64,000 nucleotides of DNA from Geosiphon pyriformis (taxonomy: Eukaryota > Glomeromycota > Glomeromycetes > Archaeosporales > Geosiphonaceae), in NCBI GenBank assembly GCA_016748015.1, contig JAAOMT010000400.1, forward strand, positions 248,001-312,000. The letters are read 5' to 3'. Position numbers and translations under genes: made by a program. This document shows, piece by piece, positions 1 to 64,000 of the stretch. The stretch's first letter is position 1, and each line of letters starts with the position of its first letter. The notes below the pieces were generated by a model. That model was not told the origin of the DNA. It did no database searches and saw only the letters and a list, made by a program, of their open reading frames with translations.

Positions 1-13
1 AAATACACCCAAT

Positions 14-1370
14 CTAAAAAAAAAGTTTTTTTAGCTCTCTAATTGTATCATCAGGACTTTTTACTGAATGGCCAATAACCTTCGGATGGGTGTAAATTTC
101 GTAATCATTTCCTCCCTAGCACAAAATTGAGTTAAATCCATCCATCTAGACAGAAAAATAATTTAATGGGATAGTACCTTGTAAGTCTTGTCACCAAAGA
201 AATGAATGGTGGTGAAACCCTCTGATTCGAGATGATTTAAGCAGTATGTCTTGTCCCATCCAGTTGGGAACACGTCAAAAGAAATTTGTCCACCTGTGCT
301 TGTCATTTTTCCAAAACCGTATTGCCAAATTATAAAAATGAGAATGATTGAAATCTCAAGACAAACCAATTTAATTACCGATTGAATAATTCAGTCCAAA
401 TTCAGGGAACTCGTTATTTAAGGCTTTTACGAATGCGCGGCGAATATTGTGTTCCTAACGAAATCAATTTGATTAATCGTTGGGGTCTTTAAGCCAGCTA
501 GGAAATCGTATTATTTTCACAAACCTGATCATATTCTTCGAATTCATTACGCTCCTCGATACTTTAAATTAATATTCTGGTAAATAACTGTCATGAGTCA
601 TAGAATATTTTCACTTTTTGTTGATTCACCTGCAATTCCTTCCTATTGGTGAAACATTTATCATTCCATTTCGGAATTCAATAAAAGTACCACTAATGTT
701 GATCAACACATTGGATTATCAAAAGCTAGAATAAAGGAGGAAGTAATGGTGACTTAAATCAAACACGAACCGTTTCTTGGGAATATCCAAATTTGCGATA
801 TGCTTCAAGATAAAATTCACTAATTTTTGATATTTTTCTTCCCCAAGCCATTTGATAAAACTCTGAAACAAAGATAACATAAATTTTAGGAAAATTTTTG
901 ATTCTTATCGTCATTCTTACCTGAGACTCTAGTTTTTGACCAAGTCGATATGCAGTGAGTCCGTTTTCAGCAAACGCGAAGTCGAAATCATCGACCACTA
1001 AGTTAATACGATCACTTTAATGAAATTAAATTCTGCAAATAATTTCTATCAGGAATTTTAAAGACTCAAACCATCAGGTCCAAGTTGTTCGGCTTGTTTC
1101 GCGATATCCGATCCCCCAACGAAGCCAATAACAACTTTTTCCCGGAGGTTTTGCAAAAGAGCAATGATTTCAGGGGATACTTTCTATTTTAATTATCAAG
1201 ATTTAAATGATTCAAATATGACATTTTGTGATTTTTCCGTAAATAAAAATTCCGTGCGAATAACGATATTAGGGATTAATTTCTACCCTACGCGCAGGCG
1301 TTAAAGTCCCGTCAACATCAAACAACAAGATGGTGTTGGGAAAAGTACGGTTTTTCCACGAATCGCTCAT
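14..1370 (-). CDS. SEC53: Phosphomannomutase (PMM/Sec53 type)
   Basis: Converts mannose-6-phosphate to mannose-1-phosphate, the entry to GDP-mannose for glycosylation, GPI anchors and cell wall; a cytosolic HAD-fold enzyme. I assembled nine exons on the minus strand. The first (1370-1287) encodes Met, then [14 protein letters not shown] with the catalytic DxDGT motif. Later exons give VGGSD, the FAENGLTAY block (about 990-920), [19 protein letters not shown] (about 685-630), [14 protein letters not shown] (about 292-180) and the C-terminal [11 protein letters not shown] exon, ending at TAG 14-16. The model is about 253 residues, close to yeast Sec53 (254), so the gene is complete, with its stop just inside the window edge. 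It shares a 223-bp intergenic region with the divergent debranching-enzyme gene. Exact middle intron edges are by eye. Confidence 0.93.
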
Positions 1371-1593
1371 TATTTTGTGGCTTGAAAAATATGATGCTCG
1401 GCTAAATATCAGTGAAAGGCTAAAGGTCCCAAAGTTGATGATCAATCTAATTCTAATTGATCCGTGATAAATTTAATGGTCGATGATGTCAATATTATCT
1501 AACATCCTGCACATAATATTACGTCAAAAAAATGAGCAAGAATTCACAAAATTTGAAAGTTCCTGAGCTTCGTCCTCTGCTAAATTTGTGATA
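1371..1593. promoter_or_regulatory. Bidirectional promoter between phosphomannomutase and debranching enzyme
   Basis: Only 223 bp separate the two start codons. The interval carries TTACGTCA at 1519-1526, an exact match to the ATF/CREB bZIP consensus TKACGTCA. The site is seen in the sequence; its use in co-regulation of the two sugar-phosphate genes is inference. Confidence 0.4.
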
Positions 1594-4500
1594 ATGGCGA
1601 ACGTCGCCAAAGAGAGCAAACTCATTGTATATAGGCTCCAACTAGAGGCGGACGGCTCTCTCTCTAAAGACAAACAGGTAGGAATAGGGTTACGCGTTCG
1701 TGAAGACTCTGAGCGCATCACGTTTTAGTACAAGTGATAAATTTTCCAATTTTTTAGTATGTCCGACTTCCTCCACCCGAGACTCCTTATATTCTGCGGT
1801 TTAATGTTAGAGCTGGTTCCCCAGCGTCTCATGGTAGCATCTTTTATACAAACTATCCGATATCAGGGTATGCAGATAGTTTTCATTTTTGTAGAATTCA
1901 GTTACACGAATTGTGGCTAATTACTTCAATTTCATTCAGAGGAGAATTTATAAGGGAAAAATTTTATTCTAGAAAGTAAGATTTTACAAATAAATAAATA
2001 ATTTCTGATCATTCTTATGGCGACACTAAATTTCTTGATTTTCTACTTGCTTCTACATTCAGTTTTCCCGTTGATTTTTCTCGTTCGCTTAACATTGATA
2101 TTGTAATTCGACTACCTGGTGCCTTCGAATTTTACGTAGAACATCGTGCTGACTCTACGTTATCAGGAGAAGTTTCAACCACCATCAACAAGTCAGAAAT
2201 CTGTTATTTTAACGTAGATCCCTCGCTTCATATTATACCACGCCGTCGCATATTATCCTCAAAACGGATCTCATCATTACCAACTATACCGATCCCTCTG
2301 GATGGCCTTGTCATTGAATCGGTGTTACCAAAGTTGTTAGGCCCATTTACCAAATGGGAGCCTCATATCAAGGCTATATCAGATCTTGGTTACAATATGA
2401 TACATTTTGTGCCGATGCAAGCACGTGGAATATCAAATTCTCCATATTCGATATTTGATCAATTGTCATTTTCTAGCGATTTGTTTGAAACCCATGATCA
2501 GTCAAAGAGCTCGGAAGAAAAGCTTGATATTGTTCGTGATACGCTGAAAAAGCTCGAGAATGAATATGGTATATTGAGTTTAACTGATGTAGTATTGAAT
2601 CATACCGCATGCAATAGCGACTGGCTAGAAGATCATCCTGAAGCTGGTATTTATTATTGTTGTTTTGTTTAATATATTCTATCTCATAGCACGCTAATTT
2701 GCCTGTTCTCTTTGACATGAAAAACGCGCTCTCTTCGTATCTACATTACATGATTAGGCTATAACTTGGTCAATTCGCCCCATTTGCAACCAGCTTATGA
2801 GCTTGATACTGCTCTACTTCAACTGTCAAAAGATTTGGCCAAACATGGCCTTCCAACTTTTCTCCACTCGGAAAATGATCTTAATCAGATCATAGAATAT
2901 ATCAAAATGAATCTGCTCCCCCAAATTCGTTTATGGGAGTACTACATTGTTGATATGTCAACAGCTGTTAATGACTTGAAAACTGCGTTCGAAAATGAAG
3001 TCGAAGGAGATCAGGGATTATTTGAAGGGATTGATATTACCAGCCTAAACCTTGCAGAACAGGCGGATATATTTAAAAAGCACGCAATTTCTGACCATGA
3101 AAATTTTGGTAAACGATTCGCCAAAAAAGTTAAAATTGCTGAGGCAGTTGGCTTCTTCAAGAAATGGAGTTTAAGTGAAGATTTTGTGCGCACTGTCAAA
3201 GAAGAACAAGATGAATTATTGGCGAAGCTTGAACGTGAACGACAAGAACGGGAAAATATTCGATTAGCAAAAATTCACAAAAAGCGGCAAGCAAGAGAGG
3301 ATTCTAAAAAAGCCGAGCTCGAAAAATTAAAGGAAACTCAGCGGGAAAAGTATGAAGAAGAAATGGCAAAAGAGGAGAGAGAAAAAATTGAAAGCGAGAA
3401 AAGGGAACGGGCTCGGCTTGAACAGGAGAGATTAGAAAGAGCGAAGCATGAAAGGGCGAGAATTCAACAAGCTCTAAAAAAAGTTAAAAGTCAACTGGAA
3501 AAAGAAATTGTAAAGACAATTGAACCCGCTAAAAATGATATATCAGTATCAGGACAGATTAATTTAGAGGTTTCTGAACATGGTACAAACATTATTGAAA
3601 GCCATACAGAAATCACAGTTGATGTATCTAATACAAAAACTAATAAGAATGTTTCAACTAACACAACTGTCCATGAGATGACGGTCCTTGATAAAGAGAG
3701 TATCGATTTTGATACTACCTCGACAACCCAATCACTTGATAAATTGCACGTGAATGACGATGAATCTCAAAAATTGGTAAAAGATGCCTCTATTAACGCA
3801 AAAGCTGAACAATCGTCAAAAGTCTCCTCATGCGGACCAAACTTAAATTTTCCTTATTTATAAACCAGCCTAACTTTGATAAATCCATCGAGGCATCTTC
3901 AAGTGAAGCATTGGAAGAAGAGCCTGAGGAGCCCCCGGTGGAATTACCACCGCATGATTCATTAAAACTATATTTGAAGAAACTTGAAGCTTTAATCAAT
4001 GAAATTAACCATCCACTTTATAAATTTTACGATGAAGATATTATTGTGATATTAGAAAATTTAGCGAATCGTATCAAATATATGCGTTTAGATGGACATG
4101 GCCCAAAGATGGGTGAAATTACACAAGAGTAGGTCATTTATTTTTGATATATGGAGAATTCAATGCTTTTTCTAATCATCTAATTGCATACAGGCGGCCT
4201 TTGATTGAAACTTATTTTACTCGTATTCCGCTCAATGAAAAAACTCGCAAACATCCCGAAGGTTCATTGGCTGTTGCAAACAATGGTTGGATCTGGAACG
4301 CGAATCCATTACAGGATTTTGCAAGCAGCGAGTCATATGCTTACCTTAAACGGGAGGTTATAGTTTGGGGTGATTGTGTAAAGCTAAGATATGGCAAAAA
4401 TAGAGTAACTTCTTCATTCTCAATCTTTCATTTCTTGAATAATAATAATTATTCCATACTAAACATTTTCCTCGTATGAAAAGGACGATAATCCATGGCT

Positions 4501-7500
4501 CTGGGATCACATGTCAAAATATACAGAACTCCTGGCTTCATTATTTCATGGGTTCCGCATAGATAATTGCCATTCAACCCCGATTCATCTTGCTAAGTAT
4601 TTGCTTGATAAAGCTCGTCGTATTCGACCCAATTTATATGTGGTGGCTGAGCTGTTCACAGGATCCGAAGAAATGGATATTCAATTTGTTAGTCAATTGG
4701 GCATTGGCTCTTTAATACGAGAAGCAATGCAACCATGGGATCCAAAAGAGTTGAGTAGATATGTTCACCGTCACGGTGGCAAACCAATTGGTAAAAACTC
4801 ACCCAATCGTCTTGATTATGTTATCAATTATTATAAGTATTATGGATTCTAAATTTTATTCTTTATATAGGTTCAATGGATACAGAATGTTTAACTGATG
4901 TTTCAACATGCACCAGCCCTGATGGTCAAGAAGTTTCTTGTCTCGTAATTCCCTTATCAGGATCAAAGCCACATGCTCTATTTATGGATTGCACTCATGA
5001 TAATGAAACTCCGCATCAAAAGAGGACTGCTGAAGATACACTTTCAAATGGGGCCCTGGTAGCTATGAGCTCATGTGCAGTTGGAAGTGTAAAAGGTTAC
5101 GATGAAGTGTTTCCAACCATTATTGATCTCGTTAACGAAACACGACTCTACCCAATTTATGAAGAGCCGCTTAATATTGGGATATCTCGAGGTGTTAATT
5201 CAATCCATGTTTTCATTCATGTTTGGGTTTCCTATTTTTAATCTTTAATTTTCTTCAGTCAAGAAAGTCCTTCAACATTTGCACACCGAGATGGCTTTGG
5301 ATGGATTTATAGAAACTCATGTGCATCATGAGAATGACGTAGGTTATTACTTATCGATTTTGAAGAACACCCCAATTTCATGCGCGCATTCTTGTATCAT
5401 TTCATTTTTAATAACCTAACTATCGTGGTTAGTATATTATTGTTCACCGTTTCCATCCTAATACCCTTGATGGCTATCTACTAGCTGCACATTGCGCTTT
5501 CACAGGACTAACGATGCTCCGTGGCGATTGTAAGCGATTACATGCAAATTACGTCTTTGTTATGCAATTCTTCTTTTTTAGGAATAAATCATTAATAATG
5601 TTTCCAAAATTTTCCTAGTGGCGCCGATCAATCTGCGTGGTACATTGGCTGAACTTCTTTTTTCGACATATTTAGATGTTAAATCTCGCACTGTAGATTC
5701 TGACGGGAAATTTTTGGCTGGACTACCCTCTTCATTAAAATCCCTCCACGCACCCATTATGCGTCGACGCTCAGACGCCAATGGGGATTACACTGAAGTT
5801 CTTTTACCTAAAGAATTTCCTTCCGGCAGTGTAATGTTGTTAAAAACCGCTGTTGATAACAAGCCAGATGGTATAGATGATTTTGTTGAAAGAGACACTG
5901 AGGAAGCTTTCCAAGAATTAGACTTGGTTGACTTGAACATTGTTCTTTATCGGTGTAATGGCGAAGAGCATGATACTACTCCCGGAAATGGTGTTTATCA
6001 CATTCCTAATCATGGGGATATTCCATACTGTGGCCTAGAAGGCTTCATGTCCGTCCTTCGTCCTATAATGAAGCACAACGACCTTGGTCATCCTTTTTGT
6101 GTAAATCTACGAGAAGGTCATTGGGCGCTTGACTATACAGTGCAAAGACTCGAAAGGTTTGGTTTAATGTGGACACATGTTTGCATTAAATTTCGGCTAA
6201 AATTCAATCACGTGATTATGTGTTTTTAGATATCTATTCATCGCGCCTAGACTCAAAAAGCTTGTCGATTGGTATACTTCTCGCTTCGAAGTCATTAAGA
6301 CAGTTCCTAATTTCCTGGTACCCAAATACTTTGCTCTGGCGATTAAGACAGCTTATAATGCCGCGATCAAACGAGCATTGCAGCAACTATCATCATTTGC
6401 ACGTGATGGCGGCCCCTTTATTCAATCTCTCGCTTTATGCTCACTTCAAATGTATGGTACCGTACTTTCAACAGGGTTGCACCCCACTAAAACTGGCCCT
6501 TCAATGGCTGCCGGTCTACCACATTTTACTTTCCGTCACATGCGTTGCTGGGGTCGTGATGTCTTCATCTCGTTACGCGGATTATTCATTACCACCGGAA
6601 ATTATCAAGCAGCACGTAGCCATATTCTCGGTTTTGGTAGCGTTTTAAAGCACGGTATGATACCTAATTTATTGGATGCTGCCCGAAGACCACGTTACAA
6701 TTGCCGAGATGCTACATGGTGGTATCTTCAGTCTATTCAAGATTACTGTAAAGTAGCACCAGAAGGTCTTGATTTCTTGAAAGAATCTGTTCCTCGTAGA
6801 TTTCCACAAGACGATGAATTTATTGAAGCTGATGATCCTCAAGCCTATGCCTATCAGAGCACCATTCTAGAAATCATTCAGGAGATTTTGCAGCGACATT
6901 CTCGTGGAATTCATTTCCGTGAATGGAATGCTGGTCCTAACCTTGACCACGCAATGAGAAGTGAAGGCTTTCAGATTGATATTAAAGTTGACTGGGCAAC
7001 TGGGTTTTTGTATGGTGGAAATCAATGGAATTGCGGCACATGGATGGATAAGATGGGTGAATCGGAAAAGGCTGGTAACAAGGGTGAGCCGGCAACCCCA
7101 AGAGATGGAGCTGACATTGAGATTATCGGCTTGTTAAAATCAACTCTAAGGTGGATCACCGAATTAGAAAAAAAGGGGGTGTATCCATGGAAAGGTGTTG
7201 AAATTCAAGGTATTGTTTTCATTGATTTAACTTCCTTATGGATTTCCGGGATTTTTTGTTCTAAGGAGATAGCTTCTTTTTCGACATCTTTAGTGAATGA
7301 TAAAAAGAAAGAACTTATGCACTTTTCGGAATGGAATAATCTTCTTAAAAAGTCCTTTGAAAAATACTTTTATATACCAGTTGGTAAGACAAATAATTTT
7401 GATTCCCTTCTTAATGCGATTAATTGACTAAATAATCATGTAAATTCAAGATCCCAAGGAGGATTCAAAATACGATATCCAGTCTCATATGGTACACCGT

Positions 7501-8322
7501 CGAGGTATTTATAAGGATACATACAGGTCAACTAATGCACATACAGACTATCAGCTACGGCCAAATTTCCCGATTGCCATGGTTGTGGTATGTATTTATT
7601 AACTTGACGGAATGTGCCCAAATTATAACGTGAATTCAATTACGAATTATTTCTTTTCAACACTCCGGTATTAGGCCCCCGAGTTGTTCGATAAAAATCG
7701 TGCCATGAAAGCTTTGAACGTTGCACGTGAGATTATCCTGGGCCCTGTGGGAATGCGTACCCTTGATCCTCAAGATCCTGCTTATCGTGGATATTATGAT
7801 AATGGCAATGATGGAACGGATAAATCAGTAGCCAAAGGTTGGAATTATCATCAGGGACCGGTATGTGATTGATTTTTATCGCTTGCTGCTTAAAATTGGT
7901 TTAATGAAATAAATGATTCCTGGGCATCTAGGAATGGGTTTGGGTCACTGGCTATTTTCTTCGTGCATACCTTTACTATGACACAAGGGTTGGAGCTGGC
8001 AAAGATAATGTAAATTTTAATATTTTTCCTTGAGTTAGTCTCAGCCAGATTTCGAATTAACATCTTTATTATCTCCTAATTTCTGGGGTTGAAATCTATT
8101 CTCAAATCTTGAAAGCCACATGAGACGATTCACAACATTACCCGAATCCTTTTGCCTCATCGTAAAATTATTGAGACAAGTCCATGGGCTGGTCTTCCAG
8201 AATTGACGAACGCTGACGGTGCTGAATGTCATGACGCTTGCCCAACACAAGCTTGGTCGGCAGCAACACTTTTGGATTTATTTGATGACATCAAAAATAT
8301 GGGGACATCATTTCAACAATAG
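1594..8322 (+). CDS. GDB1: Glycogen debranching enzyme with a coiled-coil insertion
   Basis: Bifunctional cytosolic enzyme: 4-alpha-glucanotransferase plus amylo-1,6-glucosidase, which removes limit-dextrin branches from glycogen. Exons: 1594-1677, 1758-1867, 2063-2646, 2758-3821, 3869-4128, 4194-4404, 4484-4790, 4871-5191, 5259-5338, 5433-5529, 5619-6156, 6230-7383, 7451-7587, 7675-7860, 7932-8009, 8116-8322. They join in frame to 1805 residues; the usual length is about 1530. Transferase landmarks are [20 protein letters not shown] (nucleophile Asp) and [13 protein letters not shown] (acid/base Glu). Glucosidase landmarks are [26 protein letters not shown] and [17 protein letters not shown]. 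The excess length is mainly an insertion at residues about 400-640 (nt about 3170-3955). Least certain points are the 47-nt intron 3822-3868, with an atypical GTCTCC donor, and the last acceptor at 8115. A stretch around 7204-7300 may hide an in-frame intron. Confidence 0.95.
3170..3955 (+). other. Charged coiled-coil and low-complexity insertion inside the debranching enzyme
   Basis: Between the conserved block ending AVGFFKK and the block resuming [12 protein letters not shown], the reading frame carries about 240 extra residues. The first part (about 3205-3520) is dominated by Lys, Glu, Arg and Leu with heptad-like spacing (for example [17 protein letters not shown]), so a long helix or coiled coil. 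The second part (about 3540-3950) is Ser/Thr/Asp/Glu-rich, probably disordered, ending in an acidic-proline run ([16 protein letters not shown]). No stop interrupts it apart from the short intron. Animal and yeast enzymes, as I know them, have no such block here. Confidence 0.8.
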
Positions 8323-8624
8323 ATTAATAACATTTCATATTTAAATAAGTTAATTTAACGAAATCGTGGTCATTAATCACTAATAAAATTATTTATTTTG
8401 AAAGAATCCTTTAAAGATTTGCTACATGAACCCAGTTTGCTTTATCTATTAAGATGTGAAACCTTTAACATTTAGTTTGTATAAAATGTACATCCCCACT
8501 AGAAAAATCCAATGGTTTCCAAGAAGTGCCTTGATTTTTAACCATCCCATATTCACAAAAATGAAGGGATCCAGATATATCACACAATTTCGAGTTATAA
8601 CATTTGCTTGCTTGAATCTCAAAA
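8323..8624. other. Intergenic gap between convergent genes
   Basis: About 300 bp hold the 3' ends of the debranching enzyme (+) and the MFS transporter (-). The sequence is AT-rich and I see no further gene or repeat in it. Confidence 0.6.
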
Positions 8625-10421
8625 CTAAGCTTTCTTCATCTTTTTTCCATGAGCGTCAGGCACTTTTAGAATAATAATCGCGAAAATGAAAAACATAGCG
8701 AGCGAACCAGCGCCATAACATTTTTCCGACCCGGAAATCCAGTATAAACTACAAGCAGCCATTGGCCCAACAGCACGGCCTAACTGACCAAATGATCGGA
8801 ATGTACCAAGAGCCTGTCCTTTGGAAAGTGTAAACGATGAAATGTTGCTATTGGAGGACGTGTGTTCTTGATCATCATTCTCATCACATTGCATCGTTGC
8901 CAATGATGTTAGGCAATTAACCACGGTGGCAGAAGTGATCGCCAAGAGTGTTGCTCCTATATAAAGCCATATTATATCATTGGCCGTTGGTTTCAGGGTA
9001 GCAAAGATAGCTAATGCGATAGCACATGAGGCTACTCCTTGACCCACTAATTTCTTTTCACCGATTTTATGTCCATATCGATGGATATAACCACCTTGGA
9101 TTAATGCAGACAAAATTCCAATATAGCCGAGTAATTTTCCATTTTGCATATTCGAGAAATCAAATAGGTCAAAGGTTAAGAATGTAAGGGTGAATTCCAT
9201 TCCGGCAAAAAAGAATAGATATAAAAAATGCACAAAATTTAGGATCTGCAAATTTTGGAAGCGTTGTAACCGGGATATCGGATTTGCTAATGTCTTATCA
9301 ATGCCATTTTCTGTAAAATCTTTTTCTAGCAGGGGTTTTTCAAGAAATTTTATCGTGTCTTCTGACATTTGAAGGTTGGCTGTTTCGGGCAAAGCAATGT
9401 AGAGGTATAAGGTTTCTATGCTAAGTAAAATCAGTGCAACAAAGGCAGGAGCTGAATAGGGGCTCAAACCCCATTTTACAAGAAGAGGAAAAAGTGCTGC
9501 CAAATTTTTTGATGCAAAATAAGCCCCAAGAGCTGGACCTATGGTAAAAGAGATTGCAAAAGCGATACCAACTAGAGCCTAGAAAATTACTAGAAGTGAT
9601 TAATATGATACTCATCTAAGCTTGCAAATTTAGCTCAGAATATTTCATAAATCATAAATACCAATCCCTTTGAACGCGTTTCCCGAGTAGTAACGTCTGA
9701 CATGATCGCAATTGACATTTGCACATTCCCTTCACTTAAACCACCAACTACTCGAGCCCACACAAACCAGCTGAATGATTTAGCAAATAACCATAAAAAT
9801 GTTGATAAAATATTTCCAATCTTGAAAAACATATTAAAAATTTAACAGAAAATAAACAAATTAGAAAATGCGTTCAATGAATAGATGACAATACCATAAG
9901 AGAAACTCACCATTGTGACTAACAAAGTCGCTCGTCTTCCATATCTATCTGAGAAAGCCCCAATTATCGGAGATGCGACAAATTGTAATAACGAATACAA
10001 TGATCCCAAGGCCCCACCCAATAACACAATATCCCATTTGGGATTACTATTTGGATTTTTGCGGTAACCACCAGTATCATCAGCACTCACCGTTTCAATG
10101 AACTCTTTAAAAAACTTGATCTTTCTTAGAGACCATGATAACAATGTTGTCTAAAGGAAGGTAAGAAAGATAAGGATTTTTTACGGTTTCGGAAGGGAAT
10201 TCAGGAAAAAAATCTACAAATACCTCATCGCCACTTTCTCGTTCCCGATAGTCCTCCAAAAGTCGTGGGAATAAGGGAAGAATGATAGTGAACGCTAAAA
10301 GGTCTAATAATAGAGCCACAAACACCACTCGAACAATTTTTTTGAACTGAACTGAGTTTGATGGCGGTATGTCTTGTCTTCCTTTTAGATTTTCCTGCTC
10401 CAGGATTCTGTTACTGGACAT
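8625..10421 (-). CDS. MFS transporter, MFSD10/TETRAN type
   Basis: Twelve-helix major facilitator membrane protein of the tetracycline-resistance-like group; MFSD10 relatives are proposed organic-anion or efflux carriers. Exons, from the start: 10421-10224, 10150-9911, 9820-9662, 9578-8625, joining in frame to 516 residues. N-terminal helix 1 reads [20 protein letters not shown], very like animal MFSD10. MFS motif A is seen as [12 protein letters not shown], followed by [14 protein letters not shown] charged loop follows helix 6. A later helix pair carries [13 protein letters not shown] and the C-terminal half ends in KKMKKA. The protein has the usual family length. It lies tail to tail with the debranching enzyme. 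Substrate cannot be told from sequence. Confidence 0.9.
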
Positions 10422-10429
10422 GACGAAAG

Positions 10430-11280
10430 CCTATTTATGTGTGAGAAACGATACAACTTGTGATAAGGTTTTTAAATTAATACCATAATTTAATTTATTA
10501 ATTAATAAGTTAATCATTTAAACAATATTTTTTTTTTCCATGAATCATTTTATACATGATAAGCCATTTGAGCCAATTAAGACTACTTTAGATTGAAAAT
10601 AAACAACAAATTCTGTGCTAATACAATTTAAACAGGCAACCACAATTTGGCCTTCTTTTACTTTTTTTAATATTGAAGCTTTACAGAAAATTATCTTACT
10701 AATTATATTTTTATTATTAACAAAACTTTTGTATATATTAGCAACCAGTTTAATAATATTATTAATTTTGTAAATATCTAAATAACAATTACAGAATTAG
10801 ATTTTTTCTACAGTTATCAAAAAAATACCAAAACAATTTAAGAATTTTAAATTTTAAAAAAACTTTTTTTGCATTAAAAATAATTATAAAAGATATTATA
10901 AAATAAAAAACGCAAAAAACAATAAAAAATAATAGTTTTTAATATAAAATACTAAACTGTTAAATTAATAAATTATCTTAAAAGTTAAAAAATAATTTTA
11001 AAAATCCAAAAAAACAAATTTATAATTAATAATTATATTGTTTAAATTTTATTATTTGTAATAATATTAATATTTGTAAATACAATATTTTTTTAAAGTA
11101 TTAATTTTAATAATAATTTTTTTAACTAAAAAAAATTTATATATTGTTTTTTTATTTAATATATTATAATTAAGTATGATTTTTTTATTATCTAAATTAT
11201 AAAACACATATAATTTAATTTAATAAAAAAATTTTATTTATTAATATTGTTTTAAGTATTAAAGTATAAATTAAAAGTTT
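10430..11280. other. AT-rich gap, nothing recognised
   Basis: Upstream flank of the MFS gene grading into very AT-rich sequence with frequent stops in all frames. No gene or clear repeat seen. Confidence 0.5.
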
Positions 11281-12963
11281 TTTTTTATTTTATTTTTATA
11301 ATCATAATTAGAGCAAAAAATAAAAAAGATTTTAACCATTACTTTTTTTATAATGACTAATAAAATTTTAACAAAAAAAAGTTTTTTATTATTGAAACAA
11401 CTAAACAAAATATTCTAGTAATATTTTTTTAAATATTAATAGTAAAAAGCTGTCTTTAGTAGCTTTTAAAGCATTTTTTTTATATTTAACTAGTGGTTTT
11501 TTTTTAATTAAAGTTTTTTTTAAGAAACATATTTAAATTAGTTTTAGTGTTGTTTTTATTTTCTTTAAAAACTTAATAGTTTTTAACAACAGACCAGTTA
11601 ACAAACTGGTTTTTACTGTTTTTACTATTAATACTATTATTACTACTTTATAATAGCCAAAAAAGCCAAAAAATCAAAAAAACAACAATAGTTATTTGTG
11701 TTTATTATTATTATATTAAACTATTTTGTAATTTCAGATGAGATCTTAAATAAAATTTTCTTAACAACAATCAGTTCTTTTCTTAATATAGATAATAACA
11801 ATAATAACATATTTTTCAAAATAAGCCAAAATCAGTTATTGATTATATTGCCAAATATAATGTCTTTTAATAAATTATTACCAGTTCTAAAAGCAAAACA
11901 ACTTATTAAATTACCTAATCTTAAAAATTGGGCTAATTAAATAAAAACTAAATTAATTTTTGTTTCTTTGTTTTTTGGTATTATTTTTGATAATACTTAA
12001 AAAACAATTTTTAATCATCAAAAGTTTTTTAAATAAGTGGCTTTTACTTTAGTATTTGGCTTTATTTTTAAAATCAAATTGGTTTTAATTAATTTTTTGT
12101 TTTGTTTATTGTCTGGCTTTGTTAATTTAAATTAGTTTTTAAAAACAATATTAAGTTGTTTTATGTAAATTTTGCTATCAAACCTTTTTTAATTGTTATT
12201 ATTAAAGTTTTTATTCATGGTTTTTTTTAATCACATTTAAAATTACAATATCTTTTATGGTGGCTTTTAGTTCTGTTTTTTTATTTTTATTGTATTTTAT
12301 GATATATATTTTTGGCACATTTCTTGATAATATTAATAATGTTTTTGGTATTTTTGATATTATTATCTTTGTTAAATTAAAGTTTGTTAATTTGTAACAA
12401 TATGTTGTTATCAATTTTAAGAACTTTTTTTTTACTGCTGTTGTTTTTAATAATTACACAAATGTTATATTTAGTAGAAAACTTTTGAATACTATTACTA
12501 TTATAAATATTAAAGTTTAAATTATTTGTTAATTAATTGTGAAATGTTTTTATTTTTTTTTTTAAGTTGTCTCTTAAGTTTATTATTGGCTTTAGACTTT
12601 TTATGTTTTTTTTGTTAATAAAAAGTCTTATGCTAAGATTTTTGCTTTTTTTGCTTTTTTTTCTATTGTTTTTTTAGTTGTTTCTGCTGTTAATTTTTTT
12701 GTTAAGTTTAAATTGAAATTTTTAGAAACTCAAATTTTTAATTTTTAATTTGATAAAATTTATTGTTAAGTCTATTGGTTTTTTGGTTATTTTGGTTATT
12801 AGTTTTCTAAATAAGCATATTGGCAAAGTTTTTTAAGTAAAAAAAAATTCGCTTACTATAAAATATGTTATTAATAACTTTACTATTTTTTTGTTAATAT
12901 TTCTAAAAATTTCATATGTCTTAAGTTTAAAGTTAAATTTGGTAAAATAAACTATAATAAAAT
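11280..12963 (+). mobile_element. Decayed LINE, ORF1 part (copy H1)
   Basis: Shares a 5' flank and coding stretch with 35990-36830 (+) and with about 39900-39240 (-): the common blocks are ISQNQLL and a run ending NWAN or NWIN. Further on, broken reading on the plus strand gives FKIKLVLINFLF, KLFYVNFA and QYVVINF, which resemble the gag-like ORF1 of fungal Tad-like LINEs as I recall them. Stops and AT-biased codons are scattered throughout. The element breaks off exactly where the LTR begins at 12964. Confidence 0.6.
11698..11940 (+). pseudogene. LINE ORF1 fragment (copy H1)
   Basis: The longest open stretch of the decayed ORF1, 80 codons, Asn/Ile-rich through AT drift. It aligns by eye with the minus-strand stretch 39524-39327 through DEILNKIF or DKILNKIF and the NWAN or NWIN end. 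Not a functional gene. Confidence 0.55.
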
Positions 12964-13343
12964 TGTTATTAGCTAAAATTTAAAATATTATTTAACATGA
13001 AATTATTTTTATAATTTCTATAATTAATTAGTATATATTATTATTTCAATTTATTATTTATTATCTTTATTAAATTATCCAAATTATTATTTAATTAATA
13101 ATCTGATTTGTACAAAACACAAATAAAACTTACTTTAAAAAACATAAAAATTTTTAACTATTTTTATTGTAAAATTAATTATTTTTTATTAATATTTTAA
13201 AATTAATTAGTTATAATGCATATTATCTTAATTTACACATTTTCTATGGAATAATTAATTTTTTTCAACCTATTTTACATAATCTAATTAAGTGATTTGC
13301 AAATAATATGCAGATATACATATATATATATAACAATATTCTA

Positions 13344-14035
13344 TTTGGCTAAAATTTGTTTTATAATATTTGTTGGATATAAGCATGTGCTAATGTTATA
13401 TTAATGCTTATTTTTTATTTAAAGATATTATAACTTGTTTATTTAATAACAAAAACATATATGCTGTATATATACACATATATATTGCCAAAAATACTGT
13501 TAATATTAATGATATTCCAAGTGACAAGTAATTACTGTTTGGTTAAAATTTGTTCTATAGTATTTGGTAAATATAAGCATGTACTAATATTATATTAAAC
13601 CTATTTTTTATTTAAAAATACTATAATTTGTTTATCTAATAGCAAAAACATATATATATATACATATAACCAAAGATACTACTAATACTAGTAATATTCT
13701 AAGTAGTAAATAATTGTTTGGTTGAAATTTGTTATATTGTATTAACCAGATATAAATACATGCTAATATTATATTAATGTTTACTTTCTATTCAAAAATA
13801 CTATAACTTGTTTATTTAATAACAAGAACACATATATACACATATATACACATACATACAACCAAAAATGCTATTAATACTAGTAATATTTCAAATAATA
13901 AATAATTGTTATTTGGCTAAAATTTGTTATATTGTGTTGATCAGATATAAGTACATGTTAATCTTATATTAATGCCTACTTTCTATTCAAAAATACTACA
14001 ACTTGTTTATCTAACAAAGCAAAAACATATTTGTA
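13344..14035. repeat. Tandem array, about four units of roughly 190 bp
   Basis: Each unit starts TTTGGNTNAAATTTGTT (13344, 13538, 13717, 13912; spacing 194, 179, 195). It continues through a conserved 'ATATAAGNACATG' block, a 'CTATAACTTGTTTAT' block and an ACATATATA microsatellite of varying length. Units differ by point changes and by the length of the TA/CA run. Confidence 0.8.
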
Positions 14036-16130
14036 AAATTTATACTTTTTAACAATTTTGAATATATTAGATCTATTATAGCCAAGACTATATTCAAAAA
14101 TATAATAAAAAGCTTTTTATAAATAGACTTAAACATGCTTAATGAGAATATTATCCAAAATTTTTGGAACTTTTTTTTCTAATAAGACAAATTTGTAATT
14201 ATAGCTTGCTTAAGCTTTCTATTTTGTCTTTTCCCAAATCTGCTTAATAAAATTACATTTACAATTAAACTTGGAATACAACAAAAACTTATGCCTGCCA
14301 ATTGTTTTTACAGCTTATTGCAATTGTATTTTCTTAACCAAAAAGTCTGGTTGATTTGCAATATAATGCCAAACACAGCATACAGAAAAAAAATTGACTT
14401 TAGATAAAATAAGTGGTGTTTTAGCTTTATTATAATCATAATTGTTATCTGAATTCTTATCTTTTTTGAATTGTTTCTTTGTACAAATAAGATGCAGATC
14501 ACTGATCCACAAATTTCGTTTTTGTAGAATGTAATGCAATTTTTTTGGCTTACTATTTTTATCTTGCATATTTTGGTTAATTTTCATTTTATTTTAAATA
14601 AATCATATTGTATAGTACTTTTATTGTTTGCCTTTTTCTTTAAGATTCAATTTTGTTGAAATCAAAGTGTTACTTGCATAAACATTATAATTAGATAATT
14701 AATCAAAACAAAATATTTTTTTATAGTTGGAATAAAAATATTCAAAAAAGAGAATTACTTTCTGTACTAACTAGTTAACTATATTGTTACTCTTTTACCA
14801 ACTATTTTAGAATGTTCTTGGCTTAATAATAATTCTGGCTTTTATTGAAAGATTCAGTTTTTTGCTATTGTTATTACTAATACACAATGTTTTATAATAT
14901 AAACACATAAAATCAAAAATCATTAAGACTTGACTCTCATTTTTTTTCTTAATATGTGTTTTTTTTATAAGTCATACACTAAATTGGTTGTCAAAAACAT
15001 AAAAATATGTCTTATTATAAGTGACTAAAATATGTTCTATAAAGTCAATAAGCAGATTTAAAATTGGTAGTATTATTAATTTTTTATTTTTTGGTTTAAA
15101 TGACTTTATATAATAAGCACATTGCATCATTTTTGTTGTAAATATTTGGTAATATGCTACAATATTCTCTTATTTGTGTCCATTATAATAAATCTTTTGC
15201 CTATTTTTGTAAAATATATAATTCTATTTTCGCATATATCAAATTATAGTAAATTTTAAAACATAATAATTATTAATATTAAAGTATTATAGAATAATCT
15301 TGTCATAAAGAAAGACTTATAACAATAATACTTTTCAGTCTTTAAATTTTGTATTGTAAAATCATATTAAGCATGTTTTTTTAATGTTTTTATTTATAAA
15401 CAATAAAGTATGCTTAATATGCTTGTCTTGAAATCTTGGAAGAAGTTGGCTATAAAGAAAAAAATAGTCTGTTTATTTGTATAAATAATAAGTAGCCTAT
15501 TCATTTCTCTGATTTTTTTTGCTTTCTAAAAACAGAAAGTACAGTATAACTGCTACTCTTAACTTTGTTTTTTCCATTTAATATATCTGTAAAATATAAA
15601 ATTAAGTATTATATACAAAAATAATTAAAAGTACTTAAAAATAAAGCTTGACATTTTTGTTTATTATGTAAAATACTAAGTTTTTCTTGCAAAAAACAAA
15701 GCTTTTTTTCATATTGTAGTCAGCTTTATCTTTTTTTTTCATAATTGTTATTTGATTTTGGTTTTTTGTTTTAATAAAAGATTATAGGAGCAAAAAAAGT
15801 AGTAATTAACTTATATGTTTTTGCAATTTGCATATGCTCTTTTTTTATTCTTTTTTTGCACTTTAGACTGCTTTGAAATTTGTTTGTGTATGCTTTTTTT
15901 AGATAATATTCAGCTAAATCTTTTTATTTCAAGAGTTTTTGTTTATTTTCATAAATCAAAAAATCAAATTCTGTATTTGAAATTATATTTTTACTTTTAT
16001 TTAGTTGTTTATTTTCACAATGTGATAATTGTAATGTTGTTTTTACTTTTAATTTTTTCTGTCTTTTTTTCATATTTTGAGCTTTTTTATTTTTAATTAA
16101 ATAAATAAAAATAGTTAACACATAAATATA
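14000..16130 (-). mobile_element. Decayed DDE-type DNA transposon
   Basis: The minus strand reads, with stops, as a transposase. 14587-14315 is an open 90-codon stretch ending NQPDFLVKKIQLQ. Just downstream (about 14280-14220) comes KFNCKCNFIKQIW, resembling the HCELNxIExxW end motif of Tc1/IS630-like fungal DDE transposases, with the catalytic-region Glu read as Lys. An N-terminal Lys-rich remnant lies at 16121-15924. It sits inside the split LTR. Terminal inverted repeats were not resolved, so family and ends are inference. Confidence 0.4.
14315..14587 (-). pseudogene. DDE transposase fragment
   Basis: 90-codon open stretch on the minus strand. It contains LHYILQKRNLW, then a Lys/Asp-rich run, then VCCVWHYIANQPDF, in the order expected upstream of the final catalytic segment of fungal DDE transposases. 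Frequent stops before and after show it is dead. Confidence 0.4.
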
Positions 16131-18231
16131 AAATTATATAAAAAAAAATATTAATATATGCATACAAATAAGACATTTTGTATTTAGAAAGTTATTGATA
16201 TTAAAAAAAGATGAAATTATTGTATTACTTAAAGTATGTATAGTATACATTTATATTTTCGACCAATTATACAAGATAATATAAACATGACTTTTTTATA
16301 TAATTTGTAGTAAGAGGTTTAATTTGTTTATTAGCTATATAAAAAAAAGTAATTTTAAAATACTATAATTTTATCAATATTTGTTCAATTGTTAAAAAGA
16401 AAAACAAGTTTTAATCCTTAAAAGCAGCTTAAAAAGACTTGTTTGATAGTTTTTGTTTCCTTATATTATATAAAATACCTTAGTATTTTGAATTCAAATC
16501 TTAAAATATGTAATTTAAGATAATATTTATCATACTAATTTCAATAACTGTTAACAACTTCCAAATCTAAATTCGAAATAAGTTTTTTAACTTATTTTAT
16601 TTTTATTTTTTTTTAGTTTATTTTTTTTTATTTTTTTTATATTATTGAGTAATTTATAATTAAAATTTTTTGTAGAAGAGTTGACTTTTATAGCAAAGTA
16701 ACTATACATATTTTGAAAAGCTTACAAACAAAAATTTTTTGTAAAAAAGTCAATTTTTATCACAAAATAACTATATAAATAATTAACATAAAATTGGTTA
16801 TTTTATTATAAGTTTAATAGTATATATAATTCAAAATATAAAAAAATACTTTGAAAGAGAAATTAACTTATTAGAAGTTTACCAACTTTTATTAACAACA
16901 GAATTACCAGCAAAACAATATTAACAACATTCAAAAAAGAGTAAAAAAATCTTTAATAACATTTAGTGCTCTTTTAAAAATAACACAATAACAATTAAAT
17001 TAAAGTAAAAATTAGATTAAACATAACAACTCTAAAATACTATTAATTAATTTGCACTTATTGCAAACAATAATTTAAAATCTGAGACAAAATTACAGCT
17101 TTTAAAAAAACACTTTTTTAATATATTAAAAAATTAATTAATAATTATTTTTTTAAAAATTACAATATTACAAAAGTTAAGTAAAATTTTCTTGAAAACT
17201 TAATTTATTATTCAAACAAAGATTTAGAAAATATTAGTGCTGATGCTTATGCTATTTATTTTAAAAAACTTGATTACAATATTATTTAGTTTTGTAAAAA
17301 AAAAATCTTGTTAATTCACAATTTATTCTTAAACTTAAGTCTGAATTTAAAAATAATAGCAAAGACAAAAAAAATATATAACCAGTTTATACAACTTTCA
17401 ACACACCAAAAACAATCTTTCAATACTTATAAACACTTAAACAAAGAACTAATTCTAAACTAATATTTTTAATTACATCTTTTTCAGTTTTACTTGCTTA
17501 AACATAAATACTTAATTTACTTTTTAATTGATTTTTAAGACCAGAAGACTTTATTAAAAGTCTAATTCAACAGTCAGAATTAATTTATATTAGCATTAAT
17601 TTTTTTGATTTTTTAGCAGAAAACCAAAGTAAATATTTAGAAACATTAGCCAATAAAAAAAACATTTCTGAACTTATTGAAAAAAAGAAAAAAGAAAATA
17701 AAGAAACAAAAACCACTAATTATAAAAAAAACAAAAAAATAGCAACTATTTATATTGTAAAATTTCTAATTTTTCTGGAAAAAACACTAAAATTAGCTCT
17801 TAAAAATGACTTAACCAAGTTATTAAAGCAGAAAATATTAATAGATAGATTACAAAAAAATGCTATAAGCAATTTTTTATTTACTCAAAAGAATTATAAG
17901 CAAATGATTTGAAAACTTGGCCATCTTTTTTGCAAATTAACAAGTTTTTAAAACTGCTTTTCTTAGATAATTTACAAACAACAACATTTTAATTATTTTC
18001 CAAAATCATTTTCGAAATATTAAGTAGAAATCATTTAAATCTGTTATAATTTATATTAGAAAGTTCAACAAACTTAGAAAAATCTGCCAGCTAGAAACAA
18101 ATGCTTAGTATTCTAATATCTAAGTTTTAAATTAATTTATTGTTGGTTTAAAAAATAAATTAATCAAGAAAGTTTACTTATATGCTTTTACAGATTTAAT
18201 TACTGTTATTTAATATGCTAAAAACTATAAA

Positions 18232-18429
18232 ATGGCTATAAAAAAAGCAAACCACACCAAATTTGTCAATTTGGCAATTAAAAAAACCAGCTTAACTACT
18301 GAAAAAAAATTAATCAATTTACAAAAAAGATTGAAACATATTTTGCTAATTAACTACAAAAATACTAATTATTATAGCAAAAAAACCAAAAAAACTTTTT
18401 ATTATTTAACAATTAATCTTAACAATTAA
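18232..18429 (+). pseudogene. gag C-terminal fragment
   Basis: Open stretch of 65 codons rich in Lys and Asn. Its text KKANHTKFVNLAIKKTS matches the linker before the zinc knuckle in gag of the minus-strand module (EANYTQAINLTINRT, about 22160). It sits 3 bp before the knuckle and has no start of its own. Confidence 0.5.
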
Positions 18430-18431
18430 AC

Positions 18432-18473
18432 TGCTATTATTGTAAAATTTTAGAACATTAGAAACATGATTGC
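18432..18473 (+). pseudogene. gag CCHC zinc knuckle, interrupted by TAG
   Basis: Fourteen codons read CYYCKILEH, stop, KHDC: C-x2-C-x4-H-x4-C spacing is perfect. A TAG at 18459-18461 stands right after the His, where Trp is common in these knuckles. Confidence 0.75.
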
Positions 18474-21090
18474 AGAAAAATACAATAAGATTAACAATAA
18501 TAAAATAATTTTTTCCAACAACAATAATTATATTTTTTATTAGTATTTACTTATTATTTACCAAGATTTTAGTTTACTTATTATCAGTTTGTTTTACAAC
18601 AACTACTACAATATTATCAATTATTTCTAATTAGAATTATTAATTACTAGCCAAAAAATTGGTTTAATCTAACCAATTTACACTATAAAATTATTTTTAG
18701 TTAAACAACAATAAATTTAATTCTAAAAATTAATTGGTATTTTGTAATAATAATTAACAGCCACACAGATATTTTTATACTTAACCAAATTATTTTATAA
18801 TGCCAAAAAACCAAAATTTTTATCATATTGTATTTTTAAAAAGTAAAACTACAGTATAATAGCAAAAATTTTTTCTTAACTATATTACAATTTCATTAGC
18901 AAAAATTGCCAAAAATGCTAATATTTCAGACATATTTTTATTTGAATTTAATACAAATAAATTATTATTTCTACTTAACAATATAGCAGTTTTCAAATAA
19001 AAAGCCATTATAACAATATATATTAAAACTAAAGTTAAAAAAAAATTTATTTAATTAATTTTAAATAATAAATTAGCCAAAAATATTATTACTTATTAGT
19101 TAATACAACAACTTAAAAAAATGTTAACAAATTTGTTTAAACAATAATTATAATTGCCAATAATATGAAAAAAACACTTATATAAAAAATTGACAACTTT
19201 TTCTTTATAATTAAAGTTCTTATTATAAATATACTTCAATACTAAGCTTTTGTTAAAAATAATTGGCTTCTTAAAACTAATGTTAACTTAAATTAAAAAA
19301 TATAAAAACTAAAATTTTTTTATTATGAACAGCATATTAAAGTACTTATTATTTATAATATTATTAACAAATAATTCAAAAAAGTTCTAGTTTTTGAATT
19401 TAAAAAAAAAATCCCTCAATTACCAATACTTATATAGTCTTTAATTTTTAGTCTAATTAAACTAAAAAGACAAAACAACTTTTTAAGACTTTAGAACCAC
19501 AATTTACATTATTATAGTTTAAAAAATTTAGTTAACTAGTTATATTAACATCAATAAATAAACCAGTTAACAGTTAATATGTTCTATACTTAAAACAAAA
19601 ATCATAAAGACAATCATTTTATATTCTATTCAAATATAAAAATTATAACAAAAAGCTTTTATTTATAAAAGTTTGCATATTATCAAAAGAAAAATACTAA
19701 ACTTGTACTTATTACTATTGTAAAGCTTGCCATTAAAAATAATTTAAAAATAGAACAACATATTTTGTTTTATATATAAAAAATTACTGTCTAAAAAATA
19801 CAATTGGATTAATATTGTAATAAGAAAAAAAGTATGTGATCAAATTTGTCAAAATGCTTTTATTATTTTGGAAAAAGTAAAACATAAAATACTTTTACTG
19901 TAATATATAACAGTACTTTAAACAAACTGTATTATTATCCATATAATGCCAAAATAATCTATAAATTCACAATAGTTTTAATTAATAGAAAATCTTAGAA
20001 AAATGTTTGCCAAATGAAAGAGACAAAATATATTAAATATACTATAGAATTAGCCAAATTTAATTATAAAGATAAAATAAATTTTTATTACTTGACTTTT
20101 AATTGTATATATTTTTAAAAAAAAACCCAAATTTAATGACTGAAATAAATAAACATTTAGCTTTGCAAAAAATACATTATGTTTTGTAATAACATATAAT
20201 ATTGAATATTATATTCTCAGTATACTATTATTTATTAAAAATAATTAAGAAAAAATTGAATTTGGAAAAAGTAAAAAAAAGTCTGACTATTTTGATTTAT
20301 TTTACCAAAAACCAATTTACTTTATTACTTAAATATTTTAATAACAATGAGCAAAAAATTAAACCAAAAAAAACACATAAAATTAATATAAGATATTATT
20401 TTTAATATTTAGACAAAAATATTTTTATCTTAAAACCAAAATTACTTACAAAAATCAATCTTAAAATTGTTTTTGAAATTTTACCAAGAACAATAATATA
20501 AATTGCTTTCCAATTATTATTAACAAGCAAAAAAATCAATGTTAAAAAAGAAATTATTAATATAAGATATACTAAAAACATTAAAATAATGCTCTAAAAT
20601 AAAACCAAAAAACCATTTACAATTGAACATACTAAAAAAATTGCCCAAGCTATTTATTTATTTTTAATCAACATTTTAGATTTGCAATTAATTAAAAATT
20701 AAGAAGCATAAAGAATAACTTTTTTTCACAATCAACATAAATTAATTTCGAAAGTCAATATAATTAATTTTATTGATTTAAGATTAAGTAAATTGATGAT
20801 AATTTTTGGAGTTCTTTATCAACTTTTTTTTTATTTTTTTCTTTTCAAATAGAAGATAGTAGTAGTTTTGTCCTAAAATTATCAATTTAAGAAACTTGAT
20901 AGGTTTCCAAAATTGGCTAAAAAGTAGGTTCTTTGAATTTAATTAGAGATTGTTCTGAAGCTATTGCTTTAAAGTATCTATACATAACAGATATTTTAGT
21001 ATATTGTTCATTAAAAATAATCTGAAATTTTTGTGTATTTCAGTTAAGTATAGTATAAACTTTAATTAACTAATTGTTTTTTATAAGAGC

Positions 21091-21456
21091 TTAATATTGA
21101 ATGGCTTCTATAATAAGTACTTTAGTTAAGATACTGATTTTATAGATTTTAAAGAGAAAGTTATTGATCTCTTTTATTAGTGTTTTGGTATTTCTATCTA
21201 TGATAATTATTTTAGCAGTGACTGTACAATTTACTTGGTAATCTAATTGTTTTATAAGTTGTTTTATGATTATGTTGTTTGCAGATTTACTGTTGAGTAT
21301 TAATTTAATATTTATTTGTCTTATTTTGGCATAAGTATATATTGTTATAATTGGTTTATTTTGATTAATAACAGCTCTACTAAAAAAATCAGCCATGTTC
21401 AAACTATTAATATCACATAGAAATATAACAACCAGAGTATTATCTTTAGTAATCAT
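21091..21456 (-). pseudogene. Retropepsin-like aspartic protease, inactivated
   Basis: 121-codon open stretch on the minus strand. The core reads IKLILNSKSANNIIIKQL, matching retropepsins whose catalytic core is LDSGSAxxII. The catalytic Asp is Asn and the Gly of DSG is Lys. A second typical block, KVLIIEAIQY, follows near the end. Both losses fit G-to-A transitions (GAT to AAT, GGA/GGG to AAA/AAG). Confidence 0.65.
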
Positions 21457-21927
21457 GACAGAAAAAATTATTTTAGAGATTTAATTGGTGTTCTAAGAAA
21501 GAAAATTGGTGATTGCAATTATATTTTTCTCTTTTAAAGATATAGTATTACCAAAATTTGGAGTTTTTATAAGACCAAAATATAAGACCTGGTTTGGGTA
21601 TTTTGTTTATGCTGATTAAAATAGTATATTGTTATGATGTACTGGTTTGAATGTTTCATTAATAGGTTGTATCTAATTTTTATTGGTGGTTTGTTATTCT
21701 TAATTATAATTAATGGCTCGAAATTTGAAGTTATTATACATTGAAATCTAGTATTGAGATATTATTTGTATTATTATTTGTGAAGACTAATAGTAAATTG
21801 AGAATAGTTGAGGTAAATACTATAGTTGTAAGTATTATAACAAAAAATATTGAAATCTCATGGCTTGAAAATATTTTAATTGTGGTTAATATTGACTTTT
21901 TTAGTTTTGATCAGCTAATTTTTTTCT

Positions 21928-21969
21928 GCAATTTTTTGTAATATGTTCAAATTTTTGACAATAATAATA
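21928..21969 (-). pseudogene. gag CCHC knuckle with first Cys lost
   Basis: Minus strand reads YYYCQKFEHITKNC: the C-x4-H-x4-C part is intact, but the first Cys position is Tyr, a single G-to-A change from TGT to TAT. Confidence 0.65.
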
Positions 21970-23639
21970 ATTATAAAAATCTGATTTTTAGAATTTTTGT
22001 TGTTGTTGTTAATTTTGCTGTTGTTGATGATTGTTGGAATTGTTTTTATGTTGTAATAATTAATAAGTTTCAAAGTTTTTTGCTAAAAATTTCTCAAATT
22101 TCTGATTTAATTTCTTACTTAATTGAGTAAGTTTGGCATTAATATTTAATGTTCTATTTATGGTTAAATTAATGGCTTGGGTATAATTGGCTTCTTGTTC
22201 TACTGATTCAAAGTTACAAGCAAGTATTATGGCTTTTTGTAAAGTATTGGAGTAACAAAATCTAACAAACTAAAAAATACTACTTCTTAATTTTTTAATA
22301 AATTAATTAAGAGTTTGTCTTAGTATATAATAGTCTTTTTTAATTGCCTAAATTTGGCAAAAAGTTTAATTAAATTATCTAAGATAAGTGGTTATTGCTT
22401 TATAATCTTTTTGTTTTATTACATTAAACTAAATTTATAGCTTAATAAGCATATTGGAATTACAAAAATATTGTAGAAAAACAAGTTTGAAAATAGCAAA
22501 GTCAATTGGTTTCTCCTTAAAATTTTAATATCATGAGTTTACAGTTTCTGTTAAAAAAAATAATAGAGCTTGAATTGTTTTGGTCTTATCTTAATTATTG
22601 GCTTTAATTGCTTTTTTGGCTTTTACAATCTACATATATGTGTTTTTTTTTACTAGAGAAATTTTTCAGTCTGGTAATATCTCTGTAAGCCATAATCTGA
22701 GTAATAAAGATTGGTTTAATTGTTAACAAAGAGAATATTAACAAAGATAGATTTGGTTGCTTTGTTGAGTTTGCAATAAGTTGTTTCTTTTTATTAGTAT
22801 GTTTAATATATTATAAAATAGTTGTTTTGCTTAAGAGTATAATGGTTGATTTGTTTAGAGATAATATTAATAATTATGTTCAAAAAAAAGTGCTTTTGCT
22901 GAATTTACTGGCTGTTAAGATAAAATTTTCAAACAATAATTTGTATTTTTTCAGAAATTTGGTTCAGAAATTTTGGTTATAGTCTTAAGAATACAAGATT
23001 TTAGAAGTTCTTGGAGTTTTTAATTGTGTTTTAGTGAATTGATTGAGTAGAATTTTATTTTTGAATGTTTAATAATATAAAAGAGTAGTTAATAAAAAAA
23101 GTTTTGATTTTTTGTAAATTGTATATTAAGTTCTTTTTTGTATGACTGGTATATTCTTGTTTTCAAACTCGAATTCTATAAAGTTAGGTTTTATTGGTTG
23201 TCTTTTTTTTACTTGAAAGTATTGTTTGGTTATGTATTTTTCAATTTCTTGATCAATTATAAAAAAAGTCTTGGCTATTGTCTGAATAATAGTTAAAGTT
23301 AAATATATTAATAATTTTAGATAAATTTGTTTTCCAAGTTTTTCTGTGTTTGTTGTTTGGCTTAATAAGTAGTTAATCTTAATATATACATAATAACAAA
23401 AATTACTCTTTACAATAATAGTTTCTATTGGTATTTTTAAGTCTTTTCTAAAATGTTAAAATAATACTTTTTCATATAGTAAATAATCTTTTCTTATAGT
23501 TTTAATAGTTGTTATTTTGGTGAATTTCTGGGATGCTCTGTCTTTATAGATTTTATAGTCTTACAAAAAGCACTAAATATTACAAATAAACTTGGCAGAG
23601 TATTGTAGTAACATTTAGTACTCTAAATTTAGATAAAAA

Positions 23640-24530
23640 AAACCTAAAGATTTTTATTTTAAATACTTAAAATGAGTTATTGATATTAATTTCTAAAAGT
23701 TTTTACTAATTTTACCTATAAAGTTCTTTGGTTATAAGACAAAAAAATGTTTTGGCTAATTGTGACTTAAGTATGTAAGCTATTTTCTCTGAGATAGTCA
23801 AGTACAGTTGCAGTATCTTTTTACTTTTTTGGTAAGCTAATATAATAACATTAATATCTAATCCTAAAAAAAGCTTTTTTTTTTACCAGGCTATTATAAA
23901 GTCTATTTTCAGACAGTTAATTTTACAATATTATTACTCTATAAAAGAAAAAAATAAAATAAAAAATAAGAGAAAAATAAAAAATAAAAAAATAAATAAA
24001 ATAAATAAAAAGAAATTAATTTTGTCAATTATTATAATCAAGAATAATTAGTTTAAGTTATTATTGTTTAAGATGATTTTATGTTGGGAGCATCTGAATA
24101 AAAACAAACATAAATTTATGTTAAATATAAAATTCATGAATTATGTATAAATAAGTTTGAGTTTTAAATATTTTTTTTATTTGAAGTAATATAAATATAT
24201 AGATAAAATAAATTTAACAGATATAAATAAAAAAATATATTTTTCTATCTGTCTGTCTTTTTTTTTTTGCTAAAATTATTTGTTTTTATACATATTTTTA
24301 GTTTTACAAAATTGCTTTTGATTACTTGTTATTACTAACTATTGCTCACTATTTCTGTTGTTGTTTTGTTTTTTTACACTATAACTAATTATTCTATATT
24401 ATGACTAGTTATTTTATATTATTGTGTATTATTTCATATTATCTTAAGTTATAATATATTATTTTGTGTTATTTTGTATTATTATATTTTCCTAAGTTAT
24501 TATGTTTTTAATCACATTTTTTTTAATATT
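23640..24530. repeat. Dispersed repeat B, copy 1
   Basis: Shares a series of blocks in the same order with 54955-55810: TTATAAGACA, AAAAAAAGCTTTCTTTT-like run, CTATTATAAAGTCTATTTT, GACAGTTAATTTT, TCAATTATTATAATCAAG, then a TTATTTTATATTATT-type run. It lies upstream of the minus gag module, so it may be that element's LTR. Confidence 0.5.
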
Positions 24531-26280
24531 TTTTAGATTAGTTTTTTTATTTAGGTAACAATACTAAAAAAGTGGTTTAATAACAATATTTAACCATAAT
24601 AAATTTTTTATTATATCTGATAATCAGTTTACAAGTTCATAATTAAGCAAAGTTTTTGCTTTCTTAAGCTATTTATTATTAACAATAAAAGTGTGTTTTT
24701 TTGCTTTAGAAACTTTTATATTAGTTTTAATGCTGATGTTATTAATACAAACAGGAATAGTTTTGGCTATACTAAGATTTTTTTTTTGTTACTATGTATA
24801 TTAGTCATAAGTTGAGTTAAAAATTTATTAATTTTTCTTCTAATTGTTTTAAAAAAGTGTTTAACAATAATATTAACAAATAATTTACTGTCTAAGATCA
24901 AATTAATAAAGTAACCAGCCATTTGGATTTTACAAATCAAAAAAATAATATTGCTATTATTAGTAAGTCCAGCTTAACAAGGGTGTTTATTGATTTTTGG
25001 TGTTTTTTTTTTAAAATTAAAGATTTGTGAAGATTTTTTTTGAACTGTAATTATTAACTGGCCAAAGATAATATATATTAAGATTTCTATAAGATCTTTA
25101 ACAATAAAATAAGAACCAAATTTTATACTATTTTTAAGAGTTTCAACTTTAAAAAATTCTTAAAAACTTTAGCTTTTAGTGGCTTATTATTATCAACAAT
25201 GAAAATTAAGATCTTGTTAAGATCTAAAACAAAATCAATTTTTTCTTTTTTCTTTTTTCTTGTAAATTTAGAAAGATTAATAGCCAATTCATTTATATCA
25301 TAATCATTATCAGTTAAGTTAAAAGTATAAAAAGAGTTTTTTTCTAGTTGGCTTGTACTTTTACTTTATGGAAATGCACTTACCAATTTAAAGACTGATA
25401 AATAGTAGCTTTAACTAAGAGATTTTTTCTAAAAAAATTAATATTAGTATGTTTAAGTCTTTAATTAGAAGCATTGTTATTGATGATTCTGTTGTTTTGA
25501 TTATTATTATTTCTAAAAGCTGGTAAAAATAAGAAAAAATTGTTGCAATTTCTTGAGAAATGTTCAGTTAATTTATAGTAATAACATATAAGTAGATTAT
25601 AATTTTGCTGTCTTTAATAAAAATGCTGTTAAGACTGATTAAAATAAAATTCAAATTTGGGTTTTTGAGATTTTTAAGTTTTTTTAACTGCTTGGGCTAA
25701 GAATTCTAATAATTAAACAAGATTAATTGTTTATTAAAATTTTGAGTTTAGATGACAAAAAAAATGCTATTTAAGAAGCAAAAGTCAGAATAAGAGCAAA
25801 AACAAAAACTAAAAATGTAAATCTTAAATGCATTCTTTAATTGTTTTCAATTTTTTGAGCAATTTCAATGGCCATATTTATTGTAAGATTATTTTTTAGA
25901 ACCAGAAAGGCCAAAAAGCATATAAGAGATTAATTCTTAATTCTTTTATAAAAGAATGTATTTTTTGCTCTTTTGTTTAATTTTTTTTAGAGTTTACTTA
26001 TTTGATAAGCTTTTTAATTGCTTTGATATATTTAGCTACAATTTTACCAAGACTTTAAATTCTTTTTTTAATTCCATATGCTATTTGAAAATTAAAATAA
26101 AAGTTCTAAATTTGGTTTCAAACCAAGTAATAAAAGAGATATTTTCTTTTTCAATATTTGTTAATATTTATTTAATAATTTTTTGGTAAACACTAGCATT
26201 AGTTTTCTGTAAAAACCAAGTGACAAGAGAGCCTAAAAGTAGAGTTTTAATGTTTGGTTTAGTTTAATTTAAGTTGTAAT
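24530..26280 (-). other. AT-rich region with a decayed minus-strand coding remnant
   Basis: From about 25370 to 25190 the minus strand stays open, reading NDYDINELAINLSKFTRK and EKIDFVLDLNKILIF. Further broken text continues to about 24600. The protein is not recognised; a transposon ORF1 is likely from context. The rest shows only AT-rich sequence with many stops. Confidence 0.3.
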
Positions 26281-26282
26281 TG

Positions 26283-26905
26283 ATAATTCAGCTCGTCATG
26301 GGGTTTTGGAATCCTGTATGTCTTCTTGGAAGGCAATTTCTGGTCTTTTCCTCTCTTTTTCTAATGTATTGCAGCTGCTGTCAACCTGTGCTTCAGATTT
26401 CCTGGTGTCTTTAGCTCTTTACAAAGGTTTTGTTTTCAGAAGATGGTTTCGTGAGGCTGTTTCCGTCTTCCATGATCCCAAGGTTACTGGCGTCAAGATT
26501 ACTGATTTTGTATGCTCCCTTTGTGTTACTTTCAGGAATAACATTTGGTTGGTCCATGCCAAGTATTGTGCATACATGGAAAAGAATGGCCTGATCCCAG
26601 TGGATGGCTCAATTTCTGTCTTGGTTTCTGGTTTGGTTTTGAGATTTTTGGGTGGTGTAATTAAATTGCTTGGTATTGCTGAAGCTTTTGGTGTCCATTT
26701 TGGTTTTCACAAATCTTGTTCGTTTTTCTCAGGTATTGGTGACTCGGTTTCTGTTAATATAGATATGTAGTGTTGTCTTGACTGGCTCGAGTGGCTGGTT
26801 ACGTGTAGAAAATGCATGATTCACACTTAGTTTAGATTATTTTTTTGATGTATAGTTCTAAGTTGCATTTGAATCTCACTTGTTAAATATAAAAAAAAAA
26901 AAAAA
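26283..26905 (+). mobile_element. 5'-truncated LINE tail with poly(A) (copy E)
   Basis: C-terminal end of LINE ORF2 plus 3'UTR and an A-run at about 26889-26905. Its protein and UTR match the tail of copy A (minus, 40390-40250): SLALYKGFVF, NNIWLVHAKY, LIPVDGS, and the UTR block GTCTTGACTGGCTCGAG. The reading frame is open to the normal stop at 26768-26770. GC content is much higher than its surroundings, which suggests a recent, target-primed, truncated insertion. Confidence 0.85.
26306..26770 (+). pseudogene. LINE ORF2 C-terminal fragment
   Basis: 154 codons without a stop, equivalent to the last part of copy A ORF2 after the zinc-ribbon-like Cys block. It lacks endonuclease, RT and RNase H, so it cannot act alone. 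Confidence 0.8.
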
Positions 26906-29265
26906 TAAGTAAAGAATTAATTTAGTATTATGTTTTTTATCTATTAATATATTTATTAATAATGCTATTTAAATTAATTATAGTTATATTAATATTTAGT
27001 ACATTTTAAACATTAAAATTAAAAATTTCAAGATAAATAACATTAGTATTTGAACATATATTTTTTTATAAAAATTTTTTTTAAATTTAGTTTGGCCAAG
27101 ATTTATTTTAATATAAAATTTATTGCTAATATAATTTTAAAAAAAATGATTATAAACAAATAATTTTTGTATTTAGTTTTTATAGTTTTATAACTAATTA
27201 TTAATTATAAAATTCAGTTTAGTTTTATATTTAAAAATGTATATCTAAAATAAAATATAATAATTTGGAAAAAATTAAGATCTAAAGTTAACTTATTAAA
27301 AAAATTTTTAAATAAAACTTTATATGATTCTTTTTTATATAATTTAAAATTTTTTGTTCAAGTTTAGAATAAAAGTAAAATTGCTTTTTTGTTGACTTTT
27401 TTAAATATTTTTGTCATAGTAAGTTATTTATTTCTAAATTTACAAATAGTAAAATAAATTTTTAAAAGCTTATTGCAATTTTTTATTAGATTATAAATTA
27501 ATTTAAACAATAATTTTTTGGTTAAAATAATAAGATTTTTTTTAAATTATAAGGTTTTTTTTCAAATAATTTACTAAATATATTTTATCTGATTAATAAC
27601 ATATTTATATTAGATATTTTAGATAATCTATTATATTATAATATTGTTGGTTTTTTAAAAAGATTTGGTATAGCTTTTGATAATTAGCTTTTTGATAAAA
27701 AAAGCTAAATTTTTAATTAAAAAATCTTTTATTAATAAAAATATTTAGATCTATATGATTTAATATCTTTTTGATTTATAATTATTGTTAATTATTTTTA
27801 TAAAAATAGTTTATAAGTGGTTGTGTTTACTATTAATTAAATATTTAATTGTTAAAATATTATTTATTTAAACAGTTTTTAATAATTAAAGAATATTTAA
27901 AAAAAATAAGTTTAAATATAATTAATATTTATATAGATAATTCTTTAAAAAATTTGGGTTTTTGTAAAATAATTTGTAATATTGTAGTTTTTTTTAAAAA
28001 TCTGAATTTAAATATTAGTATAAAAATTTTTGGTTTGATTTTTTTAATTATAATTAAATTACAAACAATTGTTTTAGTTTTTAAGTATATTTTTAAATAT
28101 AATAATATGATTATTTATTCTAATAATTAAGTTGTTTTTAATACTTATATTGTTAAAATAAAATTGGTTTTTTTAAACTGTTATAATAAATATTAGATAA
28201 AAAAAAATAGTATACTAATTGAATTTATAATAAAAATATTAATATTACTTGATTAAAAGTTATTCTAATATTATAAATAATAAAACTATTAATATATTAA
28301 TAAATAAAATTACTATTATGTTGTTGTTTTTTCTGGTTTTAATTAAAAATTTTTTTAATAACAAATAGTATTGTTGTCTTTAAAAATACATAATGTTTTA
28401 TTTAAAAGATTTATGAATTTGAAAGTTATTTTTAATGAAAAAATAGTTTAGATATTTATGTAATAAATAGTTTTTTGCTTAGTAATATTAATTAAAAATA
28501 TATATTTTTTGTATAATATTTTAATTTTTATATATTTATTAAATTTATTAATAAATTTTTTGTTGTTTTATATACATATATAATAAAAGTAATTTATAAA
28601 TAATTGTCTATAATTATTAAAAAATATTATTATAATAAAAAATATCTTAAAATTTTTTGTTTATATTGTAATAAGATTAAGTTTTTGAATTATGCTTTTA
28701 TATACAGATTAAATACAATATATTATTTGAAATTATTAATAAAACTAGTTAGTATTTGAGTGTTTTTAAAAAATATTTTATTATTATTATTATTAATTGT
28801 TTAATTTTTGTTATTTTGTGCTTCAGATATTAGTTTGTATATAATTGTTTGTAAAAACTTTGTATTTAAATATTGATAAAACAAAACAGTCTTAGTTTTT
28901 GTTAATGGCCATATTTTTGACAAATTTTATAAAAAAATTGGTTTTTTGTTACAGAAACAGAATTTGGTTATATAAATCTAAATGTAAGATTACAATAAAA
29001 AAAAGTAAGTCAATTGGAAATGATTTTTTAGTTTTTTAAAATTTGTAAGGTCTTATGGGTAAATTTTTTAATAAAATAATGTGTTTGCTTGGAATTGATA
29101 AAGCTTTAATAATGTGTTTTATTTGTGTTTGTAATGTGTAAATGCATATAGGTATGTAGTGTAGTCTTGACTGGCTTAAGTAGCTAGTCACATGTAGTCA
29201 ATGCATGAATCACATTTAATTGAAATCACTTAGTCTGGTTTTGTATGCTAAGTAGTAATAAGTAG
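26905..29265 (+). mobile_element. Strongly decayed LINE with RNase H remnant (copy D)
   Basis: 27849-28130 is an open stretch that aligns with LINE RNase H: IYIDNSLKNLGF for the YTDGS block and KLQTIVLVFKY for the TELQAI-LALE block. Near 29090-29150 LLGIDKAL matches the C-terminal LLGVAEAF of copy A. At 29155-29230 comes the family 3'UTR block TAGTCTTGACTGGCTTAAG. The rest is AT-rich with many stops. The start is not resolved. Confidence 0.65.
27849..28130 (+). pseudogene. LINE RNase H domain remnant
   Basis: 93 codons. Catalytic Asp of YTDGS is retained in IYIDNS but its Gly is Asn; the second catalytic position (TELQA) is IKLQT, so Glu is now Lys; the third (SDSQ) is SNN. All fit G-to-A change. 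Confidence 0.6.
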
Positions 29266-29445
29266 AATTCAAAGATTTCGAACTTGAACTTGAACCGAAC
29301 TTAAAATTATTGAACCTGAACTGAATTCAAATTCAAACAACAAGTTCGGTTCAAATTCAGTTCAAAGTTCATGAACATGTTTAGGTTCGACTATTAAAAA
29401 TTATGTTATATTATTAACTAATTTTCCTTTCAATGGTCCTTGCAT

Positions 29446-29616
29446 TTATGATTGAAGACACGATGATGCTCTTAAAGTTTTAGGCACTAAGCAAGACCTC
29501 ATATCTGCAGTCATATTTCCACCTACAGAAAAGGCACATTCAAAAACAACAGATGATCCTTGGATTGCCAAGTAATTACAAGCCATACGTACAAGACAAG
29601 GAAATTGTGTCTGATG
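29446..29616 (-). pseudogene. hAT C-terminal dimerisation domain (hATC) remnant
   Basis: 57 codons, ending in TAA. Text LVRMACNYLAIQGSS, FECAFSVGGNMTADMRS and LVPKTLRASSCLQS follows the hATC pattern (ARDYLxIxxSSVxSERAFSxGG, then RxxLxPxTxxAxxCLxSW). The usual SERAFS is FECAFS here. Confidence 0.75.
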
Positions 29617-29779
29617 TGCCTAAATATTGAATTTTTAATAAAAATGATAATTTAAATAGATATTTTTTCCAGTTTTCTAGTTATATTGGCAATCTCACCC
29701 GTCAAAACATTTCTTCGATTGACCCGCAATTTTTTTGGACATTTTGCCTTTTCTTATGATATGCTTCCATTGTGACATA

Positions 29780-30252
29780 TACTGTTCAGTGGGAAGCCTC
29801 TAAATGGCGCCATAAGGTTTGGTAGTGTCTGTAGTTCCGCAAGAAAATGGTTTATGCAAACATTTTGAGACCATACATTTAGCTGTTTTTTTTTCTTTTG
29901 TCCACTCAAACTTATCAAAATAGTCCCATACTTCACTCTGAAAACTACGTTTACCAGAGATATTAATATTTAGACTATTTGGGTTATCAAATTCCGTTAT
30001 TTCGGATTTTGAACCTTCGGTAACATTGGATGATGCCGACAATGAATTCATTTTGGTAAGTTGGAGAGTGGAGTTGTCATACATGCATAGTTTTATATAC
30101 CTCTTTAACTGATCATAGTAATTAAACAAAGTAATAATTGATGAACAAGTAATACAAAATATATCTTTTTTTTTTAATTCCATCGAACTGGAATAAGTTC
30201 GTGGACTTTGAACCAGACCTGAACTGAACTCAGACTTGCCAAAAAGGTTCAA
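29780..30252 (-). pseudogene. hAT transposase N-terminus with BED zinc finger
   Basis: Reads SEVWDYFDKFEW, AKCMVSKC and SCGTTDTTK in one frame. The expected LWRHLEASH with the His-x4-His pair lies in another frame at about 29813-29787. A one-base indel therefore separates the Cys and His halves of the BED finger. Confidence 0.65.
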
Positions 30253-30354
30253 CTTCGAACTCGAACCGAACCTACTTTGAAAATTTGGTTCGGTTCAAGT
30301 TCAGTTCATAATTCGAACCGAACTTGAGCAGTATTCAAAGTTCGGTTCATCGGC

Positions 30355-30440
30355 CTAGATTTAATGTAGTTTAGTCTTGACTGGGCTCGTGTTTTGTCAC
30401 ATGTAAAAAGTGCATAAATCATGTTTAAATTTACACCTTT
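30355..30440 (+). repeat. LINE 3'UTR remnant next to the hAT element
   Basis: GTTTAGTCTTGACTGGGCTC, then GTCACATGTAAAAAGTGCAT, matches the 3'UTR blocks of copies A, B, D and E. It is a second tail on the right side of the hAT insertion. Confidence 0.6.
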
Positions 30441-30459
30441 TAATAAAAAATAAGTGCAA

Positions 30460-30960
30460 ATAAGTTGGAATTAATTATAACGTTATTTTAATCAAATCAC
30501 ATTGTAAATTTGATAAAATATTTCTAAATTAGATCATTGAAAAAATGATAAAGAAATTTGTTCAAAATTCCTTTCTTCTCCATATTAAGGAATGGGGTAT
30601 CAAAAAATTTCATTTATTGCGTGTTATTTTTATAGTTTCACAATATTAATTAGTTCACCCATGGAATTTTGAAATGAAACTATGATAACGTTGGTTGCAT
30701 TTTTCCTTTTCTATAGATATGTTTTTCAAGGATATTCGTGAGTTCACGCGCGTCAAGAAAATCATAAACACTGGATACTAATACTAGTACTACTATTTAT
30801 GAGGATTCTTGCGGAACACACATAATGGAAAGGGGATAAAAATCAAAGAGAATGCATCATGAATGAATGAAGGACAGGGTATAATATATATCATGTTTAT
30901 AAGGATAACGATGGAGATTCAATGAAAACAAATTGTGAATTGGTTTAACACAATATTTTT
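30460..30960. other. Intergenic, nothing recognised
   Basis: Base composition is less AT-biased than the transposon sea, so it belongs with gene island 2. No convincing gene or repeat seen. Confidence 0.4.
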
Positions 30961-30963
30961 TAG

Positions 30964-31185
30964 TCTAGAATTAGAAGATTGTACGTATTTGGTCTCACTG
31001 ACGGATATCATTTGGATCAAAAGCAAAGAGATTTGAACAGTGAAGGAATTGAAGAATGGGTAAATTTGATTATCTATGCTCAGGAATTCGGATGATATGA
31101 AGCGAGTAGAGAGCAAGTTCAGGAAAGTTCTCGCTCTATGGATGAAGGCTTGAAATCAGGGGAGGATAGTCCAAGGCTTTTGTAA
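30964..31185 (+). pseudogene. Possible small orphan coding stretch with one TGA
   Basis: Preceded by TTTTTTAG (a plausible acceptor), the plus strand reads 74 codons of non-repetitive, balanced composition (RRLYVFGLTDGYHLDQ, then NSEGIEEWVNLIIYAQEFG). One TGA at 31093-31095 interrupts it before YEASREQVQESSRSMDEGL and a final TAA at 31183. No first exon with an ATG could be fixed. It could be a broken gene, a last exon with a missed intron, or chance. Product unknown. Confidence 0.3.
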
Positions 31186-31413
31186 TATTGATTAGCGTAA
31201 AATAAATTTGTTAGGTGAGTTTCAAGAACTTAATATACAATAAAATTTTGGGGCAATTGGAAAATAAATTTTTCAAAAAGTTTGAGATAACTTGTCAGCT
31301 CTTTAACAATGTGACTCCAAATTATCAACATAGATAATTCCAATTTTTAAAAAGGAATCCTCTATTTGACCCATTTCAGGTATTTTTGGTCATATTTATG
31401 GAAAAAAATGACT

Positions 31414-32889
31414 TCAAAAATAGCCGCCTTGTCTATTGCTGGATCTCCCCCGGCTTCGTGAATTGCCACTTCCGTTTTGAATAGATTCAACAGATAAATT
31501 TTCCCTGTATTCACCAATATCGTGAGATGGTGATGGGTATACGCGTGATGCAGGATTTGGGCTTACGCTTCTTGCCCTAGCATGATAATCATCATATTGT
31601 CGGCCTGTGGTTCGATGATTAAGAAATTGATCTTGATGAGATGATTCAATTCGTTTAGCTTTGTAACGAGGTTCAGTTTGTCTCAAGGAAGAGGAGGTTA
31701 ATTGCTGATATTGTTGAGATAAATTATTTGTTTCGTTAGGCCGTAAAAATTCGTAATTATTAGGCAATGAAGACGCGATTTCAGAAGATTGATATCCCAT
31801 TCGAGGATTACCAGATGTAGGTCTTTCTGATGATGATTGTGATGCAGATGAAGACTTTGCTGCTGCAGTGGCACTAGCTACTGTCTCCCATAATCTAGGC
31901 TTTCTTTTTGGATTATTGTTCGAGATCAAATTGTCACCATTATTATCATTTCTACCACTAGATCCAGCTCCGTCTTTTTTCGCAGACTCGTAAATATCGC
32001 GAAATGATTTTTTCTGATAGATTGTTTCTTCTTTAGAAGACCGTCTTCGTGCTGAAATAAAACTCGGATTTTTTCCAGCACCTGATGTTACATTGGATTC
32101 TAAACGTTTTTTGAGGGGAACTCCTTCACTGTATAACCAACTGGGAAGATCCTGTAATTTCTTCTCGTAATATTCACGAAGAATACGAGAAATATGGGTC
32201 TCTCCTTCCCATCCCTCTTTATCAGATTCTTTTCAATCAATATCCATCATCAAATCGATTAAGAAATATTCACGATATTTAATGACTTTATTTGGTGACT
32301 ATAAAAAAAGCAATAAGTAAATACTGACCATTATCTGATTCTGCTCCAATGTTTGATATATTTTCTTTCAGTGTTGAAGTTGCACTCAAAAGTTTATCCC
32401 AAAGCTTCGATCCATTATTAGGAGGTACAGCTGTAAATTGGATGATCATTTTTCCTTTTTTAGTTAGACCAATTGAAATAAATTCCGAGTTGTGAAATGA
32501 ATCTTACCTTCACCATTGACCTCCTTCCAATTACGAACAGCTCTTAATTTCTTCCATAGACCATCATTTCCAGAGTTTTCGTTATCAGAGTATAAGTCGA
32601 AATTAGAATTATTTACTTTCTGCGAGTTAGAGCGATCATCACGATGCTCCAATTTTCCTTCATTTTTGGCAGCTTTTAATCTTGCCCAACCACTTGGTCC
32701 AGAACTATTATTACCAGAGGAAGAAGAGTTACCAGATAAAAAGTTTTTCGGTATAGAAGGTACTGGTGGTGAATCTGAAGGTGAGGTACCACACTTATGT
32801 CTCGCTGGATAAAGACCTACGTCTTGACCACAATCTTTGCAGAGAACAACAAGTCGAGAAACTCGATAGTCAATAACTTCTGCGACCAT
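31414..32889 (-). CDS. Fungal protein with Cys/His N-terminus and Mso1/Sec1-binding-like motif
   Basis: Exons 32889-32508, 32430-32329, 32228-31414, joining in frame to 432 residues. N-terminus holds VVLCKDCGQDVGLYPARHKC, a CxxC...HxC metal-binding-like motif. The middle reads GWEGETHISRILREYYEKK followed by LQDLPSWLYSEG, the H-[IV]-S-R-[IV]-L-R-x-YY...P-x-WL pattern that I associate with the Sec1-binding region of fungal Mso1-like secretion proteins. The second half is Ser/Asn/Gln-rich and probably disordered, ending with RSRGRSSNRQGGYF. The frame stays open upstream of the Met to an ACAG at about 32925, so an earlier exon is possible. The family link is from memory. Confidence 0.8.
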
Positions 32890-33392
32890 CTGGATTTCCG
32901 CGGTTTCTAAAGCTGGTATAGGAAACTGTATGAGATATGAGTAACTAGTTGCAACTATTAAGGTCTACGAGTTTTACTCGAGAAATTAAAGAGAAAAGTT
33001 TAAAAGAGCGAGAAAGTCAAGAGTTTCAAAGGTGTGTGTATAAAGGGTTGACCCAGCAACACAGACTTAGATATATTATTTTCTATAAATTGTAAAAGTA
33101 GAACGGGAAAGCACTTTATTAATATTATAATTTAACAGATAAAACGCTATGTACAATACAGCAATTTTTAATTTACCTGTATCCAATATATGTATTGAAT
33201 TTACTTTTTGCCCCGCGGCCTCTGTCAGCTGACGGGATCAATTGGTTGTTACATTCTATTACGATCTCGTTTGAATTTATGTCATTGTTACTTATTCGAT
33301 CGCTGATTTAAGTCAGCGCAGTTGTTAGGAGTATTAAGGGTGTGGGTAATAAAATAATAAATTCAGCAATTCTCAGGAAAAACACTTTATTA
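32890..33392. promoter_or_regulatory. Divergent promoter region of island 2
   Basis: About 500 bp between the start codons of the Mso1-like gene (-) and the BI-1 family gene (+). It holds a short GC-rich stretch (CCCCGCGGCC at about 33212) but no motif I can name with confidence. Confidence 0.4.
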
Positions 33393-34551
33393 ATGTCTTA
33401 CCAATCGCCTCATTATACGGCCCCACCTCCAGCATACTCTTCAATTAATCCTCTTGCTGGACCGTCTTCCGCTCGCGAGCCTTCATCAAGTCATGGATTG
33501 GACGACGTACCTGACGATTTCAAATATGGTGTTACCGTTGCAGAATGTGACATTTCAATTCGTAATGGTGCGAGTCTCTCTTCTCTACGAATTAATTTTT
33601 CTTTTGTAATATGCTTATTAATTATTTATTGAATTTCATTACATTAATGTGATAGCCTTTGTGAGTAAGGTCTATTCTATCTTAGGTGCGCAACTTCTTA
33701 CCACCATCGTCATGGGTGCCATTTTCATGTACAACGATTCTTTGAAATTATGGGTTTATACACAGTAATTATCTTTCTCCTTTTGAAATGCTAAATGAGA
33801 TCCCGAAAGAAATTTTCACGTTCCAATTTTTGTTAATTTCTTTAAAGTTCATGGTTACTCTGGGTTTCAATTTTCGGTTCTCTTGGAACGCTGTTCGCTC
33901 TTGGCTGGAAGAGCCAATCTTACCCAACAAATTATATCTTGTTAGGGATATTCACACTTCTTGAAGGTTATGCTATCGCAACAGCTGGTAAAAAACTCAT
34001 GACTATAATGCCATTGGGGCTTTTATACTTTGATGAACATGATCCAAAGTGGCTTATAGATCTTGAGGCTTAATGGTATAATCTTATTTGTTTTTCTTAG
34101 TTACCTTTTACGAGAAGCAGATGGTTCTGCAAGCATTGATTATTACTTTTGGAATTTTCGTTGGATTAACTTTATTTACCCTCCAATCAAAATGGGATTT
34201 TAGCGGAATGGGACCCATGTAAGCAGAGAAAATCTTTTGAACCGATTTTTCCCTTCAATCTTGACGTTTGCAATCCCTTTTCTCTTGTTCCATAGCCTTA
34301 TTGGAGCGCTCTGGGTTGTGATTATTCTTGGTTTGGTTCAGATATTTATACCTTTCTCTACTGGATTTGATCTTGTCGTCGCCATCGGCACGGCTGTCAT
34401 TTTCTGTGGCTTCATAATATACGATACTTTCAATATATTGAACCGGCTCAGTCCTGAGGAATATGTTATGGGGGCGATCAGCCTTTATCTTGATTTCCTA
34501 AACCTTTTCCTCAACATCCTGAGGATTCTAAATGATCTTAACCGAGACTAA
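33393..34551 (+). CDS. Bax inhibitor-1 / Lifeguard (TMBIM) family membrane protein
   Basis: Multi-spanning ER, Golgi or vacuole membrane protein of the LFG/BI-1 group, which acts in calcium leak and stress-linked death control. Exons 33393-33567, 33656-33764, 33848-33987, 34101-34218, 34296-34551 join in frame to 265 residues, normal for the family. The Pro-rich cytosolic N-terminus includes APPPAY, a PPxY motif for WW domains. Seven hydrophobic stretches follow, with VYSILGAQLLTT and the diagnostic C-terminal IIYDTFNILNR and YLDFLNLFLNILRIL. The start was chosen because it begins MSYQSPHYTAPPPAYS, as expected for an LFG N-terminus; an in-frame Met at 33342 lies upstream but its sequence does not fit. 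Confidence 0.93.
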
Positions 34552-34559
34552 TGTATGGA

Positions 34560-35985
34560 TGAACTCCTTCCCATTCTGTCGGGAGAGGCCGTAATGCAAG
34601 AAATCTCACAAGGCATAGTTTTTCATTGCTTCAAATGTTTAATATGTCTTTCTGTTATAAATTGGTATAGCAGTAAGTTTTTCATAAGAACTTGAAAGGG
34701 TTTGTTTCAAGCAGTCTTACGCAGAGATTTCTAGGTAGATTTTTTACTTTGGATATTTTATTATGACATAAACTTGACAGAATTTACTTTGATCAAAGCA
34801 AAAAAAATGTCGGTTTTTTGTTTTTAAATATATGTTAAATTTGTAATATTGCAATTAATGTCAATTGCTGTAAATAATAACATATATTGTAATTGAGTTT
34901 ATGTGGTATTTTAGTACATATTGTATAAACAAAATAAAACCAGCTGCAAAAATTGAAAACTCAACATTTCATTTTTATTTTATATTTATTTCTCTTAAAT
35001 AGAGTTTAAAACCCAATTTTGGTGTTATAATTGTTAAAAGATTTTTGCAAGCTTATATTTTATGTTATTAATATTATAAAAAAATGTAATTATTGGTTAA
35101 ATAAAAAATATATTTAATAATTTTATGTAAATAAATAACTTGATTTTTTTTATTAATTATTTTATAGGCAAAATAAAATTTAACTTTAAAAAAACAAAAT
35201 AAATATATTTTAAAAATGTTTTTAAATATAATTATTAATATTTAATAAAATAAATTAATAAAAGATTCAATATATTAAAAAATTTAATTATATATATATA
35301 TGTTTTTTTACTGCAAAATTTTGTTTTTGATTTTTTTTTGCTGGTTTTTTTATTGTATTTTCTGATTTATATTATATTTTAAAAAATAAAATTGTTAATA
35401 AAATTTGTAATAATTTTATAAAACTTAAAAATTAAAATTAATTATATATAATACAATATTATTAAACTTATTTTTTATAAATATAAAATAATTAATATTA
35501 ACAAATACAAATTTAAAAATTTTTGATATTATTACAATTAAATAAAAATTAAAAATTATAATTTAATTTTTAAGTCAATTTTAAAGACTTTAAAATTTTA
35601 TTAATTTTATTATTATATATGTTTTTATTAAAAAATAAATATTTTATAACTACTTTTTAAATATTTAAATTTAAATTAAACACAATTATTTTATTATAAA
35701 ATTATGTTTTAAATTGATTATTATTAATTAAATTATTAATTAATAATAATAAAAATTAATAAACTTAATTTTAATAACTTGGATTTTATTTAATAACTTT
35801 AACTTAAAGTATTAATTTATTATTATATATTTGAAAAAACTAAATTAATTAAATACTAAATTTATATTAAAAATATTATGTTTATTAAACAAAATACCTA
35901 TTAAGTTTTATATTATCAAAAAATATTAAAAAAATATTAAATTAAAAAACTTTTTTTTTTCCTATTTTTATAACTATAATTAAAA
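34560..35985. other. AT-rich gap, nothing recognised
   Basis: Starts as the 3' flank of the BI-1 gene and then becomes extremely AT-rich, dominated by A and T runs from about 35000. I see no gene. Confidence 0.5.
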
Positions 35986-36301
35986 CAAAAAGTAAAAAAA
36001 TTTCAAACATTATTTTTTTTATAGTAACTAATAAGATTTTAACAAAAAAAAATCTTTTTATTATTAAAGTAAATATTATAACAATATTTTTCTTAAATAA
36101 AAATAGTAAAAAATTGTCTTTGGTAATTTTTAAAGTATTTTTTTATTTTTAATTAGTGGTTTTTTTAATTAAAGTTTTTCTAAGAGATATACTAAACTTA
36201 ATTTTAGTATTGTTTCTATTTTTTCTAAAAACTTTAAAGTATTTAACAATAGACTAATTAATAAATTGGTTTTTTCTGTTCTTATTATTAATATTAATAT
36301 T

Positions 36302-36593
<292 letters not shown>

Positions 36594-36991
36594 TTTGTAA
36601 TTTAGATAAAATTTTGGAAATTTTTTTTTAATAATAACTAGCTTTTTTTTTAATATAAATAATAATAACAATAGTATATTTTTCAAGATAAGCCAAAACT
36701 AATTACTAATTATATTGTTACATATGATGTTTTTTAGTAAATTATTATTGGTTTTTAAAACAAAACTATTTATTAAATTACTTAATTTTAAGAATTGAAC
36801 TAATCAAATAAAAACAAAATTAACTATTTAAGTTAGTTCAAATTTTATTACATTAATATTCTAAAAAAAAACTTATCTAAAAAAGATATTCTTTAAATAA
36901 ATTCAAATAATATAGTATTATTATTAATCAATCCAACCAGTTATTTAGCTGTCTTTAAAACATTAATCTTAATATTAATAGTTTTATGTTT

Positions 36992-37294
36992 TTATAGTAA
37001 TATCAAATTAGAAAACATATTATTATTAACTATAAACAAATTTATATAAAAGCCAGCCATATTAATGTTTTTATAGTTATATTTAGTTTTTAAAGCAATA
37101 ATTTTTTGTTTTAACTTATTAACAATTTTGCTAAAGATATTTATATATATTATAATCTTATTGATCTTAAATCCAAATATACTATTTGAAACCAAATTTT
37201 TATTAACAAATTGTTTAAATATAATAATCAAAAAATTAACCAGCTTAATAATAGACTTAACCAAAGCAAAAAGCTTGGCCAAATCAAGTTCCAA
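36992..37294 (-). pseudogene. LINE ORF1 C-terminal fragment (copy G)
   Basis: 100 codons without stop, leucine/isoleucine-rich with LDLAKLFALVKSIIKLVN and VNKLKQKIIALK. The heptad-like pattern suggests the coiled coil found at the C-terminus of these ORF1 proteins. Confidence 0.55.
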
Positions 37295-37630
37295 AAAAGC
37301 TAATTAAAAAAAAACCACAGAATTACTAACTATTATATTAGCAAAAAAACAGAACCAACTAGAAAACTAAAAATTAAAAAAAGCACAAGAGCAGTAGCTT
37401 TAACATAAAACTTAATACCAATAAAACAAAACACAAAAGTCTTGAAAATTTTAGAAAAGAAAAATGAAAACATCTTATAATTAATAGCCAAATAATTTAA
37501 GTTTTAATATTTAAAATAATATTAGTATTTAAGAATTTCTTACCAAATACAATATTTTTTCAAAGTATTAATTTTAATAATAGTAGCATTCAAATTACTC
37601 TATAAGTTAAATATAACCAGAATAAACTAG

Positions 37631-38605
37631 TATTATTAGCAATTTTGAGTCTTTTTTTTTTACTGTTTGTAAATGTTGTATTATTGTTAATTAGCAATTA
37701 TGAAAAGCAGTTAAATCTTTAATAACTAAATTTATCTTCAAATTATTTCTTATAATTTGAATTATTGGACTTATATGTAGAATAACCAATTTTATGTTAA
37801 TTATTTATATAGTTATTTTGCAATAAAAGTCAACTTTTTTTCAGAAAATACTCATCTAAAAGTTTACTAAAAATGTGTAATTATTTTGCTATAAAAGTTA
37901 ACTTTTCTATAAAAAATCTCAATTATAAGTTATTTAATAATAAAAAAATAAAAATAAAAATAAAAAAAATAAATTAAGAAAAAAATATAAAAATATATTA
38001 AGAAAGTTGATTTGAATTCAAATCTAAAAATTATTAATAGTTTATTAAAATTGGTAACTAATTAATTTCAAATTGTTAATATAAAATAGTTAAATTCATA
38101 ATAAAAATAAATAAAAATTTTTATGTTTTCAAAGTAGATTTTATTAAAATTGATTTGTATAAAAAATACTAAAGATATTAATTCTAATTTAAAATATATT
38201 TTCTTAAAGAGAAAAGCTCTTTTTTTATACAACTTATTATAATACTATTCTATAATTTAATATATTTTTTTTCTAATATTTTAATAACTTAAAAATATAT
38301 TTTGTTAAACTACAAGTTATTTCTATAAACTATAGATTATTTTGGTGAATTATTAAATATTTTGTCAAATTATTAAATATTTTAACAAATTTTAAATGTT
38401 ATATAGTTTAATGTATTATATAATTTAATTATTATAATTTTGTTATATTTGTGTTTTGTACAAATTAAGTTATTAATTAAATAATAATGCAATAATTTGA
38501 TAAAATAATAAGTAGTAAATTGAAATAATAATATATGTTAATTAATAATAAAAATTATAAAAATAATTTTATGTTAAATAATATCTTAAATTTTGACTGG
38601 TAATA
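37631..38605. repeat. Solo LTR, family A, AT-decayed (975 bp)
   Basis: Co-linear with 52182-53138: TTATCTTCAAATTATTTC, AAAAATGTGTAATTATTTTG, AAGAGAAAAGCTC and TTATACAACTT, and the end CTGGTAATA. Termini TATTATTA...TGGTAATA derive from TGTTACCA...TGGTAACA by transitions. Flanks CTAG (37627-37630) and CTAA (38606-38609) look like a 4-bp target duplication with one G-to-A change. Confidence 0.75.
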
Positions 38606-39999
38606 CTAAAAACAATAACCAAAATCAAATAAGTGAAGAATAAAACAAGACTGACCACCAATCTGAAAAATTATATTACTAATTTTAAAGGCAATACAGC
38701 AGAAAAAAATTGACCAACTTGGCTTTAAACTTATTATAAAACAGAATAGCTTCATTTTAATTTATTAAAAAAAAATTCTAAAACTATTTTTGTCTAATAA
38801 AATTAACCAATAATTCAAAACACATACAACAACATCCAAAATTTTAAAGTAAATAATTACATATTGTTAAATGCCAACAAACTTTAATATAACATAAAAA
38901 ACTTTACCAAATACATTAAATACTATTTTAACATTAACAGCAAACATACCTAAAAACATATTATATAATACAACAGCAACAAAAAAAAATCAGACTTAAA
39001 AACCACCAAAGATTTGGCAAGTTTAAAAGTGACCAGATAAACAAAGCTATCAAATTCAACCAAAAATACAGTTTTTAAAGACTATTAAAAAGCAAACTTT
39101 ATATAAAAAAGTTTTATATTGTTTTTTATAATAGATTTTGTATTCAAAAAACTATGCACAGACTAAAAAACAGTCTTAATATAAATCAATTTAATCTTAA
39201 AAGTAATATTTAGTATTAAAATAAAGACCACTTATTTAGCAAAATTTTATGCCTAGTAATAGTTTTCTAAGTACTACTAATAATAATACTAAAAACCAAA
39301 AAAGATAATAATAATTCAATTTTTATTTAATTAATCCAATTTCTAAGAACAGATAACTTAATAAAAAACTGTTGTTTTATTTTTAAAATCAGTAAAAATT
39401 TGTTAAAAAACATCATATTTGACAATACAACTAGTAATTGATTTTGGCTTATCATAAATAATATATTAAATAATATATTAAATAATACAATAAAAATCTT
39501 ATTCAAAATTTTATCTAAAATCACAAAAAAATTTAATATACCAATAGCAAAAGCAAATAACTACTTTTGTTTTTTGGAATTTTTGGTTTTTCTGATTATT
39601 TTTAAAAAAGTGGTGCTAGTAGTATTAAATATAGCAACAATAATTGAAAAAACCAACTTATTAATTAGGCTTATTATTAAAAACTTTTAGGCTTTTAATA
39701 AAAATAAAGACAACACTAAAACTGATTCAAATATGTCTCTTAAAAAAAACTTTAACTAGTAAAAAACTAGTCAAAAATAAAAAAAATGTTTTAAAAACCA
39801 TTAAAGACAGTCTTTTATTATTATTACTTAAAGAAAAAACTCTTAAAACATTTTGTTTAACTGTTTTTACAACAAAAAAAACTTTTTTGGTTGAAACTTT
39901 ATTAAATATTTTAGAAAATATATCAGATATAGCTTTTTTATTTTTTGCTTTAATTGTAATTATAAAATTAAAAAAACAGAGTTTTTTTTAATTAATTAT

Positions 40000-40245
40000 T
40001 ATTAAAATTAGTTATTATTTTGTTGTTATAATTATTGTAAATATAACTAAAAAACTTAATAAATTTTTTACATATTTTGATTTTAATTAAACTTTTATGT
40101 AAATATTATTAACTAACAAAATTATATGTTTTTTATGTATTTTGTAAAATTACTTAAAATTTTTAGTTTTTTTTTAATATATTTTTTATAATTAATTTAA
40201 TTACAAAAATTAAAAATTGAGTTAAAATGTTTTTCAAAACTAAGA
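40000..40245. other. AT-rich gap, nothing recognised
   Basis: Very AT-rich flank between the start of decayed copy G and the tail of LINE copy A. No feature seen. Confidence 0.4.
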
Positions 40246-40261
40246 AATTATTATTATTATT

Positions 40262-40389
40262 TTTTTCTTATATTTAACGAATGAAGTCCAAATGCGACCT
40301 AGCGCTATACATTAAACAAATAATCTAAACTAGGTGCGAATCATGTGCTCTCTACACGTGACCAGCCACTTGGGCCAGTCAGGACTACA
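40262..40389 (-). repeat. LINE family 3'UTR (copy A)
   Basis: Minus strand after the stop contains TAGTCCTGACTGGCCCAAG, GTGGCTGGTCACGTGTAGAG and a CATTTGGACTTCATTCG block before the A-rich tail. The same blocks end copies B, D and E, and the 30355 remnant. Confidence 0.75.
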
Positions 40390-43300
40390 CTATACACTTA
40401 TATGCACAGAAACTGAACCTCCAATACCTGAAAAAAATGGACAAAACTTACGAAACCCGAAACCAACTTCAAACGCCTCAGCTACTCCCAGCAATCTGAC
40501 TATACCAGCCGAAAACACTATAGGCAAACCAAAAACTGAAGCAGGAGTGGAGCCATCAATCGGAATCAAACTGTGCCTTTCCATAAACACTCGGTGTCTG
40601 GCCCAGACCAACCAAATATTGTCCCAAAATGCAAGACAAAACTCATGCACAAAGCTCACAATCCTCTTAGCACCCTCCTTAGAATCCTTAAAAACCAAGA
40701 CAGACTCATGAAACCATTCATCGAAAACAAAGCCCTTACACAGAGCAACACCAACTCCAACTTTAGAAACACAAGAATCCAAGGCCTGTAAAACACATGA
40801 AGAAGAGCGAGAAAGACCAGAAAGAGCCTTCCAAGCTGAAGCATGAGTGTCCAACAAATGAGCATAGGCAACGGCATCCTGAGGACACAAAAAAACATGA
40901 TCCGAGGTCTCAACGTCACCACAAAACAGACAGACCACACTGGGGTATCTTCTATTATATAAACGCTTATGCACAGCAACAGGAAGCCAATGATAGAGAG
41001 CCTTCATAAAGTAAGTACGACAGCCTGCCATGCGCATACTGGTAAAACCGGATGCCATGTGAGAATCAGGGTGCTATACCATAGAAGACTTAGACCAATT
41101 GATTTTAGCACGCAAACTATCATCCACAACACAAGAACCTACTCCAATCTCCCAACGAGCACAATGAACTGACTGAAAAACATCACAAACAAAGTGTCTA
41201 GAATTACCAGAAACTGCCATACCACCAGCACATAGAAAACATTCACTGACTAAATGAGGTAGGCGCCAAGCAAAGAGAGCAGCACCTTTGGCAAGCGCAT
41301 TAGCATGCTCATTGTCTGAGACACCTAAGTGACTTTTTACCTTAACCCAGTTCACATCCAAATTTTTTTGACAAATGACAGTAGCAATGTGACAACACTC
41401 AATCCAACAGCAGTTCCTGAAATCCAGACAAACCATCGAAGACTCCGACTTACATGCATCCAAAGCAGCTTGGCTATCTGAGAACAAGTCAATCGAATGA
41501 TAAAAAGGAACACACTCAAGGGCCAAAGTGATGGCTTGCAGCTCTGTTAGAGTAGAAGAAACCAAACCAGACACCCCAACATCCAAACCCAAGTTAATGT
41601 CCTCAAAAAAAATGGCAGCACCTGCTCTCATGTCAACAGTGCCCAGACCAGAAAGAGATCCATCCGTATACACAGAAAGGCGGGCAGCATCAACGGTTGG
41701 CAAAGTGTTATGAACCATACCAAAATCATAAGAAAGATGAATATCAGAAACAGCATGACCATCCACCAAAGAAGAACTTGAGGAGAGAGATACAACACCA
41801 CCAAGAAAACAAATGGAAAGACCAAACCAGAAAGGGACTAGGCCACGAGGGTCCAGCCTCTTCCAATGCTTGAAGGTCCCCCAACTAAAAACATTACCAT
41901 TACGGTCACAAAGCTGTTCCACGAAAGCGATTCCATAATGCCTGAGTAAAGAAACGCACTTAAAAAAACAGGATTCACCAAAAACCAAAGACATAGGAGT
42001 ACTGCACTGATGATGAAAAGCACAAGCCAGAGGGCCTCCCAGAGACAAATCACATCCAGAAAAAATGCGAACCACACCTGCCAAAAAATTGTTCGAGGGA
42101 CTGATACCAACACGAGCCAGAAACAGCAAAGGATGACAAGGACGCCAGCTGAGAACCTGAAGATCATGAGACTTATGAGAAAACAAGCGACCCAAGACAC
42201 CAGTAGAATTTGCAAAAGCAACAACGGAGACCGATTTACTTTCAGCTTGGATCTGTTCAAAAGTTCTTAAATTGTACAAAGAGGGGTGATGAAGTGCATC
42301 ACTGGGAAAATCATGTGGCAATCCAGATTTGGACTTTAAGACCTTATATACCAAAGTATCCCATTTACTACAGACACCAATAGAAATGAAACTGAACTGA
42401 GTTCTGTAGCTGATGATAGGGAAAAGAACTGCAGACACTAAATATGCACACTGTTTGTCCGAAATCGCCTTTCTCAAAACAAGATTCACAAAAAACCATA
42501 CATTAGCCTCAGCTTTAGCCAGACTAGGCTTCGAAAGACCCTCAGAAGACAAAAAAATACCCAAATAGCGATGAGATTCCCTTTTCTTGACAATAGAAAT
42601 AGGCACACCACTGATAGTCAAACGAGGATCCAGCACCCGGCAATTAATGGGGATGGCCACCGTTTTGTCGTTGTTCACAGAAATATTATTAAACCTAAAA
42701 AACTCACTAGCAACATCAAGAATGCATTGTGTAGCAGCCTGGCTGCTACCAACCCAAATAGTATCATCGACAAAAGCACTGACAACAAGAAACAAAGACA
42801 GCCCAGCTTGAGGATCCACCCGGCCAGTTCCTGATATGAAATAAGAATTCAATCTGTAGCCATACAAACTATTCTGTCTCTTGACCTTGCACAAAAGTGA
42901 ATCATAAAAAATACGCCAGAGAAGAGGTGAGAAAACTTCTCCCTGATTCAGCCTATCATGGACACAATACCCATCAGTCAAGCCAAAGTCAGTCATTACT
43001 TTGTTGACGCGACCATTGTGAATATTACCAAAAAATCTAATAAACCTGTCACACATTTTGATTCTGACCAGACTCCTCCTAAGATGTTCCCAACCAACCG
43101 AGTCATAAGCCTTGTGCATGTCCTGTAAAACCAGCCAAAGTTCACGGTTCTTCTCCAAGGCATCCTCAATCACAGAACTGATAGCAAAAATGGGAGATTG
43201 CGTCATCGTACCCTTCAAAACTGAAAAATTGTCCCCACAAAGAACATCAAAAGTGCTGCAAGCCAGAGAGATCCTATCTGAAAGAATCTTGGAAAGAATC

Positions 43301-45078
43301 TTGCAGGCAGTTTCAATTAAAGCTATTGGACGGGTGTTCATAAGAACTCCCTCCCATTCATATGGTTTAGAAATCATCGAAACCCAAGCTTCCCTTCAAG
43401 GCCCAGGAACTGACTCGCCAACCAAACAGAGATTTAAAAGCACCAAAAGCATATCTAAGACAGATTTGTCACAATGTTTTCATAATTCATTGGAGATACC
43501 AGAAAGACCAGCTGCTTTTCCATCAGAAAGATTCTCAACAACAGCTAACAACTCATCAAAACTAATCGAACACATGACATTAGAGAAAGCACCATCGAAC
43601 ACGTAATCCAGAGGCTGATATTGACGAGCCCAATCTTCAGATAAATCAGACACCACTTCACGTTTTCTGGTCCATCCCTTCATAATTTCATCCATCTTAG
43701 ACTTAACCAAATCAGGCTCCAAAATCAACTCATTTTCCACAACCAGATGATCCAGGACCACCTTGTGAAAAGGACGCTCCAAGACACTCCTAATGGTGTA
43801 ACCCTTGTTCAGTTCAAAACTCTCCATTCTCCTATTAATAGCCTGCTTGATAGAGGATTCCTCAGCACACTTAGATTCTGATAATTTGAGAGAGCAGTAC
43901 AATTTCCTTGCTTTGGCCAATACAGAACGAATATGATCAAAATTAGAACCTGAAAGAAACAGAGACCTAACCACCAATGCACCAGGGAAGTCTAGTCTGT
44001 GCCACACCTCCAATAAAGAAGCAAAACTATCACTAGAAGCCAAACACGAAGCCTTGACCAACTTAGAAACCAGCAGCTCTAGCTTGTGAAACCTAGAAAA
44101 AGTTTTGGTAAACATGCCATCAAAAACTTTGAACCATTTTTTCTTAAATATACCACCCGCCGAGAGAACCATAATCTTGTGAATAATGTCCCACATAGCA
44201 TCCACATCTGAAAACCTTACTGTCACACCAAAAGCATTTGAGAACATAGAGACATTAGTAGCTGAAGCAACCTTAAACTCCAACTACTTAGCTTCATTGG
44301 TACTTTTGACGTCAAACTTCCAACGATCTTTATTTGCTTGCTTGCGAAGAGAATTCAAACACATATCCAAGAGCCCGCCCAAATCCAAATCCACCAAAAC
44401 AGCTTGATGGTCTGTGTCAAAATGCCCACTGACATTCAAAACTTCACAACTCACTATTACATTAACAAGACTCGAGGAGACAAACACATAATCAATTGTT
44501 TTCTTAACACCCCTAGAATTTTTCCAAGTGGGCATTTTCACAGCCAGGCTACTGATTAAAGAATTGACCAGACCCAAATCAAAGCATTTTTTGAAACTTG
44601 TACTTTTATGAGAACCATCTTCATTAAAATCGCCACTAAGAATGATGAAAGAAGATTCATTAACAGCCTTTGCAATAAGAGAGTTGATATCGCCAGCTTA
44701 AGCAAACCGAGTTACTGAAAAGGCACCAGCGTACAGCCCCAAAATTGACACAAATAGTTTATTCTTGAAAAGCAGCCTAATGGACAGGAGCTGACCAGGC
44801 ACCTCAGAAACCTTGTACACATGACGAGCCAAAGAAACGTCCATGATAACAGCAACACCCGCACCCAAGTGACCAGAGTCCAAACCAGAAGTGAACACTC
44901 AGACACCATCGAACTTGTCTGCAATCCACGGACAAACCCTACTTCTTAATTTCGTTTCAGTAACAACAAAGACCACATTGTTCATTTCATTATGCCACTT
45001 AATAATGTCCTCTTGCTTAGCGGGATTGTTCATGCCCTTGATGTTGCACATAGCAACTTTCCAGACCAAACTGCTCAT
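40390..45078 (-). pseudogene. LINE copy A ORF2: APE endonuclease, RT, RNase H
   Basis: ATG at 45078-45076 overlaps the ORF1 stop as ATGA. Endonuclease: GDFNEDGSH and DTDHQAVL. RT: LVLQDMHKAYDSVGWEHL and FVDDTIWVGSS (catalytic DD kept). RNase H: SVYTDGSLSG, LTELQAITLALE, LFSDSQAALDA and SDNEHANALAKGA. The C-terminal CLFCGDVETSDHVFLC resembles the LINE CCHC end domain. Six in-frame stops remove function: TGA 44901-44899, TAA 44700-44698, TAG 44286-44284, TGA 43482-43480, another TGA at about 43390, TAG at about 41074. Confidence 0.85.
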
Positions 45079-46910
45079 TGAGTGAGGGATAGAGATGCCG
45101 AACGCGTCCCTATACTATCCACTTTGGCCAAAAGGCCCAAAACTGTTTCCATTAAACACTTCATGCTGTCTTCCAGCTTAGACACTGAAGACATATCGAA
45201 AGACACCACTCCTACAACATTCCCACCACTAGTGGATGCACCCGAACTCTCACTCATCACTACATCCACCCCTTGATCCTGTGATAAAGGGGTCACCAAT
45301 GGCTGACATTCAGGGCTAGGCTGGAGAACCATTGGTCCGAGTGCATCCAATTTCTTAGCCAGCTTACCAACTTGCTACGCGAGGCTGGCGAGACTGCGCT
45401 CAAGAGCAGCAAACCTATTGTTGACTTCCATCATAACCGGTAGAGACGACTTCATCTCCAAAAAGGAGCCATTATTCACCAAAACATTTTGACTAGAGAG
45501 GGGGAGTGAAAAAGACCTGCGAACAACCTTCGCCTATGAGAGACCACCAAAAAAGACCGGACAGGCAATTGGAGCTGAGCACTTGGCATAGATGGTTACC
45601 AGCCTGCTTTTATCTGTATCCAAGAAAACCCTACGCAGCAAACTACCAAAGAAAAATTTCCCACCAACTGCACAACCCAATGACATATGACCCAACTTCT
45701 CACACTTGGCGCATTTAGCAGAAATGAGACGAGACCAGTGGAGATTAGTGTTCCTAAGTACTGGCGTCATTCCCATAGCAGCATCCAATGACTCAACAGA
45801 GTCGAAGCAAACAACAGTACACCTGGCCCAAGCATATGTAACAAAATGACGATCAATGACGCATGTCTTCCCATCCACAGATCTAACAAAATCCCAGATA
45901 TCATGAGCATTGGTCCCTATTGGTAATGTGTAAAGCAGCACTCTATGTCGGTCCCTTGTATCTCATGCCTCCTTGTTTGAAACAGTCTTAGCCATTCGTA
46001 CAGCATCTTTCCCAATTAGAATGGACCACTCAGCTGCGACCAAATCAGCCTGATTCGATCACTCAAATTCCACTACTGCCTTCTGCCACAGCCTAATTAA
46101 CTGCATCTTGATCATCTTAATAACTCCAAACTCGGATAGCACAGCACGCACAGCCTCAGCTGATGTTCCAATTGGAATTTCTTTTATGACTACAGCCCGA
46201 TCTGATTGCCTAGATGATTTTTTGAGATCGGTGTTTACTAAGATCTTCGCATTTGCAGCTTTATTAGTAGCTTTCATTAGACTCAATTTGGAAGTGAACG
46301 TTGCTCTGATAATCCCAGCAAATTTTGAGGGGGTAGATATCCTCCCAAAACCATTGATTCCTGAAAATAACTTTCTAATAACTGCACACTTTTCCTGAGA
46401 GGTTTTGCCAATAATCTTATCCAAGCCAATATCTAAAGCAAACGATTTCCTAACCAGAACATTGACCAGATTCTTAACCAAAGGAGGAGGAGGTTCTAAG
46501 ACAGCACCAGAAAGAACATCGTTATCATCACTACCCGAAAAATATATCTTTCCCAATGGCTTTCCCAGTGCACTTTTGGTCTTAACTCTTGAACTTTTCG
46601 GCGTCTGATTAGGATCCCCACCAGCAAGAAGACCTTCCTCACCATAATTGATACTGGTTTCCTCCACCAAACACTCAGCTTCCATATCAACACTCTCAGA
46701 CTCAGTGGTGTCTCCTGCCTCTAATCCCCATGAGCAACCACTCTGCACTTTATCCGAACCCTTTTCAATGCCAATACTATCTTCAAGAACACCACCTCTT
46801 CTCTTTTTTCTCAACAAAACAGCCATAAAACCACCACCTGAACTAGAACCTTCCATAGCCTTCTTTATGACAGCAATACTAGAGCCAACAGTGGCCTCAT
46901 AATCGAGCAA
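45075..46910 (-). pseudogene. LINE copy A ORF1, gag-like nucleic-acid-binding protein
   Basis: One frame from 46910 to TGA 45077-45075 with four internal stops: TGA 46061-46059, TGA 45965-45963, TAG 45536-45534, TAG 45377-45375. Blocks seen: NLVNVLVRKSFALDIGL, NGFGRISTPSKFAGIIR, VVIKEIPIGTSAEAV and the CCHC knuckle CAKCEKLGHMSLGC (C-x2-C-x4-H-x4-C, intact). ORF1 proteins of this kind bind LINE RNA. The start is uncertain because the frame continues upstream of the first Met. Confidence 0.8.
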
Positions 46911-47175
46911 AAACAGTTTAGATTTATTGTATTGAATGGTAAAAAAACTTCTTTCAAAAAACTTTCTTGGCTCTTTTTTTGGGGATTTGGGAGGAATGAG
47001 AGAAAGAGTTTTTTTATCTCATTATTATTATAAAAAACATAAAATAAATAAATAAAACTTCTTTCTTTTTTACTTCCAAATAATCCTCAAAGAGCACATT
47101 TTCTAAAAAAAAAAGTTTTTTAATTTTTCTTGTTAAGTTTATATCAACATTTCTTTAACTAATAACTCTTTTGTT

Positions 47176-49065
47176 GTGGATTTAAAGACTACGTCTGGCA
47201 GTGATATGTCTAAGAAAAAAGTGCCTAAGAGTACTCTTTATGGTTCTGCTGGTGGTTTTTTCTCCCAAAAAAAAAAAGTAGTTCTTGGTAATATTAAATA
47301 TTCAGGTGATGAAAAGAACATTTCTTTAGTCAAACTTGGTTCTAGTGGCATGTACTTGGACATAAATAGTGAATCTAGTTGTGGTGAAGACAATACACTC
47401 ATAGAAGATATTAACAGTAGGTCACTTTTAGACTCAGCAGCTACTACTCTTAAAGTGAAAAAAGTGAATTCCAGCATGGTCTTTGGGTCCTCTTTTGGCT
47501 TCCCCAATTATGAAATGAAAGAAAAAGTGGAACTCTTCTCACCCCCCCTTGGTATATCTTTGGAAAAAAAATGGATAGATCCTAAAATTGTAAAAACTCC
47601 TGTGGAAGTTTCTGTTAGGAAGTCATTTGCTTTGGATATCAATCTTTTGGCAGTGGAGGGCAAATCTGCTACAGCTAAAACTCAGTTCATCAGAAAAATT
47701 TTTTTGACAGTCAATGGTTTTGGGAGGACCACTACTCCCTCAAAATTTGAAGAAATTATCTGATCAACATTTACTTCTGAGAAGAGCTTGATTAAGGCTA
47801 CATTATTGGCCAAAGAAAAAGGGATCATCATAAACAGCAATCTCAAGAAACAAAGAATTCATTCAGATTAGGCCATAGTAATCAAAGAAATTCCCATGAA
47901 TATGCCAAAGAAAATGATTGTTGCCATAGTATCTAAGTTTGGTAATATTAAGTCGATCAAAATTCAGCTGATTGGTATATGATAAAAGACTGTAGTGGAA
48001 TTCACTGAATTAGAACAAGCAAAGCAACTGATATCAAAATGATTGTTTCTTATTGGGAAAGATTCAATGCATGTGACTATGGCTATAAGAGATTAGGATA
48101 CTTGGATGTCTAGGGATTGCTTTAAGGTGCTTTTGTTTATTTTGTCAGTGGGAACAACTGTACACAATCTTGGTACTCTTTTGGAAGGGGCTGGTGAAAA
48201 AACTTGTGTAATTAATCATTTTCTGGAGACTGGCAACTGGAATCACTGTGCTGTAGTTGGTTTTAAATCTGAAAATAAGCTTGAATCTGCATTTTGCACT
48301 GAGCCAATTTTTGGTGGCATAAGACTTTCTTGGGCTAAATTGGACCTGGTTTGGTGTGAAAAATATGAGAAGTTTAGACACTCAGCTTTGGAGTGTGATG
48401 CTTCTGATGCTCTGGTTTCTGCCTCTCCTGAAAAAAACTTTAAAAGGAATGCTTCTAATAAGTATCATCTTCAGTTGGCAAAATTGTATAGAAAAAAAAG
48501 TGTTCCAATTTATCACTCTGCTGCCTTTGGTGGCAAAACTTGGGTCCAAGTGGTCTCATTTGCTGGTTTTTCTGGTGGTCTTTGTTTTAGTTCTGGTTCC
48601 AGTTCTGGCATCCTTTTTTCTGGTGCCTCAAATTTGAACAGTAACTCCCTTCTTGCTTCAGCTAATAACTTTTCCTTAAATGCTCATTTGGCCACTTTGA
48701 AATGCTTCTTAGAGCTCTTAATAGATCAGGTGTCTGGTATATTGAAAAAGTTAAGTGGCATGGAACTGGTACCAATGGCAACCCCTTTTAGTGTTCCTTT
48801 TCTGGTTATTCCTATCTCTTTGGTGTTGAAATTGGATGTGAATATGGCTTTAAATGATATGATGTTAGCATCTGTTTCTCCTCTTTCAGCTGTTGATGAT
48901 GTGATCCATAATTTTGGCTCGAGTTTTTCTAAGGTTTTAACCTCCAAAGTGGGTGGATTGAAATCAAAAATGGTGGCTTTTGAGGTCTCAATTGGTTTGG
49001 TTTTGGAAAAGTTGAATCATCTGTGTTCTGGTTCAGATTCTTCAGCTCTCCTTTCATCTCAATAA
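47176..49065 (+). pseudogene. LINE copy B ORF1
   Basis: N-terminus with KKKVPKSTLYGSAGGFFSQ, then VRKSFALDINL, NGFGRTTTPSKFEEII and VIKEIPMNMPKKM. Stops occur at several sites, for example TGA directly after EEII (47761) and TAG in HSD-AIV. The knuckle reads WCEKYEKFRHSALEC: the second Cys is Tyr, one G-to-A change. The reading is open from 48106 to the end. Confidence 0.75.
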
Positions 49066-49080
49066 GTGGTTTGGTGTAGA

Positions 49081-52000
49081 AGGTGGCTACATGTAATGTC
49101 AGAGGCATGAACAATCCTGTTAAACAAGAAGATATTGTTTGCTGGCACAAATATATGGACAATGTAATTTCTGTGGTTACTAAAACAAAGTTGAAAGACA
49201 AAGTTCATCCTTGGATTATGAATAAATTTAATGGTGTTTGAGTGTTCATCTCTGGTTTAGAGTCTGGTTATTTGGATGCAGATGTTGCCATAATTATGAA
49301 TGCTTCTTTAGCAAAGCACATGTACAAAGTTTTTAAGATGTTCAGCCGACTCATTTCTGTGAAATTGCTCTTCAAAAACAATCTTTCTGTAATAGTTTTG
49401 GGCTTGTATGTGAGTGCTACCTTGGTGAAGAGGCTGAAGCACTCACAAGTTGTTAATTCAATGGTGGTTGAGGCTTTAAATGGCAGTACATTTGTTGTTC
49501 TTAGTGGTGATTTTAACGAAAATGATTTTGGTCACAGTACAAGCTTCAAGAAATGTTTGGATCTGGGTTTGCTTAATTCTTTACATGATTTTTCTTTGCA
49601 CAAACTTTTCACATGGTCCAATTTGAGGGGTGTTCAGAAGTGCATAGATTTTATATTGGTTAGTAATGATCTTCGCAGTTCTTCTTTTAACCAAAGAGTT
49701 TACTGTCTGGTTGAATTTTTTGATTCTGACCACTTGGTTGTATCAATGGACATTAGTTTGGGGGGCCTTCTCAATTCTCAGCTTAATTTGATCTGCAAAC
49801 AGGCTGCAAAAGAAAAATGGAAATACAAAGTCAATAATATCAATAGTGAGGTTTGGAAAAAGTTTAGAAATACATCATTGGCTGCTGCTTCAAAGACTGC
49901 TAGTGATTTTGAATATTACAAAACTAAAGGTGATATCAATAGAATGTGGACACAGCTCTGTTGGATGATGTGCTCTGCAGTGGAAGCTACTCTTATGAAA
50001 ACATGGTACAGAGATAGCAAGTTGGTCAAGACTGCTGTCTCTTCTAGATTTCACAAGTTAAAACTTTTGGTAACAAAAATTTTGAATGCATACAAATCAG
50101 ATAATTTGGGAAAATTTCAGGCTTTAATTAATAAATGAACTGACTTGGATCTTGATCTGGCTGTAGAGTTCAAGAGTTTCTTGAACAATGATCATAACAA
50201 AGTGTTGGTTGAACAATCACTAGCTCATTTTAGGAAATTGTATAGATCTCACAAGTTTTTAGACTCTAAGGCTGCTGAGAATTCACAGATACAAGCAGCC
50301 ATTGATAAGCATATAGAAGCTTTTGTGGACAACAAAGGTCAAATGATTAGAAGTGTGTTGGAGAAGCCTTTCAGAAAAGTTATGTTGGATCATCTGGTTG
50401 ATAATAAAGATTTGGTTTTAAAGCCTGATTTGGTCAAGGGCAGAATGGATTCAATTATAGAGGATTGGATCAGAAAATGTGCAATCAAATCTTCTGTGTC
50501 TTTCTGTTGGCAAGAACAATTTTTTTCTTTCAATTATGTCAATGATAGTGCATTTTCTGACGTGATAAAGCAAATTGATTTTGATGAATTTTTATTGGTG
50601 GTCAAGAATCTTCCTGATGGCAAAGCTGTTAGACTGTCTGGTATCTTTAATGAGATGTGGAAGCATTGTGATGAGTTTGTCCTGATTTTTTTTTTGCATC
50701 TGCTCAATTCATGTTTGATATGTAAATCTGTTCCAGATGTCTGGAAAGAAGTCTGGGTGTCCATGATTCCAAAACCTTATAAGTGAGAAGGGGTATTAAC
50801 AAACACCAGACTTATTGCTCTTATTGAAACTTCTAAGAAAATTCTTTCAAAAATTCTATCTGATCATATTTTGAGAGCTTGCAGCACACACAACATTCTG
50901 CATAGAGACAACTTTTCAGTATTGAAAGGCATTTTTATTCAATCTCCTATTTTTGTTGTAGGATCTGTTGTGAAAGATGCTTTAGAAAAAGGCAGGGAAC
51001 TCTGGCTGGTACTTCAAGACATGCGCAAAGCTTATGATTCAGTAGGCTAGTTGTATTTAAAAAGTAGTTTAGAAAAAATCAAAATGTGTGAAAAGTTTGT
51101 TAGGTTTTTTGGTAGTATTCACAATGACCACACAAATAGGGTTATGATGAACTTTGGTTTATTCAAGGATTACAAAGTTCATGATGGTCTGGATTAGGGG
51201 GAAGTTTTTTCTTCTCTTTTGTGAAGAATTTTTTATGATCCTCTTTTGTGCGAGATAAAGAAACATGAATCATTTTTTAGGTATCAGATCAATTCCAAAT
51301 TCATGGCCAAAACAGGCAAAATAGAATTAAATACTGGTTTGACTTTTTATTTGTCTGCTGGTGCTTTTGTGAATGATACCATTTGGGTTGGCAATTGTCA
51401 TATAGTGACACAGAAGATTTTGAACATTGCTAGTAAGTTCTTTAAATTAATAGATATATCGATTAATATAAAGAAAACAGTTGCCATTTTTATTAACCCA
51501 AGGACCAGCAATATCTCCTTGAAGGTAAGTGGGTCTCCAATTTCAATCACAAAGGCTGGTGAGGCTCATTGATATCTAGGTATTTTTCTGTTAACTAAAG
51601 GTCTTTTTGGTCTGAGTTTAAAGAAAGCAAATTCAGATGTCAAGTTTTTCTCATCCATAGTTTTGTGCAAAGCTATCATAGACAAGCAGTTCTCTTATTT
51701 AGTATTAACTGTTTTACAGCCCATAGTGAAATATAGAACTTAATTTAGTTTTGTTAATAAAGGCACGTGTAAGAAATAGAACTATATAATTAGAAAGAGG
51801 TTAAAGTCTAAGGCCAGTTTGCCTAAGGACTTTCCTAATGAGACAGTGTACTATCCCTTTTTATACAATTTGAAGTCCTTTGAACAAGTCCAGACAGAAG
51901 CAAAAGTCTTATCAGTTTTACAGTTCACTAATAATAGTGGATTAATGAGTTGACTATTTGGGCATAAGTTAATGGACTTGCAGGTTTTGGGCTGGGTATC

Positions 52001-54708
52001 TCAGAACTCTCTTCAATTTTCTGTTAAGTTGATGGTCAATCTGATGAACAATTTTCTGGCTGGTGTTACCAAAATTTTTTTGCATAATGAAATTTCCTTA
52101 GCTAATGGCTTGTCCAATACTTTTTGTCTTAAGCATGGTTTTTCAGTTTTGGATATTTTGGGCCAGACACTGTATCTCCAGTGTTACCAGAGGTTTTTGG
52201 TCTCTTCTTAGCTCTTGTATGTTTGTTATGAGAAGTGTTTGAACCTCCGATAACTGAATTTATCTTCAAATTATCTCCTATAATTTGAACTGCTGGGCTT
52301 ATAAGTGAAATGGCCAATTTCATGTCAGTTATTTTGTATAGTTACATTGTAGTAAACATCAACTCTTTCCTAGGAATTGCTCGTCTAGAAGCTCACTAAA
52401 AATGTGTAGTTACTTTGCTGTAAAAGTCAACTCTTCTACAGGAATCTCGTCTGTAGGCTACCCTAATGATTATAATAAGAAAAAAAAAATAAATAAGAGA
52501 AATGTAAAAGGAATAGAATTTTATCAAGGGAAACGTTTTTCTATCCAGGTCTGGAGTCACTAACAGTTTACTGAAATTGGTAGCTAATCAATTTCAAAAT
52601 GTTAGTTGGATTTTGAGGATTTTCCAAGTGTAATAATTAAAGAATTTGGTTTTTTTCAAATTATTTGATTTTTATTTCTTTTTGTGTATGTAGGAATGGT
52701 TCTAAGTGATAAATCTAAAGTAAAATACATTTTTTCAAAGAGAGAAGCTCTTCTTTTATACAACTTGTCATAACACTATTCTATGAACTTGAACTTTGCT
52801 CTTTTCTACAATTTTGCTGAACTAAAAATACATTTCGGCAAACTACAAGTTATTTTTGCAAACTATTAGATATTTCAGTGAACTATCAATTATTTTGGTG
52901 AATTTCTACAAATTTCGGTGAACTTTTGAATGTTACATATTTTGGTATTACATGATTGATCATCACACTTAGATTACATTTGTGTTATGTACAAATTGGG
53001 TTATTAATTAAATGATAATTTTGGACATTTTGCTAATATAATAAGTAATAATTTAAAACAATAATATATGCTAATTAATAATAAAATTTATAAGGGTAAT
53101 TTCATGCTAAACAATATTTCTAATTTTGTCTGGTAACATCAGGTTTGCAAATTACTGAAGCATTTTGGGATCATTTTTGCAGACCAGTTATTGAACAGTC
53201 ATAGAGAATGTTTTAATTAGAAGGATTTTTACCATTGGAAACAATTGGATCTCAGAGGTCTAGTTCCTTTATGGTTCATATTGGTTTTAGATTTTGTCAA
53301 GAGTAGTGGTTTGGTTAAAAGTTTCTCTCCTGTTTTTGAGTCTTCTTTCAAGTTAGATGTTTCTAATATAGAGCACTTTGGTTTCATCCATTCTAGTTTG
53401 AAGGATGCTTCATTGCCAGTAATTTTAGTTTATACTGATAGTTCTGTTAAAGACTTTGGTACTTCTGGTGCTGTCAGAGGGACTGCTATCTATTTTTCTA
53501 ATCTGAGTTTGCACATAAGTGTGAAAGTTTATAGTTTACTATTATCTACTCTAATTAAAATGCAGGCTGTTGTATTGGCTCTTGAGTGCATTCCAGCTTT
53601 CTCAAATGTTATAGTTTTTTTAGACAGTCAGACCTTCTTAGATGCTTGTCAAGCAGAGTTGAGATTGGTGGCTTCTGATTTTTGCAACAAGTGCTGAATA
53701 GAACACTGTCATATTAGCAATTTGGTCAAATGTAAAAATATTTCTATTACTTGAACAAAGGTGAAAAGTCATTCTGGTGTGTTAAGCAATAAATGTGCTG
53801 ATTGGTTGGTTGATCTAGCCACATCATCAGGGCTTGTTTTTTTAACAAACATCAAAGAAAAAATCTTAATGGCAGATGGTAAGATAATTTCTGGCAATAC
53901 ATGCTGCTTTATTAGAAAAACAAATAATACTGTTAGATGCTTTTAATGGGAATTTAGATCTGGTTTGAGCATTGTGGATTCTTTGCAGGTTGGGAACATA
54001 AATTTGGTTTGTACTGTCTTGGTCTGGCACCCTGATTCCCACATGTCTATGGAATATATGAGCAGGACTACCACCAGTTTGTGTATGTATTTAATGAAAG
54101 CTTTACACAAGAGGCTGTCTGTGGCTATAAGAAAATGCTTATATGATCAAAGTTATCCTAGTGTGTTATGTGTACATTATGGGGAGGTGGATTTCTCAGA
54201 TCATTGTTTTGTTTGTCACTTGGACTTTTTGATGCGTCAGAGCTTGTTAAGTGAGTATTTTTCTCTTTGGAAGTTTCTTACTGAGATGACCTTGTCATTA
54301 TCTGCAATTCTGTAGTCTTTGGCTTCTTCTGTTTCTGATGTTGGTCTTTACACAATTTTGTGCAAGGGTCTGTGTTTGAAGATTGGTTGGCAGATGCTAA
54401 AACATCTTTTGTGGATGCTAAGCTTGCAATGTCTCATCTAGTCGAATTTGTTCAGAGTATGGTTACTAGCCATAGAGAGCAAATCTGGGTGCCTAACATA
54501 AAACTTTGAACTAAAATGGAGCGTCATGAATCGCTACATGCAAATGGGTCTTTTTATGACATTATTTGAGGTCTTCCTACTAAGGTTTCAGATGGTGTTG
54601 CTCAGTTGTTAGGAATTGAGAAGGGTTATGCCACCAACTTTGGCCTAAGTATTGGCTGTTTGTTTTTCACTGGTGCTGCTAGCAAAGTTACAATAAATAT
54701 AGTTGCAT
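49081..54708 (+). pseudogene. LINE copy B ORF2, inactivated
   Basis: Endonuclease block SGDFNENDFGHS and DSDHLVVS; RT block LVLQDMRKAYDSVG followed by TAG, and FVNDTIWVGNC where FVDD is expected, so one catalytic Asp is Asn. After the LTR, RNase H reads LVYTDSSVKDFG with LIKMQAVVLALE (catalytic Glu now Lys) and VFLDSQTFLDA. The terminal Cys block is CVHYGEVDFSDHCFVC, one Cys now Tyr. At least ten stops. Confidence 0.75.
52182..53138. repeat. Solo LTR, family A (957 bp)
   Basis: Begins TGTTACCAGA and ends TCTGGTAACA, perfect inverted termini. Flanks are CCAG (52178-52181) and TCAG (53139-53142), a 4-bp target duplication with one C-to-T change. Removing the LTR and one flank restores the LINE ORF2 frame exactly (LYLQ joined to VCKLLKHFGIIFA, as in copy A). 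Far less AT-shifted than the 37631 copy. No internal region is present. Confidence 0.9.
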
Positions 54709-54954
54709 AGTGTAGCCTTAATTGGCTGAGTGGCTGGTTACATGTAGTAAAAGCATGAATCACATTTAATTTAGAACTTTAGATAGTTGTATTGTATTAG
54801 ATAGTGATTGGCTTCACTCATTAAACTAAATAAAAAAAAAAAAAAACATTAAACTTTTTATAATTAGCTAAAATATAATTTAACAAAAATTCGAAATTTT
54901 TTTTTTAGCTGTTTTAATTAAAACAATTTAATAAATATTATTATAAGTAAATTT

Positions 54955-55810
54955 GGTAGTGTATAATCATAACATTTGGTGCTTGTAATTTAATAGAAAA
55001 AGCCAGTTAAATGTAGATAAATTAGTTTGGTTGGTTAAATTGGTTATAAATCTTTAAAAATTTTTTATTTAAAGTTTATTCATTGAGTTGTTTTGTTATA
55101 AGACACAAAAATGTTATTTCTTTAAATATTATGTTTTTTTCCAAGTTAATAAGCACAGTTACTAGAATTTAGCATTATTTTTTTATTTTTTTAATAAGTT
55201 AATAAGATAAAATTAATATTTATATTTAAAAAAAGCTTTCTTTTTTTATTAGACTATTACAAAGTCTATTCTTAGACAGTTTATTTTTAATATTGTCACT
55301 TTATAAGAAAGAAGAAAAAAAAATAAAAAAAAAATTAGTATTTTGTTAATTATTATAATTAAGAGTAATTGGTTTAAATTATTAAAGTTCTAAAAAGTGT
55401 TTATGTTAATAGTATTTAGCTTAAAACAAAAATAAGAAAAAACAATTAATTAGATATTAAAAATTGGAATATTAAAATTATGTACTTTTTTTGGATTAAA
55501 TAATAATATTTTTATTTGATTAATATAGAAATATAAAAAAAATAAGATAAAAAATTAATTTTTGTTTGGTTTTTTTTATCTATTAAAATTTTTTTTTATA
55601 CATATTCTTTAATTCTATAAAATTGCTTTTAATTGTTTATTATTGTTAATTATTACTTATTATTTTAATTATTGCTTTATTATTTTATATTATGATTAAT
55701 TATTTTATGTTATTAATAGTTATTATGTATTATTTTATATTATTATGTATTATTTTGTATTATTCTGAATTATTTTGTGTTATTTTATATTCTTTTATAT
55801 TATTTTGTAT
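54955..55810. repeat. Dispersed repeat B, copy 2
   Basis: Matches 23640-24530 in block order, including AAAAAAGCTTTCTTTTTTT, CTATTACAAAGTCTATTCT, GACAGTTTATTTTTAATATT and a TTATTTTATATTATT run at the end. No coding sequence adjoins it, so it may be a solo LTR. Confidence 0.5.
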
Positions 55811-56639
55811 TATTATTATTTTTTTTACTATTATAAATAAGATCCAATTATTATCTAATACAATACAACTATCTAAAGTTCTAAATTAAATGTGATTTAT
55901 ATATTTGCTATATGTAACCAATTACTTAACTAATTAAGACAATACTATATAACTATATTAATTGAAATATTTTGAATTATATTTGCAAAAAACAAATAAC
56001 TAACTTTTGAACCAAAACTAACAACAATATTTTGTTCAATACTTAATAAACAAACACCACTTGAAATTTCAGTGAATAAATCATGAACAGCAATAAACAT
56101 AGAGCTATTTCTAATTAATAATCTCTTATAATTTACGTTAGTATAAAGTTTTAAATTAGAAATCCATATTTGTTTTCTGTAGTTAACAATTAAAATCTCT
56201 GTTTAAGTAACAGTCTTATTACTAATAATTACACCCAAATTTTTACTTATTACTATATTTGTCTCTTGATTCTGTAATAAAAAGATCACCAATGACTGAT
56301 ATTTAAGACTAGACTAAAGAACTATTGGCTTAAATACATCTAATCTCTTAGCCAGCTTACTAATTTGCTCTATAAGACTGTTAAGACTGTACTCAAAAAC
56401 AGCAAACTTATTACTTACTTCCAAAAAAACCAGTAGGGAAAATTTAACATCTAAAAATGAACCAGTATTAGAAAAAACCAAAGACATCATATAAAAAGTA
56501 GAACTATTAGCAATTTAAGTCCAAATTTTTCTACTAAATGAAATTGGACAAGCAATTAGTGTCTGTTTTTTTTATATATATTCTCTAAACAAACCTAATT
56601 CTAAAAATTAACCACTTATTTATTACAATTATCCGAATT

Positions 56640-56918
56640 TTCACTCACTGAACACATACTAGAAACATAATTAAATTGTTTGCACTAAACACAACAGGCC
56701 AAAAAAAGACCAGTCCAATACAAATTCACATTCTTAAAAACCAGAGTAGAATTAACAACAGCCTTTTTAGAAGCTTTGTTAACAAAACAAACAACAGCAC
56801 ATCTATTACACTTATACATATTTAGATTATAACTAATAAAACAAGTCTTTTTATCATATAATGTTAATATTTCAGAAAAATTATAAGCAGTAATATCAAC
56901 TAACAAATTATATAACAA
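56640..56918 (-). pseudogene. LINE ORF1 C-part with broken zinc knuckle (copy F)
   Basis: After an open 77-codon stretch the knuckle at about 56693-56652 reads C-V-stop-CKQFNYVSSMC. The spacing is C-x2-C-x4-Y-x4-C, so His has become Tyr (CAT to TAT) and a TAG lies between the first two Cys. Confidence 0.6.
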
Positions 56919-57168
56919 AGCTTAATAAAGATCTTTAGATATTTACAACTGTTTATTATTGATTGCCAAAATCATATATACAAAATCTTTTTTCATAAAA
57001 ACTGACCAATTGAAAGCAATCAAACTAACAATATTCAATAATTCAAATTTCACTAGTGTTTTTTGCCAAAAACCAATGAGTTATATTTTGATAAACACAA
57101 TCTTGCCAAATTTAGAAAACACTGACTTGACAGCTAATTTGAGAAAATTTACTGGAATTTTTTAACAA

Positions 57169-57576
57169 TTATTTTCTAATTTGTACAATTGTTTTTTTTC
57201 TTATATTATCATTTATCATAATTTTCTTACAAATTGCCAATTTTTTTGCTTTATTTAAGCTTAATTCTGATGTAAAAAATGATCTAATAATTCTTGAGAA
57301 TTTTAAAAAAGTAAATGCTCTTTTAAAATCATCAACATAATAAAAAAATTTTTTTACTGCAATCAATTTATTACCATTAGTTTTGCCAAGTACAATAAAC
57401 AACTTAATATTTAATACAAACAATTTTGCCAAATTAAAACTTTGTTTTTTCAAAACATGTAATCCAACTAATAAGAATTGCTTGAAGCCATTAAATTTAA
57501 ATAATAAAAGCATTAAAATGTCTTTGTTATTGCTTAAATCCACAAATAAAAGAGTTTTTGGTAGTTGACTCAACAC
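57169..57576 (-). pseudogene. LINE ORF1 middle fragment (copy F)
   Basis: 135 codons without stop, matching the conserved SKFxGIIRxxFTSExSL segment of copies A and C as FLKFSRIIRSFFTSELSL. The N-terminal half is equivalent to the region before the FALDI block, here FVLNI. Confidence 0.65.
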
Positions 57577-57959
57577 ATATGTTTAAGTGTGAGTTTTCTA
57601 TAGTGTAATATTGTTTATATTATTGTTAACTACCAAATTATCCAAATTTACATAATTAATTTTTTTAGCAATCATATTATTTATATTTTTTATGTTTAAT
57701 AAATCACTAATACTACTGGCTTTGCTATCAATTTTGCTTCTCCAAAACACTACAGACTTTTTATCAAAGACATTAATATTTTTGAGACTTAAAAAACTAG
57801 TAAATGAGTTAATCACACTAATACTCACATCAGACTTTTTCAGTTTTTTATAAGATATATTGTAAAAGTAAATACTTTTTACATGTTTTTTTTTGGTATT
57901 TAAGTAAGTCCCTAAATCAGCTGAACTCAAACCAAAACTACCAGCAAAAAAACCTATTA

Positions 57960-58900
57960 GTTTTATTACAACAAAAAGAGATAAGTTGGAAAAAATAATT
58001 AAAGGAACACAAAAAAAAAAAGAAAAAAAAGAAATTAATTCTTTGATAATTTTTTGTTCTTATTATGACCAAAGAATTAATAAGAGAAAGTTTTATTTTT
58101 GATTTATTTATTTTTGAACAAAAATCAGTTTTAATATAAGTTTTATAAAAAAATAATAATTAAATTTTCTAAAAACACATAAAATACAACCAGCCAAAAA
58201 TTAAAACTAATTTAATTAAAATATAACCAGAATTTTTTTATTAATTATTATTATAAATATATTTTTTGATAAGTTAATTGTTTTATAATTTGACATTCAA
58301 ATTAGTTACTATTATAATTTAAAGATTTTAGTTTAAATGTTTTTTATATAATAAACAGAAAATTAATATAATTACAATTAATATTTAATATATGATTTTT
58401 TTGACATAGTAATTAATTTATTTTGGTGTTTGTACTCTTTTGCTAAACAATTTTAGTTTTTATAACTATATTTATACTTTTATTTAGTGTTTTTTATTAA
58501 ATAATTTTTAATGTTATAATTTTAACACTATTTTTTTAATTAATTAATAAATAAACAAAAGAAATAATAATAAAAGATAAAAATTAATATCTAATTAATA
58601 ACTATAATTAAAAATTATTGTTTTAGTATTGTTAATTAATATTATTAATATTAATAATATTAATATGAATAGATTTAAGATGCTAATAAATTAAGTTTGA
58701 ATATATAAAATAATAGCTTGAAATATAATTATAATAAATAAATTTATTAAATAATTAAATATTAAATTTATTATTGTAAAGTAATAATAAAAAATAAGAT
58801 TAATTTTTAATTAAACTTGTCTGTTTTTTAAGATAGTCTGTTTTTTTGGCTTTTAATACTTTTATTATATATATATATATATTTTTAATATAAAATTTCC
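57960..58900. other. AT-rich gap, nothing recognised
   Basis: Very AT-rich, with a TATATA run at about 58866-58882. No gene or repeat identified. Confidence 0.4.
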
Positions 58901-59050
58901 AAAATTTTTAAAACTTCTTTCTCTCTTTCATCCCAAATTCCTAAAAAAGAGTCAAAAGTTTTTTGAAAGAAGTTTTTTACAATTGAGTATGATAAATCTA
59001 AACCTTTTATTCTCGACTATGAGACCACTGTTGGCTGTAATATTGCTGTT

Positions 59051-60850
59051 ATGAAGAAGGCTGCCAAAGTTTTTGGTTCTAGTGATGGTTTCAGACCTGT
59101 TCTTCCAAGGAAAAAAAGGAGAGGCAGCATTTTAGAAGATGGTTCTGGTGGTGGAAATATTGGTTTTAGTGTCCAAAGTAATCATTCATGGGGTTTAAAG
59201 ACTGGTGACACTACTGAGTCTAAGAATATTAATATGGAAGAGGAGTGTCTGATTGAGGAAACCAGTTTCAATTATAGTAAAGGTAGTGTTCTTGCTAGGG
59301 GAGATTATAATCAAACACCTATGGGCTCAAAAGTCAAAACTAAGAAGGCATTGGGTAAACTATTGGAAAAGATTGATTTCTCACCAAACAGTGATAATGA
59401 TGATGTTCTTTTGGATGTCTCTCTAGTGCTTCCATCATCTGCAAAAAATCTGGTCAATGTTTCTGTTCAGAAATCTTTTGCATTAGATATTGGGTTGAAC
59501 ATGGTGGTTGAAAAATCTTCTCGTGAAAAGCTTCTGGTGGTCAGAAATTTGTTTTCAAAGATCAATGGTTTTGGGGGGACCTTTACTTCCTTAAAATTTG
59601 CTGGGATTGTTAGAGCAATGTTTACTTCTGAATTGAGTTTAATAAAAGCTACTAAATTGGCTGCTGATACAAAGATCTTGGTGAACACCAATCTCAAAAA
59701 ATTATCTGGGCATTCAGATTGGGCTGTGGTATTAAAGAAAATTCCTGTTAAAACCTTAACTGAGGCTGTGCACACTGCACTATCTAGTTTTGGTGTGGTG
59801 GTATCAATCAAAATACAGTTAGTGGGTTTGTGGCAGAAGGCTGTTGTTGAATTTAGTAAGAGTGAACAGACTGATTTAGTTGCAGCCTGCTGGTCTATCC
59901 TGATTGGAAAGGATGCTGTGCATGTGGCCAGAGCCAATCAAGACAAAGAATCATGGAACTTGAGAGATCAACATAGGACTTTGCTTTATATTCTGTCAAT
60001 AAGAACAACTGCACATGACATCTGAGATTATATTGGCTCTGTGGATAAGAAAACATGTGCAATAAATTGTCATTCTGTTACATATGCTCAGGCCAGATGT
60101 GCTGTTGTTTGTTTTGATTTGGCCAATTTTTTGAATGCTATCATGGGAACTACTCCAATTTTAAGGAGTGTGAATATGCATTGGTCTTTTTTGGGTTTTT
60201 CTAAATGTGCTAAGTGTGGGAAATTGGGTCATACATTTTTGGGCTGTGCTGTGAGTGGGAATATCTCCTCTGGGAAGCATCTTCGCAGACCTTTTTCAGA
60301 CTTGGATAAAAGCAGACTGACAATCATCTATGCCAAGCATTCAGCTCTGATCACTTGTCCTGTCACTTTTGGTGGGGTTTCTTGGGCAAAAATTGCTGGT
60401 GGAAATGTTTTTCCTCCTCTCTCTGTGTGAAAAGTATTGGTCAATCCTGGCTTCTCTTCAGAGATGAAGCCTATCATTCATAATACAAGTGATGTTGAAA
60501 AAAAGTTTGCTGTTTTGAAAAGCAGTCTTGCCAGCCTTGCAGAACAAATTGATGAGTTGGCTAAGAGGTTGGACTTATTCATGCTGGCAGTTTCCCAGTC
60601 TAGCCCTAAATGTCAGCTGCCAGTGACCCTCCCATCACAGGATCAAATGGGCAATGTAGTGATAGGAGAGAGTTTGGGTGAGGCCACTAGTGGTGAAACT
60701 GTTACAACTTTGAACTCTTCTGCTTCTATTGAAGTAAAAAGATTGGAAAGCATGTTGGAAGAACTTTCTGCCTCAGTTCTAAGTCTTACAGTAAGATTTG
60801 ATGATTCAATTTTGGCTGGCAGTGCATCTCTCAAATCTTCTTCTCAATAA
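59051..60850 (+). pseudogene. LINE copy C ORF1
   Basis: 324 open codons with RKKRRGSILEDGS, QKSFALDIGLN, NGFGGTFTSLKFAGIVR and VVLKKIPVKTL. Then TGA at 60023-60025 (Trp in copy A). It goes on with the intact knuckle CAKCGKLGHTFLGC, a second TGA at about 60428, and a C-terminal helix region ending SLKSSSQ before TAA 60848. Confidence 0.8.
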
Positions 60851-60873
60851 CCAGTCTAGTTTGGAAGATTGCC

Positions 60874-63800
60874 ATGTGCAAAGTTAAGGGTATAAATAAT
60901 CCTACAAAACAGGACAATATTATACATTGGCATAAAGAGATGAACAATTTGATTTCTGTTGTTATTGAGACTAAGTTGAGAGGCAAGATCCACTTATGGA
61001 TTATGAATAAATTTGATGGTGTTCGGGTTTTTACCTCTGGTTTGGACTCTGGTTATTTGGGTTCTGGTGTTGTGATTATCATGAACATTTCTTTGGCAAA
61101 ACATGTATGTAAGGTTTTCGAGGTTCCTGGTTGTCTCCTCTCTTTCAAATTACTCTTCAAGAATAATCTTTCTGTGTTAATTTTGGGACTCTATACTGGT
61201 ACATCATTGGTGGTTTGGTTCTCTCAGGCTGGTGAAATCAACTTTCTCATTGCAAAGGCAGTAAACAAGTTCTCTTTTGTTGTTTTGGGTGGTGATTTTA
61301 ATAAAGATGGGTCCCGAAAGTGTGCTAGCTTCAAGAAATGCTTTGATTTGGGTTTAGTTAATTCTCTGGGGGAAAGTTTATTTGTTAAGACACCTACATG
61401 GACCAATTCTTGTGGTGTCACTAAAGCTCTTGACTATGTTCTTATTTCTTTGAGTTTGGTTAATGCTGTGACAGATGGTAATGTGGCCAATGTCGAGGAA
61501 TATTTTGATACTGACCACAAAGCTGTATCTGCTTCTATGGGTTTGGGTGGTTTGCTCGATGTCTGTTTAAGTTCAATACGCAAGCAGGCGAATAAAGATT
61601 GTTGGAAGTTTGATGTCAAAAGTATAGATATAGCAAAATGGGGTGAGTTTAAAGATGCTACTGCAGCCAATACTGTCATGTTTTTGGACAAATTTGAGGT
61701 TGCCAAGAAGTTCTCTGATTTGAATGCTATGTGGAATACTGTTCGCAAAGTGATGGTTTTTTTAGCTAATGGTGCTTTTAAGAAAAAATGGTTTAAGGGT
61801 TATGATGGGGTGTTTACCAAAGAGTCTTCCAAGTTGCATAACTTGGAGGTTTTGGTGTCAAAAATTGTTAAGGCTTCTTGCAAGGCAGACACCAGCAGAT
61901 TTGAGTTTCTATGGATAGTGACAAAACTTCTGTGGTTTGTGATCTTGTGAATTCTGGTGTAAGTTTCAATCATGTCTGTTCTGCTCTTTGTGATGTGAGG
62001 AGGTATTATCATGCCTTTAAGCTTGCCAAATCTTTGTGAGCCAAGAAGTCGGGCATTAGATCAGCTATTGAGAGAAAGATAGAGAGTTTTGTGGTCAACA
62101 AAGACCACACAATCCATAGTGTTTTGGAATGCCCATTCCGCAAAGTGGTGTTAGATCATTTGGTCTCTGATGGCGGCTTGATTTTGGACTCGGTAGAGAT
62201 TAAAAATAAGGTTGATAGTATAATAGAGAGCTGGACAAGGAAGAGGGCCATGTTGAAAAGTGTTCCCAATTTGTGGCAGTGTCAATACCTGCCATTGGAT
62301 TATGTTGATAATAATGCTTTTTTGGATGTGATGAATGCTATTAATTTGGATGACTTGACATGTGTGATTAAGAATTTGCCAAATGGTAAAGCTGCTGGCT
62401 TGTCTGGCATTTCAAATGAACTTTGAAAACATTGTGATAGTTCTGTGCTAGGCTTGCTTTTGGACCTTCTGAACATTTGTTTGGTGTGTAAGTCAATTCC
62501 CTATTGTTGGAAGGAAGCTTGGGTGTCAATGATTCCCAAGTCCTATGAGTGAGAAGGTGTTTTAACAAATACTAAACTGATTGCTTTAATTGAGACTGCC
62601 CATAAGATTCTTTCTAAGTTGTTGTCTAACAGAATTTCTTTAACATGTAGTCTATTCAACGTACTCCATGGAAACAATTTTTTAGTGCTTAAGGGAACAA
62701 CCACTTAGTCTCCTATTTTTGCCATTGGTTCGGTTGTTGAATACACTTTGAAGAAGGATCATGAGCTTTGGCTTGTGCTACAAGATATGCACAAAGCCTA
62801 TGACTCTGTAGGTTGGCATTACTTGCATAATAGTTTGGTTTGAATCAAAATGTGTGGGCATTTTATTAGATTTTTTGGTTCAATTCACAATGACCACATT
62901 AACTGAGTTATGACTGATTTTGGTCTAATGGATGGCTACTGGGTGCATGATAGTCTTGATCAGAGTGAGGTTTTCTCTCCTTTGCTGTGAAGAATCTTTT
63001 ATGACCCTCTTTTGTGTGAGGTTAAGAGACAAAAAAGTTTGTGTGGTTACCAAATTGATACTAAATTTGTAGCTAAGACTGGCAGAATAGAAAACCAAAG
63101 CAGTTTGACTTTTTTTTTGGCTGCTGGTGTATTCGTGGATGATACCATCTGGATGGAAAGCAGTCAGGCTGCCACTTAGTATATCTTAAACACAGCGAGT
63201 AAATTTTTTAAAATAAACAACATTTCTATCAATAATGAAAAAACTGTAGCCATTCTTATCAATCAGAAGGTTAGTAATACTTCATTGTTAATTAGTGGTC
63301 TGCCAATTTCAATTGCTTGCAGGAAGAAGTCTCATCAATACCTTGGCATTTATTTGTCATCTGAGGAGTTGTCCAAACCGAGCTTGGCTAAGGTGCACAT
63401 GGATGTTAGGTTTTTTGTCAATTTGGTTTTTAAGAAAGCTATTTTGGACAAGCAGTTTCTTTATCTAGTATCAGCTGTGTTGTAACCAATTATCAGTTAC
63501 AGGACTCAGTTTAGCTTTGTCTCTAGGAATGTGTATATAAAGTGGAATACATTGATCAGAAGAAAGTTGAGACTTAAAACTGGTCTTCCAAGAGACTTTC
63601 CCAATGAGGCCCTTTATCATTCTTTTTTGTATGATTTAAGATCTTTTGAGCAGTTGCAAACTGAATGCAAGGTGGCTTCTGTGTTGTGTTTCTTAAACGC
63701 TGATGGTATTCTTGGTCATTTGTTCAATCATAGATTTCTGGATCTTTAAGTCTTGGGTTGGTCACCTATTCACCCTCTACATTGTCTGATTAGGTTACGT

Positions 63801-64000
63801 GTCAGTCCAGTCAATAATTTTTTGGCAAAAGTCATTAGAATTTTTTTGGACTGTGGCATGTTTCTTGGCAATTTCTTTGTTTCTGCATTCCAATTTTCTG
63901 GTAGAACACCAATATCTGTAGTCCTAGATGCTTCTTTGTTTTATGATGTCTCTTTGTCTCTCAGAAAGTTTGGGATCACCTTTGCTGAGCAGTTATATAC
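60874..64000 (+). pseudogene. LINE copy C ORF2, partial at window edge
   Basis: Starts MCKVKGINNPTKQ 24 bp after the ORF1 stop. Endonuclease: GGDFNKDGSRK and DTDHKAVSA. The RT region has TGA and TAG stops at LWKHC, YEWEG, QSPIF, SLVRIK and LLWRIF sites, but keeps FVDDTIWMESS with both catalytic Asp. A frameshift lies near 61905, after SCKADTSRFEF. Confidence 0.8.

Follow-up and report, generated by a model that had tools for sequence, protein, structure and literature searches.

Which part of a glycogen debranching enzyme (GDE) can accommodate a long extra block of charged residues, whether such a block is translated, and what it might do for the enzyme are the questions raised by a gene in the present window, the whole 64,000-nucleotide stretch of DNA that was analysed. 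Solved GDEs are nearly equal in length (1528-1536 residues in yeast, 1532 in human), and a preliminary description made from the DNA letters had credited this gene with 1805 residues against about 1530, roughly 240 of them forming a coiled-coil insertion. The analysis reported here gives good support to a coding insertion, some 220 residues long and seated in glucanotransferase subdomain B of an apparently intact GDE, and does so on the strength of its position, its open frame, its exon-like composition and the shortness of the gene's introns. A large extra block beside a mapped glycogen site, it is a variant of a well-known enzyme and a real, unusual and modest feature.

The gene encodes a eukaryotic-type glycogen debranching enzyme

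The gene model was built by hand from reading frames and splice sites on the forward strand. It opens with an ATG at 1594 and closes with a stop codon at 8320-8322, and all of its introns have GT-AG ends (Table 1). The spliced product is 1799 residues long if the acceptor at 3868 is used and 1791 residues long if the acceptor is that at 3892; these figures fall to 1771 and 1763 residues if 7210-7293 is also an intron. The product is thus longer than the yeast and human enzymes, as had been described, and it is the exact figure of 1805 that has to be given up. The segment 7210-7293 consists of 84 nt, is in frame and free of stops, has the ends GTATTG and CTTTAG, and coincides with a break in the alignment to the Candida glabrata enzyme (CgGDE residues 1289/1299). 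It is probably an intron, at which a frame-based gene model would translate 28 extra residues.

Scored against the equivalog profile TIGR01531, the spliced 1799-residue protein reached 1446.8 bits, above the cut-off of 1399.55. The domains hGDE_N, hDGE_amylase, hGDE_central and GDE_C (PF14699, PF14701, PF14702 and PF06202) all lie in order on successive open reading frames; the Pfam scan took in eight of these, seven yielding one GDE domain each and one no match. A search of the genome (124.7 Mb in 406 contigs) with the PF14701 profile returned at least five matches, each of which is an exon of the present gene, and found no second PF14701 gene, the match counts being lower bounds; PF14701 alone also matches five of 14 bacterial control genomes, two of them above the cut-off. 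The closest solved relative is CgGDE (PDB 5d06 and 5d0f; PMC4837477), which is alike along its whole length and scores 1403.5 bits, against 1064.1 bits for human GDE (PDB 8zeq), the same enzyme. Both transferase catalytic residues are kept, the motifs FRIDN and AELF aligning identically with those around CgGDE Asp535 and Glu564, whose catalytic roles are described in PMC4837477. By family profile, domains and motifs, then, the protein is the GDE that the preliminary description had recognized, with a predicted debranching activity.

The insertion interrupts subdomain B close to a glycogen-binding site

The alignment to CgGDE stops at residue 393 and restarts at residue 398, leaving 232 query residues where the yeast enzyme has four. 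The net excess over CgGDE comes to 228 residues with the acceptor at 3868 or 220 residues with the acceptor at 3892; the large excess originally described is therefore present, with a net figure of 220-228 in place of about 240. The PF14701 profile breaks at the same place, ending at its position 259 in exon 2758-3776 and restarting at position 264 after the insert, in keeping with the earlier placement between two conserved transferase blocks. The boundaries are soft by about ten residues, matches reaching 3194-3200 on the upstream side and restarting at 3968 (Pfam) or 3989 (PDB) on the other. In human GDE, 57 residues separate the flanking matched stretches, against 297 here, the second of these matches being weak (16.2 bits, E 0.096). 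The comparison covered the C. glabrata enzyme, the human enzyme and the Pfam profile.

In the published account of CgGDE (PMC4837477), strand 3 and helix 3 of the barrel flank the inserted subdomain B, which holds an extra oligosaccharide contacted by Leu308, Asn401, Leu405, Tyr408 and Asp412; mutation Y408A severely reduced the association with glycogen, and the site is reported to be less conserved than the active sites. As the present insert falls between the equivalents of Leu308 and Asn401, it lies inside subdomain B. Four of the five contacts are kept in the protein (Leu308, located by hand counting, Asn401, Tyr408 and Asp412), and Leu405 is replaced by His. With the conserved block restarting at 3956-3968 and the Asn401 codon at 3998-4000, the insert ends 10-14 residues before this contact. 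Judged by position alone, such closeness to the glycogen site may be taken as the strongest hint of a role; the preliminary description had proposed that the block could anchor the enzyme to glycogen particles, cytoskeleton or partners.

Table 1 Features of the GDE gene and of its insertion (positions in the window)
Feature	Position	Strand	Basis or remark
Complete eukaryotic-type GDE gene	1594..8322	+	17 introns in all, each 65-115 nt long; 3777-3868 and 7210-7293 included
Conserved transferase block before insert, same exon	2758..3176	+	PF14701 117-259; CgGDE up to 393
Lys/Glu/Arg helix of insert, 118 residues (predicted)	3177..3530	+	AlphaFold2 single-sequence model; charge-pair statistics
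Ser/Thr/Glu/Asn-rich acidic tract	3531..3776	+	Three low-confidence strands, then unstructured; 10-residue mean pLDDT 31-56; composition
Change of reading frame: probably an intron, 3777-3892 (116 nt) or 3777-3868 (92 nt); otherwise an assembly indel	3777..3892	+	
Glu/Pro-rich acidic end of insert, [22 protein letters not shown] and next residues	3893..3967	+	Translation; Pfam restart at 3968
Conserved transferase block after insert	3968..4128	+	PF14701 from 264; 27/46 identical to CgGDE 398-443
Codons matching CgGDE contacts N401, L405, Y408, D412 (here N, H, Y, D)	3998..4033	+	Ungapped alignment
Transferase catalytic motifs FRIDN (CgGDE Asp535) and AELF (CgGDE Glu564)	4553..4669	+	CgGDE alignment, positions hand-counted

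The insertion reads as coding sequence up to a frame junction

Over 3174-3776, frame 0 is open and the five other frames contain 5 to 29 stops. An open frame was obtained in none of 2000 dinucleotide shuffles of this segment, and in none of 5000 shuffles of 3351-3776. Scored for exon-over-intron composition, the three parts of 3174-3776 gave +0.05 to +0.14 bits per base; by the same score, the 16 other introns, left out in turn, ranged from -0.14 to +0.009 and 18 exon pieces from -0.03 to +0.125. The Lys and Glu codons of the insert are chosen as in the rest of the gene (AAA, 18/25 versus 51/79; GAA, 27/36 versus 67/89), unlike those for Arg (CGT, 1/16 versus 26/69).

According to the preliminary description, no stop interrupts the reading frame of the block between 3170 and 3955. 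This holds for 3174-3776, and fails further on: frame 0 runs into a TAA at 3861-3863, the downstream conserved block being read in another frame (open reading frames 2754-3863 and 3809-4132), so that the change of frame has to be put down to a short intron, either 3777-3892 or 3777-3868, or else to an error in the assembly. We enumerated the single, stop-free introns that restore the frame, with donors at 3165-3799 and acceptors up to 3958. Among the 85 candidates, three measure 130 nt or less and end at 3868 or 3892, the best being 3777-3892 (116 nt, score 8.7). Its donor scores 4.2 and its acceptor 4.4, and a CTAAC begins 23 bases ahead of its end; the acceptor at 3868 scores -0.8.

Two other readings of the junction bear on how much of the insert is translated. 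The composition of 3777-3892 is that of an exon (27-29% T against 34-54% in the 16 other introns; +0.03 bits per base), which makes an assembly indel a live alternative. The segment would then hold no intron, a small indel or a true frameshift would account for the change of frame, and the acidic tract would continue through it, as would fit the weak acceptor at 3868 and the similar Ser/Lys/Glu residues that go on in frame 0 for about 17 codons beyond 3776. We consider this reading rather unlikely, given a donor and a 3892 acceptor that lie at ordinary spacing and restore the frame, and a gene model that is otherwise without break. It is also conceivable that the main mRNA lacks some or the whole of the block through splicing. 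The highest splice score of the 85 candidates (12.3) belongs to 3350-3822 (473 nt), removal of which would leave a half-length helix and delete the Ser/Thr tract; 3624-3892 (269 nt), which would shorten the acidic tract, scores 8.8, just ahead of 3777-3892; and by score alone even 3186-3892 (707 nt; 3.4) could be an intron, three of the 16 other introns scoring lower when left out. Such scores discriminate poorly: left out in turn, the 16 other introns themselves span -0.6 to 12.8. Long introns are given a low chance because all 17 introns of the model measure 65-115 nt and because 3350-3776 does not resemble an intron, being A/G-rich (T 0.22 against 0.34-0.54 in the 16 introns) and open in a frame that shuffling did not reproduce; moreover, among 20 listed of the 85 candidates, the donor of the one that would take out almost all of the insert scores -1.1. 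Splicing of the block from the main mRNA accordingly strikes us as improbable. The removal of the whole insert as one intron, which splice scores alone are insufficient to dismiss, was given little weight in view of the length of this intron and the weakness of its donor. A translated insert interrupted by a short intron ending at 3892 or 3868 is the reading carried forward below.

The insertion is predicted to form a charged helix followed by an acidic tract

An AlphaFold2 model of the translation of 2763-3776, run without alignment, consists over residues 139-256 (3177-3530) of an unbroken helix; then come three strands predicted at low confidence, and the end is unstructured. The 10-residue mean pLDDT of the helix is 65-93 over residues 141-250, within a single-sequence model of the exon whose overall mean pLDDT is 58 and pTM 0.26. 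Overall, the model is a weak one. Of the 116 residues in the block 3165-3512, 28 are Glu, 18 Lys and 16 Arg, so that E, K and R account for 62 of them, and the block is 56% charged; the 119 residues that come after it (acceptor 3868) carry a net charge of -18. The succession of a Lys/Glu/Arg helix and a Ser/Thr/Glu-rich acidic tract was therefore correctly perceived from the outset.

The coiled coil, as a label for the whole block, was not supported by the analysis. The 3.5-residue hydrophobic periodicity was absent from the helix block (p 0.99 for LIVMFYW; p 0.94 with Ala included), and the mean occupancy of a heptad a/d seam over the block was 0.44 against 0.47 in shuffles (p 0.79). In an 80-residue core, hydrophobic triads are absent and charge triads reach 35 per 100 residues, the corresponding values for tropomyosin being 8.5 and 15.8; over the whole block, hydrophobic triads number four against 3.0 in shuffles and charge triads are weakly above shuffles (p 0.036). 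Hydrophobic periods of 3.667 (p 0.009 for LIVMFYW; 0.21 with Ala) and 4.0 (p 0.028; 0.004 with Ala) were dropped because ten tests had been made.

Oppositely charged residues, on the other hand, are spaced selectively. Glu followed by Lys or Arg is enriched at i+3 (15 pairs, 9.0 expected; p 0.006) and shows no enrichment at i+4 (9 versus 8.9); Lys or Arg followed by Glu is enriched at i+4 (16 versus 8.9; p 0.002) and depleted at i+3 (3 versus 8.9). Charge power in the 6-9 residue band is a hallmark of charged single helices, and in this block it was not above that of shuffles (p 0.75). Charged single alpha-helices (SAHs) are described as rich in E, K and R, devoid of a hydrophobic seam and abundant in residue pairs at spacings of three or four (PMC5347031; also PMC5812594), and the block is likewise E/K/R-rich without a hydrophobic seam. 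As far as these sources describe them, SAH or ER/K helices such as that of myosin-6 and the designed AEEEKRK repeat resemble it in E/K/R richness, in the seam-free core and in the two enriched salt-bridge spacings. It differs from the designed repeat in having 26.7 rather than 238.8 charge triads per 100 residues, and in its more hydrophobic ends. For the core, the missing seam, the E/K/R richness and the two enriched charge pairings make a charged single helix a better label than a coiled coil; the label fits imperfectly, and the monomeric state is a prediction.

Relatives of the insertion and other features of the window

Searches for relatives of the insert within its own genome, at the DNA and protein levels, recovered the insert itself only (nine candidates scored). 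Exon 2763-3776 gave 71 pattern matches in prokaryote genomes and seven in viral contigs, none of which was confirmed; the insert had five matches in the PDB (best E 0.17) and one in Pfam (E 7.8). Viral contigs were also searched with the glucosidase exon 6216-7200, with a view to mis-sorted eukaryotic contigs, and yielded nothing. Neither tandem nor direct DNA repeats, as would betray growth by repeats, were found. We found no report of a comparable GDE insert among open-licence papers on GDE, on insertions and on glycogen in Glomeromycota or arbuscular mycorrhizal fungi.

Elsewhere in the window, an open reading frame for a major facilitator transporter (8628-9578, reverse strand) is convergent with the GDE gene, and another (31417-32232, reverse strand) matches Mso1 Sec1-binding just below the Pfam cut-off (27.5 against 29.1 bits). 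A LINE-like element is represented at 41077-43395 (reverse strand) by an open reading frame with RVT_1 (68.9 bits) and RNase_H (39.2 bits) domains. Eight further open reading frames of at least 200 residues, located on both strands of 43480-50786 and 58967-61950, apparently belong to related LINE-like elements; three of the eight were scanned, one giving a weak endonuclease match below the cut-off and two no match.

Possible function of the insertion

The best explanation we can offer, and one to which we assign an even balance of confidence, is an intact GDE carrying an insertion of about 220 residues in subdomain B that is made up of a charged single helix and an acidic linker and serves as a spacer or docking arm. 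It takes as its starting point the observed position, size and open frame of the insert, the transferase catalytic motifs and the glycogen-site contacts. In the model, the charged 118-residue alpha-helix would act as a single helix, about 18 nm (177 Angstrom) long if straight, and an acidic disordered linker of some 110 residues (111-119) would bring the chain back. The contour of this linker, about 400-430 Angstrom, is enough for a return along a helix of that length, so that the arm could project with the barrel undisturbed. The insert would leave and re-enter within four residues of the yeast enzyme, which is why we infer that it projects from the surface and spares the barrel; CgGDE residues 393-398 are presumably a surface loop. 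Because the insert ends so near the surface glycogen site, its main effect would most likely fall on the seating of the enzyme on glycogen or on a partner, the chemistry being left alone. A spacer or docking arm would be the most likely function if the insert has one, neutral growth being nearly as likely. A more specific version seems to us speculative and of low probability: the 18-nm helix, its tip pulled back by the acidic linker, would stand at the edge of the subdomain B glycogen site and set the distance of the enzyme from a glycogen particle or partner, and the Ser/Thr-rich acidic tract could be phosphorylated as a means of control. A simple worm-like-chain estimate puts the pull on a straight helix at about 10 pN, so that the rod would bow or partly pack.

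Two alternatives touch on the nature of the arm itself. The helix might be a true coiled coil, making the GDE dimeric or binding a coiled-coil partner. Its ends are indeed more hydrophobic (21-29% hydrophobic residues; a/d occupancy 0.62-0.75), and short coiled coils at the two ends are possible; the best unweighted 28-residue coil score of the block, 1.82, is also close to that of GCN4 (1.83). This score is, however, a poor judge, its maximum for the designed single-helix repeat being as high as that for tropomyosin (2.10 and 2.11). With the 3.5-residue periodicity missing, with a/d occupancy in the middle windows of 0.25-0.38 against 0.62-1.0 in tropomyosin (a/d-weighted medians 1.32 and 1.77), and with CgGDE described as monomeric (PMC4837477), we hold a true coiled coil to be quite unlikely. 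A far more serious contender, falling a little short of an even chance, is a neutral coding insert, namely low-complexity, charge-rich growth in a permissive surface loop without any particular role. The biased composition is what such growth would produce; relatives were found neither in the organism's own genome nor in Pfam, the PDB or the viral and prokaryote collections; entry and exit adjoin, so that much could be tolerated; and the transferase catalytic motifs are intact. What speaks against neutrality is the prediction of an unbroken 118-residue helix with non-random charge spacing, together with the absence of the tandem or direct DNA repeats that recent slippage growth would leave.

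Were the insert to be neutral padding, its importance would hardly go beyond annotation. As a spacer or docking arm, an insert placed beside a mapped glycogen-binding site would amount to a natural experiment on the recruitment of GDE to glycogen, since the solved yeast and human enzymes are nearly equal in length. Should the organism be an arbuscular mycorrhizal fungus, the finding would further bear on the way in which such fungi handle plant carbon.
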